Virus record (IMG/VR): IMGVR_UViG_3300000956_000005 | Span: 1-46,654 of that record | Direction: 5' to 3' (one strand) | From: a virus | Length of the DNA: 46,654 nt | In this document: positions 1 to 46,654 of the stretch, one piece after another | How positions within the stretch are numbered: position 1 is the first letter of the stretch | Layout: each line of letters begins with the position of its first letter | Notes under the pieces: generated by a model | Told to the model about the DNA's origin: nothing | Seen by the model: only the letters and a program-made list of their open reading frames with translations | The model's database searches: none | Made by a program: the position numbers and the translations under genes

Positions 1-50
1 CGCAGGCTCCTGTCCACCAGTGGCAGTCCCGTGACCTGACGGTGCGCTCC
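1..50. repeat. Terminal direct repeat, left copy (assembly overlap)
   Basis: These 50 bases are identical to 46605-46654. The capsid reading frame passes through both copies in the same phase. The repeat most likely reflects a circular assembly graph cut inside a gene, that is, a circularly permuted or terminally redundant genome. It is probably not a biological 50-bp terminal repeat, since it lies within coding sequence. Confidence 0.9.
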
Positions 51-815
51 GACAACGCGCAGCCTGAAGGCGGAACATTCACCTGGACCGGGGCCAACCG
101 GCTTCCTGTCCGGCGCTTCAACATCCTCCAGATCCAGTCGAAGGAGGGTCAGGTTTCCGGGACGCAGATGGCGGATCGCCACTACGGCATCTCGAACCTC
201 GAGTCCGATCAGGTCGACATCCTGACTACGGAGTTGAAGACCGACAACGAGCACGTCCTGCTCCGCGGCACGGCGGCCTCTGGCGACGCCACCGCGACTT
301 CTCGGCGCATGAACGGGTTGATCCCGATCATCCAGACGGCGCTCTCGGCGTACACCAACGCATCCGGCCTGACCATCACCGAGGGCATGTTCAACGCCTT
401 CGCGCAGCAGTTGTGGCTGCTCGGTTCCAGGCCGCGCGACATCCTCACTGGTGGCGTCGGCAAGCGCACCGTCAGCTCCTTCCGCGGCGGCGGCAACTTC
501 ATCCTGCCGGCCGATTCGATGAAGCAGGTGAACGTCGTGGACACCTACACGACGGACTTCGGGACGGTGATGCTCCACCTGTCGCGCGACATCCTGACGG
601 GCACCTCGCCGTCTGCGCCGACCAACGGCATGAGCTTCCTGTGGGTCGACAAGGAGGCGTGCAAGAAGAGTTGGCTCCGTACCCCGGTGGCTGAGAAGTC
701 GCCGAAGGTGGGAGATGCGGCCTACTACGTTGTGCTGCACGAGAACACGCTCGAGTACGGTCACCCGCACTCGAACGGGTTCATGCACAACTACAAGTCG
801 ATCTTCAGCTCGTAA
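3..815 (+). CDS. Major capsid protein, C-terminal part (continues from 46469)
   Basis: This frame is open from the window edge and continues the ORF that starts at 46469; the joined protein is 316 residues (62 + 254). It resembles the SU10-type (DUF5309) capsid family, HK97-like coat proteins of certain podoviruses. That assignment is my recognition from overall sequence character, not a search. The position fits a capsid gene: portal, small genes, scaffold-like gene, then this gene. The protein ends at 815, and a small gene follows 5 bases later. The GTG at 42 is an internal Val codon, not a start. Function is fairly sure from gene order, and the family name less so. Confidence 0.85.
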   Translation, partial: QAPVHQWQSRDLTVRSDNAQPEGGTFTWTGANRLPVRRFNILQIQSKEGQVSGTQMADRHYGISNLESDQVDILTTELKTDNEHVLLRGTAASGDATATSRRMNGLIPIIQTALSAYTNASGLTITEGMFNAFAQQLWLLGSRPRDILTGGVGKRTVSSFRGGGNFILPADSMKQVNVVDTYTTDFGTVMLHLSRDILTGTSPSAPTNGMSFLWVDKEACKKSWLRTPVAEKSPKVGDAAYYVVLHENTLEYGHPHSNGFMHNYKSIFSS

Positions 816-820
816 GCCAC

Positions 821-1156
821 ATGAGCGCCGCCATCATCGCTGGCAAGTCGTACTCGCTCGGCAAGGCGAAGCTCGAAGGCTCGATCCTGGCCTGCATCAA
901 GGATTGGGCCGAGACTCACCTGGACGAGATGGTGCGACACAAGGCGCAGGTGGCGGCGCTGAGAGAACAGCAGCAGCCGAGGTCTGGGGATGGGGCAGTG
1001 TTGCTCCATTCCCAGATCCCGGTCACCTTGGACGTGATGCTTCGACAGCGGATCGACCGCAGATGGATGGATGACGATTGGGTTCACAAGAAGGTCATCA
1101 GCCTCTATCGAATCGGAATGGTCAATCCGGGCCTCCCGCTGCGCCGAGGCTGGTAG
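821..1156 (+). CDS. Hypothetical protein between capsid and glycosyltransferase
   Basis: A 111-residue protein starting at ATG 821, five bases after the capsid stop and without a clear Shine-Dalgarno, so probably translationally coupled. The N-terminal half is predicted helical with charged residues (around 30-50), followed by a Gln/Arg-rich patch. No motif is recognised. Its 3' end overlaps the long glycosyltransferase frame by up to 79 bases, depending on which start that gene uses. Its position directly after the capsid gene would suit a small head protein, but nothing in the sequence proves this. Confidence 0.6.
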   Translation: MSAAIIAGKSYSLGKAKLEGSILACIKDWAETHLDEMVRHKAQVAALREQQQPRSGDGAVLLHSQIPVTLDVMLRQRIDRRWMDDDWVHKKVISLYRIGMVNPGLPLRRGW

Positions 1157-3567
1157 CGCCACCGATCAAGTTCTCGCTCGCCATGATCGTCCGCAACTGC
1201 GCGGCCGAGCTTGACCGATGCTTGCGCTCCTTCGCCGCCTACCCTGACGAACTCGTGATCGTCAACACCGGGATCTCTCCGGACGAGGAGGGGTTCGCGG
1301 ACACCAACATGGTGGCCGAGCGGTACGGCGCCAAGGTCTTCCACTTCCCCTGGATCGAAGACTTCGCAGCCGCCCGCAACTTCAGCTTCGCCCAGTGCTC
1401 GAACGACTACGTCATGTGGCTCGATACAGACGACACGGTGGAGAACCCCAAGGGATTCGCCATCGCGACGAGGAACACGCTCGCCACGGGCACACTCGAA
1501 AGCATCCACGTCGAGTACCTCTACGATTTCGACGAGAGTGGCCGTTGCACGACCAGGCTTCAGCGCGAGCGCGTGGTGGACCGGCGCTTCTACGAGTGGG
1601 TGGAGCCGATCCACGAGATCCTCCACGAGAAGCACGCTGTTCGACGTGGGCTCATGCCGCCGGAGGTGGGTCGTGTCATCCACCACCGGGTCCGAGACGA
1701 CGCCGGTCAGCGAAAGAGCCTCGAACGCAACATCCGCGTTTTCGAGGAGAACTTTGTCAAGCGCGGTCGGTACTGCGGCGAGCGGATGCTGTTCTACTGG
1801 GGCAATACCCTGATGGGGCTGCATCGCCACGAGGAGGCGATCGAGAAGTACAAGCAGTACGTCCCACTCTCTGGAAACCCGGCAGAGATCCAGATGGCGC
1901 TGTGCTCGGCGTCGGAGTGCTGCCGGGCGATGAAGCGGTTCAAGGAGGCCAAGGCCTACGCCTATCAGGCCATCGAGATCAACCCGGAGACGCCAAGCGC
2001 CTACCTGATCCTGGCGCAGGCCCAGTTCGAGGCAGGGAACAAGAAGCTCGCGCGTCACTTCGCCAAGATGTGCGTCCAGTGTTCGGACAACTTCGACCGC
2101 GAGATGGTCAGTAATCCCAAGGCGATCCACGGGACCGCGGCGATCATGGTGGCCCAGTGCGCCTACGAGGAGAAAGACCTCGACGAGTGCGTCCTCTACA
2201 TGGACCACGGTGCCAAGGTGTACGGGGAGAGCGAGCCTTCCATCGTCGAGATGCGCGGACTGATCGCGAAAGAGAAGGACCGACAGGCGAAGCTCCAGGC
2301 GTTCTTCACCACACGCCAGGCTCTTCGGGAAGAGGGCCGTGACGCCGACATCCAGAAGCTCGCAGAGGCCGCTCCTGAGGCCATCCGCGAGCACGCCGAG
2401 GTGATTCGCCACGTCGCGAAGAAGCGGCCTGCTGGCAAGCCGACGCTGGTGATCGCGGCGCCCGGTGGGATGCCGGGTGGTTGGGGGCCGGAGAACCTGA
2501 AGACCGGGATCGGCGGTAGCGAGGAAGCGATCTGCTACCTCGGTGAGGCTATGGCTCGACGAGGATGGAACGTCGAGGTGTACGCCTCCTGCAAGCGCCA
2601 ATCCTGGAATGGCGTCGAGTGGTATCCGTACTCGGCCTACGTCGGCGAAGGGGACAGCCCGGAAGCCCTGATCGTGTGGCGCTTCCCGGGAGTGCTGACG
2701 GACGCCGGAACTGGAGCCAAGACCAAGTGGTACTGGGCGCACGACATGCCCAATCCCGGCGCGTGGTTCTTGGGTTCATGGAATGCCTTCGACGGGATGT
2801 TCTTCGTCTCGAAGTACCACGCGGATCAGTACGACTTCATCCCGGCCGAGAAGAAGATTGTCTCCGCCAATGGGATGCACCACCAGAGCTTGGCGCCGCT
2901 CGACGATCTCGCCAACGAAAACCACCGGCTGGTCTACGCATCGTGTCCGATGCGCGGCTTGGTGATCCTGCTCCAGTGGTGGGAGTACATCAAGCAGCAG
3001 GCGCCGGAGGCCGAACTCGACATCTACTACGGCTTCCACCCGACGCTGATGTCCATGCTTCAACCTGGGACGGACGGTGCCGCGGCTCGTCGGCAGGTCG
3101 TGACTGTCGTGAATCAGTTGAAGAACCAACCTGGGATCAACTGGAAAGGATTCGTAGGTCAGGAGGAGCTGCACAAGGGGTTCGCCAAGGCCGGCATCTG
3201 GGCCTACCCGTGCATCTTCCCGGAGGTGTCATGCATCACGGCCATGAAGATGCAGGCGCACGGTGTCGTCCCGGTGACTACGAGCAATTTCGCCCTGGCA
3301 GAGACGGTCCACCGAGGGGTCAAGATCGACGGGAACATGGGCGAGATCGAGGTCGAGAAGTTGTGGGCAGACGCCGTCATCGCCCAGATCAAGAACCCGT
3401 GGACGAAAGAGCAGCGGCTCGAGATGGCCCGTGATGCCCGCGCCTCGTTCAACTGGGAAGCCGTGGCCGACCAGTGGGACTCTCTGATTCGTGCTCGCCT
3501 CTCCGTTGGCTCCGAGCTGAAGCCGGTGCGCCGCGGGGATCTGTCGGCGATGAAGGCGCTGGTCTGA
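1078..3567 (+). CDS. Bifunctional glycosyltransferase: GT2 domain, TPR region, GT4-like domain
   Basis: An 829-residue protein when read from TTG 1078. Residues about 30-200 look like a GT2 (GT-A) domain, with a metal-binding DxD-type motif DTDDT at 116-120. Residues about 230-345 contain helical TPR-like repeats. Residues about 450-800 look like a GT4 (GT-B) domain, with the glycine-rich GIGGSEE loop and an E-x7-E-like segment beginning PEVSCITAMKM. It should transfer sugars from activated donors; substrate unknown. The start is uncertain: ATG 1183 would cut into the first beta strand, and TTG 1078 overlaps the previous gene. A TPR between two transferase domains suggests a protein acceptor. 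Its place directly after the capsid gene suggests virion glycosylation (inference). Confidence 0.85.
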   Translation: MGSQEGHQPLSNRNGQSGPPAAPRLVAPPIKFSLAMIVRNCAAELDRCLRSFAAYPDELVIVNTGISPDEEGFADTNMVAERYGAKVFHFPWIEDFAAARNFSFAQCSNDYVMWLDTDDTVENPKGFAIATRNTLATGTLESIHVEYLYDFDESGRCTTRLQRERVVDRRFYEWVEPIHEILHEKHAVRRGLMPPEVGRVIHHRVRDDAGQRKSLERNIRVFEENFVKRGRYCGERMLFYWGNTLMGLHRHEEAIEKYKQYVPLSGNPAEIQMALCSASECCRAMKRFKEAKAYAYQAIEINPETPSAYLILAQAQFEAGNKKLARHFAKMCVQCSDNFDREMVSNPKAIHGTAAIMVAQCAYEEKDLDECVLYMDHGAKVYGESEPSIVEMRGLIAKEKDRQAKLQAFFTTRQALREEGRDADIQKLAEAAPEAIREHAEVIRHVAKKRPAGKPTLVIAAPGGMPGGWGPENLKTGIGGSEEAICYLGEAMARRGWNVEVYASCKRQSWNGVEWYPYSAYVGEGDSPEALIVWRFPGVLTDAGTGAKTKWYWAHDMPNPGAWFLGSWNAFDGMFFVSKYHADQYDFIPAEKKIVSANGMHHQSLAPLDDLANENHRLVYASCPMRGLVILLQWWEYIKQQAPEAELDIYYGFHPTLMSMLQPGTDGAAARRQVVTVVNQLKNQPGINWKGFVGQEELHKGFAKAGIWAYPCIFPEVSCITAMKMQAHGVVPVTTSNFALAETVHRGVKIDGNMGEIEVEKLWADAVIAQIKNPWTKEQRLEMARDARASFNWEAVADQWDSLIRARLSVGSELKPVRRGDLSAMKALV

Positions 3568-3568
3568 C

Positions 3569-3886
3569 ATGCCGGCGGCAAAGGGGCTAGCCGCAGGTCA
3601 GCTCCCGTCCTCGAAGGGCGCGCTCTACACGGCGTCTAGCTACACCGAGATCACCTTCTTTCCGGTGGTGAACGGAAACACGACGGCCGAGGCCGTGACC
3701 ATCTACGTCAAGCGTGACGGCGGCTCCTCGCGGATGATCTGGACCTCGCCCACTCTCGCGGTTGGTGCCAGTTCCAACGTCGTCGAGGCCGGCTCGGTCC
3801 TTATCCTGAACCCTCTCGACGTGGTCGAAGGCTTCGCCACCACGGCGGCCAAGGTGGACTACGACATCTCCGGGAGGCTCTCGTGA
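3569..3886 (+). CDS. Hypothetical small virion protein, beta-rich
   Basis: A 105-residue protein with ATG one base after the upstream stop. It is rich in Thr, Val, Ser and Gly in alternating patterns typical of a beta sandwich, without Cys. The next gene starts with GTG inside its stop codon (GTGA). Size, composition and position between capsid and adaptor genes fit a capsid decoration or head-completion protein. This is inferred from context only; no family is recognised. Confidence 0.65.
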   Translation: MPAAKGLAAGQLPSSKGALYTASSYTEITFFPVVNGNTTAEAVTIYVKRDGGSSRMIWTSPTLAVGASSNVVEAGSVLILNPLDVVEGFATTAAKVDYDISGRLS

Positions 3887-4857
3887 TCGAGTACCAGACC
3901 CTCTCCCAGATGCGCGCCCAGGTCGGCCGCATGATCCAGGACACGTCGGTAAGCCGCGGTACCAAGATCGACGAGTGGATCAACACCTACTACGCCGACG
4001 CCGCCCGCGACTATCAGTGGCCGCAACTGATCCGTCCTTCCGAGGAACTCCAGGCGTTCACGGCTGGCAACCCGTTCCTCTACCTCCCGAAGGACGTGGA
4101 GACGGTTCTCTTCATCCTGCCGGCCACCTACGCGCGCACGGCCGGGATGAGCGACATCAACCAACTGATCCAGGGGGCGGGCGGGATCTACCGTACTTCC
4201 GGTCAGGTCGTGGCGTGGGCGCACGCTGGCGAGTCCGGGATCATGCGGGACTTCTACTCGACGGCGGCCGAGCAGGTGAAACTGCTCCACGACGGGGCCA
4301 CGTCGATCACGGCGGTCGTCCACGGCACGATCGGCGGGACGGTGGGGGATCCCTCATCGAGCGAGTTCCAGGAAGAGGTGACGGTCCTTCCTACGACCGG
4401 CGGCACCACGGTTCAGAGCTACCGGGACATCGCGAGTGTTTCGTGCGCGGTGCTTCCGGCTGGGGTGAGCCTGACCGCTAGCGGGATCACGTCGCTCTAC
4501 ACCTACGCCAAGATCGTCTCCGGTGAGACGACGGCGCGGTACAAGCGGATCCGGCTCCTATCCCCGTCCTCGACGGGAGAGGGGTACACGGTCTACTACA
4601 AGAAGCGGGTGGCCCATCTGGCCTTCGACAACCAGTCAGTCGAGATCCCGGTGAGCCCGTACATCGTGCGCAAGGTCGTGGCGATGATGTACATGAACCA
4701 GCGCGAGGTGAGCGCAGCAGCGGCCCACAACGGCGAGGCCGAGTTGGCGCTTCAGCGAGCCATCGCAGCTTCCACGGCGGGCGGGGAAGGGATCCAGCAG
4801 GCCGCCCCGATGGGCGACTGGCGTCACACCTTCATCGTGCGTAGGTCAACCTCCTAA
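3883..4857 (+). CDS. Putative head-tail adaptor protein
   Basis: A 324-residue protein starting with GTG 3883 in a GTGA overlap. The N-terminus is helical and resembles phage adaptor/neck proteins: short helices, an INTYYADAARDYQWPQL-type segment near residues 33-50, then a beta-rich middle and a helical C-terminus. Such proteins form the ring joining portal to tail nozzle in short-tailed phages. The position after the capsid gene and before a nozzle-like gene supports this. Family identity is by eye; other connector roles remain possible. Confidence 0.6.
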   Translation: MIEYQTLSQMRAQVGRMIQDTSVSRGTKIDEWINTYYADAARDYQWPQLIRPSEELQAFTAGNPFLYLPKDVETVLFILPATYARTAGMSDINQLIQGAGGIYRTSGQVVAWAHAGESGIMRDFYSTAAEQVKLLHDGATSITAVVHGTIGGTVGDPSSSEFQEEVTVLPTTGGTTVQSYRDIASVSCAVLPAGVSLTASGITSLYTYAKIVSGETTARYKRIRLLSPSSTGEGYTVYYKKRVAHLAFDNQSVEIPVSPYIVRKVVAMMYMNQREVSAAAAHNGEAELALQRAIAASTAGGEGIQQAAPMGDWRHTFIVRRSTS

Positions 4858-4866
4858 GGAGCCTGC

Positions 4867-5457
4867 TTGTACGGTCTAGAGCCCGTCTCCGCTGCCACCG
4901 TTGAGAGCCACGCGCACTCCGATCTGGTGCTGGCACTCGCGCGCTTCTTGAAGCCGGAGCTTTACGTCGAGATCGGAATCGAGCAAGGCGGTACGTTCAA
5001 ACTGCTTCACGAGGAACAGACCAAGAATGGGAGGAAGGCGCTTGGCTGTGACGTGATGCAGCCGGAGAACCCATTCTGGCAGTCAGAGCGGTTGCCCGAT
5101 GCCCAATACGGGATGTTCTCGACGCAGTTCATCTGGCTGCTGAGGGACGCCTCGGTGGGTCTTGCCTTCATCGACGCCAACCACTTGGTCGAAGAGGTAC
5201 GGGCGGATCTGAGGGCCATGTCAGCCAAGATGGCTGTCAACGGGATCCTCCTGCTCCACGACACCTACCCGCCGGACATGGCCTGCGAGCACGGAAACTT
5301 CTGCGGGGACGGCTGGAAGCTGATCCCACAACTGTTGCACGATTCGTGGTTTGTCTCCGAGTTCGAGTTGGTGACCTTGCCAGCGCAGTATGGCCTTACG
5401 ATCATGCGCAAGCACCGTGGTCGCCACCTCGCGTGGAACCCGAAGTCGGAGTTCTAG
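4867..5457 (+). CDS. Class I SAM-dependent methyltransferase
   Basis: A 196-residue protein starting at TTG 4867, preceded by AAGGAG with 5-base spacing. Motif I, YVEIGIEQGGT at 33-43, is the SAM-binding glycine loop. An acidic end of strand 2 (GCDV) follows, and later the segment AFIDANHLVEEV and a strand ending LLLHDTYPP. This layout resembles the Methyltransf_24/cephalosporin-hydroxylase-like group, which often modifies sugars. It sits between adaptor and nozzle genes, an unusual place for an enzyme. With the glycosyltransferases it may methylate a virion glycan (inference). Substrate unknown. Confidence 0.8.
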   Translation: MYGLEPVSAATVESHAHSDLVLALARFLKPELYVEIGIEQGGTFKLLHEEQTKNGRKALGCDVMQPENPFWQSERLPDAQYGMFSTQFIWLLRDASVGLAFIDANHLVEEVRADLRAMSAKMAVNGILLLHDTYPPDMACEHGNFCGDGWKLIPQLLHDSWFVSEFELVTLPAQYGLTIMRKHRGRHLAWNPKSEF

Positions 5458-7128
5458 ATGCCCGATCGCTCCGGTGAAGACTTCCTGGTAGTCAGGAACC
5501 GGAGTGCTTCCGGCGGGGTGAATACGTTCTCATTCCCGCTCGACATCCGCGACGACCAGCTCGTAGACATGACCAACGGGATCGCCACGACGCCAGGCAT
5601 CCGCGAGGTACGACCCGGTTCCAGCATCGTCGCCACCGGCATCACCTTCGGCCCGATCCTCGCCCTTCAGGAGTTCATGTACGGCGGGGTCACGGCCGAG
5701 CTGCTCGCCATTTCTCCGGGCGCCACGTTCCCTAACGCAGGCAACTTGAAGCTCTGGAAGTGGAATGGAACCGGCACCCAGTTCACGCTGGTCGGGACGC
5801 TCACTGGATTCACGACCGCGACCGCTCCAGTGGACATCATCGCCGGGGTGGATCTCAACGCCGGGACGCTCTACAGCCGCTCGGCAGTGGTCCGGATCGC
5901 TTCTCGTGCCCCGGTGGACAATGGCTTCATTTACAGCGGTGACGGCCTCACGATGGTCACCGGGCCTGGGTTCATGCCGACGACCGGGATGTTCCCGATC
6001 GGCAACGTGCTTTCCCGCGGGTTCGGGGGTGGACAACAGGGCAGCCGGGTTGGCGTTGGCTTCTACTCGGACGTGGCCGCCTTCGCTGTCACCGGATGGG
6101 GGGTAATCCAAAACTTCGCTCTCGGCGGTGGCAATCGTCAGCAGATCGTGGTCATCAAGCCGTTTCGCGCCACCACCGTCTTCTTCGGGATGTCCGACCG
6201 ACTCGAGGCGTTGATCCTCGACGGGGATCCGATCGCAGTTGGTGGAGCACTTGGAAATACCCTCTGGCGTCGCGAGGTGATCGACACCCGCATCGGAGTC
6301 TCCTCTCGATTGAGCGTCCAGACGGTGGGCGAGGACCTCTTCTTCTGCGACCAGTACTCGAACATCCGCTCTCTGAACCAGACGATCACGGACAACAACC
6401 AGGGCATCAAGCGCCTACCGGTATCGGCACCTATCCAGTCGTGGATCGACCGAGTGAACCCGGCAGCCGTGGACAAGATCGCGGCAGCGTCCTACGACCG
6501 CTACTACGTCGTGGCCTTCCCGATCGACTTGGCCGATGTGCCAAACTACACCTTTGTCTACGACACGATCAACCAAGCGTGGTACGGGCCGTGGGACGGC
6601 AACTTCGCCACGGTCAATGTGATGGCGGTGGCGACGCTCAACTTCGCCACGCTTGCCACCGACAAGAACCCGACGCTCTACCTCGGCGGGTCTGCTACGG
6701 CGAGAGGAGAAGTGCGCCGCTCCTTCGTCGGGACTACGGATGACGGCAGCCCGATCAACTACCAGGAGACGAGCAAGCGGTACGACTACGGCGGCATCGA
6801 GGCGGCCAAGCAGCCGAGGAGGTTACGCACCTACGTCACCGCGGCTCCGGGTGCCACGATGCTGGTCGAGGGTCGGCAGGACGGCACCGACTGGAAGACG
6901 ATCGGGTACATCGACCTCTCGGGTCAGTCACCACGCTTACCGCTCACGCTTCCGTTCAACCTGCTCGGGACCGGAGGCGTCGTGGAGGACGTGTTCACCC
7001 TAGAAGACATCTTCGAGTTGCCCAAGGACATGCAGTACCGGATGACCTGCACCGCGAGCCAAGCCGTCCAGGTGCTCGGCCACACCGCGCAGGTCCATCT
7101 CAAGAACATCGACTGGACGCCGACATGA
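5458..7128 (+). CDS. Putative tail nozzle / DNA stabilisation protein
   Basis: A 556-residue protein whose ATG directly follows the previous stop. It is almost entirely beta-rich with repeated Gly/Asp turns and segments such as YTFVYDTINQAWYGPWDG near residue 362. This is reminiscent of beta-propeller nozzle proteins (P22 gp10-like) that plug the tail of short-tailed phages. Length fits, as that family is about 450-600 residues. Position after the adaptor also fits. The assignment rests on architecture and gene order, not on a recognised diagnostic motif. It ends in an ATGA overlap with the next gene. Confidence 0.5.
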   Translation: MPDRSGEDFLVVRNRSASGGVNTFSFPLDIRDDQLVDMTNGIATTPGIREVRPGSSIVATGITFGPILALQEFMYGGVTAELLAISPGATFPNAGNLKLWKWNGTGTQFTLVGTLTGFTTATAPVDIIAGVDLNAGTLYSRSAVVRIASRAPVDNGFIYSGDGLTMVTGPGFMPTTGMFPIGNVLSRGFGGGQQGSRVGVGFYSDVAAFAVTGWGVIQNFALGGGNRQQIVVIKPFRATTVFFGMSDRLEALILDGDPIAVGGALGNTLWRREVIDTRIGVSSRLSVQTVGEDLFFCDQYSNIRSLNQTITDNNQGIKRLPVSAPIQSWIDRVNPAAVDKIAAASYDRYYVVAFPIDLADVPNYTFVYDTINQAWYGPWDGNFATVNVMAVATLNFATLATDKNPTLYLGGSATARGEVRRSFVGTTDDGSPINYQETSKRYDYGGIEAAKQPRRLRTYVTAAPGATMLVEGRQDGTDWKTIGYIDLSGQSPRLPLTLPFNLLGTGGVVEDVFTLEDIFELPKDMQYRMTCTASQAVQVLGHTAQVHLKNIDWTPT

Positions 7129-7754
7129 GCACCATCGGCCCCGGCTTCACGTTCTCGAACGGAGTATTCGAGCAGGTCACGAACACCGCTCTCCACCAAC
7201 TCGTGGACAACGCGATCGTGACAGCGATCCCGGCGTCAGAGTTCACGACTGGCTCGAAGGTGGTGCAGATCGCGGCGAGCATCCCGGCGTCGGATCAGGG
7301 GGAAGGCTCTCTCTGGTTCGACACAACCCTAATGATCCTCAGGACGAAGAACTCGACGAGGTGGGACGCGCAGGCCGTGGGGCCTGAGTTGCTCAATGGC
7401 TCAGGGGCCACGATCGGAGCCGGGATCTTGGTGGTCGGCAACGCCACCAGTTCCATGAACCCCTGCCTTACGGCTGCGTGGCCGGAAGTGGTTGGGGCCA
7501 CGGTGGGCGTGGTGAACCCTGGGGCTACCGGGGTTGTCCGCAAGGGCGGGATCGGGCTCTTAGCGCTGATCGGTCCCTGCACGGTAGGGGACACCCTCGT
7601 CGCGGCCGGCTCCTACACGACCTCGGCGGTGGGCAGGGCGCGCTCGGCGAGGGCGGCGGGGACGACCACGGTGACGGCGGGGATCGAGGTGGGAATCTGC
7701 ATGACGCAGATCGCAGCGGTGACGGCGCTCGCCACCTGCTTGGTGTGGAGGTAG
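7125..7754 (+). CDS. Virion-associated protein, paralog 1 of 3
   Basis: A 209-residue protein with an ATGA start overlap. The N-terminus has the pattern F-x-N-G-x-F-x6-L-H-x-L-V-D-x-A (residues about 9-28), which recurs in the next two genes. The rest is Gly/Ala/Thr/Val-rich beta structure. Such 'variable, L-H-x-L-V, A' N-termini are common in proteins attached to phage tails or heads. Function is unknown; tail or capsid decoration is the most reasonable guess. Confidence 0.65.
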   Translation: MSTIGPGFTFSNGVFEQVTNTALHQLVDNAIVTAIPASEFTTGSKVVQIAASIPASDQGEGSLWFDTTLMILRTKNSTRWDAQAVGPELLNGSGATIGAGILVVGNATSSMNPCLTAAWPEVVGATVGVVNPGATGVVRKGGIGLLALIGPCTVGDTLVAAGSYTTSAVGRARSARAAGTTTVTAGIEVGICMTQIAAVTALATCLVWR

Positions 7755-7756
7755 CA

Positions 7757-8419
7757 GTGGCCGACCTACTTCGAGGGATAACCTTCACCGAGCACGAGGC
7801 AATCACGGCGGCGATGCTGCACGCCCTGATCGACACGGCCATCTCAGGAGCAGACGCTTTCCAGGGAGTGTCGGCGTTGGTCAACGTGGACAGCCCGAGC
7901 ATGGCTTCGGGGGTGCGCTTGCTGTCCACAACCACGCCGGCCACTCCTGTTACAGGTGACCTCCTCGTCGGTTCCGATGGCGAGATCGACTACTACTCCG
8001 GCTCGGCGTTCCTTGACCAGGATGTGAGCTACGTTCACCTCGTCAACAACTCCGGGCTCACGCTAGCCACCGGGACTCCGGTGATCCTCGAGCGAGCTGA
8101 TCTCACGGCGGGGCGCTTCACCATCCACGGTCAGGCAGGAAACGCTCCCGATCCGTTCGGGGTGACGTTGACCTCGGTGAATCCGGCGGCGACTTGCGCC
8201 GTGGCTTTCCGTGGCCGGGTGCAAATGCTGATGAACAACCTCTCACTCAACGCGGGAGGAAAGGTCGTCATCTTCGGTGGCGCGGTCTACTCTCAATCGC
8301 AGGCGCAGCACGGATACGTTCCGGCCGGGGCGCAGAGCGAAACGAGCGAGGTGTTCGCCATCGCGCTCCAGCCGGGCAACTTCAGCTACGGGTTGCAGAA
8401 CGTGATGCTGTTCAAGTGA
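7757..8419 (+). CDS. Virion-associated protein, paralog 2 of 3
   Basis: A 220-residue protein from GTG 7757, two bases after the previous stop. The open frame extends further upstream (to 7478), but that part overlaps the previous gene and looks like its shadow. The N-terminus (LLRGITFTEHEAITAAMLHA) matches the repeat motif of its neighbours, with LHALIDTA following. The remainder is beta-rich, and its C-terminal half resembles paralog 3. Probably a structural virion component. Confidence 0.65.
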   Translation: MADLLRGITFTEHEAITAAMLHALIDTAISGADAFQGVSALVNVDSPSMASGVRLLSTTTPATPVTGDLLVGSDGEIDYYSGSAFLDQDVSYVHLVNNSGLTLATGTPVILERADLTAGRFTIHGQAGNAPDPFGVTLTSVNPAATCAVAFRGRVQMLMNNLSLNAGGKVVIFGGAVYSQSQAQHGYVPAGAQSETSEVFAIALQPGNFSYGLQNVMLFK

Positions 8420-8426
8420 GCAACTG

Positions 8427-9035
8427 ATGCCGGCAACGATCCTCCGAGGCGCAACCTTCGTCTCCACCGTGACGGCCGGTGGACTACACGCGCTCGTCAC
8501 CGCGGCCACGATCTCAAACATCGACCGGGCCAACATCGCGGCCAACTACTCGGTGGCAACTAGGCAGGGGTTGAACGACCCGGCGGACAAAGAGGTCATT
8601 CAGGATCAGCAGTCGAATCAGCTCCAGACCTACGACACGGCCACGGCCCGCTTCCGTCCCGGCATGTCGATCCTGACGCCGTTCCGGTTGGCGAGCACTT
8701 CACTTGCGATCGTGGTTGGGGATCTGCTCTTCCCGACGAACTTGGGCCAGCTCGATCCGGTGGTGCTCGGAGACATCACGGTCGCTGCGACGACGCTCGT
8801 GGTGGGGGTGTCCACCCGCTCCGTGGCGCCCAACGGGGACAGCGTCTGCATCACGGCCGGCGTGGCGAAGGTGCGGTCTACGGGGACGATCGAGCGAGGA
8901 CAGGCAGTGGTGCCTTCCGGGCTCGGGCTCGCGCAGGCAGCCGCGGCAGAGGGGCTAGGTTTCGGATCCCAGGTGTTCGGGGTGGCCCTGGAAGCGGCCT
9001 CAGGAGGGTTCGTATGGATCAACCTGAGGCGGTGA
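8427..9035 (+). CDS. Virion-associated protein, paralog 3 of 3
   Basis: A 202-residue protein, ATG 8427, beginning MPATILRGATF followed by LHALVTAATI. This is the closest match to the start of paralog 2 (LLRGITF ... LHALIDTA). It has a beta-rich body with many Val/Ala/Thr and no Cys cluster beyond a single Cys. The next gene starts 22 bases before its stop. Tandem duplication followed by divergence is the simplest origin. Confidence 0.65.
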   Translation: MPATILRGATFVSTVTAGGLHALVTAATISNIDRANIAANYSVATRQGLNDPADKEVIQDQQSNQLQTYDTATARFRPGMSILTPFRLASTSLAIVVGDLLFPTNLGQLDPVVLGDITVAATTLVVGVSTRSVAPNGDSVCITAGVAKVRSTGTIERGQAVVPSGLGLAQAAAAEGLGFGSQVFGVALEAASGGFVWINLRR

Positions 9036-9544
9036 CCGAAGATGTCCTAAATCGTCCGAAGGATGTCCTAGAAGCGTCCTTGTCGCCGCGCGACATGGTC
9101 TGCCGGTTCTCCTTCGACATGCTGGAGCTCCTCGGGCTCTACGACGTTGGCCGGGAGTTCCTCTCGAAGAAGCGCGACCTCGGCTGGTGGCGAGAGACGT
9201 TCGCCTTCGGGGTGTCCCGTGGTGGCGTATTCGCGGTCACGATCGACGAGGTACTTGCCACCCTCGCGATCTTCTGGCGCACCGCCAATCCCGTGGTGGA
9301 CATCAAGAAGCGGAGCCCGCTCTACGACCCAACTGGACGCTTCGTCTACATCGCCCAGATCTGGAATCAGGGCGGGGTCCGACCAGTAGCGGCGCTACGC
9401 TCTCATCTACGCCGGGTCTGTCCGGGAGCGCGGGAGATCGCCTTGCACGACCAGCGACCGAGGAAGAAGGGGAAGCTCAAGACCTTCCCGCTCGGTGGGC
9501 TGGTGGAAAATGTGCTTGCGGAAAGGAACGGCCATGGGGGGTAG
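9014..9544 (+). CDS. Hypothetical protein, possible GNAT-like or internal virion protein
   Basis: A 176-residue protein starting at ATG 9014 inside the end of the previous gene. It has an N-terminal charged region, then a mixed alpha/beta part with Trp- and Arg-rich segments (DLGWWRETFAFGV near 53-65; FVYIAQIW near 110). The C-terminus is basic (RPRKKGKLK). Some phages have small acetyltransferase-like proteins at this place before the ejection proteins, and the rhythm is similar. I cannot point to a firm acetyl-CoA motif, so the function is open. Confidence 0.55.
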   Translation: MDQPEAVTEDVLNRPKDVLEASLSPRDMVCRFSFDMLELLGLYDVGREFLSKKRDLGWWRETFAFGVSRGGVFAVTIDEVLATLAIFWRTANPVVDIKKRSPLYDPTGRFVYIAQIWNQGGVRPVAALRSHLRRVCPGAREIALHDQRPRKKGKLKTFPLGGLVENVLAERNGHGG

Positions 9545-10277
9545 GAAGTCGATCAACAAGTTCAAGCGGTCGGTGGACCCCGGCGGCATCCTGCTCAAGG
9601 AGAAGAGCCGTCGCGGTCATGCGCCTACCGCGAGTGAGCTTCTTGCCCAGCAGCAGTTGGAGTTCGAGAACTTCCTGCTGCCCTACGACGAGCTGGTGCG
9701 ACTCGGCCGGATCGACGTAGGCCAGTCTCCGCTCGGCGGCATCGGCGGGATGATGACCAACTCATCCTCCGGCCTCGATCCAAGCTCGCCCTACTACGGA
9801 CTCCGTGGCAACGAGAGCCGCCTGTCTCGTGGGATCAGCGCCTACGAAGAGTCGCTCGCCTCGTCGGATCCGGCGTTCGCTGCGTACCGAGACTCGATCA
9901 GGACGCAGGCTCGCTCGCTGTCCGAGGGTGGGATCCCCGATGACTTCCGCCGCACACTGACCGAGGAACTGCGCTCGTCCCAAGCTGCGCGCGGGACGCT
10001 CGAAGGTGGGACTCCTGGGCTCGAGGAAGCGATTCGGCTCATGGGTGGGCAGGAGGCGATCCGCACCAGTCGCTTGAACGAGGTCACGAACTACCTGAGC
10101 GGGATCCAGGGCGGCGCGCTTGGCGCCTTGCTGCCCAACGCCGGGCAGTATCTGAACCTTGGCTCGAACCAGAGCGGGCTCCAAGCGCAGATGGATCAGT
10201 TCCGTACCGAGCGCGAGGATGCACAGGCGGACGACACGCGCAAGACGATCGGCATGATCGGCGGCATGTTCATCTGA
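9534..10277 (+). CDS. Hypothetical virion protein upstream of ejection-type genes
   Basis: A 247-residue protein from ATG 9534, preceded by GGAAAGGAAC, overlapping the preceding stop by 11 bases; an in-frame upstream start at 9495 is less likely. The N-terminus is basic (GGRKSINKFKR), and the body is helical and polar with many Ser, Arg, Glu and Leu. Composition and position, just before two long helical proteins, fit a small internal or ejected virion protein. No family is recognised. Confidence 0.6.
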   Translation: MGGRKSINKFKRSVDPGGILLKEKSRRGHAPTASELLAQQQLEFENFLLPYDELVRLGRIDVGQSPLGGIGGMMTNSSSGLDPSSPYYGLRGNESRLSRGISAYEESLASSDPAFAAYRDSIRTQARSLSEGGIPDDFRRTLTEELRSSQAARGTLEGGTPGLEEAIRLMGGQEAIRTSRLNEVTNYLSGIQGGALGALLPNAGQYLNLGSNQSGLQAQMDQFRTEREDAQADDTRKTIGMIGGMFI

Positions 10278-10289
10278 GAGGCGGTGCTC

Positions 10290-11744
10290 ATGGGCTACGG
10301 GATTCAACTCGGCGGGTTCGTGGAGGGTGTCGGCAAGGGCCAGGACATCGGCATCAAGCGCCGAGCCGAGAAGCGGCAGAAGGAACAGGACAAGACCCAC
10401 CAGAAGAACGTCGAGACGCAGCAGGGACTTCAGGGCCTGGAAGTTCTCAACTCGTTGTCTCAGCATGAGGCTGCTGCTGACGCTGCTCTCGACGGACTTC
10501 TCGCCAAGCGTTCCCCGCTGGTGCAGGAGGAGATGCAGTCCTCGGCGATGCTGTCCCTTGCCGAGATGAGCAAGGATCCCGGCGCCATTGCCCGTGCCAC
10601 GGCTCGCCACGAGAAGGCGTTCGGTGCTCTGAGCGAACTGGACGCCTTCCTGTCCGGCAAGGCGGCGGAACGCGAGTCCTTCGGCAAGCAGTCAGCGATG
10701 ACGCGGGATTTCCTCACCAAGAACGGCCTGCTCAACGGGCTGCTTGAGGCGCGCGGAGCCTATGAACAACTGAACGCACCGAGCGAATCCCAGCAACAGC
10801 CCGCTCCGTTCACGATGCCCGGGATGCAGCAGGGCGGTGACGCATCTGCCGGAGAGGTCCTCGGGGCTGCAATTGGCAAGGCGGCTGGCGGCATCGGTCA
10901 AGCAATGGGAGGCGAGGAGCCGGCTGGTGCAGGAGAGCAGGCCGACGTTGGCGCTCCAGGCGTGGACGTTGGCGACGACACCGTCTCTCGCGGGATCATG
11001 GGCGAAGAGCAAGCCGCAGCGCAGCAGAACCCGTCCACGCCAACGGATCAGGTGCTCTCTATGTGGGACCAGCAAGCGACTCAGGTTGGCCTGCCCAAGA
11101 TCGGCAGCCCCGAGGCGCGCATCGAGAACGGCACGATCGTCTACACCACGAACGACTCCGACATCGCCAAGAACTGGGAGCAGCGGATCGGCAAGCTCGG
11201 CGAGTTCGTGGGTGGCACGCCGCCGATGGTGGTCAAGGACCGCGGCGCCATCCTCAAGGACGCCGTGAAGGATCTCGCAACTTGGTCTGATCGTGAGGGT
11301 CGACAGCAACACCGCATATCTTCTTTCGAGCGCATGAAGGCCACGCCGGAAAAGATCCAAGACATCAAGGCGATGGCGTTGATGGCTCGCGAGCGTGGGA
11401 ACATCGACGACGCTGAGACGTGGGACCGCATCGCCAACGCTTCCGAGGGTGACCGCGTCAAGATCATCGACGAGGCAATCAAGGCGGCAGAACCGGACCT
11501 CAAGATGTTCAAGAACTTCCGAGAGCGGGCGCAGAAACTCGCCGAGGAGCATTACGACATCATCGGGGCCGGAGCCTTGCTGCCACCTGACAAGGTCGCT
11601 CCAGCGAAACGGGCGGCGGCACCTGGAGCAGACCGTAACGCCTTCTTCACCCAATGGCTGGCCGATCACGGGATGACCAAGTTCGATGCGGCTTCAGCCC
11701 GTGCGGCGCAGGCCGAGTGGGAAAAGATGAGCGGTGGCCGTTAA
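10290..11744 (+). CDS. Hypothetical internal virion protein, Ala/Gln-rich helical
   Basis: A 484-residue protein from ATG 10290 (GAGAGG upstream; GTG 10284 in frame is an alternative). It is mostly predicted helical: a charged coiled-coil-like region at about 20-140, a low-complexity Gly/Ala/Glu/Gln stretch at about 160-250, then a globular helical C-terminal part. No enzymatic motif is seen. It overlaps the giant downstream gene by 11 bases. The pair resembles the internal (ejectosome) protein genes that close the late region of T7-like and other short-tailed phages; this is inference. Confidence 0.6.
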   Translation: MGYGIQLGGFVEGVGKGQDIGIKRRAEKRQKEQDKTHQKNVETQQGLQGLEVLNSLSQHEAAADAALDGLLAKRSPLVQEEMQSSAMLSLAEMSKDPGAIARATARHEKAFGALSELDAFLSGKAAERESFGKQSAMTRDFLTKNGLLNGLLEARGAYEQLNAPSESQQQPAPFTMPGMQQGGDASAGEVLGAAIGKAAGGIGQAMGGEEPAGAGEQADVGAPGVDVGDDTVSRGIMGEEQAAAQQNPSTPTDQVLSMWDQQATQVGLPKIGSPEARIENGTIVYTTNDSDIAKNWEQRIGKLGEFVGGTPPMVVKDRGAILKDAVKDLATWSDREGRQQHRISSFERMKATPEKIQDIKAMALMARERGNIDDAETWDRIANASEGDRVKIIDEAIKAAEPDLKMFKNFRERAQKLAEEHYDIIGAGALLPPDKVAPAKRAAAPGADRNAFFTQWLADHGMTKFDAASARAAQAEWEKMSGGR

Positions 11745-14700
11745 GCAGCAGCAGAGCCCAGAGGAACAGGTAGACGCCCTGCTCGGTGGCGGCCAGGACG
11801 TTGCGGCTCAAGTAGACGCGCTGCTCGCTGGTCCCAAGCCGAGGCAGCTTGCCACGACCGAGAAGGCTGGCGGCGTTTTCACCGACAGTCTGCTGAACCT
11901 GCCGCCCGGTCAGTACGGCGCCGCTGGCAAAGTGGCTTCTACCACCACCAAGGGCCGACACCCGCGCGACCCGAGGCTGTTGAGCGACACGGTGCAGCGG
12001 TCGTTTCCCAACGCACCGCTCGTCGGCAAGAAGCCCACCGTCGCTGACATGGATGCGGTGGCCGAGAGAGATCCTGCCTTTGCTGCCGAGTGGGCGAAGC
12101 TGAAGGAGTTGCAGGCCGGCTCGGTGAAGCTCGCTGAAGGGCAGGACTTCACCAAGAACCGTGCCTCTCTGGAGGCAGAGACTCAAGCGTCACCCTTTGC
12201 TGAGGCTGCAGGCGGTCGCGCTGCCACCACACCTACTTCCGGTTACGGCGCACCGTCCCCCAAGGAACAGAAGGCTGAGTCACAGAAGGCACAGATTAAG
12301 GCGGCCGAGATCCCCGGCATCCACCGGCCTCCGATCTCTGACGACGAACTCGCTCAGGCCGGGTTCTCTCTCCTTCGCGAAGAGATCGGCAAGCAGCAGG
12401 AGACTCTGCCCGGTGCCGGGAAGGCCGTGCTCCGAGGAGCGGCTTCGGGCGTCAAGCTCGGGGCCTCGGCGCTGGTGCCAGGTGGTGGGCTCGGGGTCTT
12501 CGGCAAGGGCGTGGCTCAGGGTGCGGCGCTCTCGGGCACGGAGCAGGCCCTGGGGCTCGCCAGCGGGGCTCAGGAGGAGCTGGAGCCGTTCCGGCTGGTC
12601 ACGGAGGCGCTCACCTTCGGAGTCGCTTCCAAGGCCGGTGAGGCAGCGGCGCTGGCCATCCCCAAGGCAGCCAAGACCGCGGCCACGGTGGGGACGCTTG
12701 GCACCTTCGAGGCGGTGGGTGCGGCTGAGAAGGCCATCAAGGGCGAGCCGCTCGGTGGGTCCGGTCAGTCGCTGCTAGAGCATGGCATCGAAACCGGCGT
12801 GGCTGTCCTCACCGGCGGCGTGCTGGCCGGTGGATCTCACGGCAAGCCGTCCGAGGCCAAGATTCTCGAAGCCCAGCTTCGGAACATGGAAGGCCCGAGC
12901 AACTACGCCTCGACGGTCATCACGGCGGAGTCTCTGCGGCAGACCATCCGCAACCAGTTGGAGAAGATCGGCGTCCAGCAGACATCGCCCAAGGTTGCCG
13001 AGATCAAGGGCCGCATCAACGACGAGATCCTTCCGCTCGAGGTCGAGGTCGCCCGCACCAGCCGTGAGTACAACGAGTACCTCGACCGGCAGGCCGAAGG
13101 GGACGCCCAGAAGCGGGCCATCCTTGCCGACTCTCTGGTGCGGACCATCGAGACGGACGGTCAGATGCCGGTGCCGCGGGTGGTGGCGCCCGAACAGTTC
13201 GCGGAAGGGATGCGGCTGCTTCGGAACTTCGGGCGCTCAGGGCTTCCGCTCGGTGAGCTGCTGACCGACCTGGAGCGGATCCCGGAAGGACGCTACCAGC
13301 ACAAGAGCGAGAGCGCGCCGGATCAGGCGACGGTTCTTACCAAGATGGCAGAGCCTGACCTTCTGAACGAGTTCAAGCGCCGCGTCACCGAAGAGCCGGC
13401 CGGCAACCACTCTGACATCACCAACGAACTAGCCCGCCGGGTGGTGACGGCAGACAACCCCAAGCAGTACGCCGAGGAACTCCAGTCGCTTGCGGCCAAG
13501 AACGCCTTCGGCCCCAAGACACCATACGGCAACACGACGCTCGAGGACGCCGTAAACCAGGCCGTGGAGCGCGCACTGCCAGCGGCGGGTCGTGACACGG
13601 GCAGATTCGGTCGCCCGCCGTTGGAGCCTGAGAAGGCGCCGTCGCTCAACATCACGAAGCGCGAGTTTGATCAGGGATACCTCGACACGCACGGCCCTGA
13701 CGGGAAGATCGTTCCTGGTGTCCCTGGGATGAAGGTGTCGCGGGCCGAGGCCGCGTCTGGCAAGTACGGCGATCTCGTCGGCGGCCTTAGGTACCACCAG
13801 CAGCGCGGCTTCTACTTTCCGCAGGTGACGCCAGAGTCCGAGGCGGTTCCTGGCAGCGGCAACCTTCCGATCCGGCAGGACGCGAAGCCCAAGGGTCCAC
13901 TCTCGGCCAAGAACAAGCTCGCCACGGATCACCTGAAGGGCCGCGAGAAGACCTTCGCGCAGGTGATGGCCGATCCCAACCGTACGCTCGATACCTCTCC
14001 CGGAGCCGTGCTCAAGGTTCTCCAGAACGAGTCAGGCGCCATCAGGGATGGGCTGGTCCTGAAGTACGCCAGAGACGACGGGCTGGTGCTGCGCACCGAG
14101 CAGTTGCCAGATATGGACGTTCGGGCTTCTGCTGCCGCGGACGCGCTTGCTCTCCGGGCCAAGATCAAGGAGATGGAAGCCGCGATCGGGAAGCTGCCGG
14201 CCATGCAGCAGTTGGCGCTACGCCAGGAGATCAACGCCGCCCATCGGCAGGTGGCGGAACTGCGCTCGCTCGCGGAAGGGTCGCTCTACAAGCAGGCGGT
14301 CGGCAAGCAGTGGGGCGAGTACGACGGCCTCTGGATCCACCGCGACATCCTGCGCCAGGCCCGCATGTCGCGCGATGCCCAAGGCCAGTTCGCGACCGCG
14401 ATGCGCGAGCTCGACGGGTTCATCAAGAACAACATCGTCGGCCTCAACCTGAACCAGTGGCTCCCGGATTGGCTCGGTAACGTGATGTCCCACGGCACCA
14501 GCGGCGTCAACATGCTGCCGGACGTTGTCAACGCAACGAAGGTGATGGCCGGCAAAGGCAAGATCTCGGTCTTCGATGACGAGTTCTTCGCTCAGGCCAA
14601 GAGCGCCAACCTCGGCGGCACCACGCTCGACATCGGCTCTCGCGATCTGCGGGACACGAAGACCATCGACAAGATGATCTCCAGCGAGCGTGAGCAGGGC

Positions 14701-15936
14701 CGGAACGTGGGCTGGCTGCTCCTCGCCAAGGGTATTGCGAGTCGCGGCAAGCTCGCCGACAAGCTCGGCGTCGGCTGGTTGAAGCCGTTCAAGTGGGTAG
14801 GCCTGATCTCCAAGGGACGGCAGGCCCTCGTGGATATGGCGCAGAACCTTGCGGCCTACAACGCTCTGCGCAAGCGCGGGGTGGACGAGTCTGGACCAAT
14901 GTCTCCGACCGAAGCCTTCCGCTACCTCCAGGGCACGTCCGACTACGGCACCCTTCCCGGCCCGATCCAAGCGCTCGCCGTACCGGCAACCTTCATCCGC
15001 TTCTCCTCGAAGGTGATCCAAGGGCTTGCGACCAGGGCTCTCGTGCGGCGGCCGTCCATCCTCGGAGTGCCGCTGCCGACACCGATGGACGCGGTCATCA
15101 CGGCAGCGCCCGGCTCAGGCCGCGCGCAGGCGGCGCTCGTGGGCCGAGGGATCATGCGGCTTGCCACGACCGGGGTGCAGTGGATCGGGCCAATCCTGGC
15201 AGCGCAGACCGCGGCACTCGGTGTTCTGGGGCAGAAGAAGGAGGCGCTCGACGAGTACCTTGACTCCAAGTACGACTACCTCCCGGCCCACGTCCGCTGG
15301 CTCTTGAAGCAGACCACGATCCCGGTCTGGAAAAACGCTGACGGCTTCTACACCGTCGAGGTGGGGAAGATGTTCCCATCGCTCGTGGCGCTCCGATACT
15401 TCTGGCTCGGAGGTGGGGACGGCGGCGCCTCGTGGATGTGGAACGCGGTGCAGAAGAACATCCTTGCCGGGACCGCTGCAAAGATCATCGCCCGCAAGGA
15501 CGCCTTTGGACGGAACGTTGCTCCTGGTATTGGGCCAGGAGAGCAGTGGTGGCCGCTGGTAGAGATCATGACGCCGGCCTTGGCGACTCGCGCGATCACG
15601 GCCTACGCGCAGGAAGCCAGGCTCCCACCGGAAGAGCGGCATGTCTTGATGAGCCTCGCCAAGAACATGGCAGGTGCCCCGCTCGCATTGCTCCGCAATC
15701 CGGACTTCAGGCAGGCCATGGTGGATCGGTACATCGAGGCCGGGGTCATCGGGAAGATGGAGTCCACCGAAGGCTTCACGCAGCTCTACGTCATCGCACC
15801 CAACACGCCGGAAGGGATGGAAGCCGAGAAGTGGCTGGACAGCATGAAGCGGATCCCGATCGACGGCTTCCGGGCTGAGATGAAGGCGCGCGGCAAGATG
15901 GAACGGAAGGCCGAGGACTACGGGGTCAAGAAGTAG
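11734..15936 (+). CDS. Giant internal virion / DNA-ejection protein (1400 residues)
   Basis: The largest gene, with GTG start 11734 overlapping the previous gene. The N-terminus has a duplicated segment (VDALLGGGQDVAA then VDALLAG). Residues about 220-370 are Gly/Ala-rich and weakly hydrophobic, as in membrane-inserting ejection proteins. Polar helical regions follow. A region at about 890-1150 containing WLPDWLGNVMSHG resembles the large polyvalent-protein-associated domains found in phage virion proteins. Its size and end-of-late-region position fit a T7 gp16-like or N4-like ejected protein. No transglycosylase Glu motif could be confirmed. It ends exactly where a leftward gene's stop begins. 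Confidence 0.6.
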   Translation: MAVKQQQSPEEQVDALLGGGQDVAAQVDALLAGPKPRQLATTEKAGGVFTDSLLNLPPGQYGAAGKVASTTTKGRHPRDPRLLSDTVQRSFPNAPLVGKKPTVADMDAVAERDPAFAAEWAKLKELQAGSVKLAEGQDFTKNRASLEAETQASPFAEAAGGRAATTPTSGYGAPSPKEQKAESQKAQIKAAEIPGIHRPPISDDELAQAGFSLLREEIGKQQETLPGAGKAVLRGAASGVKLGASALVPGGGLGVFGKGVAQGAALSGTEQALGLASGAQEELEPFRLVTEALTFGVASKAGEAAALAIPKAAKTAATVGTLGTFEAVGAAEKAIKGEPLGGSGQSLLEHGIETGVAVLTGGVLAGGSHGKPSEAKILEAQLRNMEGPSNYASTVITAESLRQTIRNQLEKIGVQQTSPKVAEIKGRINDEILPLEVEVARTSREYNEYLDRQAEGDAQKRAILADSLVRTIETDGQMPVPRVVAPEQFAEGMRLLRNFGRSGLPLGELLTDLERIPEGRYQHKSESAPDQATVLTKMAEPDLLNEFKRRVTEEPAGNHSDITNELARRVVTADNPKQYAEELQSLAAKNAFGPKTPYGNTTLEDAVNQAVERALPAAGRDTGRFGRPPLEPEKAPSLNITKREFDQGYLDTHGPDGKIVPGVPGMKVSRAEAASGKYGDLVGGLRYHQQRGFYFPQVTPESEAVPGSGNLPIRQDAKPKGPLSAKNKLATDHLKGREKTFAQVMADPNRTLDTSPGAVLKVLQNESGAIRDGLVLKYARDDGLVLRTEQLPDMDVRASAAADALALRAKIKEMEAAIGKLPAMQQLALRQEINAAHRQVAELRSLAEGSLYKQAVGKQWGEYDGLWIHRDILRQARMSRDAQGQFATAMRELDGFIKNNIVGLNLNQWLPDWLGNVMSHGTSGVNMLPDVVNATKVMAGKGKISVFDDEFFAQAKSANLGGTTLDIGSRDLRDTKTIDKMISSEREQGRNVGWLLLAKGIASRGKLADKLGVGWLKPFKWVGLISKGRQALVDMAQNLAAYNALRKRGVDESGPMSPTEAFRYLQGTSDYGTLPGPIQALAVPATFIRFSSKVIQGLATRALVRRPSILGVPLPTPMDAVITAAPGSGRAQAALVGRGIMRLATTGVQWIGPILAAQTAALGVLGQKKEALDEYLDSKYDYLPAHVRWLLKQTTIPVWKNADGFYTVEVGKMFPSLVALRYFWLGGGDGGASWMWNAVQKNILAGTAAKIIARKDAFGRNVAPGIGPGEQWWPLVEIMTPALATRAITAYAQEARLPPEERHVLMSLAKNMAGAPLALLRNPDFRQAMVDRYIEAGVIGKMESTEGFTQLYVIAPNTPEGMEAEKWLDSMKRIPIDGFRAEMKARGKMERKAEDYGVKK

Positions 15937-16194
15937 TCAGTCCTCGGCGTCTTCTTCGACCACGACCGGCAATGGCCTTTCACTGCTTACTGCCATTCTG
16001 CGCTCCTTTATCAAATAGTCCGCTGGGTGGCACCACATGGAAAAGCCACAACTAGAGCACTCCAATACGAGTCGTTCCGGTGCAACCAGATCACCAACCG
16101 AACGACATCGCCAGTTCTTCCCCCATGGGTCCTCATTGGCGCCTCGGTAGCCGCATTTTGGACAGCCCTTTGGACGATCCTTGAACTCGATCAC
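15937..16194 (-). CDS. Small zinc-ribbon protein
   Basis: An 85-residue protein, last gene of the leftward early operon. Two knuckles, CPKCG at residues 11-15 and CSSCG at 46-50, form a typical four-Cys zinc ribbon; another Cys follows in SMWC. The C-terminus is acidic (EEDAED). The start overlaps the stop of the HNH-like gene. Its stop codon directly abuts the stop of the convergent 1400-residue gene, with no intergenic base. Function unknown. Confidence 0.7.
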   Translation of the reverse strand: MIEFKDRPKGCPKCGYRGANEDPWGKNWRCRSVGDLVAPERLVLECSSCGFSMWCHPADYLIKERRMAVSSERPLPVVVEEDAED

Positions 16195-16778
16195 CCTTCG
16201 CCCTCCTCTTCATCGTCCACCGCGGTTGGCTTGTTCCCGTTCGCCCATTCGGACTCTGGCTTCCTGTTTCCGTAGCGGCCCTTGGCCGACACACCGGCCG
16301 CTTCCTTCTCGGCGGCCTTCCTCAACTCGCCGGGCTGATGTCGGTGCTCGGTCCAGTTGTAGAGCCCTTCCCCGATCGGATCGCGGTCCAGCCACTTGCC
16401 CTTGATGCAGACCACGCTCTCCTGGCAGATCCAGCACGTCTCGATGGTGGTGGGGACGTGCCGGTTCGCCCGGTTCGCGGCGGTGACCGCGTTCATCTTG
16501 GCGATGTTGGAAGCCTCGCTCGGCTTGCCGTGGTCCGGGTTGATACAGCGGATGTTCTTGCACGTCCGCTTCAGGTTGCTCGAGCGCGGCAGGAGTCCCA
16601 CGAGGACGTTGTAGGCCATGCGTCCCGCGAGGCAGTGCTCGTTACCTGAGCCGAACTTGGGGTAGCCGTTGGAGTCCACGTCCCCGGTCCATAACCAGCA
16701 AGACCGCTCGGTGGTGTCGGCGAGACGGCTTTTCGCCCAGAAGCGTGCTGGTAGTCTCGGGTCTTCGTACTTGGTCAA
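16191..16778 (-). CDS. HNH endonuclease-like protein, first catalytic His apparently missing
   Basis: A 195-residue protein started by TTG 16778, with GGGAGGA six bases upstream; the longer open frame upstream is only a shadow of the next gene. Residues 69-91 follow the HNH_3 pattern (H-x-C-x-N-x2-C-x-N-P-x-H-x6-9-N) as LKRTCKNIRCINPDHG with Asn 91. Arg 71 stands where the family has the first (catalytic) His. A second Cys pair, CWIC, lies near 115-118. It may be an inactive or DNA-binding derivative, or use a different residue. The C-terminus is acidic. Likely an early nuclease-like protein of unknown role. Confidence 0.65.
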   Translation of the reverse strand: MTKYEDPRLPARFWAKSRLADTTERSCWLWTGDVDSNGYPKFGSGNEHCLAGRMAYNVLVGLLPRSSNLKRTCKNIRCINPDHGKPSEASNIAKMNAVTAANRANRHVPTTIETCWICQESVVCIKGKWLDRDPIGEGLYNWTEHRHQPGELRKAAEKEAAGVSAKGRYGNRKPESEWANGNKPTAVDDEEEGEG

Positions 16779-17203
16779 ACGTATTCCTCCCTGAGTGTCA
16801 TCATCTTGGGCTTGCCACGAGCCCCTTGTTTGCCCCAACCGTGGACCGCAATCTGCCAATGAGACGCTTTGAGCGCTCTGTAGTACGGACTCGCCTTGAT
16901 TTTCTCCACGCGGGCCGAGACGTTGCTCATGCTCGTCGTTTGGATGCCTAGCGTGTCGGGAAACAATTCGTGGATCGCCACGATGTCGATGATCCCGAAG
17001 AGGTCCTGACGGATGCCAGCGAAGTGGTTCCAGCGCTCCACGATCGCGCAGTGGTAGCCCTTCGAGCGCAGGTACTTCAAACTGCGCTGCGTAGGGGAGA
17101 TGGAGGCCGCCTTGGCGCGCCGCTTCCCTGCCGGTGAAGTGGAAGAAAGATCGGCTGGGTGGGTCCGCGCTGCGGCCAAGACGGCTCTCCATTGGCTCTT
17201 CAC
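16775..17203 (-). CDS. PD-(D/E)XK-like nuclease, partner of ERF protein
   Basis: A 142-residue protein from GTG 17203, in a GTGA overlap with the ERF gene; a longer frame to ATG 17248 lies inside that gene. The core at about 55-115 reads as a PD-(D/E)XK fold: helix with SLKYLRSKGY, the strand FGIIDIVAI with the Asp, then LGIQTTS in place of the usual E-x-K, followed by VSARVEKIK. The Gln-Thr-Thr variant is seen in some phage and bacterial members as I recall it. Coupling to a single-strand annealing protein suggests an exonuclease or junction nuclease in recombination. Confidence 0.6.
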   Translation of the reverse strand: MKSQWRAVLAAARTHPADLSSTSPAGKRRAKAASISPTQRSLKYLRSKGYHCAIVERWNHFAGIRQDLFGIIDIVAIHELFPDTLGIQTTSMSNVSARVEKIKASPYYRALKASHWQIAVHGWGKQGARGKPKMMTLREEYV

Positions 17204-18033
17204 GATGTCACCGCACCCTTCGCCTGCTCGGCGGCCTTCCGATACCACGCGAGCGCCTCGTCAGCGGTCGGGGCGTCGATCTGCCAGACCTCGAGCACGG
17301 TCGGGCAGCCGGCCGCGAGGAGGCCCTCGGCGAAGTTGGTCTGGATCTCGCGGGCCAGCATCGGCGGGCTCTTCTTCAGGGCCTCGCCGAGCTTGAGCAG
17401 CTCCCTCACCTGAGCCGTGCTGATGTCGCCCTGCGCCGTCTGGGCATCGTTCGTCAGCGTGCCCCACTCGGAGCGGGTCTTCCCGCGCCAGTTCTTGTAG
17501 GCCTCCGTAGGCGCTTTGGTTGCCGGATGGGCCACCGGGGCTGGTTGAGCGGCCTGACGCGGCTGAGGCGATCCTGGGGCTTTGTACGCGGCCTTGGGCC
17601 GGGAAGCCTCATTGCCGTCGTCGTCATCCTCTCCCACCACGGCGGCGATGGAGAGCATGGCGTAGCGGCGCAGGTAGGTGGAGATGGACGCCACGCCCTG
17701 CACGTTGTTCGTCCCGGCCACGGCCTCGAAGACCGGGAACGTGAGCCGCTGCCCCGAGGTGTGCAGCAGTTCGGTAATCACCCCTACGATGATGATCGGC
17801 ACCTCGACGTCGGTCCCGGCCTCGTCGCGCTCCTTGACCGTGCTCATGCGGGTCACGAGTGCCTGGGTGATGGCGATGCCGTGCTTGGCGAGCACCGGCA
17901 CCACGGCGTTCCTCACCCCGGCCAGCGTGGCGTACTTGCTTTTGAAGTGCGGGTTCACGCCGTCGAGAGGCGGGTTTTGCATCTCGGCCTGAGCTGCGGC
18001 GAGCGCAGCGGCGATCTCATTCACTGGTTCCAC
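17200..18033 (-). CDS. erf: ERF-family single-strand DNA annealing protein
   Basis: A 277-residue protein from GTG 18033, preceded by AAGGAGG at 6 bases. The ERF core covers about residues 5-140: NPHFKSKYATL at 27-37, the strand GVITELLHTSGQ, and the signature VASISTYLRRYAM near 114-126, followed by acidic GEDDDDG. A Pro/Ala-rich linker (about 145-180) leads to a helical C-terminal domain. ERF proteins anneal single strands during recombination and circularisation of phage DNA. The nuclease gene directly downstream forms an exonuclease/annealase-type pair. Confident assignment. Confidence 0.85.
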   Translation of the reverse strand: MEPVNEIAAALAAAQAEMQNPPLDGVNPHFKSKYATLAGVRNAVVPVLAKHGIAITQALVTRMSTVKERDEAGTDVEVPIIIVGVITELLHTSGQRLTFPVFEAVAGTNNVQGVASISTYLRRYAMLSIAAVVGEDDDDGNEASRPKAAYKAPGSPQPRQAAQPAPVAHPATKAPTEAYKNWRGKTRSEWGTLTNDAQTAQGDISTAQVRELLKLGEALKKSPPMLAREIQTNFAEGLLAAGCPTVLEVWQIDAPTADEALAWYRKAAEQAKGAVTS

Positions 18034-18307
18034 TTGCTTCCTCCTTCGTTGGTTCGGTCTGTTCGAGGTAGTAGGAATCGTGCGCGGCGTTGGGCACTTC
18101 GCGCACGGCGATACCGACCGGGATCTCTCCGGTCTTGAGCACATACCGGCGCACGACATCCCACGCCGGCAGGCTCTCGATCATCTCTGGGTGATGCTTC
18201 TCGGCCCACAAGAAGAACTGAAGCCCTGTCTCCGCATCGAGCTCGAGGAACAGTTCGGCCCGCTCGGTCACGGCGAGGGCTTCGAGCAGTTCCTTGCTGA
18301 CGCTCAC
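18017..18307 (-). CDS. Hypothetical protein upstream of erf
   Basis: A 96-residue acidic protein, GTG 18307 in a GTGA overlap with the gene before it; its 3' end overlaps erf by 17 bases. It is mostly helical, with a segment rich in Leu, Glu and Ala (KELLEALAVTERAELFLEL at 5-23). No Cys and no motif. Tight coupling to erf suggests joint expression; function unknown. Confidence 0.6.
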   Translation of the reverse strand: MSVSKELLEALAVTERAELFLELDAETGLQFFLWAEKHHPEMIESLPAWDVVRRYVLKTGEIPVGIAVREVPNAAHDSYYLEQTEPTKEEASGTSE

Positions 18308-18549
18308 GACCGGCGCTCATCGTCGTGGATCATGGCGCGAATCTCGGCCGCTGCTTCTTCCCACTGCCGGATGCCTCGCTCGATCACGGCATCTTCGCGC
18401 CGAGCCTTGCCGAGATCCTCCCACCTCGCGCACGCTTCGTCTTCCGAGCAATCCCAGCAAACCACCTTGGCGGGCGGGTCTGATTCCGAGGCATCCCAGT
18501 ACAGGCGTACCCCGCAGTAGCGGCACACGATCTCGGTCATCTCTGGCAT
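18304..18549 (-). CDS. Small zinc-ribbon protein
   Basis: An 81-residue protein read from ATG 18549 (GGGGAG seven bases upstream); ATG 18540, in an ATGA overlap with the upstream stop, is a good alternative. Cys pairs CRYC near 9-12 and CWDC near 30-33 form a zinc ribbon, with another Cys shortly after. The C-terminus is helical and charged. One of a run of tiny Cys-rich proteins; role unknown. Confidence 0.65.
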   Translation of the reverse strand: MPEMTEIVCRYCGVRLYWDASESDPPAKVVCWDCSEDEACARWEDLGKARREDAVIERGIRQWEEAAAEIRAMIHDDERRS

Positions 18550-18734
18550 GGCACCACTCCCCGATAGTTCGAGTCCTGCGCGAGGCAATCGAAGCAGATG
18601 CCGGAGATCACGATGTCGGCATCGCACCAGTCGCGAAGAGCAAAGTCCTCCTCGCTGTAGAAGGCGTCCTCGTCCTTGACCGTGTCATGGCAGCACCAGC
18701 AGTTGACCACGATGCGGGCTTCTTGGCCGTTCAT
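18537..18734 (-). CDS. Small Cys-rich protein
   Basis: A 65-residue protein starting at ATG 18734, inside the stop of the preceding gene (ATGA). It carries CWCC near 13-16 and CFDC near 48-51, a spacing compatible with one zinc site. The segment between them is acidic (DTVKDEDAFYSEED). No family is recognised. Confidence 0.6.
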   Translation of the reverse strand: MNGQEARIVVNCWCCHDTVKDEDAFYSEEDFALRDWCDADIVISGICFDCLAQDSNYRGVVPCQR

Positions 18735-18919
18735 ATGGACATCTCGTTGAAGTGCTCGGCAACGTGCATCTCTTTGCACTCGTTGCACACGTCCTTGCCG
18801 CACTTGCAGAAAAGGTACTCCTCGTCCTCGGCGATGTGCTCGTGGCAGATTGCACACTCATGGCAATCCGAGAGCGGCTCGTCCGGGTCCGTGGCCTTCC
18901 AGTCGTCGTAGCTAGACAT
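18731..18919 (-). CDS. Small RING/B-box-like Cys/His protein
   Basis: A 62-residue protein from ATG 18919 with AAGGAAC upstream. It is densely Cys/His-rich: C-x2-C-x2-C-x2-H followed by FCKCGKDVCNECKEMH. The order (CxxC, CxC, CxxC, H) could hold two zinc ions in a treble-clef, RING-like or B-box-like arrangement. Acidic residues surround it. A tiny protein with such a dense zinc site may bind protein or nucleic acid; no specific role can be given. Confidence 0.65.
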   Translation of the reverse strand: MSSYDDWKATDPDEPLSDCHECAICHEHIAEDEEYLFCKCGKDVCNECKEMHVAEHFNEMSI

Positions 18920-19121
18920 GGGCTTGTTCCTTGCGCATACCATCGGCAACACGGCGCATCAGCCCGACGCAGCACATGAACCCACGCAACTCCAGCAGGA
19001 GGCAAGCGCGACGATCCTCGTCGTCCTTGGGCTCCTGAATCCATGAGAACCACTGCCGCGCATACGCCGCTTCCTCGCGGAGCACTTCAACCCGCTCCTT
19101 CTTTCGCTCTTCCTTCGACAT
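18912..19121 (-). CDS. Hypothetical small charged protein
   Basis: A 69-residue protein with a very good ribosome site (AAGGGAGG, five bases before ATG 19121). The N-terminal 25 residues are an alternating Lys/Glu/Arg helix, and the C-terminus includes Cys-Cys (FMCCVGLM) and a basic tail. It overlaps the downstream gene by 8 bases. Function unknown. Confidence 0.6.
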   Translation of the reverse strand: MSKEERKKERVEVLREEAAYARQWFSWIQEPKDDEDRRACLLLELRGFMCCVGLMRRVADGMRKEQAHV

Positions 19122-19136
19122 CGCGGCCTCCCTTCG

Positions 19137-19376
19137 TTAGTCCAACTGGGCACGAATCTCCGACGCGATGGTGAGGGCGAGGTTGGCCGAAGGGCCATCG
19201 ACTCCGTCCACCACGTCGGCGTAGTTGTCGGCGATCTTCAAGTCGGCAGCGAGTTGGGTTTGGCGTGCAACCCCGTAGATTTCCTTGATCGCTGCCTTGA
19301 GGATTCCAGGCACCGATCCATCGTGGGCGTGCCAGCCAGCCTCGAAGTCCTTCTCCCACTGCTTGTTCACGGTCAC
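19137..19376 (-). CDS. Hypothetical helical protein
   Basis: A 79-residue acidic protein from GTG 19376 in a GTGA overlap with the HTH regulator gene upstream. It is mostly helical: VPGILKAAIKEIYG near 22-35, and the C-terminal SANLALTIASEIRAQLD. No motif. As the partner directly after a probable repressor it may be co-regulated, but no function is visible. Confidence 0.55.
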   Translation of the reverse strand: MTVNKQWEKDFEAGWHAHDGSVPGILKAAIKEIYGVARQTQLAADLKIADNYADVVDGVDGPSANLALTIASEIRAQLD

Positions 19377-19579
19377 CTTCCTTCCAGCCAGTCGTTGACC
19401 TTCTGCGTTGCCTCACCGCCGATGAACAGCCCCGCCATGATCCGGTGCAGCGTGCTGTTCGAGATGCCGAGCTTGGCGCAGACCTCGAGCAGGGTGAGGT
19501 CGTCCTTCTTGGCCTTGGCGCGCACGCGCTTGCCGAGCGGCGTTTCGAGGCTTGAGAACCGGGCATGATGTCTGGGCAC
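19373..19579 (-). CDS. Cro/XRE-like helix-turn-helix regulator
   Basis: A 68-residue basic protein from GTG 19579 (GGAG six bases upstream), first gene of the leftward 19.6-15.9 kb unit. Residues about 28-49, LTLLEVCAKLGISNSTLHRI, form a classical HTH: Ala at turn, Gly-Ile-Ser, then the recognition helix. Directly upstream lie a -35/-10 pair and a perfect TTGCGC...GCGCAA inverted repeat, so autoregulation is likely. Related sequence stands before the other leftward early unit. It could be a Cro-like early repressor; no lysogeny genes are seen. Confidence 0.7.
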   Translation of the reverse strand: MPRHHARFSSLETPLGKRVRAKAKKDDLTLLEVCAKLGISNSTLHRIMAGLFIGGEATQKVNDWLEGR

Positions 19580-19608
19580 TTGCTTCTCCGATCCACTTCA
19601 CACGGGAT

Positions 19609-19637
19609 ACGTTAGCTTGCGCGAGGTTGCTGCGCAA
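19609..19637 (-). promoter_or_regulatory. Leftward early promoter with inverted-repeat operator
   Basis: On the minus strand TTGCGC (19637-19632) and TAACGT (19614-19609) are separated by 17 bases, a sigma70-like arrangement with moderate hexamers. The perfect inverted repeat TTGCGC-N9-GCGCAA (19617-19637) overlaps the -35. It lies 30 bases before the HTH gene start. Repressor binding here would block the promoter. A related GCGC-N3-GTTGCTGCGCA element is at 23069-23086. Confidence 0.55.
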
Positions 19638-19641
19638 TGGT

Positions 19642-19881
19642 CTAGAGAGAGAATCTCTGCACCCACACGACGGCGGGCCGTCCGCGCTTGCCCTGTCGTC
19701 GCTCAAGCGTCCGGTCCACGATGCGCCTGCGACCGAGCTTGGAGAGCCAGGCGCTACAGAGCCTCACCGAGATCCCGGTGCGCTGGGAGACTTCCACGGA
19801 GGTCAGAGCCCCGTAGGTGAGCGCAGCGAGGACGCGGGTGATCTGGCGGCCTTGGTTGGGGAGGCGGCGGCGGTCAGGCAC
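19642..19881 (-). CDS. Small winged-helix DNA-binding protein
   Basis: A 79-residue very basic protein from GTG 19881. ITRVLAALTYGALTSVEVSQ (14-33) followed by a TGISVRLCSAWLSKLGR recognition helix region and a wing-like RQGKRGRPAVVWV end gives a MarR/ArsR-like winged helix. Last gene of the 22.9-19.6 kb unit, just before the operator of the next unit. Probably an early regulator. The C-terminal RGRP is typical of wings contacting the minor groove. Confidence 0.6.
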   Translation of the reverse strand: MPDRRRLPNQGRQITRVLAALTYGALTSVEVSQRTGISVRLCSAWLSKLGRRRIVDRTLERRQGKRGRPAVVWVQRFSL

Positions 19882-20272
19882 CGCGCGCCTCCTTGCGGGC
19901 CTTCTCGAGCACCGGCCCGAGCTCGTCCACGAGCGCGCGCTGGCCGGCGAGGAATCCGGCGTCGTAGGCGCGGGCGATGAGAGCCGGATGACCTTGGAGC
20001 CTGCGATATCCCGCGCCAGTGTCGTCGTAGAGCCATGATTGCATCAAGGCTCGGATCGCTTTGCCGCGCGGGGTCTGGTCCCTGCGGTCGTCGAGTAAGT
20101 GCCTGCCACAGCCAGCGCAGGTAATGACGCGACGTCCACCTTGTTCCGCGAGGTTGGCGGGCACCTCTTCCTCGTCGTTGCAGAGGCGGCACCCTTCGTC
20201 CGATGCAGCGTTGGCGTCGGGCGCACGGTTGACGATCTGCTTCACGGCCTTGTCGTAGGCTTCGCTGCTCAC
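19874..20272 (-). CDS. Zinc-ribbon protein with helical C-terminus
   Basis: A 132-residue protein from GTG 20272, with AGGGAGG six bases upstream and a GTGA overlap with the preceding small gene. CRLCND near 27-32 and CAGCG near 51-55 make a four-Cys ribbon. The C-terminal half is helical with Ala/Arg/Glu. The frame is open far upstream (to 20503), but that part is the shadow of two small genes. Function unknown. Confidence 0.65.
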   Translation of the reverse strand: MSSEAYDKAVKQIVNRAPDANAASDEGCRLCNDEEEVPANLAEQGGRRVITCAGCGRHLLDDRRDQTPRGKAIRALMQSWLYDDTGAGYRRLQGHPALIARAYDAGFLAGQRALVDELGPVLEKARKEARGA

Positions 20273-20427
20273 CAGCCACCTCCCTTCGCCTTGCGCTTGA
20301 GCCACGCCACGAACCGCTGCCACCACGAACGCTTCCGGCCAGATGCAACGCTCGACAGCTCGGCCACGAAGTCGTCGCTGGCACGATGCGGGAGAACGGT
20401 CCAGACGCCATCGGTGGGGAAGCTCAT
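20269..20427 (-). CDS. Tiny basic protein
   Basis: A 52-residue gene found by following the 4-base overlap chain: ATG 20427 sits in the stop of the membrane-protein gene (ATGA), and its own stop overlaps GTG 20272 (GTGA). It begins MSFPTDGVWTVLPHRASDDF and ends with the basic, Trp-rich SWWQRFVAWLKRKAKGGGW. That end could form an amphipathic membrane-binding helix. Coupled to a one-span membrane protein; function unknown. Confidence 0.6.
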   Translation of the reverse strand: MSFPTDGVWTVLPHRASDDFVAELSSVASGRKRSWWQRFVAWLKRKAKGGGW

Positions 20428-20555
20428 CGGCCCTGCCTCGCTTTCCACTCGGCCACCGCGTCCCGATCACACTTGGGCGGCGTCCACGGGAAGGCGGATG
20501 CAACCAAGACCAGGAACCAGGCCACGGCGAGCCAGGACAGCAGTAGCGCGATCAT
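20424..20555 (-). CDS. Tiny single-span membrane protein
   Basis: A 43-residue protein, ATG 20555 in an ATGA overlap with the previous gene and itself ending in ATGA. Residues 2-22 are uninterrupted hydrophobic (IALLLSWLAVAWFLVLVASA), a transmembrane segment or uncleaved signal. Then comes a short PWTPPKCD turn and a charged tail. Early-operon membrane peptides of this kind may act in superinfection exclusion or host takeover. That is inference; no family is recognised. Confidence 0.65.
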   Translation of the reverse strand: MIALLLSWLAVAWFLVLVASAFPWTPPKCDRDAVAEWKARQGR

Positions 20556-20854
20556 GCGAGGTCCCCAGGTTGGAGCGCGGAGAGTGCGCCAGGGATTGCG
20601 TTGAGTGCCATTGCGTGACGTATCACGAGCGGGTGTTTCTCGTCGTAGGTAGCTGGGATGCTGTCGTAGACCTCTTGCAGCACGGCCCGCATCCTCTCGA
20701 TCACCGCGTCCCGCTCGGCGAGCTGGGCGAGGACGATGGCGACTGCTGCAGGCAGGATCGCGGTCGTGCCCTCGAGCACCGAGGCGGACCCTCTCAAGTG
20801 GTCGATCGCCTGCTGCAGCGTCATCCCGTCCGCGCGGGCCTTGGGGGTGGTCAT
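20552..20854 (-). CDS. Hypothetical helical protein
   Basis: A 100-residue protein from ATG 20854 (ATGA overlap with the upstream stop). It has an N-terminal basic stretch, then long helices including MTLQQAIDHLRGSASVLEG and an Ala/Val-rich helix with an LAERDAVIERMRAVLQEVYD coiled-coil-like segment. No motif is recognised. Member of the tightly coupled early operon. Confidence 0.6.
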   Translation of the reverse strand: MTTPKARADGMTLQQAIDHLRGSASVLEGTTAILPAAVAIVLAQLAERDAVIERMRAVLQEVYDSIPATYDEKHPLVIRHAMALNAIPGALSALQPGDLA

Positions 20855-21093
20855 CGGGACTTCACCCAAGCAATCGCGGCAGCGACCTCGGAGTCGTGTT
20901 GCTCGTAGCCCGCAAGGATCGCTGCGCGCGTCTGGCCGCTCTGCCCGTACTCCTTCTGCATGTCTTCGGGTGGCGTGCCCTTGAACGCCCAGCGAGCGCG
21001 AGAGAGGTTGTCGCCTCGATAGGTCTCAAGGGCGCGGATGCAAACGTCGCGCGGGTGCGTGGACACTGCGGGCGGGTCCTTCGTGTCGAACAT
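20851..21093 (-). CDS. Hypothetical early protein
   Basis: An 80-residue protein from ATG 21093 with GGAG eight bases upstream; an open extension to 21162 lacks a site and crosses the terminator hairpin. It is a mixed helical sequence with YRGDNLSRARWAFKG in the middle. It is the first gene after the terminator-like hairpin at 21124-21160, so its expression may depend on read-through. No family is recognised. Confidence 0.6.
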   Translation of the reverse strand: MFDTKDPPAVSTHPRDVCIRALETYRGDNLSRARWAFKGTPPEDMQKEYGQSGQTRAAILAGYEQHDSEVAAAIAWVKSR

Positions 21094-21123
21094 CGGTTCG
21101 TCTCCAGTTGCTCGCGAGCGAGC

Positions 21124-21160
21124 GGGAAGAAAAGCGCCGGTCTTGACGCCACTGACCGGC
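21124..21160 (-). terminator. Rho-independent terminator inside the leftward operon
   Basis: On the minus strand, GCCGGTC (21160-21154), an 11-base loop, GACCGGC (21142-21136), then GC and TTTTCTT. The 7-bp GC-rich stem and U-rich tail fit an intrinsic terminator between the genes at 21195 and 21093. A second perfect stem, CTGGCTC/GAGCCAG, lies just upstream at 21171-21186. It would reduce expression of the distal early genes. Confidence 0.6.
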
Positions 21161-21194
21161 AAGTGTCTCCCTGGCTCGGGAGCCAGTGCGTCGG

Positions 21195-21491
21195 TCAGGT
21201 TGCCTGCTTTTCGTGCCCAGCGGCTGTTTCGGACGGCTCTTCCACCTCAAAGAGCCCGGCCTCGACCATCATCGCCATCCAAAGCTCATGCATGGCCGCC
21301 ACCTTCACGTCCTCGGCGTGCTGTGAGCGCATGACGGAGAACGCTTCGTCCGAGACGAAGGCTTGGCGCATGGGGTCAGATAGGAGTTCCCACGCACGCG
21401 ACCCACCGAGGCGGAACTTGAGCCGCTTCACGAACAGGCTCGGTTGATCGTCTGACCAATGTTCAAAGCGTTTCTTGGCTGCCACGGTCAT
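21195..21491 (-). CDS. Hypothetical early protein
   Basis: A 98-residue protein. ATG 21491 lies almost directly after AAGGAGA, too close for good use; in-frame GTG 21485, at 7 bases, may be the true start (96 residues). The sequence begins basic (KKRFEHW), contains several Met and an acidic C-terminus (EVEEPSETAAGHEK). Helical, no motif. The terminator-like hairpin follows. Confidence 0.6.
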   Translation of the reverse strand: MTVAAKKRFEHWSDDQPSLFVKRLKFRLGGSRAWELLSDPMRQAFVSDEAFSVMRSQHAEDVKVAAMHELWMAMMVEAGLFEVEEPSETAAGHEKQAT

Positions 21492-21564
21492 TCTCCTTGG
21501 AGCATTGGAGTACCCGGACGCCCCTTGGGGCGTTTCGGCCCTTCCTCGGGCCATCGTCAGCGGG
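21492..21564. repeat. Hairpin-forming intergenic spacer
   Basis: The spacer between two leftward genes holds two small inverted repeats, ACGCCCC-TT-GGGGCGT and GGCCC-N6-GGGCC. Neither is followed by a U-run on either strand. A similar compact stem, CGCCGGC-AA-GCCGGCG, is in the next spacer (21862-21877). Possible transcript-processing or stability elements. Confidence 0.4.
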
Positions 21565-21837
21565 TCAAGTGGTCTTCTGGGTGAGCAGGAGCCGTGCAGC
21601 GTCGTAGGGGCGGAAGTGGTCGCCGCTGCCTTCGTCGTTCGACTCGGGTGACCGTCGGCATCCGTAGTCGCCGCTTTTGGTGCGCCATGCGGCATCGAGC
21701 GGGTTGGTTGAGCCGGCTTCCTCGCGGCCTACCTCCACCCATTCGTTGCAGAACAGGCACGGCCCGTCGATCATGCGGGCTACGGTGCCGTCAGCGTTGA
21801 ACAGGGTCTTCACTGGGACAGCTTTGCATTTGGCCAT
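21565..21837 (-). CDS. Hypothetical protein with one CxxC
   Basis: A 90-residue protein from ATG 21837 with AGGAGA five bases upstream. One knuckle, PCLFCNEWVEVG near 26-37, and another Cys later (YGCRR) are seen, so any zinc site would be incomplete or shared between subunits. The rest is mixed polar. Early operon member of unknown role. Confidence 0.6.
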   Translation of the reverse strand: MAKCKAVPVKTLFNADGTVARMIDGPCLFCNEWVEVGREEAGSTNPLDAAWRTKSGDYGCRRSPESNDEGSGDHFRPYDAARLLLTQKTT

Positions 21838-21884
21838 GTCGTTCTCCTGGAGTAGAGAGAGCGCCGGCAAGCCGGCGGGTGGGG

Positions 21885-22226
21885 TTAGGTGAGCGTTCCA
21901 GGCAGGGCCTTCGGTGCCTCGCCATTACCGATCCAGTGACGATGCTTGTCGCCGCAGTTACATGCCGGGATGTCGCAGCGCCTCCACTCCCAGTCGGACG
22001 CGGGGCGATCGAACGTGGCGATGACGCCGTGCAGCTTGAGCGTTGAGAGTGCTTGTCGCCATCCATCCTGGAACCCGGCGCGGAACGCGGCCTCTTGCGT
22101 GGACCCTGGTGCAGCGTGGCCGTTGGCAAGCTGCCACCCCAGCGCATCGGACAGGGCTTGCTCGCCCCATCGGATGCCGTCCATCGCGTCCAGGGAGCCG
22201 GTGCCGTGCGCTTGCTTGGCGCTCAC
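21885..22226 (-). CDS. Hypothetical protein with Cys/His-rich C-terminus
   Basis: A 113-residue protein from GTG 22226 (GTGA overlap, AAGGGGGG upstream). The N-terminal two thirds are helical, with DGIRWGEQALSDALGWQLA and FRAGFQDGWRQALSTLKL. The C-terminal part has CDIPACNCGDKHRH, a compact cluster that could bind one metal ion. No family is recognised. Confidence 0.6.
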   Translation of the reverse strand: MSAKQAHGTGSLDAMDGIRWGEQALSDALGWQLANGHAAPGSTQEAAFRAGFQDGWRQALSTLKLHGVIATFDRPASDWEWRRCDIPACNCGDKHRHWIGNGEAPKALPGTLT

Positions 22227-22453
22227 TTGCGCCCCCCTTCCTGCGCCACGGGGAAGCAAAGGGCATGGGCGGTAGAGCGTGCGGCCTTCTCTGCGGCAAC
22301 GAGCAGCGTCCGAGTTCTCAAGGCGCGCTTGTACATGCGGCAGACGGTGAAGCCGTTGGATAGGTGCAACGCTTCCTCTACCGCTGCATGGCGATCCTTT
22401 GCGCGTGCTAGGCGAGCGTTGCAGCGAACGTAGCGGCGTTCCATTGCGTTCAT
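22223..22453 (-). CDS. Hypothetical basic helical protein
   Basis: A 76-residue strongly basic protein from ATG 22453 (GAGG nine bases upstream; ATG 22444 is in frame). It is rich in Arg, Ala and Leu, with YVRCNARLARAKDRHAAVEE, and predicted as one or two long helices. Could bind nucleic acid, though no specific fold is visible. Confidence 0.55.
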   Translation of the reverse strand: MNAMERRYVRCNARLARAKDRHAAVEEALHLSNGFTVCRMYKRALRTRTLLVAAEKAARSTAHALCFPVAQEGGRK

Positions 22454-22487
22454 GGTCTTAATCCTCGGAGAGGAGGGAGGGACGGGG

Positions 22488-22670
22488 TTATGACTGGGCC
22501 GGGGCAGCACGCGCCACCGTCTCTAGCCCGGAGCAGCGGTAGCAGGATCCGTCCGCGGTCTGTACGTCGAGCGTGCCTAGCCCGTGGCAGGCAATGACCT
22601 TGACTACCTGCTCCACCCCGTGGATGGACACTCGGACACGGTCACCGGGGCGAACGTCTTGGTGCAGCAT
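22488..22670 (-). CDS. Small SH3-like/KOW-like beta protein
   Basis: A 60-residue protein from ATG 22670 with GGAG eight bases upstream. The start VRPGDRVRVSIHGVEQVVKV has the rhythm of a small beta barrel (KOW- or SH3-like). A Cys-x2-Cys pair (CYRC, about 43-46) follows. Length is enough for a single barrel. Function unknown. Confidence 0.55.
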   Translation of the reverse strand: MLHQDVRPGDRVRVSIHGVEQVVKVIACHGLGTLDVQTADGSCYRCSGLETVARAAPAQS

Positions 22671-22711
22671 GGCGGACTCCGAAGGGAGAAACCTCGGACT
22701 CGGAACGGGGA

Positions 22712-22945
22712 CTAGGACACTGGGGCGAAGTCGATGCACTCGGAGCAGTGGCAGGACAACCCCGAGTAGAACACGTCGCAGCCGTGGCAGCAGAGCCGCT
22801 GGTGGCGATGCTCGGGGCGGAACTCGGAGCCGCACTCCTTGCACTCGCGCAGCTCGGTGCGCCACGCGTCCGGGCATCCCTGCTCGTGGCAGAAGACGCC
22901 GTTGATCCGGGACGGCTCACAGGACTGGCAGGGACGGTTCAGCAT
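22712..22945 (-). CDS. Multi-Cys zinc protein, first gene of the leftward early operon
   Basis: A 77-residue protein from ATG 22945 with TTGGAG upstream. It has at least 11 Cys: CQSC near 6-9, two single Cys, CKECG near 35-39, CCHGC near 52-56 and CHCSEC near 65-70. This suggests two or three zinc knuckles. As the promoter-proximal gene of the operon it should be made early and strongly. Function unknown. Confidence 0.65.
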   Translation of the reverse strand: MLNRPCQSCEPSRINGVFCHEQGCPDAWRTELRECKECGSEFRPEHRHQRLCCHGCDVFYSGLSCHCSECIDFAPVS

Positions 22946-23057
22946 GGCAGGCTCCAAGATCGGGAGAGACGATCGGAACGCCATGGCACTGCGCAACACC
23001 GATGCCAAAGCCCTTTCCCGAGGAATGAGCCGAACCCGACCCAATCCCATGGGTCGC

Positions 23058-23087
23058 TTTGTACAATCGCGCACCGTTGCTGCGCAG
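23058..23087 (-). promoter_or_regulatory. Leftward early promoter with shared operator element
   Basis: On the minus strand CTGCGC (23087-23082), 18 bases, TACAAA (23063-23058). The plus-strand element GCGC-N3-GTTGCTGCGCA (23069-23086) matches the one at 19619-19636, where it overlaps the -35 of the HTH regulator unit. This suggests that the same protein controls both leftward units. The hexamers themselves are weak. Confidence 0.4.
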
Positions 23088-23186
23088 CTTTATCCCGTTC
23101 TTACACGGATCGACCCGACAAAACCCGCCTTCTCCCGGGCTAATGTCGCGCGCGCGATCCCTGCGAACCTGCGTTCACTACCGCGC

Positions 23187-23192
23187 TAGAGT
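23187..23192 (+). promoter_or_regulatory. -10-like hexamer for a leaderless rightward gene
   Basis: TAGAGT ends 7 bases before ATG 23200, and no Shine-Dalgarno is present between them. No good -35 is visible at 16-18 bases. The same arrangement occurs before 25745, 29675 and 42629. Confidence 0.35.
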
Positions 23193-23199
23193 GCCCTAC

Positions 23200-23613
23200 A
23201 TGGCATCCACCGTACTCGCACCCACCGATCGCTGCGCCGGTAGAACCAAGCTCGGTAAGCCCTGTGCTGCTGCCCACACACCAACCTCGCCCTACTGCCT
23301 GTTCCACGATCCTGCCCGGGCAGCCGAAGTACACGCCGCCCGAGTCAAGGGCGCTAACGCCGCCAACGCAGGACGCATCGTGCCCGATGTATCCGCCCTC
23401 GTGGTCCTCGACCTGACCGACCCCAAACAGCTGTCAGCGTTCCGTCAAGGCGTGATGGCCTTAGTGCTGTCTGGGCACCTAGAGCCAGCTGCCGCCCGGG
23501 CCGGGCTCGAGTGTGCGGCCCTGATCGTGAGCTCCGGCCAGGCCCACGAGGCGGCCGGTAGCACCAACGCCATGGCTCAGGCACTCGCCAAGGCCCTCCG
23601 GGAGCAGGGGTAG
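23200..23613 (+). CDS. Hypothetical protein with C-x-GxPC-x-C-x2-H motif
   Basis: A 137-residue protein from ATG 23200. Residues 12-37 show C-x7-GKPC...YCLFHDP, the small Cys3His motif widespread in short phage and bacterial proteins. The rest is Ala/Leu-rich helices. The open frame continues upstream, but that part crosses the control region and lacks a start signal. It is the only rightward gene between two leftward operons and has its own apparent promoter. It could be a regulator or terminase-small-like protein; not decided. Confidence 0.65.
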   Translation: MASTVLAPTDRCAGRTKLGKPCAAAHTPTSPYCLFHDPARAAEVHAARVKGANAANAGRIVPDVSALVVLDLTDPKQLSAFRQGVMALVLSGHLEPAAARAGLECAALIVSSGQAHEAAGSTNAMAQALAKALREQG

Positions 23614-23765
23614 GGGGGCACCCCCGGGTGAACGCGCGCGCACAGTCATCATTCAGGACCCACGGCGTCCCCACACCCGGGGTGAATGGTGTGTGCGGTA
23701 TTGACTCAGGACCCGGCGCGCTCCCAAAGGGTTTGCTGATCCTATGTGCGGTTAGAGAGCCGATG

Positions 23766-23779
23766 GTTTCATATGAAAC
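23766..23779. repeat. 14-base perfect palindrome, parS-like
   Basis: GTTTCATATGAAAC is a perfect palindrome. It differs from the well-known bacterial parS core GTTTCACGTGAAAC only at the two central bases. No ParA or ParB gene is in the window. It could be a regulator operator, a site for host ParB, or chance in this low-complexity stretch. Confidence 0.5.
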
Positions 23780-23798
23780 GTGGTATTGGAGCAGGGGG

Positions 23799-23970
23799 CT
23801 GGGGGAGAAGGTCCCCCAGTATGGGGACTGGGGTCCATCGTCTTCTTCCCAAACATGGACCCCAGCGAGTATTGGGGGCGAAGCGTGGGGAAGAGCAAGC
23901 TTCGTTCGGAGAAGAGAACTGCTCCGTATCGGACTGGACCAGAAGGTTGCGACACGGTAGCGAGTGTGTC
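23799..23970. ncRNA. Candidate structured RNA: five consecutive stem-loops
   Basis: Stems: CTGGGGG/CCCCCAG (23799-23819); CTGGGGTCCAT/ATGGACCCCAG, 11 bp perfect (23828-23865); CGAAGC/GCTTCG (23879-23904); CGGAG/CTCCG (23907-23926); GACAC/GTGTC (23951-23970). They follow one another without overlap in 172 bases with no coding potential. Strand, promoter and ends cannot be fixed. No U-run marks an intrinsic terminator. Confidence 0.4.
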
Positions 23971-24001
23971 AAGTCGAGCGCAAGGCGTACAGAACACTAA
24001 C

Positions 24002-24514
24002 TCAGGGTTCTTTCGTGGGGGTTCGGTGTCGGGTGGGAGGAGGGTGGATCCAGCGGGGACCGGCTTTGTGCCTCACGGTCTGCCGTAGAGGCGCAGGTTC
24101 ACTTCGCAGATCAGGTGCAGGACTTCGCCCTTGAACGGGGCCTTCTTTCCGCCTTTGTCGGCGATCTTTTCTAACTGCTTCCAGACTTCGTTGCTCCAGA
24201 GCTGAAAGCGATGTCTGGCCTGCTTGCGACCCTTCGCCCACGGGCTGGTCTTGACGGTCGGGAAGGTTCCGGGAGGCTTCGGCTTCCGCGTCTTCACGGC
24301 TCAGGTCCTCGTCGTATTGCGGGTCGCACAGGATCGCACGGAACTCCAGCAGCCAGTGGCAGTACGTCCCGGGCCGGTGCTCGATCTGGCCCGGGTTCCA
24401 ATGGTAGTTCCGGGGATCAGGTGGCTTCCACTCCAGGCCCTTCTTCTGCCGCGGCTTCCGGTCCAGCTTGCCGGCCCGTGGCGGCCAGGAGAACAGGTCA
24501 GGTGGCTTGGTCAC
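24002..24514 (-). CDS. Hypothetical protein, 3' part possibly frameshifted
   Basis: From GTG 24514 (GTGA overlap with the upstream stop) the frame codes 170 residues. The first about 73 (TKPPDLFSWPPRAGKLDRKP onward) look genuinely coding, with Trp/Pro/His-rich sequence. Beyond about 24297 the codon quality drops (AGA, AAA, CGA), while the good frame is that of the gene 24073-24297, which lies wholly inside. A one-base shift in this gene would let it stop at the TGA overlapping GTG 24297, restoring the usual chain. So either an indel or an unusual full overlap. Function unknown. Confidence 0.5.
   Translation of the reverse strand: MTKPPDLFSWPPRAGKLDRKPRQKKGLEWKPPDPRNYHWNPGQIEHRPGTYCHWLLEFRAILCDPQYDEDLSREDAEAEASRNLPDRQDQPVGEGSQAGQTSLSALEQRSLEAVRKDRRQRRKEGPVQGRSPAPDLRSEPAPLRQTVRHKAGPRWIHPPPTRHRTPTKEP
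24073..24297 (-). CDS. Hypothetical basic protein, end of the 25.5-24.0 kb operon
   Basis: A 74-residue basic protein from GTG 24297. The N-terminus is Lys/Pro-rich (TRKPKPPGTFPTVKTSPW), then come helices with RFQLWSNEVWKQLEKIADKGG and HLICEVNLRLYG. Third-base composition is as in neighbouring real genes, unlike the overlapping frame. Possible nucleic-acid binder; no family is recognised. Confidence 0.6.
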   Translation of the reverse strand: MKTRKPKPPGTFPTVKTSPWAKGRKQARHRFQLWSNEVWKQLEKIADKGGKKAPFKGEVLHLICEVNLRLYGRP

Positions 24515-24702
24515 GAGATTCCAAGGGCCTTCTTTGCCCTCTTGCACCACGGAAAGATGGATCCAGGCTCGGGGTATCCAGTCACCTCTTCCAAGAGCAT
24601 CCTGGCAGCCTCGCTGACAAGGTATTTCAGTTCGTTGAACTTGTCATCGTCGGCAATTGCCTTCAGCGCATCACGGATGTCGCGTTCCAAGTCCTCGTTC
24701 AC
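24511..24702 (-). CDS. Hypothetical small helical protein
   Basis: A 63-residue protein from GTG 24702, with GGAGGAG upstream and a GTGA overlap. Acidic helical N-terminus (EDLERDIRDALKAIADDDKF), then LKYLVSEAARMLLEEVTG and a basic end. The open frame upstream is the shadow of the neighbouring gene. Function unknown. Confidence 0.6.
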   Translation of the reverse strand: MNEDLERDIRDALKAIADDDKFNELKYLVSEAARMLLEEVTGYPEPGSIFPWCKRAKKALGIS

Positions 24703-24950
24703 GGCTTCTCCTCCACCTTGGGCGCGGTATTCCCGCGACCCTCGCTCCCCACCACCGCTGCCGCGCGGGCGAGCCAGGACTCCATCTCTGAGCACCGCTC
24801 GTCGAGCATCCGAAACGCTACGCCACCCTCTTCGGGGATGCTCTTCACCCACGGCACCGCCTCCGCCACCAGCGCCACCAACTGGCACACCTCGCACACC
24901 GGCACGGATGACCACCGGCCGCAGACCGAGCAGGCGGTGTGGGGGATCAT
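24699..24950 (-). CDS. Small zinc-ribbon/coiled protein
   Basis: An 83-residue protein from ATG 24950 in an ATGA overlap. CSVCG at 7-11 and CEVC at 19-22 make a compact four-Cys knuckle at the N-terminus, followed by Ala/Val/Glu-rich helices. The ribosome site is poor, so translation probably depends on coupling. Function unknown. Confidence 0.6.
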   Translation of the reverse strand: MIPHTACSVCGRWSSVPVCEVCQLVALVAEAVPWVKSIPEEGGVAFRMLDERCSEMESWLARAAAVVGSEGRGNTAPKVEEKP

Positions 24951-25333
24951 GGGAGGATCTCTGGCAAGCCGAGGTGTCGACGCAGACGCATGTTGTGGCT
25001 CACCCAGTTATCCGGCTTCGGATGAGCACTCTGCAACCACTCGTCCAGCTTGCGCAGGACTTGCGAGGCGGCCTTGTGTGGGGCCAAGTCCTGACCGTAG
25101 AAGGTGCCGCTACGGTCCACAGCATCCGCCATCTGCTGGAGCGTCGGCCCCTTCGGCTTCTCGGCCTCGCTGGCCACCTGAGACTTCAACGCCACGGCCT
25201 CCAGCACGCGCAGCTTGTGCAGCGCGGTCGATAGCAGGCTGCCCTTATCTAACTGGTCGTAGATCGCGTTGATCGCCTCGCACTCGGCGAACGTGAGCCG
25301 CGCCGATTCACAGACGTTGATCTCCGGCATCAT
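24947..25333 (-). CDS. Hypothetical early protein
   Basis: A 128-residue protein from ATG 25333 (ATGA overlap; a second ATG follows at once). Helical N-terminal half (LTFAECEAINAIYDQLDKG, LSTALHKLRVLEAVALK) and a C-terminal basic, Leu-rich part (NMRLRRHLGLPEILP). No motif is recognised. Second gene of the operon controlled from the divergent promoter region. Confidence 0.6.
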   Translation of the reverse strand: MMPEINVCESARLTFAECEAINAIYDQLDKGSLLSTALHKLRVLEAVALKSQVASEAEKPKGPTLQQMADAVDRSGTFYGQDLAPHKAASQVLRKLDEWLQSAHPKPDNWVSHNMRLRRHLGLPEILP

Positions 25334-25539
25334 GTCACGTCCACCACCGAGGACTTGATCTCCGGCTCCACCGCCTTCTTCCTCCGCTTCACCGGGGCCG
25401 CGCTGCGCGTCCGCATCCGCTCCAGCCGGTCGTTCTCGAAGACGACGTGGATCTCGTAGTGCTCGTTCTTGAAGGGGCTGCCGGTGATGAACGCCTGCGC
25501 CTCCTCGATCGTGTCGAACGCCATCCGGTATCGAGCCAT
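25330..25539 (-). CDS. Hypothetical protein, first gene of the leftward 25.5-24.0 kb operon
   Basis: A 69-residue protein from ATG 25539 with AAGGAGA upstream. RYRMAFDTIEEAQAFITGSP and YEIHVVFENDRLERM suggest a small alpha/beta fold with RRM- or ACT-like rhythm. The C-terminus is basic (KRRKKAVEPEIK). Its leader is long, about 180 bases from the predicted promoter. Function unknown. Confidence 0.6.
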   Translation of the reverse strand: MARYRMAFDTIEEAQAFITGSPFKNEHYEIHVVFENDRLERMRTRSAAPVKRRKKAVEPEIKSSVVDVT

Positions 25540-25710
25540 CTGATCTCCTTCGTTGGTTTCCGCGAGACAGGCTGAACGGGCTCGTCTTATCGGGGGCCGT
25601 GTGCTCGCCGCTGCGTCCAGCGGGTCGATGCACTGCTAGCTCTGGCACTCCCTGACCATGCCTTTCGGCTTGGTGACGAGACGCGCCCGCTGAACCTGCT
25701 TCGTGGTTAC
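25540..25710. other. Leader of the leftward operon, no gene seen
   Basis: About 170 bases between the leftward promoter and its first gene. No ORF with a start signal and no strong terminator are visible. It is GC-rich, with weak complementary segments (GCTGGACGCAGC...). Could carry post-transcriptional control, but nothing specific is recognised. Confidence 0.35.
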
Positions 25711-25738
25711 TTGCGTTCAACAAAGTTTACCGTACACT
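25711..25738 (+). promoter_or_regulatory. Rightward promoter of the RHH gene
   Basis: TTGCGT (25711-25716), 16 bases, TACACT (25733-25738). The ATG at 25745 is only 6 bases beyond the -10, where transcription would begin, so the message is predicted leaderless. It overlaps the leftward promoter. Confidence 0.55.
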
Positions 25739-25751
25739 TGTGGAATGGCAA
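25724..25751 (-). promoter_or_regulatory. Leftward promoter overlapping the RHH promoter
   Basis: On the minus strand TTGCCA (25751-25746), 16 bases, TAAACT (25729-25724). This is the best -35/-10 pair seen in the window (5/6 and 4/6 to the sigma70 consensus). It drives the operon from 25539 leftward. It physically overlaps the opposite promoter, so polymerases or a repressor would exclude each other. Confidence 0.55.
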
Positions 25752-25957
25752 GCGCAACCAAGCATCCTCGCACCGAGTACGTCGGGCTCAAGTTCTCGGT
25801 CAAGGAAATCAACCTGATCGACAAGTGGGCGCTGCGCCTCGGGATCACCCGCTCGGCCTGGATCCGTGAGCAGTGCTTCCCGCGAAGGCGTCGAGCGAAG
25901 AAGAAGTCCACCCGCCGCGATCCCAACTCGTGGGCCGGCCAAGGAAACATCGAATAG
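25745..25957 (+). CDS. Ribbon-helix-helix regulator
   Basis: A 70-residue protein from ATG 25745. Residues 12-43 follow the RHH plan: strand VGLKFSVK, helix EINLIDKWALRLG, turn and second helix TRSAWIREQCF. A basic tail follows (RRRRAKKKSTRR). RHH dimers bind operators with the paired strands. It sits exactly at the overlapping divergent promoters, so it probably represses one or both. No Shine-Dalgarno; a leaderless transcript is likely. An upstream GTG (25703) would place the promoter inside the gene and is rejected. Confidence 0.7.
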   Translation: MASATKHPRTEYVGLKFSVKEINLIDKWALRLGITRSAWIREQCFPRRRRAKKKSTRRDPNSWAGQGNIE

Positions 25958-25962
25958 GCCGC

Positions 25963-26025
25963 GTGGCCGCCCCCGTGCCTGCCCATCTTGCCTGTCCCGG
26001 CGGTACGGGTGGGCGCGGGGTTTTA
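25963..26025 (+). terminator. Terminator-like hairpin after the RHH gene
   Basis: The stretch can fold as CCCC, GCCCA ... TGGGC, GGGG followed by TTTT just after the stop of the RHH gene. The stem is interrupted by an internal loop and the apical loop is large, so efficiency is uncertain. The ribosome site of the next gene (AGGAGG) follows immediately. Confidence 0.35.
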
Positions 26026-26035
26026 GGAGGATGCC

Positions 26036-26200
26036 GTGGGTGAGCCGTATCGGTGTGGGAAGTGCGGCGGGACCAAGTTCAAGGTCTACACCGACTGGAG
26101 CCTCGGTCACATCCGGGTCGAGTGCTTCGGAGGCTGCGGGAACGCTGCCATCGACCCATCCGTTGCCAAATGCCTAGAGTTGCTCGCCGAAAAGCGCTGA
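26036..26200 (+). CDS. Tiny zinc-ribbon protein
   Basis: A 54-residue gene from GTG 26036, preceded by TAGGAGG at 5 bases. CGKCGG near 7-12 and CFGGCGN near 30-36 form a four-Cys ribbon, with a Lys/Glu-rich C-terminus. The ATG at 26031 is in another frame. It ends six bases before the tRNA-His gene. Possible tRNA- or RNA-related role by neighbourhood only. Confidence 0.65.
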   Translation: MGEPYRCGKCGGTKFKVYTDWSLGHIRVECFGGCGNAAIDPSVAKCLELLAEKR

Positions 26201-26205
26201 TCTAC

Positions 26206-26283
26206 GTTGGGTTTGGCCGAGCGGTATAGAGGCAACGGCCTGTGAAGCCGTGCAGACGGGTTCGACTCCCGTAACCCAACCCA
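26206..26283 (+). tRNA. tRNA-His (anticodon GTG), CCA encoded
   Basis: Acceptor TTGGGTT/AACCCAA with the His-specific extra pair G(-1)-C73 (G at 26206, C at 26280). D-stem GCC/GGC, anticodon stem ACGGC/GCCGT with loop CTGTGAA (anticodon GTG), T-stem ACGGG/CCCGT with loop TTCGACT. CCA follows at 26281-26283. All arms pair without gaps. Confidence 0.95.
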
Positions 26284-26284
26284 T

Positions 26285-26359
26285 GGTTCCGTCGTCCAGC
26301 GGCAAGGACGCCTGATTGTCGATCAGGAAACGGGAGTTCGACTCTCCTCGGGACCGCCA
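26285..26359 (+). tRNA. tRNA-Asp (anticodon GTC), CCA encoded
   Basis: Acceptor GGTTCCG/CGGGACC (one G-U pair), D-stem GTCC/GGAC, anticodon stem CCTGA/TCAGG with loop TTGTCGA (anticodon GTC). T-stem GGGAG/CTCCT with loop TTCGACT. Discriminator G at 26356 and CCA at 26357-26359. It starts one base after the tRNA-His CCA, so the two are co-transcribed. Confidence 0.95.
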
Positions 26360-26405
26360 TATCGCTAACCTCCTCCTCGTCCAGTGGCTCACGGGGAGGC
26401 TCTCG

Positions 26406-27590
26406 ATGCCCAGTTCACCCGCCTTCGTCCTCGATCCTTCCGGCTACACGCCCGCCGGCAAGCCGCGCGTCGGCACCATGACGCCCTTCGACGACGTGTG
26501 GAAGAAGGCCAAGCCCGGCGACCAGATCCTCGTGCGCTCTGGCAAGTACCGCCGCCTCCAGCTCCAGAAGTCGCCTCGCACCGCCGGCTCCCAGCCCATC
26601 GCCTTCCTCGCCGAGTTCCCCGGTCAGGTGTTCATCGACCGCGACGTGACCGTGGGCTCCACGGACTCGATCCTGCTGAAGAGCGGGCAGGGCGATGTCT
26701 ACTTCGACGGCTTCGACGTCACCGCCGATGACAGGGCCGGCATCAAGACCGAGGGCCCCGCGGGCGCCAAGGCCGTCTCGTTCGCGGACTGCAAGATCCA
26801 TGGCCTCGGTGACGCCTACGACCCGGCCTGGCGCTACGACTGCAAGTGGCTCGCCCACCACTACCTGACCGCCAAGTGGTCCGAGGTCGGCTCCAAGTAC
26901 TGGTCCTGCTGGGACGAGCACGCCCGCTACCTGCACAACATCCAGGGCAACCACGCCTTCTCCGATACGACCGTCAAGCACACCGGTCGCACCGCCCTTC
27001 AGATCGTGAACCGGATGAAGGAGACGACGACCCCGATGCCCGAGGGCAAGGGCAACGTCACCATCGCCCGCGAACTCGTGATCGACGTGTGCCTCGGCCA
27101 GGGTGGTGGCGGCTCGGCCTACACCTTCCGCGGCGGGATGCCCAACTCCACGATCTCGCTCGAGAACTGCACGGTGCAGCTCGGCTGCGATCCCAGGCTT
27201 GCCGCGCCCTTCAACCAGAACATCACCGGCTGCCTCGTCGTGGACTCTGGCGGCGAGAGCAAGCCCGGTGCTGGCGACATGGCCCATCCCGGAGGCACCA
27301 AGGAAGTCCGGGTGAAGGGCTGCTCGTTCGAGGTCGGAAAGGTTTTCCCAGGTGTCGGTGGAGCACGGCGCCCCAACGTGCGCGTGGCCGAGTGCGGGCT
27401 CTTCATCCTCGAGGACAGCCAGATCATCCAGCACCCCGGCGCTCACACGATCGCCATCGAGGTCTGGGATTCCTGTAGGGAGTTCAAGGCGGTCGGGACC
27501 AACGACGTGCTCGGGCAGGTGATGTACAAGAAGGTGCTGTTCCAGACGTGGGCACTGTTCCAGGCGGCACATCCGGAATGCTTCGCCTAA
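26406..27590 (+). CDS. Right-handed beta-helix protein, putative tailspike or depolymerase
   Basis: A 394-residue protein from ATG 26406 (GGGAGG six bases upstream). N-terminal residues 20-45 (DDVWKKAKPGDQILVRSGKY) are typical of pectin-lyase-fold proteins, where 'a-kpGDtI-v-sG-y' opens the first coil. The middle has repeated short strands with Asn/Asp/Gly turns (VYFDGFDVTADD, FADCKIHGLGD, ISLENCTVQLG, VKGCSFEVG, ILEDSQIIQ), the rungs of a parallel beta helix. Such phage proteins bind or cut surface polysaccharide. Unusually placed after the tRNAs, away from other tail genes. The 3' end overlaps a leftward stop by 4 bases. Catalytic residues cannot be assigned. Confidence 0.75.
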   Translation: MPSSPAFVLDPSGYTPAGKPRVGTMTPFDDVWKKAKPGDQILVRSGKYRRLQLQKSPRTAGSQPIAFLAEFPGQVFIDRDVTVGSTDSILLKSGQGDVYFDGFDVTADDRAGIKTEGPAGAKAVSFADCKIHGLGDAYDPAWRYDCKWLAHHYLTAKWSEVGSKYWSCWDEHARYLHNIQGNHAFSDTTVKHTGRTALQIVNRMKETTTPMPEGKGNVTIARELVIDVCLGQGGGGSAYTFRGGMPNSTISLENCTVQLGCDPRLAAPFNQNITGCLVVDSGGESKPGAGDMAHPGGTKEVRVKGCSFEVGKVFPGVGGARRPNVRVAECGLFILEDSQIIQHPGAHTIAIEVWDSCREFKAVGTNDVLGQVMYKKVLFQTWALFQAAHPECFA

Positions 27591-27853
27591 CGCAGCAGCT
27601 CCCCCAGTACCGAGAAACCGCCGCGTCTTCCCCGCGCCGCCATCGCCCGCTCCTCCTGCTCTTTGTCCGCCGCGGTCGCCAGCGCCATGCGGTAGGCCCG
27701 CTTCCGACCCGCCTTGCAGCTACAGCAGCGCGCCCACTTCACCAGGAAGCCCTCCCAGCAGCGCGTGCAGGAGGGGGTGAAGCGAGGATCACTGGTGTCC
27801 GTGAAGGCGCCGCGATCGGGGCGTGGAGTGGCGAGGGCTTTCATGACACCCAT
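27587..27853 (-). CDS. Small Cys-rich basic protein
   Basis: An 88-residue protein from ATG 27853, overlapping the upstream stop (TGATG); ATG 27844 is an alternative. CTRC and CCSC (about 30-33 and 43-46) could form a zinc knuckle, with many Arg/Lys around them. A helical Ala/Glu/Arg region follows. Its stop overlaps the stop of the convergent beta-helix gene. Function unknown. Confidence 0.55.
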   Translation of the reverse strand: MGVMKALATPRPDRGAFTDTSDPRFTPSCTRCWEGFLVKWARCCSCKAGRKRAYRMALATAADKEQEERAMAARGRRGGFSVLGELLR

Positions 27854-28128
27854 CACAGAACGCCATGCTCTATCGACACGTCTTCGATGCTGATCGCGGC
27901 CCATCCATTCGGCCGTACGTTGATCTCCACGTCGAAGTCTCCCTGATGCCATTCGAGCTGTATCCCGCCACCTGACGTTGGAACCACTGCCGGCTCTTCG
28001 GCCCCGATCTCGTGCAGGAACCTGACAAGGCTGTCGGCAACCTCTACGGCCTTGGCCGAGATCGCAGGCGCTCCGTAGGAATCCCATCCAGGTTGAAGGC
28101 GCGAAATCGCGGCAATCTTCTCGTTCAT
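27853..28128 (-). CDS. Conserved-looking hypothetical protein
   Basis: A 91-residue protein from ATG 28128; the GGAG at -10 to -7 lies inside the alternative longer start (28140), supporting the shorter form. Opening IAAISRLQPGWDSYGAPAIS, then an amphipathic helix, then beta strands IQLEWHQGDFDVEINV. I recall this 'LxxGWDsYGAxPI' type in many bacterial and phage genomes without known function. Acidic. Confidence 0.65.
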   Translation of the reverse strand: MNEKIAAISRLQPGWDSYGAPAISAKAVEVADSLVRFLHEIGAEEPAVVPTSGGGIQLEWHQGDFDVEINVRPNGWAAISIEDVSIEHGVL

Positions 28129-28162
28129 CACCGGCTCCATACCTGGGCTTCGCCCAGACCAA

Positions 28163-28519
28163 CTAAGACGCCACCGACAACTTCGTGAAGTGCAGGGCGG
28201 CGTGGCATAGCTCGCAAAGCCACTCCACCTCCAGCCTCTTCGAGTAGTCTCGATGATGGCCGTGGATGTTTCCCTTTTCGTTGCAAGCGCTGCATCGGTC
28301 GGGCTTCTTGATCAAACCAGTGCTGACAGCGCGTTGGAGAGAGCGCTGAGCCAGATGCTTTTCCCGGTTCTTGAGGATCCATGCGGCCTTTGACTTCTTT
28401 CTGCTAGCCCGTCCACCAGGACGCCTTCTCCACCGAGCGTTCTGCTCTCGCTGCCGATCCCTACCGTTGGGGGTCTTTCTCCACCGCCTTCTGGCGACTC
28501 TCTCGGCTTCTGTTTTCAT
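28163..28519 (-). CDS. HNH endonuclease (zinc-stabilised)
   Basis: A 118-residue basic protein from ATG 28519. After an Arg/Lys-rich N-terminus (residues 1-50), the HNH core runs from CSAC at 76-79 through HGHHRDYSKRLEVEWLC at 86-102 and ELCHAALH to 110. The two CxxC pairs hold structural zinc, and the His pair at 88-89 with His 106/110 gives the catalytic site. Stand-alone HNH proteins of this kind are common in phages as homing nucleases or packaging helpers. Unlike the one at 16191, its key residues are intact. Confidence 0.75.
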   Translation of the reverse strand: MKTEAERVARRRWRKTPNGRDRQREQNARWRRRPGGRASRKKSKAAWILKNREKHLAQRSLQRAVSTGLIKKPDRCSACNEKGNIHGHHRDYSKRLEVEWLCELCHAALHFTKLSVAS

Positions 28520-28577
28520 TGGCCAACACCTCTTCCATGCATCCCATGCGGAGTACCGCACGGGTCCCAATCAGGAT

Positions 28578-28823
28578 TCAGAATCTCGTTCCCATCCGAC
28601 GCAATACCTTCGGATGGAAGGCGCCGTACTTCGGCTTCAGATGCAGATCCTTCATCGCCACGAACTCGTCCACCGTCTCGTCCGACACGAACATCCCGAT
28701 CAGTTCCCGCTGCCAGCCCCGCAAGAGCGGCCACTTGACACCGAGCAGTGCCACCTGCGCCCTGCTCCATCCTCCGTGTCGCGACTGGCCCGCTTTCAGC
28801 ATCTCCTTCGTCAGTACTGCCAT
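28578..28823 (-). CDS. Hypothetical protein next to the HNH gene
   Basis: An 81-residue basic protein from ATG 28823 with CAGGAG upstream. KEMLKAGQSRHGGWSRAQVA and LLRGWQRELIGMFVSDE suggest helices, with FHPKVLRRMGTRF at the C-terminus. First gene of the small leftward cluster. No motif is recognised. Confidence 0.55.
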   Translation of the reverse strand: MAVLTKEMLKAGQSRHGGWSRAQVALLGVKWPLLRGWQRELIGMFVSDETVDEFVAMKDLHLKPKYGAFHPKVLRRMGTRF

Positions 28824-29635
28824 GTTCGACTCCTGTCTTGCGACCCATCCTTGGGTGGGAGGCGGAACGGTGGTGAAGGGAAGAAGGGTGTCTCCTTCTC
28901 CCCGTAGACGCCATCCCCGGTATGGGTCCCGCGTGTACGTCTGGAGCCTGGTCCTCGTGGTCTGTCTTCCGGTGGGGCTGCATTCACAGCTTGTCCGGCG
29001 CGGACCGCCCGTCTTTTCACGAGGCGTTGGTTTCTCCCGGGCACACCCGGGGTTCCCCGCTTTCGTCCCCGGCTGTCTCTCCGGTTCATGCCGAGCCGTC
29101 GGCCCGGACTTGCCGTGACGGGTAGGAGGCCGTAGCCTTCTGACCATCACTGACTCGCACTCGTGATAGTCGCAGCCCGCATGGCCCTCGTCAAGAGCGC
29201 GCCGGCGGGCTGCGGTCCTTTTCGGTAGACTTCTTCGTGGAACCCGCCGGCAGCATCGTCCAGATTTGCCGTGACGTTGCCGCTATCTGCGATCCACGGC
29301 GCGCCTCCGGCAGAAATGCTGGGGGCGCTGCTGTCTCAGGCGGGCATTAGAAGACCCTGCCGCCGCCGGGTGACAACTCGCTCCCCTGGGGAGGGCTTGG
29401 ATTGCGAGTACCGGCGGGGCAGAGCGCGGATAGAAGAAGAAGGGCACCCCGCGCTGGCTCGGTGGCAATCGGACTGCCGCGGGTTGGGGAGGAAGACGGC
29501 AATCTCGAAACGAGCAACACAGGGCGCCACTGCCTTCGAGCCGTCAACGTTTTTGCCGTTCTCTCAGGCGCGCTCGGGCCATGCACCGCCCGTGCCGATG
29601 TTTTCCCCCGCTGTCAATGGGGGTTCCACCGTAGT
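28824..29635. other. Long non-coding stretch with inverted repeats
   Basis: About 810 bases in which every open frame has unlikely composition and no start signal. Seen in it: ACCCA/TGGGT near 28849-28862, CCCGGG/CCCGGG near 29038-29055, the 10-base pair CGCAGCCCGC/GCGGGCTGCG (29171-29214), the 11-base direct repeat TTGCCGTGACG (29110 and 29266) and the palindrome CTCCCCTGGGGAG (near 29382). It may contain an origin, a packaging site or small RNAs; none can be shown. Confidence 0.4.
29171..29214 (+). terminator. Inverted repeat, possible terminator
   Basis: CGCAGCCCGC and GCGGGCTGCG are perfect 10-base complements around a 24-base loop, followed by GTCCTTTTCGG. The T-run is short. It may end rightward transcription, although no gene is just upstream. 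Confidence 0.35.
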
Positions 29636-29666
29636 TTGTACACATTGCACTAGAAGCGTGTACGCT
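29636..29666 (+). promoter_or_regulatory. Possible rightward promoter with inverted repeat
   Basis: TTGTAC (29636-29641) and TACGCT (29661-29666) are 19 bases apart (17 to the offset TGTACG). GTACAC/GTGTAC (29638-29663) form an inverted repeat spanning both. ATG 29675 is 8 bases beyond the -10 with no Shine-Dalgarno. The spacing is not ideal, so this is tentative. Confidence 0.35.
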
Positions 29667-29674
29667 GACCGACC

Positions 29675-29986
29675 ATGCGCCTGGATGTCTACGTCCACTT
29701 TCCGGAGCTCTCCCTGCTGGGAAGGCTCGAATCGCTCATGGAGACAGTCATCGCTACCGAGAAAGAACTCCTCGCCAAGATCACGGCCATCGGTGCCAAG
29801 GTCACCGAGGTCAAGCGTGAGGTCGGAGAGACCCGCGATGCCGTCCAGGCCCTCCACAACTCGATCAAGGAAGGCATGACCCAGGCCGAGGTCGATGCCG
29901 CCCACGCCGAGGCGGACACGATCATCGCCGACCTGACCACGGTTGCCGGCGACCTCGATCAGGTCCAGCAGCCGCCCACCCCGTAA
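29675..29986 (+). CDS. Coiled-coil protein
   Basis: A 103-residue protein from ATG 29675, leaderless by appearance. Residues about 20-75 have heptad-like Leu/Ile/Val spacing (LMETVIATEKELLAKITAIG ... VKREVGETRDAVQALHNSIK), then an acidic helix and a Pro-rich end. Similar short coiled coils accompany fibre or lysis genes in phages. No membrane segment. Function unknown. Confidence 0.6.
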   Translation: MRLDVYVHFPELSLLGRLESLMETVIATEKELLAKITAIGAKVTEVKREVGETRDAVQALHNSIKEGMTQAEVDAAHAEADTIIADLTTVAGDLDQVQQPPTP

Positions 29987-30000
29987 GGCTCCTTCTGGCT

Positions 30001-30056
30001 GGCCGGGAGGCTGGAGAGTCCGGGCACGATTCTCCTCGCGGCAAACCCTCCCGGCC
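30001..30056 (+). repeat. Inverted repeat in the leader of the lysis-like genes
   Basis: GGCCGGGAGG (30001-30010) and CCTCCCGGCC (30047-30056) are perfect 10-base complements, extendable by a wobble and one more pair. Inside, GGAGAG (30013-30018) is complementary to CTCTCC (30066-30071) just before the ribosome site GGGGAGG. Two exclusive folds are therefore possible, which could regulate the next gene. Confidence 0.4.
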
Positions 30057-30079
30057 GGTTACTTGCTCTCCTGGGGAGG

Positions 30080-30460
30080 ATGAGTCATTCCAGGCACGGC
30101 AGAATCGTGTTAGCGCTCGACATGGGGTTGGACTCCACGAGCGTCGGCCTCATCTGCGGATCAGCCGGGGCCATCGTCGGATCCCTCACCACCTTCCTCC
30201 TGCGCTGGCAACGCGACCGCTCGACCTTCACCGGAGAGGAGCAGAGGGGGCTCTTCAAAGAGATGCGTGACCTCATCAAGGCGCGCGACCGGCGGATCGA
30301 GCTGCTCGAGACCAAGATCGAAACCGGCAACCAGCGCCACGAAACTTGCCAAATGCAGGTGGCGGCCCAGCAGGTCGAAATAGCTACGCTGCGGCAATCC
30401 GTCGAGACGTTGCGATCTCAGATCGTGCTCCTGGAGCAGAAGAAGATCGTTGCGCCGTAG
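30080..30460 (+). CDS. Membrane-anchored coiled-coil protein (spanin-like?)
   Basis: 126 residues from ATG 30080, though GGGGAGG touches that ATG; ATG 30122 (112 residues) is an alternative. A transmembrane segment (VGLICGSAGAIVGSLTTFLL, about 21-40) is followed by a long charged coiled coil with heptads to about residue 115. One N-terminal span plus periplasmic coiled coil is the plan of Rz-like inner-membrane spanins, and also of other phage membrane proteins. The neighbours are all small membrane proteins, which supports a lysis role by context. Confidence 0.55.
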   Translation: MSHSRHGRIVLALDMGLDSTSVGLICGSAGAIVGSLTTFLLRWQRDRSTFTGEEQRGLFKEMRDLIKARDRRIELLETKIETGNQRHETCQMQVAAQQVEIATLRQSVETLRSQIVLLEQKKIVAP

Positions 30461-30471
30461 GGGAGTTGTCC

Positions 30472-30669
30472 ATGGTCCTACTCGCGATCCCGCTCCTTCA
30501 GATCTGCATCGTCCTCGTCGTGGTCGGGTTGGTCCTGTGGCTGGTCAACTCCAAGATCCCCATGGACGGCACGATCAAGCAGATCCTGAACATCGTCGTC
30601 ATCGTTGCAGTCATCGTCTGGCTGCTTCAGGTGACCGGCGCCTGGGACTATCTGAGTGAAGTCGGATGA
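30472..30669 (+). CDS. Two-span membrane protein, holin-like
   Basis: A 65-residue protein from ATG 30472 with GGGGAG six bases upstream. Transmembrane segment 1 is about 5-25 and segment 2 about 37-57, with the linker NSKIPMDGTIKQILN. The LWLVNSKIPMDGTIK...VVIVWLL layout matches a family of very small two-span proteins common in phages and bacteria. In phages they are suspected holins. Ends in an ATGA overlap with the next gene. Confidence 0.6.
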   Translation: MVLLAIPLLQICIVLVVVGLVLWLVNSKIPMDGTIKQILNIVVIVAVIVWLLQVTGAWDYLSEVG

Positions 30670-30962
30670 CCACCGAGACGATCGCGCTCGTTGACCTCGC
30701 GGTGAAGGTCGGAACGCCGATTGGATTCCTTGCCATCGTGGCGTGGAGCGCGTGGATGCTCGTCCCGGCCTCTCTGAGGCGGATGCGCGAGTCCTCGGAT
30801 CAGGGTCGCGACATCGCCGAGTCACTCGACACGATCGCCAACATCTCCACCACGACCGGGGAGTTGCTGGTGCGAATGAACGAGAAGCTCGATCTCACGC
30901 TCGGCTACTGCCAGAAGGCAGCGGTTGATCGAAAACTGGAGGTGCTTCATGCCGGCAGGTGA
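30666..30962 (+). CDS. Membrane protein with cytoplasmic/periplasmic helix
   Basis: A 98-residue protein from ATG 30666 (ATGA). One membrane segment at about 16-34 (TPIGFLAIVAWSAWMLVPA), then an Arg/Ser/Asp-rich polar helix with LDTIANISTTTGELLVRMNE. Part of the compact membrane-protein cluster. Possible holin, antiholin or spanin component; not distinguishable. Confidence 0.55.
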   Translation: MTTETIALVDLAVKVGTPIGFLAIVAWSAWMLVPASLRRMRESSDQGRDIAESLDTIANISTTTGELLVRMNEKLDLTLGYCQKAAVDRKLEVLHAGR

Positions 30963-31158
30963 CATCACCGTAACCGTGGTCTGGGCTGGCAGCCCGACTT
31001 CAACTGACACCTACGTCATCGCCTCGGGGGACGCCTCGACGCTCGAAAAGGGCGAAGTGGTGGTCAAGTTCAAGGGCAAGAAGAACGGCGAGTCCACCGC
31101 CAAGGACTACGAGATCACCCGCGCGAACGCCCGCGAGATCAGCTACGTGACCGCATGA
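30949..31158 (+). CDS. Small beta-rich soluble protein
   Basis: A 69-residue protein from ATG 30949 with GGAGG six bases upstream, overlapping the previous gene by 14 bases. Alternating strands with Thr/Val/Lys (DITVTVVWAG, DTYVIASGD, EVVVKFKGKK), no membrane span, no Cys. Could form a small beta barrel. Function unknown. Confidence 0.6.
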   Translation: MPAGDITVTVVWAGSPTSTDTYVIASGDASTLEKGEVVVKFKGKKNGESTAKDYEITRANAREISYVTA

Positions 31159-31409
31159 CTCCATCCGATGCGATTGCCTGGGGCACGCTGCTCACCGCCG
31201 TCGTTGGCGCCATCATCGCGCTCAAGACGGCCTTCACGGTGAAGGAAGTCGAGAAGCAGGGCAACTCGCGCTGGACCGAGCAGGAACGCAAGCTCGACGC
31301 CGCGACCAAGATGGTGGCCGACTTGCGCGTGATGCTGGAGAAGCGGCATCCGGACATCATCAAGGACGAGCCGCCCGAGAAGCGGTCGCATCACAAGAAA
31401 GACGCGTGA
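31155..31409 (+). CDS. Membrane-anchored coiled-coil protein (second spanin-like)
   Basis: An 84-residue protein from ATG 31155 (ATGA overlap). Membrane segment about 8-27 (AWGTLLTAVVGAIIALKTAF), then a charged helix (VEKQGNSRWTEQERKLDAAT) and a basic His/Lys end. It resembles the protein at 30080 in plan. A strong terminator follows, so this closes the unit. Confidence 0.55.
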   Translation: MTPSDAIAWGTLLTAVVGAIIALKTAFTVKEVEKQGNSRWTEQERKLDAATKMVADLRVMLEKRHPDIIKDEPPEKRSHHKKDA

Positions 31410-31416
31410 CACCTGC

Positions 31417-31494
31417 AACCAGGACGGCATGGGACCCACTACCCAACCCGCTCGCTTCAGCCATTCCTTCTTCCTGCGCCGTCCTGGTTCTTTT
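31417..31494 (+). terminator. Terminator with 12-bp stem and long loop
   Basis: AACCAGGACGGC (31417-31428) and GCCGTCCTGGTT (31478-31489) are perfect complements, followed by CTTTTCTCGTT. It lies just after the membrane-protein cluster. The 49-base loop is unusually long for an intrinsic terminator, so it may be structured or processed. Confidence 0.6.
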
Positions 31495-31575
31495 CTCGTT
31501 CGGTGACGCCCGACTGGCCGGTGATCTCGCCCCCCAATGTGGGACCGGCTGGTCGGGTCGTTTGGGGAGGATCTC

Positions 31576-32529
31576 TTGACCATGCTCAAGCTCGCTGCCG
31601 GTCTGTTCGCGTTCTTCTTCGGGTACGCCATCGCCTCGGACTGCGGAAACGACGACGTTGGCCTGACGCCGATCAACGACCTCACGACCGACTACGCCAT
31701 CGGCTACTCGGGCGGGCTCTACCCAGGCGGCAACGCGCGCCCGGTCGCTCACGAGCTCGTCGGTGTTGCCCAGTCGCTCCTCGTCACCCCGCGCCTCGCC
31801 AACGGCACGCCTTCCGTCAACGGGAAGATCGGCTTCGTCGGCCTCGGGATGTCCAACGCCGAGCAGCTCTTCACCGCCTTCCGGCAGCAGTGCCTCGCCG
31901 ACCCGACGCTCAACAACACGAAGCTCCGGTACGTCGAGGCCTGCCAGTTCGGCCAGACGCTCGACCTCGTGGCCGATCCCGGCGCCGCCTACTGGACCGT
32001 GAACCTGCCGGCCGCGCTTGCGGCCGCGCAATGCACCGCGGCGCAGGTGCAGGTCTGCTGGATCATGGAGGCGCTGCGCTACCCCGCCAACTGGGGCGGC
32101 TTCCCGGCCCACGTCGCGGTCGGGGAAGGCTTCTGGCGCGACATGCTCCACAACGCGAAGGCCGCTTTCCCGAACCTGAAAATCGCCTATCTCGACTCAC
32201 TCCAGTTCATGGGCTACGCGCAGCAGAAGACCACGCTCGACGAGCCATTCGCCTACGAGCAAGCCTTCGCCGTGCGGCAGGTCATCGAGGCGCAGATCGC
32301 GGGCGATCCCGACCTCGACCTCTCGATCGCACCGTGGCTGAGTTGGGGTGCCTACCTCTGGAGCAACGGGGTGGTGCCTAGGAGCGACGGGCTGACGTGG
32401 CTGTGCCCGACCGACTGTGCCGGCGATGGAATCCACCTGACCTTCACCGGAGGACAGAAGCTCGCGAGCATCCTCCGCGCTACCCTCAAGGGGGATCCAA
32501 CCTGTACAAGCTGGTTCCTGAAGCCCTGA
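31576..32529 (+). CDS. SGNH/GDSL-like hydrolase with N-terminal hydrophobic segment
   Basis: 317 residues from TTG 31576 (GGGGAGG five bases upstream; ATG 31582 is in frame). Residues 3-20 are hydrophobic, ending near Cys 23: a signal or anchor. Block I is GFVGLGMSN at 86-94, with Ser 93 as presumed nucleophile, and block V is DGIH at 284-287 with the Asp/His of the triad. These suit SGNH esterases, which remove acyl groups from polysaccharides; phage tail versions deacetylate capsules. Position before a glycosidase-like gene supports a host-surface role. The signal-like N-terminus is odd for a tail protein. Confidence 0.7.
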   Translation: MTMLKLAAGLFAFFFGYAIASDCGNDDVGLTPINDLTTDYAIGYSGGLYPGGNARPVAHELVGVAQSLLVTPRLANGTPSVNGKIGFVGLGMSNAEQLFTAFRQQCLADPTLNNTKLRYVEACQFGQTLDLVADPGAAYWTVNLPAALAAAQCTAAQVQVCWIMEALRYPANWGGFPAHVAVGEGFWRDMLHNAKAAFPNLKIAYLDSLQFMGYAQQKTTLDEPFAYEQAFAVRQVIEAQIAGDPDLDLSIAPWLSWGAYLWSNGVVPRSDGLTWLCPTDCAGDGIHLTFTGGQKLASILRATLKGDPTCTSWFLKP

Positions 32530-32539
32530 GGGACGACCG

Positions 32540-34147
32540 ATGCCGACTGCGCTGCGTGGCGTAAACGCGAACCACATCGCCCGCCACATCCCCAAGCGCA
32601 CCTTCCAGGACTCCTTCAAGGAGTGCGACACCTGGTTCGCGCCCTCGGTTCCGGGCTCCCCCACCGCGGTTGACTCGAACGGATTCCCGACCGCTGACTG
32701 GCCGGTGCAGACGCGGCTCTGGACGAATGCCCAGGGCCACTACCTCGCCGGCACCTACACCGTCACCTTCGCCGGCACCGGGCAGATCGACATCACCGGG
32801 GACGCAACCGCCACGATCAACACGACCGGCGGGACCTTCACGGTCACCACTCCCTCGGACACGGGCATCCTCTTCGTCATCACGTCTTCCAGTGCCTCCC
32901 CGAACCACGTCCGCAACATCAAGGTCGTCCACTCGTCCTTCCTCGCCACCTTCTCGACCCAGCCAATCGACCCGACCTATGCCGCGTGGATGGGGTCCGC
33001 CGGCTCGATCATCCGCTTCATGGACCCGGCCGGGACCAACGACAGCCTCCAGGAACTATGGGCCAACCGCCCGACCGTCACCTACTTCACCCAGAACTCG
33101 GCGTCCTCGGCGCAGGCAACCGGGCTCGCTCGAGGGATGGCCGTCCAGCACATGATCCAGCTGTGCAACCTCGCCAACTGCTCGGCGTGGTGGTGCGTAC
33201 CGCACATGGCCGACGACGACTACGTCACGCAGGCGGCCACCCTGTTCGCTGCCGGCCTCAACCCAGGCCTCAAGCTCTACATCGAGTACAGCAACGAGAT
33301 CTGGAACGGCCAGTTCTCCGGCCAGTTCGACTACTGCAAGGACCAAGGCGCCCTGCTCGGGCTCGGCTCGAACGACACACAGAACCGCCACCGCTTCCAG
33401 AAGGTTCGCTCGATCGAAATCTTCGATCTCGTGGCGGCGGTCTTCGGCGGAACCGAGCGCCTGGTGCGGATTCTGGCCGGTCAGCTGACGGTGCCATCCG
33501 TCCTCGAAGAGGCGATGAACTTCCACACCTCGGACAACGGGAAGGTGGACTCGCTCTCGGTCACGACATACTTCATGGGCACGGTTGGCTCCCCTACGGG
33601 TAACCCCTCTGGCCGCAAGCCTACGACGCTTGACCACGTCTTCACCGACATCGCACTCGAGCGGCCTGCGCGCCTCGCGGTGCTCGATACCGCCATGGCG
33701 TCGATCGCTGCTTACGGCAAGCCCATGGAATCCTACGAGGGTGGTGGCGCCCTCATCACGACTGGGGCATGGACCGCGGACCAGACGCTTCAGGCACTTT
33801 TCAACACCGCCTCTCGCGATTCTCGGATGTACGACGCCTATCGGCTGCAACTGAACGACATGGCGTATCGCGGCATCCGGACCCTGATGCACTACGCGGA
33901 CATCTTCGCGTACACCCTCACTAACTCGCCGGCACGCTGGGGCCTCGCCGAGTACGTCGGGCAGGATCTGGGCGAGACTCCCAAGCTCAGGGCGTGGCTC
34001 GACAACTGGGCCATCAACGGCCTGGGCGGTGGCCCGTCTCTCGCCTCGATGGGAAGCGCCATGGACAGTGGCTCCATCGAGCGCGCCATCAACGAAGCCT
34101 TTGCCTTTCAGCCGCGCGTGGGTCGGATGCGGCCCGGGAGATCCTGA
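32540..34147 (+). CDS. Glycoside-hydrolase-like (clan A-type) tail protein
   Basis: A 535-residue protein from ATG 32540. N-terminal about 140 residues are beta-rich (Thr/Gly/Asp, jelly-roll-like). From about 150 the sequence looks like a TIM barrel: LKLYIEYSNEIWNG at 244-257, with the Asn-Glu pair (Glu 253) of a clan GH-A acid/base, and KPMESYEGG at 394-402, with Glu 400 as possible nucleophile. Expected to cut a surface polysaccharide. Neighbours are an esterase and a fibre-like protein, so a polysaccharide-degrading tail module is likely. Exact family not determined. Confidence 0.65.
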   Translation: MPTALRGVNANHIARHIPKRTFQDSFKECDTWFAPSVPGSPTAVDSNGFPTADWPVQTRLWTNAQGHYLAGTYTVTFAGTGQIDITGDATATINTTGGTFTVTTPSDTGILFVITSSSASPNHVRNIKVVHSSFLATFSTQPIDPTYAAWMGSAGSIIRFMDPAGTNDSLQELWANRPTVTYFTQNSASSAQATGLARGMAVQHMIQLCNLANCSAWWCVPHMADDDYVTQAATLFAAGLNPGLKLYIEYSNEIWNGQFSGQFDYCKDQGALLGLGSNDTQNRHRFQKVRSIEIFDLVAAVFGGTERLVRILAGQLTVPSVLEEAMNFHTSDNGKVDSLSVTTYFMGTVGSPTGNPSGRKPTTLDHVFTDIALERPARLAVLDTAMASIAAYGKPMESYEGGGALITTGAWTADQTLQALFNTASRDSRMYDAYRLQLNDMAYRGIRTLMHYADIFAYTLTNSPARWGLAEYVGQDLGETPKLRAWLDNWAINGLGGGPSLASMGSAMDSGSIERAINEAFAFQPRVGRMRPGRS

Positions 34148-34857
34148 TGGCCTCTCGCCTCTACTTCTCGTCCGCCACTACATCTCCGCTCGACGCCTTG
34201 GCCTTCGATTCTGGGTGGGATGCAACCACGGGAGCACAACGCAGAAAGCTCTTGTCCGCCAAGGATGGCGCTGACACCATTGCAGACGGTCCTTCGATCA
34301 CCTGGAACGCCGGGGAAGAGGTACTGTGCCGGCAGTACGTCTCGGACCAGATCGGCGCCACCACGATCGACGGAACGGTGAAGTGCCAGATCCGGTGCAT
34401 CGAGAGCGCGTCCAACGATGCCGCCCGTTCCAGGCTTTGCATCAAGGTTGTGAGCGAGGACGGGTCGGTCGTGCGCGGCACCCTGTTCGCCGTGGCTACC
34501 TACGGTCCCGCGACCAACATGTCGGCCGCAGGGTTGCGCAATAAAACCTTCGCGGATGGCGATACGGTTACCTCGGTTGCGGCAGAAAATGGAGACCGCA
34601 TCGTCGTCGAAGTTGGTTACTCCGACGCCTCTGGAACCACTCCTGGAGCCACATCCAGCTTCGGTTCGTCTGCTGCCAGCGACATGCCTGAAGACGAGAC
34701 GACGGTGACCGCGCTCAACCCGTGGATCGAGTTCTCGAACACCCTCTCGCCCTACGTCGCAGCTACGACCGATCCGCCGTTCAAGTCGAGCGCTTCGTTC
34801 GTCATGCACCCACGGGTTGCGCGTGGTGTGCAGCACCAAAGAAGGCGGCCCAAGTAG
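34147..34857 (+). CDS. Beta-sandwich tail-fibre-like protein
   Basis: A 236-residue protein from ATG 34147, overlapping the upstream stop by one base (TGATG). The start MASRLYFSSATTSPLDALAF followed by GWDATTGAQRRKL, and later beta strands with DGDTVTSVAAENGDRIVVEVG, fit a jelly-roll module seen at the end of fibre clusters. The last 18 residues overlap the convergent gene by 56 bases and look less natural. The leftward cassette may have replaced the original end. Probably a fibre tip or carbohydrate-binding domain. Confidence 0.6.
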   Translation: MASRLYFSSATTSPLDALAFDSGWDATTGAQRRKLLSAKDGADTIADGPSITWNAGEEVLCRQYVSDQIGATTIDGTVKCQIRCIESASNDAARSRLCIKVVSEDGSVVRGTLFAVATYGPATNMSAAGLRNKTFADGDTVTSVAAENGDRIVVEVGYSDASGTTPGATSSFGSSAASDMPEDETTVTALNPWIEFSNTLSPYVAATTDPPFKSSASFVMHPRVARGVQHQRRRPK

Positions 34858-35791
34858 CGCGCTGCGCATCTGAGGCGAAGGCCGAGCGTTCACCCAGTCC
34901 CTCGAGCACGGTCAGGAACTGTTCGGCCCGCTTGCTCGAGAGGTGGTAGTTGAACAGGTCCCAGCGACCGCGCTCCAGCATCGCCTCGCGGTCCATCGGT
35001 TCCTTGAGCTTCTTCTTCAACTCGGCCACCGTCTCGAAGGTGACGCAGTTCCGTCCGTCCTTGAAGTAGAAGTCCAAGTCGTAAGCCGCACCCGGCCCGG
35101 TCTGGATGCACGGGATCGCTCTCCCGAGAGCCTCGTAGTGCCTCGGGCAGTCCCAGCCAAAGCCCTTGGGCGAGAGCATGAACCAGGCCCGGTCGATGGC
35201 GTTCAGGTAGGAACCCACGGAGTCGAAGTGCTTGGGCGGGAAGGCACGCGCGAGCTCGACCCTGATGTGGGCGCAGGAAGTCTCCCAAGGCTGGTGCTGG
35301 GCGATCATGAAAGACGAGAGGATCTCGGTGTCCTTTTTGTGCCGGGCGGTCGGGGCGAGGTGGTCCGGGAGCGAGAAGAGGAGCGGCGAGATCCCAGGCT
35401 GCGGCAGCGGCAGCTCGCCCTTGAAGTAGTGGGCGGCCACGCGGAGGTACACCTGATTCAGCATCGGGTGGTCTTCCCCGTCCACCGCGATCAGGCGCGG
35501 GTGCAGCGGAGACTGGATCCTCCAGCAGGAGGAGTTCACCACCCAGTCGAAGTACCCGGTCACGAGCTTGGCGTAGATGTCCCTCCGGTCGCACGGGTCT
35601 TCCGTCAGTCCGAAGCAGTTGAAGCCAAGGCCATGGTCGCGGCTGACGTTCAGCACGTCTCTCGAGGCCGCGTAGAGCGACCTCTTTTTCGGCCAGTCCA
35701 CCACGTCCCCGCCGAGGACTTTCCTCAGGCCGTAGAGCAGGTCGTCGGCAAGGTGCTCGGTTTCCTTCGTGGTCAGGTACAGGATCTTCAT
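34802..35791 (-). CDS. Exostosin-like glycosyltransferase
   Basis: A 329-residue protein from ATG 35791 (ATGA overlap with the glycosidase-like gene). Begins MKILYLTTKETEHLADDLLYG, a GT-B-type first strand. The C-terminal half has MLSPKGFGWDCPRHYEALG (near 218-236) followed by RAIPCIQ, the donor-binding pattern of exostosin/GT47- or GT4-like enzymes. Predicted to transfer a sugar; substrate unknown. Its coupling to a glycosidase-like gene and its antisense orientation within the tail region are unusual. The 3' end overlaps the convergent fibre gene by 56 bases. Confidence 0.7.
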   Translation of the reverse strand: MKILYLTTKETEHLADDLLYGLRKVLGGDVVDWPKKRSLYAASRDVLNVSRDHGLGFNCFGLTEDPCDRRDIYAKLVTGYFDWVVNSSCWRIQSPLHPRLIAVDGEDHPMLNQVYLRVAAHYFKGELPLPQPGISPLLFSLPDHLAPTARHKKDTEILSSFMIAQHQPWETSCAHIRVELARAFPPKHFDSVGSYLNAIDRAWFMLSPKGFGWDCPRHYEALGRAIPCIQTGPGAAYDLDFYFKDGRNCVTFETVAELKKKLKEPMDREAMLERGRWDLFNYHLSSKRAEQFLTVLEGLGERSAFASDAQRATWAAFFGAAHHAQPVGA

Positions 35792-38727
35792 TCGCGTCCT
35801 CGAAGAGTGCCGCGCCCGTAGATGCGCGGTCGGATCCGGATCATGTGAGCCTTGGCGGTGCGGTTGGTGATGGGCGGTGCTTCCGCGGCAGCCGCGCCGC
35901 TGGCGGGCGTGAAGATGACCGCCTTCATGCTGAACGCCGCAATGTCGCGAACGTAGAGCTTGGCGGTGTTGCGGTCGAAGGTGACCGAGCAGCCTGATGC
36001 CTTCGACGTGTCGAGCGTGACCTGCTTCAAGTCGATCGAGGCCGGCGCTCCCAGCCCAGCCGTCTCGGTGTCGATGGTGCCACCTAGGCTCGCGATTGAT
36101 CCGGTCCAGTTGAGCATCAGTACGCATACGCTGCCGTTGGCTGCCTTCCAGATGCCGTGAGTCACGCGCGGGAAGGCGCTTCTCTCGTAGATGGTGTCGT
36201 AGGTCCAATACTGGCTCGTGAACGTGGTCTGCGAGAGCCCGGAGGTGACTTCGGTTAGCGCGTAGTCGATGGTGGCTGGCGCCAAGAACTCGCCGTAGGG
36301 CATGTAGTCGGGCAGCCATGAAGCGTGCGCCGTCCACAACTGCACCACGAGATCGCGCAGCGCCTTCACCGTGAGGCTGATCCCGCCGGGCGTCACGTCG
36401 GCGTACTGCGTGTTGTCCCAGAAGTCTTTGAGTCCCTGCGTGTTCGTCTCGAAGATGGACAGCATCGGCAGCGTCAGTCCGTAGGGCCACTCGGAGAGCC
36501 AGTAGCCCATGGTGGCGTGGAGGTCTGCTCGGTTGAACGGGGCTGATCCGATCAGGGCGGCGCTCGAAACCTCCTGGCTCAGGTTGCGACCGACCGTGCG
36601 CCCGGCGTGAACCACGGCCCACATCGGGACCGTCTTGTACTGGTGGACCGTGGGCAAGATGCCGGTCGTGTTGCGGAAGAGCAGTCCCGAGGAGACGCCG
36701 TGCCAGCAGAAGTCGAAGCCGAACATCTGTGTCTCGTCGATGTCCTCGCAGCTCATGTGGAAGAAGGGCGTCTCACCGCGTGCAACCTGGAGGTCGCGGG
36801 CTGCCTGCTTCAGGCTGTTGATGTAGGTGATCTTTGACTCGCGGTGCCATGGCCCGCCACCGAGCGGGTGGTTGACGTAGCCGGGGTCGATCTTGCTCCA
36901 TGAGCCGTGGTCGTCGTGGTAGCACCACTGCTCGTAGCCAGGAGTCGGCGAGGCCATCGAAGGCTCGGAGTACACGTCGACGTACATCCCGCACGATCCG
37001 TGATCGTCGAGTCCTCCTACCGTGGTGTTCACCTTCAGGCGATCGAAGTAGGCCGCGGCGTTGACCTGTGCGTGCTCACAGCGGGCGCCCGTGCTGAAGG
37101 TGTTGTACTCGTAGACCTCGAGAGTGCCGGTGTTGAGCGGAGTGACCGAGTTGCCAAGCGAGTCCACGAAGCCAGGAGACGCCACTGTGACCGAGTTGAC
37201 GCCAAGGGCCGTGACCGTGGCCTGCGCGAGGCGCGCTGATCCAGACGCCGGAATGTAGATCGCCACCATGTTGTCGACGAAGCCACTCGTAGACGGGTTG
37301 CCGGTGACGGTGACGACGAACGGAACGTAGGAAACGATCGGGAAGTTGCGCTCTCGGTAGTATCCGCCAGAGCCTTCCATCAGGCGATCAACGCCACCCC
37401 CTTCGAGGTAGCCCTTGCGCGACATCCTGAGTGCGCCGACCCCGTCATTCGAGGTCCAGTAGCGCAGCTCCGCTGAGTCACCGAGAGTCTGATCCCATCG
37501 CTCGATCGGCCACGAGCCCTGGCGGGAAGCCAGGAAGTTGCCAGCGCCGGGTCCGAATATCTGGGGGAACCAGGGTTGGAGAAAGCAGTTGTGGTTTTCG
37601 TAGAGGTCGAGCAGTTTGGCGCGAAGGTCACCAGTCGGGTCCTCGGCGATCCGGTGCAGCAGGTAGCCGGGAGCCTCGACGGTGCCGAAGATCGGGGTGC
37701 TAGCAGGAGCTCCGGAGTTGGTGCGCAGAGACTCCAGGATGGTCGCCAAGTCTCCTGGTTTGCCATCGCCCAGGGTGTGGTTGTTGTCGTCGAGGCTCAG
37801 GTCGACCGGGAGTAGGAACCCCTTCTCGGCGTCCGACAGGTCGGAGCGGTCCCGGCGTTTCGCTGGCAGCCAGGATGGCGAAGAGGCTTCCAGGCGCGTG
37901 CGGTAGTGCTTGGCGATGTCCACCCAGCCGTGGTCCTGGGTCGTGCGCAGAGGCCTCAGGCAGAACGTGTACTGCGAGCCGAGTGTCCGGCCGTTGTTCC
38001 CGACCAGGACATGGTCTTCCTGGGGCTCGAAGACCTCGAAGACCAGGCGCGTCGCATCGCTCTCAAAGCGCGCGGAGAACAGGGCAAGGCTCCAGTCCTC
38101 GGCCCAGACCATCCAGCCTTCGTGGGTGGTGTTCTCGTAGTACCCCCAGACCGCCATGGAGGCGCCGCGGCCGGTCGGGTAGTTCCAGGTGTTCGTGGTT
38201 TCCCCGTTGCCGAACAGGGTGCCGATGCCGTTCAGGGTCGGGTCATAGCGCAGGTACTTGATCGGGTCCTTCGAGAGGACGCCGAAGACGTTGGACATGC
38301 AGGCGAAGTCGTTGGTGCGGTTAAGCGGGTCGATCTTGAGGGGGAGCGCCCCGATCGAGTCCAGGGCGTAGTCGGTGGGAGTACCGACCCAGGAGGCGGA
38401 GATCGTCGTTTCCAGCCAGTCCGTGCCCAGGCTGAAGGTCACAACCACGGTGAGCGCGTCAGCCCCAACGGGCTCTGCGGTCCATGTGGCCGTGAGGACG
38501 TTTCCGACCTGAAGCGCTGAGAAGGTGGCCGCTGTGGGGGTGAGGTTTGTTGTCGAGAAGGGGGCGGCCGAGGTGGTGTCGAAGACGGTTGCCTTCCAGA
38601 GGTTCGTCTCGGCATTGGCCCAGGACTGGTTCCCGGCGAGCCTTTGGAAGGAAACGAGCTTCAGGCCGGTGGTGGCGTCTGTCTCGAAAAGGAAGGTCAC
38701 GAGGCTGTTCGAGAGCCGATAGGTCAT
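35788..38727 (-). CDS. Large glycosidase-like protein (979 residues)
   Basis: ATG 38727 with AAAGGG upstream. The N-terminal about 250 residues are beta-rich, like the beta-sandwich leading many GH families. A central region has barrel-like segments such as GMYVDVYSEPS and FHMSCEDIDETQ, whose Asp/Glu could be catalytic. A beta C-terminal domain follows (about 870-960). The plan recalls the DUF6259-type glycosidase-like proteins as I remember them. No signal peptide. It could be a tail fibre or depolymerase, or an enzyme trimming a glycan with its coupled transferase. Orientation against all neighbouring virion genes is odd. Confidence 0.6.
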   Translation of the reverse strand: MTYRLSNSLVTFLFETDATTGLKLVSFQRLAGNQSWANAETNLWKATVFDTTSAAPFSTTNLTPTAATFSALQVGNVLTATWTAEPVGADALTVVVTFSLGTDWLETTISASWVGTPTDYALDSIGALPLKIDPLNRTNDFACMSNVFGVLSKDPIKYLRYDPTLNGIGTLFGNGETTNTWNYPTGRGASMAVWGYYENTTHEGWMVWAEDWSLALFSARFESDATRLVFEVFEPQEDHVLVGNNGRTLGSQYTFCLRPLRTTQDHGWVDIAKHYRTRLEASSPSWLPAKRRDRSDLSDAEKGFLLPVDLSLDDNNHTLGDGKPGDLATILESLRTNSGAPASTPIFGTVEAPGYLLHRIAEDPTGDLRAKLLDLYENHNCFLQPWFPQIFGPGAGNFLASRQGSWPIERWDQTLGDSAELRYWTSNDGVGALRMSRKGYLEGGGVDRLMEGSGGYYRERNFPIVSYVPFVVTVTGNPSTSGFVDNMVAIYIPASGSARLAQATVTALGVNSVTVASPGFVDSLGNSVTPLNTGTLEVYEYNTFSTGARCEHAQVNAAAYFDRLKVNTTVGGLDDHGSCGMYVDVYSEPSMASPTPGYEQWCYHDDHGSWSKIDPGYVNHPLGGGPWHRESKITYINSLKQAARDLQVARGETPFFHMSCEDIDETQMFGFDFCWHGVSSGLLFRNTTGILPTVHQYKTVPMWAVVHAGRTVGRNLSQEVSSAALIGSAPFNRADLHATMGYWLSEWPYGLTLPMLSIFETNTQGLKDFWDNTQYADVTPGGISLTVKALRDLVVQLWTAHASWLPDYMPYGEFLAPATIDYALTEVTSGLSQTTFTSQYWTYDTIYERSAFPRVTHGIWKAANGSVCVLMLNWTGSIASLGGTIDTETAGLGAPASIDLKQVTLDTSKASGCSVTFDRNTAKLYVRDIAAFSMKAVIFTPASGAAAAEAPPITNRTAKAHMIRIRPRIYGRGTLRGRE

Positions 38728-38735
38728 GTTGGCCC

Positions 38736-38764
38736 TTTCGTCTACGTTGGACAGCTAGTATGGT
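38736..38764 (+). promoter_or_regulatory. Possible rightward late promoter before terminase unit
   Basis: TTTCGT (38736-38741), 17 bases, TATGGT (38759-38764). Within the spacer is TTGGACAG (38747-38754), the same 8 bases as at 42600-42607 before the portal gene. The first gene (38799) has a proper Shine-Dalgarno (TAGGAG), so this transcript would have a leader. Confidence 0.35.
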
Positions 38765-38798
38765 GCCGAGTCAGCGCCTCTCTTCCTAGGAGCTTTCG

Positions 38799-39122
38799 AT
38801 GCCCCTTTCGTCCCCGACGTACAGCACCACCTACGGCAAGACCGAGCAGGACGCCAACATGGCGACCACGGTGGGCTTCATCGACACGACCAACATCGCT
38901 GTCGCCACCGCCAATGCCAACATCGCCGCAGGCACCACGGCCATCGCCGTCAACGCGGCGGCGATCTCGGCGGTCGAGACGGACTCCACGTCGCTTGGCT
39001 CCGCGATCACGGCGCTTGCCAACAACCTCGCGGGTGGTGGGCCGTGGCAGGGGGATTTCGTGACGCGCACGGACCTTCAGCCGCTCGTCGCCATCCTGCG
39101 CCAGATCGTTGCCGCGCTCTGA
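38799..39122 (+). CDS. Hypothetical small protein before terminase
   Basis: A 107-residue protein from ATG 38799 (TAGGAG eight bases upstream). Ala/Thr/Ile-rich helix (about 30-75: TTNIAVATANANIAAGTTAI and on) with a heptad-like run, then GGPWQGDFVTRTDLQPLV and a helix. This looks like a trimeric coiled structural protein rather than a HTH-type small terminase. The terminase gene starts inside its stop region. Role open. Confidence 0.6.
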   Translation: MPLSSPTYSTTYGKTEQDANMATTVGFIDTTNIAVATANANIAAGTTAIAVNAAAISAVETDSTSLGSAITALANNLAGGGPWQGDFVTRTDLQPLVAILRQIVAAL

Positions 39123-40697
39123 TTGAACGAGTCCCCACTCGTACTTGCGATGCTCATCCGGATCACGAAGGCGATCCAGAAGGAGCTTTTCAACGAGGAG
39201 CGGGGACCGAGAACGCCAGAGGAAGTTGACGCCGTTGCTGAAACCTTCCGGAAGGTGATGCAGCGGTTCAAGTTGCTGAAGTACGTCCCGCATCAAAAGC
39301 AACGCTGGTTCCACGAAGCCAAGGCGCCGATCAAGTGCTTCGTGGGTGGCAACCAGTCCGGGAAAACCACGGCCCTCCTGGCCGAGATCCTGTCGTGGTG
39401 CTTGGGCGAGTACCTCTGGAGCGGTGAACCCGTCATCGACCTGCGCGGCAATCGGGTGAAAGCCCCCATCCGCGCTCTGATCGGCGCCGAGGACTTCGTC
39501 AATGCTCACGCCGAGGTGATCCTGCCCAAGCTGAACGAACTCCTGCCACTCGACTACCTGGGCGTCGAGCAGGAGAAGCTCCAGGGTCGCGTCACTCACA
39601 AGTTGCGCTTCCCGAAGGATCTTGGCGGCTCCACAATCAAGATGATGTCCTATGACCAGGAGCAGGACAAATGGGAGGGCTTCACCGCCCACATCTTCGG
39701 CTTCGATGAGCCGCCTCCTGAGTACGCCGTCATCGGATGCAAGCGCGGGGCGATGCGCCATGCTGCCCCGATCTGCATGAGCTTCACACCGCTCAAGGAG
39801 CCGTGGATCTACGATCAGGTCTACTCGAACGAGAAGGCCATCCACATCGACTCGGACAAGGACATCGCGCGCTTGGGCCGGGAAAGCTACGCGATCGTCA
39901 ACGTGAACATCGCGGACACGCCCTATCTGACCGAGGAGGCCAAGGCCCGCTTCGTTGAGAGCCTGGACGAGGAGGAGCGAGAGGCCCGCCAACATGGCCG
40001 TTTCCGCCACCTGATGGGCCGGGTCTACAAGAAGTTCGACCGCAACATTCACGTCCTACCCGGTGACTGGGATCTCTTCCGCAAGGGCAAGCAGGGCGAG
40101 AACTGGCCGTGCGGCCTCGTGGTGGACCCACACGATCGCAAGCCGTGGGCAATGAGCTGGTTCACGGTCACACCCAGGGACGAGATCATCTGGATCGCCG
40201 AGTGGCCGGACTTCGACTTCCACGGCACGAAGCAGTGGCACTGGTCGGTGGACAACTACTTCGACAAGATGAACGAGGTCGAGAAGGATCTCGGGATCCA
40301 GGGGCGCGTGATCTGGAACCTGATGGACCCCAACTTCGGGCGCACCCAGAAGGCCGGTACTGGGGCCACGCTCGAGGACGAGATGAACGACCGTGGCCGC
40401 GCCTTCGACACCCAGATCGACGACAAGGTGGAACTGGGCCACATCGCCGTCCGGGACGCTTTGGCCGATCCGGCGCGTATCTTCTGGACCGAGCGGTGCG
40501 TCAACGGGATCCGGGGGATGGAGCACTACACCTGGAGCGATTACCGGGTGAAGGACGGTCGGATCAAGGAAGCTCCGATGGAGCAGTGGAAGGACTTCCC
40601 CGACCTGTCCCGCTACGCCGTCGTGTACCCTGTCCACTACATGGACCCGATGACCACACCTCAGGTCCGCATCTACCGGAACAATGGACTTGGCTAA
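39123..40697 (+). CDS. terL: Terminase large subunit
   Basis: 524 residues from TTG 39123, just after the upstream stop; ATG 39150 is an alternative, neither with a clear ribosome site. Walker A GGNQSGKTT at 75-83 and Walker B IFGFDE at 191-196 define the packaging ATPase. The C-terminal half holds the nuclease domain, with LVVDPH and WNLMDPNFG segments supplying metal-binding Asp. It cuts and translocates phage DNA into proheads through the portal. Followed by sugar/methyl genes before the portal, an unusual insertion. Confidence 0.9.
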   Translation: MNESPLVLAMLIRITKAIQKELFNEERGPRTPEEVDAVAETFRKVMQRFKLLKYVPHQKQRWFHEAKAPIKCFVGGNQSGKTTALLAEILSWCLGEYLWSGEPVIDLRGNRVKAPIRALIGAEDFVNAHAEVILPKLNELLPLDYLGVEQEKLQGRVTHKLRFPKDLGGSTIKMMSYDQEQDKWEGFTAHIFGFDEPPPEYAVIGCKRGAMRHAAPICMSFTPLKEPWIYDQVYSNEKAIHIDSDKDIARLGRESYAIVNVNIADTPYLTEEAKARFVESLDEEEREARQHGRFRHLMGRVYKKFDRNIHVLPGDWDLFRKGKQGENWPCGLVVDPHDRKPWAMSWFTVTPRDEIIWIAEWPDFDFHGTKQWHWSVDNYFDKMNEVEKDLGIQGRVIWNLMDPNFGRTQKAGTGATLEDEMNDRGRAFDTQIDDKVELGHIAVRDALADPARIFWTERCVNGIRGMEHYTWSDYRVKDGRIKEAPMEQWKDFPDLSRYAVVYPVHYMDPMTTPQVRIYRNNGLG

Positions 40698-41475
40698 CCC
40701 TCCGTTGCAGAGCCTTCGCAGCGTCAGCATCTACCATGGGCCAATGCCAACCCTGTCGGAGTCGTTCAGCCTTGCGGTTGGAAACATCTCTTCAGATGCC
40801 GGGCACACTTCGACCATGCCCCTTGGTTGCTTTGCTTGGACGCCCAACACGTTCCAGGTGATGTTCTGCGCTAACCTGCTCGGCAGGATCTTGAACGTAG
40901 CTAGCGGCGACGATCCGCACGGCCTTGGTGATCTGTTCGGCGACGTGGTCAACATGGACCTGCCGAGGCGCCCGGACTACTACAAGACCGGGAAGAAGAA
41001 GCCGAAGAACTTCATTCCTGGGTCAGTCTTCGAGATCCCGTTTCCAGACCGCGAGTTTGATGGCGTCCTGCTGGGCGAATTCTTGGAGCACGCTACCCAT
41101 GAGGCCGCTGTGCGCGCCATGCGGGAGTGCGCGAGAGTCGTGAAGAGGGATGGAATGGTCGCCTTCTCAATCCCATTCGATGCCGAAGGTGCCGATCACA
41201 TCGTACGGAACCCGGGATGCCCGGATTCCCTGGTCGTGTCCGAAGGGGTGACTGTAGGCCACCAGCATCTCTGGACGCATCACGAGCTTGGCCTTGCCCT
41301 TGCCGAGGCTGGCCTTTGCGCGGTGCAAGGAACCCATCTGTTCTGGGCCATGGGCCACTACGCCTGTTCTGGGGTTGGCGTCGTTTGCGTTCTTCGGGAA
41401 TCAGCCGATGGCGGTATCGGCGAACTGTTCAAGCGGGCTGAGCCGCACCAGCCAGACTCGATGTGGAAGGAGTGA
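40684..41475 (+). CDS. Class I SAM-dependent methyltransferase
   Basis: 263 residues from ATG 40684, overlapping terL by 14 bases (ATG 40744 is in frame). Motif I is ILNVASGDDPHG at 69-80, followed by VVNMDLP as motif II, an EFLEHATHEAAVRAMRECAR helix and RDGMVAFSIPF. This is the Methyltransf_11-type order. Position between terminase and portal with a glycosyltransferase suggests a sugar or virion-protein substrate rather than DNA; no DNA-methylase catalytic motif is seen. Substrate unknown. Confidence 0.75.
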   Translation: MDLANPPLQSLRSVSIYHGPMPTLSESFSLAVGNISSDAGHTSTMPLGCFAWTPNTFQVMFCANLLGRILNVASGDDPHGLGDLFGDVVNMDLPRRPDYYKTGKKKPKNFIPGSVFEIPFPDREFDGVLLGEFLEHATHEAAVRAMRECARVVKRDGMVAFSIPFDAEGADHIVRNPGCPDSLVVSEGVTVGHQHLWTHHELGLALAEAGLCAVQGTHLFWAMGHYACSGVGVVCVLRESADGGIGELFKRAEPHQPDSMWKE

Positions 41476-41477
41476 CA

Positions 41478-41945
41478 TTGGAAGGGTTTCCTGGCGATCA
41501 GCGGATGTTCCACGCCGTAACTGGTCCTGGCGGACGCATCGACGCAATGGTGGCCGAAGAGTTCGATGTTTGGTCCTTCGACGAGGATCGCTGGATCTGT
41601 CTACCCGCCAAGACCGGGGTGGTCCGAGCAAGCGAGGAGCGTCACACCGTCTTCGACGTGGTGATGCAAGACCTACCCGGGCGCTCGGTGGAAGACTTCA
41701 CCAGTCCGTTCGCCTGCACGCAGGGCCAGAAGCTCCTGTGCCCGGACATGAAGTACCGAACCGTTGAGGAGCTTGTCGAGAAGCGGCTTCCGGTGCAGCA
41801 CCCGCGCGGTAACGGACACATCACCAAGATCAAGCTGATCGCCGAGCGGCCGGAGAAGGAATTGGTCTACGCCTTCGCGGTGCCAAAGTGGATGAACGTG
41901 ATCCATGGGGCCGTGGTCTTCTCGACCGCCGGGGTGCCGGCGTGA
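41478..41945 (+). CDS. Hypothetical protein between methyltransferase and glycosyltransferase
   Basis: 155 residues from TTG 41478 (GGAAGGAG five bases upstream; GTG 41463 is in frame). N-terminal half beta-like with repeated Asp/Trp/Phe (EEFDVWSFDEDRWICLP), then a basic helix-strand region (KYRTVEELVEKRLPVQHPRG, HITKIKLIAERPEKELVYAF). Not recognised. It ends in a GTGA overlap with the glycosyltransferase, so a role in the same pathway is possible. Confidence 0.6.
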   Translation: MEGFPGDQRMFHAVTGPGGRIDAMVAEEFDVWSFDEDRWICLPAKTGVVRASEERHTVFDVVMQDLPGRSVEDFTSPFACTQGQKLLCPDMKYRTVEELVEKRLPVQHPRGNGHITKIKLIAERPEKELVYAFAVPKWMNVIHGAVVFSTAGVPA

Positions 41946-42589
41946 AGTTCACCCTCATTACCCCGATCGTGGATGTCCCGCTTGGTTCCGGTCGCCCGCA
42001 CTTCTTCCTCAAGGACTGCATCGAGTCGGTGGTGGGCCAGATCCACCAGGACTGGGAGTGGCTGATCGGGAGCGACGGGCCGCTGCCTCGGGCTAAGGCG
42101 CTGATCGACGGCTTCAAGGATGACCGGATCCGGTTCGTAGAGTTCGAGCGGAAAGGGCTCTGGGGCAACCCGCAGAGGAACGTGTTGATCGAGCAGGCCA
42201 AGGGGGAACTGATCGGGTTCCTCGACCACGACGACTGCCTGTTCGCCAACAGCCTCTCGCGGGCGGACGAGTACGCCCGTCTCTACCCCCACCGGCCGCT
42301 CTTCTTCTCGATCGAGATGCCCCACCACTACACCATGGAACCACGGATGCAGTTCGGCTCTCTCGCCGGGTCCATGCTGATCTGCCCCAAGGAACTGATC
42401 GGGCGGTTCACCCCCGAGGATGGCTACTCCGCGGACTACGAGTGCATCCAGCAGACGCTCGCCAACGCCAAGTACGCCGGGGTGGAGCCGATCTTCAGCA
42501 AGGCCATCATCAACCGGAGCCGCCCGTGGTGGCTCAAGGCCGTGACCGCCGAGGGCTACAAAGAGGTCACCATCTGCCACTGGACTTAG
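41942..42589 (+). CDS. GT2-family glycosyltransferase
   Basis: 215 residues from GTG 41942 (GTGA). Starts KFTLITPIVDV, the first GT-A strand. CIESVVGQIHQDWEWLIGSD at 26-45 is the conserved nucleotide-binding region, and LDHDD at 94-98 is the metal-binding DxD motif. Short for the family, but the core is complete, followed by a C-terminal acceptor part. No membrane segment. Placed immediately before the portal promoter. Likely takes part in glycosylation of a virion component. Confidence 0.8.
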   Translation: MKFTLITPIVDVPLGSGRPHFFLKDCIESVVGQIHQDWEWLIGSDGPLPRAKALIDGFKDDRIRFVEFERKGLWGNPQRNVLIEQAKGELIGFLDHDDCLFANSLSRADEYARLYPHRPLFFSIEMPHHYTMEPRMQFGSLAGSMLICPKELIGRFTPEDGYSADYECIQQTLANAKYAGVEPIFSKAIINRSRPWWLKAVTAEGYKEVTICHWT

Positions 42590-42590
42590 A

Positions 42591-42620
42591 TTGTCCACAT
42601 TGGACAGTTGGTGCTAGATT
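42591..42620 (+). promoter_or_regulatory. Rightward late promoter before portal gene
   Basis: TTGTCC (42591-42596), 18 bases, TAGATT (42615-42620). The inverted repeat TGTCC-ACATT-GGACA overlaps the -35, and TTGGACAG (42600-42607) also occurs at 38747. ATG 42629 is 8 bases past the -10, with no Shine-Dalgarno, suggesting a leaderless portal transcript. Confidence 0.5.
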
Positions 42621-42628
42621 CCGCACCC

Positions 42629-44740
42629 ATGAAGGTTCACCCCGAGGTCGCCTACCAGAAGCTCGTCCCGACGGACAGCACTCGGGGCAAGGCGTTCCTG
42701 GACGAGATCGACCGCGGCACCCGGCAGGACATCCTCGACCGCGAGGGGTGGGTCACCGCGAAGGAGAAGTACTTCCGGCGCCGCTACTGCCTGGAGTGGC
42801 GCGACCCGCCGTTCCCGTGGCCCGGCTCGTCCAATATCGTGATGCCGTTGATCGACAAGAAGATCGACGAGATCAAACCGCAGTACATCAACATCATCTC
42901 GGCATCGAAGCCGCCGGTTACCGTTCACGCGGTCGATCCCGAGTCGCAGAAGAAGGTGAAGAACGTCGAACTCTGGTTCGACTGGCTGGTCAAGGTCGGC
43001 TCGCCAAACTTCATCGAAGAGGTCGTCTACGCCATCGACGATTGCTTGGAGACTGGGCGTGGAGTTCTTTCCACCTACTGGCATTACGAGACGCGGAAGG
43101 TTCCGGACGTTCTTGAACGAGATCGTCTCCCGGATCGCCTTCGGCGCCTGGTCGTGGCGAGGGATGAGAAAGAAGCGAACGCGCTTCATGTGATGACCGG
43201 CGGGGCCACGAAGGCGCTCACCAGGCGCGAGTTCGATTCACTCGAAGCGCAGATCCGCGACACGATCTACCGCGAGTTCGACCTCGATCCCGAAGAGCCG
43301 ATGGATCAGCGCGCCATCGACGACGTGTACAACTGGCTGCGCGAAGGCTCTCGCGAGCCGCTGCCGTTCCAGAAGCGGGACGTGATCCTGAACGTGCCGG
43401 CAATCGGCTCCATCTCTCCGATCGACTTCGTGGTGCCGGCCTATACGACCGACCTCGAGCGCACCGAGAGGATCACCGAGATCGGCTACATGACCGAGCG
43501 CGAAGTGCGCGCAAAGGCAGCCGACCACAAGTTCAACTCGGCCGCGGTGAAGGAAATGCTCGACCGACGCTCGGCGAAGCGATCTGGTCAGTCACAGCGG
43601 ATCCAGGTGCAGCAGGCGTTCCAGGAGGGAGTCACCTCCAACGACAACGACCTGATCGAAGTCTGGAAGACCTCCTGCTGGATCGCCCCGCAGCCGGGAG
43701 CGCGTGAGCAGAAGTGCGTCCTTCTGCGCGCAGCCGACGCTCCCGACCTCCCGCTCAAGCTCTGCCTCTACGACCGGCCCAACGGGCGCTGGCCGTACCA
43801 CGGCATCGGCTTCGAGATGAACAAGAAGCGGTGGTACTCCCCGCGCGGGGTGCCTGAGAAGCTCGACGACATCGACGCGGAGATCACGGCGCAGCATCGG
43901 GCGAAGCTGAACCGTAACTCGATCGTGACCTCGCCCACGTTCAAGGTGCGCCCCAACCGCGGGATCAACTGGTCCTCGTGGCGTTGGCAGCCTGGATCCG
44001 CGCTTCCTTGCACGCACCCGGACGACGTGACGGCTTTCGACTTCAAGGTCATCGACGGCGTTTTCGACAACGAGATGAACCAGCTTCGCGTCTGGGGTGA
44101 GGACTACCTCGGCGGCTCCGACTACGGGATCACCAACCCGCTCTCGAACACCGACGACGCCCGCACGGCCACCGAGATCAACGCGATCCAGAACAAGGCC
44201 CGCCAGTCGCTTTCCATGCGTGGGCTCCTATTCACCCGCCCCATGGCGGGCGTCTTCCAGGATCTCTTCGATCTCTGGCATCGCTACGGTGACCCTGAGG
44301 TCTACATCCGGGTCACGGGAGGATCCGAGCCTCTCAAGCTGACCAAGGAGGAACTCCAGGGCCGGTTCCTCTTCCAATGCACCGGGACCATCGGGGACAC
44401 CGACCCGCAGGCCGAGGCGCAGAAGGCGCTCGCGCGCATCACGATCCTGTCCGAGATAAAGATGAACGGGCTTGCGGAGCCCAAGTACGAAATCGACCTC
44501 GGTGAGGCGATCCAGGACTGGCTCGAGAAGGACGACATCCGGGTCGCCAAGCGGATCATCCGGGAGCGTACTCCCGAGGAGATTGAGGCAATCCAGAAGC
44601 AGAAGGCCGAAATGCTGGCCCAGCAGCAGCAGCAGGAACTGCTCACCACCATGGCTGGCGGGAAGCCGCAGCCTCAGAAGAACGGGGCTTCCAAGCCCCC
44701 GCCCAAGCCCGGGTCCATGACGCTCGGGGGGCAGCGTTAG
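42629..44740 (+). CDS. Portal protein
   Basis: 703 residues from ATG 42629; an upstream in-frame start at 42608 lies inside the promoter. Length and features fit the large portals of short-tailed phages: helical N-terminus, WPGSSNIVMPLIDKKIDEI near 66-84, a tunnel-loop region and a helical Gln-rich C-terminus (barrel) with QKAEMLAQQQQQELL. Portals form the dodecameric vertex for DNA entry and tail attachment. Gene order (before scaffold and capsid) confirms. Four bases separate it from the next gene. Confidence 0.85.
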   Translation: MKVHPEVAYQKLVPTDSTRGKAFLDEIDRGTRQDILDREGWVTAKEKYFRRRYCLEWRDPPFPWPGSSNIVMPLIDKKIDEIKPQYINIISASKPPVTVHAVDPESQKKVKNVELWFDWLVKVGSPNFIEEVVYAIDDCLETGRGVLSTYWHYETRKVPDVLERDRLPDRLRRLVVARDEKEANALHVMTGGATKALTRREFDSLEAQIRDTIYREFDLDPEEPMDQRAIDDVYNWLREGSREPLPFQKRDVILNVPAIGSISPIDFVVPAYTTDLERTERITEIGYMTEREVRAKAADHKFNSAAVKEMLDRRSAKRSGQSQRIQVQQAFQEGVTSNDNDLIEVWKTSCWIAPQPGAREQKCVLLRAADAPDLPLKLCLYDRPNGRWPYHGIGFEMNKKRWYSPRGVPEKLDDIDAEITAQHRAKLNRNSIVTSPTFKVRPNRGINWSSWRWQPGSALPCTHPDDVTAFDFKVIDGVFDNEMNQLRVWGEDYLGGSDYGITNPLSNTDDARTATEINAIQNKARQSLSMRGLLFTRPMAGVFQDLFDLWHRYGDPEVYIRVTGGSEPLKLTKEELQGRFLFQCTGTIGDTDPQAEAQKALARITILSEIKMNGLAEPKYEIDLGEAIQDWLEKDDIRVAKRIIRERTPEEIEAIQKQKAEMLAQQQQQELLTTMAGGKPQPQKNGASKPPPKPGSMTLGGQR

Positions 44741-44743
44741 GCC

Positions 44744-45088
44744 ATGTTCACTGCCGAGCAAGCCGAGCGACTCAAGCGCGCTTCAGCCTTCGAGGAGTTG
44801 AAGGGCCACCCGGGCTACCAACTCTTCATGGCCGAGGTCCGGCAGGCCCTAGCCAACACCTGGGGGATGTTCCTTTCTGAGCGACCCGAGGACTTGCCCC
44901 GGCTCCAAGCCTGGGCTCAGGGGGTGCAGAGTGTTCTCCAAATCGCCGATGAAGCTGTCCTGGACCGAGAGCGAGTCGTCCAAGAAGCAGAGGCTCAGGC
45001 TGAAAAGGATCGAAGAGAGAATCAGGCAAGCCAGCAGTTCCAGCACCAGAGAGTCGAGCGCGGTCGCAATCTGGGGGCGCGAATTTAA
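44744..45088 (+). CDS. Hypothetical small helical protein after portal
   Basis: 114 residues from ATG 44744. Almost wholly helical and charged (ADEAVLDRERVVQEAEAQAE), with a C-terminal Gln/Arg-rich part. An overlapping frame at 44931-45143 is Ser-rich shadow. Head-assembly role by position only. Confidence 0.6.
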   Translation: MFTAEQAERLKRASAFEELKGHPGYQLFMAEVRQALANTWGMFLSERPEDLPRLQAWAQGVQSVLQIADEAVLDRERVVQEAEAQAEKDRRENQASQQFQHQRVERGRNLGARI

Positions 45089-45174
45089 GGGCGCCTCGGA
45101 TCAGGACTGCGGTCCCAGTGTCTCCTGTCGCTACCGGGGCTGAGTTGGTACAAGGTGTCTAAGGAGCACAAGCT

Positions 45175-45414
45175 ATGCCTACCAAGTTCACGACCAAGAA
45201 CGGTCGCAATGGGACCATCTATGAGGTCGACAAGACCGGGCGAACCTCCCCGGATTGGAGCATCGGTAGTCTGCGCTCCAAGCTCGTCTCGAACGGCTTT
45301 GGGCTCCTGATGTCCTACGCCAAGCGCGTGGATCAGGCGCCCACCAAGAACGTGGACTACTGCCACGGCACCGGCTTCGACAACCTGAAGCGGAGGGATC
45401 ACCGTGAGGGTTAG
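45175..45414 (+). CDS. Hypothetical small basic protein
   Basis: 79 residues from ATG 45175 with AAGGAG upstream. Lys/Thr/Asn-rich N-terminus (TKFTTKNGRNGTIYEVDKTG), short strands and helix. No motif. Overlaps the next gene by 11 bases. The 86 bases before it hold no clear promoter. Confidence 0.55.
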   Translation: MPTKFTTKNGRNGTIYEVDKTGRTSPDWSIGSLRSKLVSNGFGLLMSYAKRVDQAPTKNVDYCHGTGFDNLKRRDHREG

Positions 45415-45595
45415 ACACAATCCGAATCTGCATCCTGACCGGGATCATCCGGTGAAGCTCCAGACCACGGTGGTCGACTGGAAGGACGAGCAGAAGACCC
45501 TTCAGATCGGTCCCGAGATGAAGCGGATCCGCAAGTTCAAAGAGAACACGCTCCCGATGCCGATGGCGGCTTACGGGGTCGAAGCAAAGCACTAG
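45404..45595 (+). CDS. Hypothetical small basic protein
   Basis: 63 residues from GTG 45404. Starts RVRHNPNLHPDRDHPVKLQT, ends MPMAAYGVEAKH. His/Asp/Lys-rich, possibly beta. Position between portal and scaffold; function unknown. Confidence 0.55.
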   Translation: MRVRHNPNLHPDRDHPVKLQTTVVDWKDEQKTLQIGPEMKRIRKFKENTLPMPMAAYGVEAKH

Positions 45596-45604
45596 GAGCC
45601 TTGA

Positions 45605-46465
45605 ATGGCTGACTCGATTGGCGCTGCTCTCGCGGGTGGCGCTGGGTTGCCGCGACCCGGGGGTAACCCCAATGCGGCTTCGGGGATTGCGGCACCCGCC
45701 ACTCCTGGCAAGCCCGCGGGTAATCCTTCCACCCCTTCGGCGGATGACGCGATCGTCGCCGCGAAGAAGCAAGCGGAGCACTGGCGCAACAAGTACGAGA
45801 GGGACGTTGGCGATGCCGCGGCTCTCAAGGAACGACTCGCCAAGCTCGAAGGACTGGCTGATGGCATCTCTGCCGGGAGCTCTCCCAGCGCGCCCAAGAA
45901 CCCGCAGTCGTGGAGCGACGTTGACGACGCCGGCCTCTCCGAGGCGATCAAGCGCGGCATGGAGGAGAGCAATCCGTCCCTGATCGACATGGCTACGCAG
46001 GAGCGCGTTCGCCGCGCCACCCAGAAGGTCCGTGAGGATCTTTCCAAGGAGGCCGAGGAGCGCGCCCAGTCGGCCGTGCGTGTGGCTGCCAGCAAGCAGC
46101 AGGAACTGTCTCGGATCGTGAACGACTTCGGAGCCGAAGTCCACGACATGGACAGCGAACTGCGCAAGGCGGCCGACGCGATCTTCTACGAGAAGACGCG
46201 CCAGATGGGGGAGGAGAGAGCAAGGTCGACTCCGGGTCTGATCTACGACTGCTTCGCACAGGCAGACCGGAACCGACTCATCGGCCAGCGCGCGGAACTG
46301 GATCAACTGCGTCAGCAGAACGCCCAGTTCCAAGCACGCCAGGAGTTCGAGCGAGGCACCACGATTGGAGCCGCGCGCTCGTCTGCCGATGTGACCGACC
46401 TGCTCAAGCAGGGAAAGCGCAAGGAGGCGATGCGGCTGGCTCTGGAAAAAGCACAAAGGAAATAA
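45605..46465 (+). CDS. Putative scaffolding protein
   Basis: 286 residues from ATG 45605 (TAGGAG upstream). Gly/Ala/Pro-rich disordered N-terminus (1-50), coiled-coil helix at about 55-90, another helical region at about 120-200, and a basic C-terminal helix (KRKEAMRLALEKAQRK) of the kind that binds coat protein. Position directly before the capsid gene and this layout are typical of scaffolds. No protease motif. Confidence 0.7.
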   Translation: MADSIGAALAGGAGLPRPGGNPNAASGIAAPATPGKPAGNPSTPSADDAIVAAKKQAEHWRNKYERDVGDAAALKERLAKLEGLADGISAGSSPSAPKNPQSWSDVDDAGLSEAIKRGMEESNPSLIDMATQERVRRATQKVREDLSKEAEERAQSAVRVAASKQQELSRIVNDFGAEVHDMDSELRKAADAIFYEKTRQMGEERARSTPGLIYDCFAQADRNRLIGQRAELDQLRQQNAQFQARQEFERGTTIGAARSSADVTDLLKQGKRKEAMRLALEKAQRK

Positions 46466-46468
46466 CCC

Positions 46469-46654
46469 ATGCCAGCACCCGCCGGCGGCGCAGGTACGCA
46501 TTACTTCGACACTTCGAGTCTCGTGCTCGATGTGACCGACTTCATCTTCGAGCTCACCCCGGTCGATACCCCGTTCTTCGATCTCATCGGAAATGGGCCG
46601 ACCGCGCAGGCTCCTGTCCACCAGTGGCAGTCCCGTGACCTGACGGTGCGCTCC
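46469..46654 (+). CDS. Major capsid protein, N-terminal part (continues at base 3)
   Basis: First 62 codons from ATG 46469, preceded by AAAGGAA at 7 bases. Begins MPAPAGGAGTHYFDTSSLVL and continues in phase with 3-815 across the contig junction, giving 316 residues. Start chosen by ribosome site and scaffold spacing (3 bases). The hydrophobic/acidic N-arm without a long scaffold-like delta domain fits the separate scaffold gene upstream. Confidence 0.85.
   Translation, partial: MPAPAGGAGTHYFDTSSLVLDVTDFIFELTPVDTPFFDLIGNGPTAQAPVHQWQSRDLTVRS
46605..46654. repeat. Terminal direct repeat, right copy (assembly overlap)
   Basis: Identical to 1-50. Joining the ends over this overlap restores one uninterrupted capsid gene. 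Confidence 0.9.

Follow-up and report, generated by a model that had tools for sequence, protein, structure and literature searches.

The glycosyltransferases SunS, ThuS, GmaR, OGT and SPINDLY all act on proteins or peptides. SunS and ThuS (PDB 7msp, 7msn, 7msk), which glycosylate glycocins, carry a GT2 domain followed by TPR-like helices and act on peptides. GmaR, the flagellin O-GlcNAc transferase and antirepressor of Listeria, is a soluble protein with a GT2 plus a TPR part, and its acceptor is a self-assembling structural protein (PMC9638930). The TPR part of FlmG is required and sufficient for flagellin binding (PMC7591256), and those who solved the structure of GmaR suggest that its TPR serves this purpose too (PMC9638930). 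In FlmG and in the GT41 enzymes OGT and SPINDLY the TPR arm precedes a GT-B catalytic domain, and the acceptors are cytoplasmic proteins. Among phages, mycobacteriophages have capsid and tail tube proteins that are modified by their glycosyltransferases together with an O-methyltransferase (PMC11600133, PMC11256854 and PMC12619734); virion glycosylation of the Che8 and Corndog type is credited to Freeman et al. 2023 (as cited in PMC11256854 and PMC11600133). To date, the demonstrated cases of particle glycosylation are a few mycobacteriophages, and the trait is considered unusual.

Here, we analysed a GT2-TPR-GT4 fusion encoded beside the capsid gene of an uncultured phage. The window is the whole of record IMGVR_UViG_3300000956_000005 (46,654 nt). 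Its ends share 50 identical bases (1-50 and 46605-46654), so the genome is circular and complete at 46,604 bp, with the assembly cut inside the capsid gene. The head genes run in the order terminase (39123), methyltransferase, GT2, portal (42608), capsid, gene X, fusion, small ORF, adaptor and methyltransferase, followed by the next head-tail gene starting at 5458 (Table 1). Elsewhere in the window, two ORFs (11734-15936 on the plus strand, 1400 aa, and 35788-38727 on the minus strand, 979 aa) had no Pfam or PHROG match, and adjacent tRNA-His and tRNA-Asp genes (26207-26359) neighbour an ORF that weakly matches Chondroitinase B (26316-27590, E 5.5e-6).

Table 1. Features of the head-gene region. 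Positions refer to the window, except in the last line, where they refer to the loci named.
Feature	Position (nt)	Strand	Evidence or remark
Major capsid protein, N-terminal part	46469..46654	+	continues across the circular junction
Major capsid protein, C-terminal part	3..815	+	PF17236 SU10_MCP, E 9.4e-45
Gene X, 111 aa, small helical protein	821..1156	+	between capsid gene and fusion
GT2-TPR-GT4 fusion ORF, 829 codons	1078..3567	+	TTG 1078 is the annotated start; ORF call, Pfam, AlphaFold model
GT2 (GT-A) domain, residues about 31-205	1168..1692	+	Pfam PF00535, model
GT2 DxDD motif, residues 116-119	1423-1434	+	D116, D118, D119
TPR helical arm, residues about 208-445	1699..2412	+	TPR models; model helices 208-443
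GT4 (GT-B) domain, residues about 452-810	2431..3507	+	PF00534, model
GT4 GGSEE motif, residues 479-483	2512-2526	+	G480, E482
GT4 E716-C719	3223-3234	+	K724 at the second EX7E position
ORF between fusion and adaptor, 105 aa	3569..3886	+	no Pfam match
Head-tail adaptor	3883..4857	+	PF24175 SU10_adaptor, E 2.1e-8; conserved in relatives' loci
Methyltransferase (Methyltransf_24)	4867..5457	+	Pfam E 8.2e-10; adjoins adaptor gene
Methyltransferase (Methyltransf_11)	40684..41475	+	Pfam E 6e-11; between terminase and portal genes
Stand-alone GT2	41888..42589	+	Pfam E 1.5e-10; between terminase and portal genes
Intein-carrying fusion ORFs of relatives	L036:10031-13306; L077:9995-13240; L084:7929-11288

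Architecture and active sites of the fusion protein

A first-pass annotation had described two different glycosyltransferase folds joined by TPR-like repeats within the 829-codon ORF, and this architecture is borne out by Pfam and by an AlphaFold model. Pfam models matched in the order Glycos_transf_2 (PF00535, residues 33-122, E 3.8e-11), several TPR models (residues about 238-327, best E 1.2e-5) and Glycos_transf_1 (PF00534, residues 631-788, E 4.9e-5, slightly below the curated cut-off). PF13692 also stayed under its curated cut-off in the window fusion (E 0.0039), and the GT4 profile passes the cut-off in relatives, for example L028 (E 6.7e-17). The two halves match two different phage glycosyltransferase families in PHROG. 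The model, built on a 63-sequence alignment (mean pLDDT 91.5, pTM 0.77), together with Pfam gives a GT-A fold, TPR-like helices directly after the GT2 and a GT-B fold. In the structure comparison, SunS gave the best full superposition of the GT2-TPR half (3.0 Å over 303 columns, TMt 0.71), SPINDLY and OGT were the enzymes ranked with the half made up of TPR and GT-B, and profile matches were obtained with GmaR (6e-36), SunS (9e-28) and ThuS (1e-23).

The ORF annotated at 1078-3567 exists; its start is doubtful, and residues 1-29 are probably not part of the protein, because this stretch overlaps gene X with a GC3 (1078-1164) of 0.45 in the fusion frame versus 0.77 in the gene X frame, because the model shows no structure for these 29 codons (residues 1-17 with pLDDT <50), and because in most relatives the protein begins at the position matching residue 30. 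Translation probably begins at a non-ATG codon around 1150-1165 or at the ATG at 1183.

Residue conservation was counted in 63 sequences, with relatives 24-37% identical to the window fusion. D116, D118 and D119 of the GT2 and G480, E482, R626, E716 and C719 of the GT4 are invariant (63/63). The GT4 does not have the standard EX7E motif: its first Glu (E716) is invariant and the second position is Lys in 57 of 63 sequences (K724) and Glu in four. The nucleotide-sugar sites, which the initial reading had left to structure prediction, are intact in the model. Because the residues are invariant across all 63 sequences, both heads look catalytic, the GT4 site being unusual but conserved.

Three relatives (L036, L077 and L084) carry inteins of 283, 305 and 342 residues, respectively (Intein_splicing Pfam E 4e-16, 4e-19 and 3e-12), at an identical insertion point in the GT4 active site, between E-x-S/N and C-I-T, just before the invariant Cys. 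An HNH endonuclease domain was found in one, a LAGLIDADG domain in another and no recognised endonuclease domain in the third. Clean splicing would restore the GT4 motif. To our knowledge, an intein inside a glycosyltransferase is unusual. Since inteins tend to occupy conserved active sites of important proteins, their position supports a functional GT4 head and suggests that, for some of these phages at least, the enzyme is of importance.

Position beside the capsid gene and spread among phages

A scan of IMG/VR with a seven-sequence profile yielded 252 relatives of the fusion, 80 of which were retrieved. Their neighbours were found with profiles for the capsid, portal, terminase, adaptor and next head-tail gene, and position relative to the capsid gene was not used for selecting loci. 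An SU10-type capsid gene lies upstream of the fusion in 78 loci, window included, confirming in relatives the neighbourhood that had been noticed in the window. The median capsid-fusion gap is 500 bp, and it stays below 1 kb in 67 of the 78. In the window itself, the gap of 260 bases annotated between the capsid stop and the fusion ORF is not empty, as gene X fills it. The capsid gene appears as two ORFs 0.2-0.8 kb apart in six loci (L004, L026, L045, L057, L080 and L081), possibly interrupted by an intron or insert; a group I intron matched in Rfam in L081 only (7848-8076), just upstream of the first capsid piece.

A capsid-first scan, whose query was built from loci found via the glycosyltransferase and which consequently samples the near clade, gave 13 loci, 11 of them with the fusion. 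Eight of these contigs had already come up in the glycosyltransferase scan; among the five new ones, three have the fusion and the other two end 0.3 and 3.1 kb past the capsid gene. Profile searches of the checked regions of more distant SU10-type phages (HTVC106P, EBPR podovirus 2, Pseudomonas phage tf and four Manatee Spring genomes) found no fusion, and small genes follow their capsid gene. Among 58 GenBank phage records with a related capsid, tblastn placed the fusion in MW202524, MW202718, MW202743 and MW202497 only. Because it was not found in the checked regions of the distant SU10-type phages and occurs in four of 58 GenBank capsid relatives, the fusion marks one large branch of uncultured phages, of which the analysis found no cultured member.

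The GenBank carriers are Manatee Spring phages (MW202524, equal to MW202718 and MW202743, and MW202497), whose fusion lies within or next to SU10-type head genes, is 25-30% identical to that of the window and is annotated only as beta4glucosyltransferase or glycosyl transferase family 2. In MW202497 (L010, 3472-7791) the fusion consists of two ORFs located between terminase and portal instead of downstream of the capsid gene, with a cpn60/TCP-1 chaperonin-like gene (5640-7208) interrupting the GT4 half. A group I intron as the cause of this split was rejected, as none matched in L010 and the insert is the cpn60 chaperonin gene.

We also considered a common bacterial gene. A scan of 84,980 genomes with short patterns, which can miss relatives, found GT2-to-GT4 fusions in two MAG contigs only (L085 and L101, the latter with mixed-strand, chromosomal-looking neighbours), and this reading was rejected. 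Most of the other matches were cyanobacterial sequences with the GT4 half, or Granulicella sequences combining TPR and GT4.

Pairwise distances between glycosyltransferases correlate with those between capsid proteins (rho 0.73, Mantel p 0.001, 72 loci). The corresponding values were 0.27 for GT-portal, 0.43 for capsid-portal and 0.78 for GT-adaptor, and the partial GT-capsid correlation given the portal was 0.69. Resolved by domain, the correlation with the capsid was 0.37 for GT2, 0.60 for TPR and 0.74 for GT4, so that the TPR arm is not singled out as the best-correlated domain. As the glycosyltransferase distances track those of the capsid, the fusion is a long-standing resident of the head module and not transient cargo; gene linkage alone could yield such a correlation without functional coupling.

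Accessory enzymes and candidate acceptors

In relatives, the adaptor gene forms the downstream border of an island of enzymes, which we defined as the capsid-adaptor interval and analysed in the 30 loci with both borders, counting ORFs of at least 150 aa. Between 0 and 11 further ORFs were present per interval. GT2 matches were found in 23 of 113 island ORFs versus at most one of 137 other ORFs of the same loci (Fisher p 4e-8); further matches among the 113 were GDP_Man_Dehyd (4), DegT aminotransferase (3), LicD (3), GT4 (3), GT29 (2) and several methyltransferases. No multi-pass membrane protein (two hydrophobic segments, simple Kyte-Doolittle) and no flippase-like or polymerase-like membrane protein was found among these ORFs. 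An island of this composition is to be expected for stepwise glycosylation in the cytoplasm, not for a lipid-linked surface polysaccharide pathway.

The island is small in the window, where an extra GT2 and one methyltransferase lie 4-6 kb upstream of the fusion and do not adjoin it. The two methyltransferases and the stand-alone GT2 named in the first-pass annotation are real genes by Pfam (Table 1); the methyltransferase at 4867 may possibly methylate the glycan and the GT2 may possibly extend the chain. In five relatives (L017, L028, L060, L069 and L070) a methyltransferase domain is fused to the C-terminus of the enzyme, and the fusions of L014 and L065 contain a second GT2 stretch; because they are fused to the same enzyme, these activities can be tied to one pathway. 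The gene at 40684 encodes a methyltransferase akin to the domains fused in L017 and L070 and to a pair of stand-alone methyltransferases that precede the portal gene in L011, the closest relative. The terminase-portal position that the window fills with its methyltransferase and GT2 is occupied in L001 (2166-3125), L003 (1678-2589), L006 (2677-3642) and other relatives by an additional GT4, which is shorter and belongs to the same family.

The enzyme might instead modify a host surface structure or protein, for example excluding later phages, with the head-operon position reflecting late expression only. This is the role of many phage glycosyltransferases (PMC12619734), and the LicD, GT29 and nucleotide-sugar enzymes of the island are also known from surface polysaccharide loci. 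We nevertheless consider a host target unlikely, because it explains the enzymes but neither their placement at a fixed capsid address nor the missing membrane partners, and the TPR arm and the kinship to protein glycosyltransferases point elsewhere. Late expression would, moreover, aid phage exclusion little. Far less probable still is glycosylation of modified bases of the phage DNA: hypermodification by some phage glycosyltransferases is on record (cited in PMC12619734), but in the window ORFs scanned Pfam found no hydroxymethylase or base-modification enzyme, and this role was rejected. The TPR arm and the likeness to SunS and GmaR indicate a protein acceptor. TPR arms are also found in enzymes with other acceptors.

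For a virion protein as the target of glycosylation, the capsid protein is the simplest choice of acceptor. A Ser/Thr-rich capsid tail as the glycosylation site was rejected, since the tail shows no enrichment compared with GT-less relatives or with the whole-protein average. This leaves some room, in our estimate a clearly smaller share, for a glycosylated virion whose acceptor is the gene X product, a decoration protein, a tail fibre or a protein of the adaptor region. In most loci the fusion comes together with gene X (72 ORFs between capsid and fusion in 78 loci; the window and 71 others), which sequence searches did not find in seven GT-less relatives and which stays a candidate partner or acceptor; in L001, L002 and L006 small beta-rich ORFs follow the capsid gene. 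On the other hand, gene X may be a fast-evolving head gene common to GT-less phages, although its match to their post-capsid gene (hhalign E 0.0017, probability 15%) is only suggestive of homology, and it is the capsid protein whose distances the glycosyltransferase tracks. Gene X has no PHROG or Pfam match and was modelled with pLDDT 79.9; its identity with a known head or decoration protein was rejected (best fold match E 0.35).

Proposed role and comparison with known systems

Taken together, we favour glycosylation of a virion protein because this one reading accounts for the placement of the gene, its co-inheritance, the solubility of the enzymes, the TPR arm and the island, and we judge it fairly probable that a two-headed, soluble protein glycosyltransferase modifies such a protein in the cytoplasm and gives the particle a lineage-specific coat. 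The fusion would be active in the cytoplasm of the infected cell during late gene expression, where its TPR arm would bind a freshly synthesised virion protein; the simplest candidate is the capsid protein, whose gene lies two positions upstream. Like SunS and GmaR, the GT2 head would place the first sugar on a side chain, after which a second sugar would be added, or a second site modified, by the GT4 head. The further GT2s, the methyltransferases and the nucleotide-sugar enzymes of relatives would then extend and cap the glycan, so that particles would bear a sugar coat specific to their lineage. The sequences show the domain anatomy, the conserved catalytic residues, the synteny and co-inheritance with the capsid, the island and the methyltransferase fusions, from which we infer acceptor, sugars, linkage, order of steps and benefit. 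The assembly and capping of an O-glycan on the virion, suggested in the first-pass annotation, is partly supported, by motifs, kinship, synteny, the island and the five methyltransferase fusions.

More broadly, chances seem to us evenly balanced that a large uncultured SU10-type lineage has a dedicated protein glycosylation system in its head operon, composed of a conserved two-headed TPR enzyme recognising a head protein and an exchangeable island. If so, a widespread lineage of phages would have conserved the glycosylation of its particles, with a gene that serves as marker, a constant place in the genome and an island for natural diversification. It would become testable which virion protein is modified, whether the coat changes adsorption or protects particles and whether the TPR arm selects the modified protein.

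Each ingredient is known from other systems; the combination and its lineage-wide conservation appear unrecorded, as no paper on the fusion, its capsid address or the inteins was found in the open-access literature searched, which is weak evidence of absence. Compared with the fusion, SunS and ThuS lack a GT4 domain, have small secreted peptides as substrates and are about 16% identical to it; GmaR is cellular, not viral, and has a C-terminal antirepressor domain where the fusion has its GT4. Unlike in OGT and SPINDLY, the GT-B part matches GT4-type Pfam models, no GT41 model is among the Pfam matches of the window protein, and whole-length TM-scores are low (0.28-0.34), suggesting an enzyme that works like GT41 without being a member. 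The analogy with mycobacteriophages, drawn in the first-pass annotation, holds for function and not for homology: the enzymes are phage-coded and, in the window and its relatives, linked to virion genes by synteny, and no Mycobacterium phage was among the 14 of 50,697 phage records that the fusion matched by tblastn. The mycobacteriophage system is described as separate tandem enzymes near the 3' end of an F1 genome, whereas here one fusion is linked to the capsid gene. The exchangeable island would give each lineage its own coat, in a way comparable to the flagellin glycosylation islands that diversify flagella.
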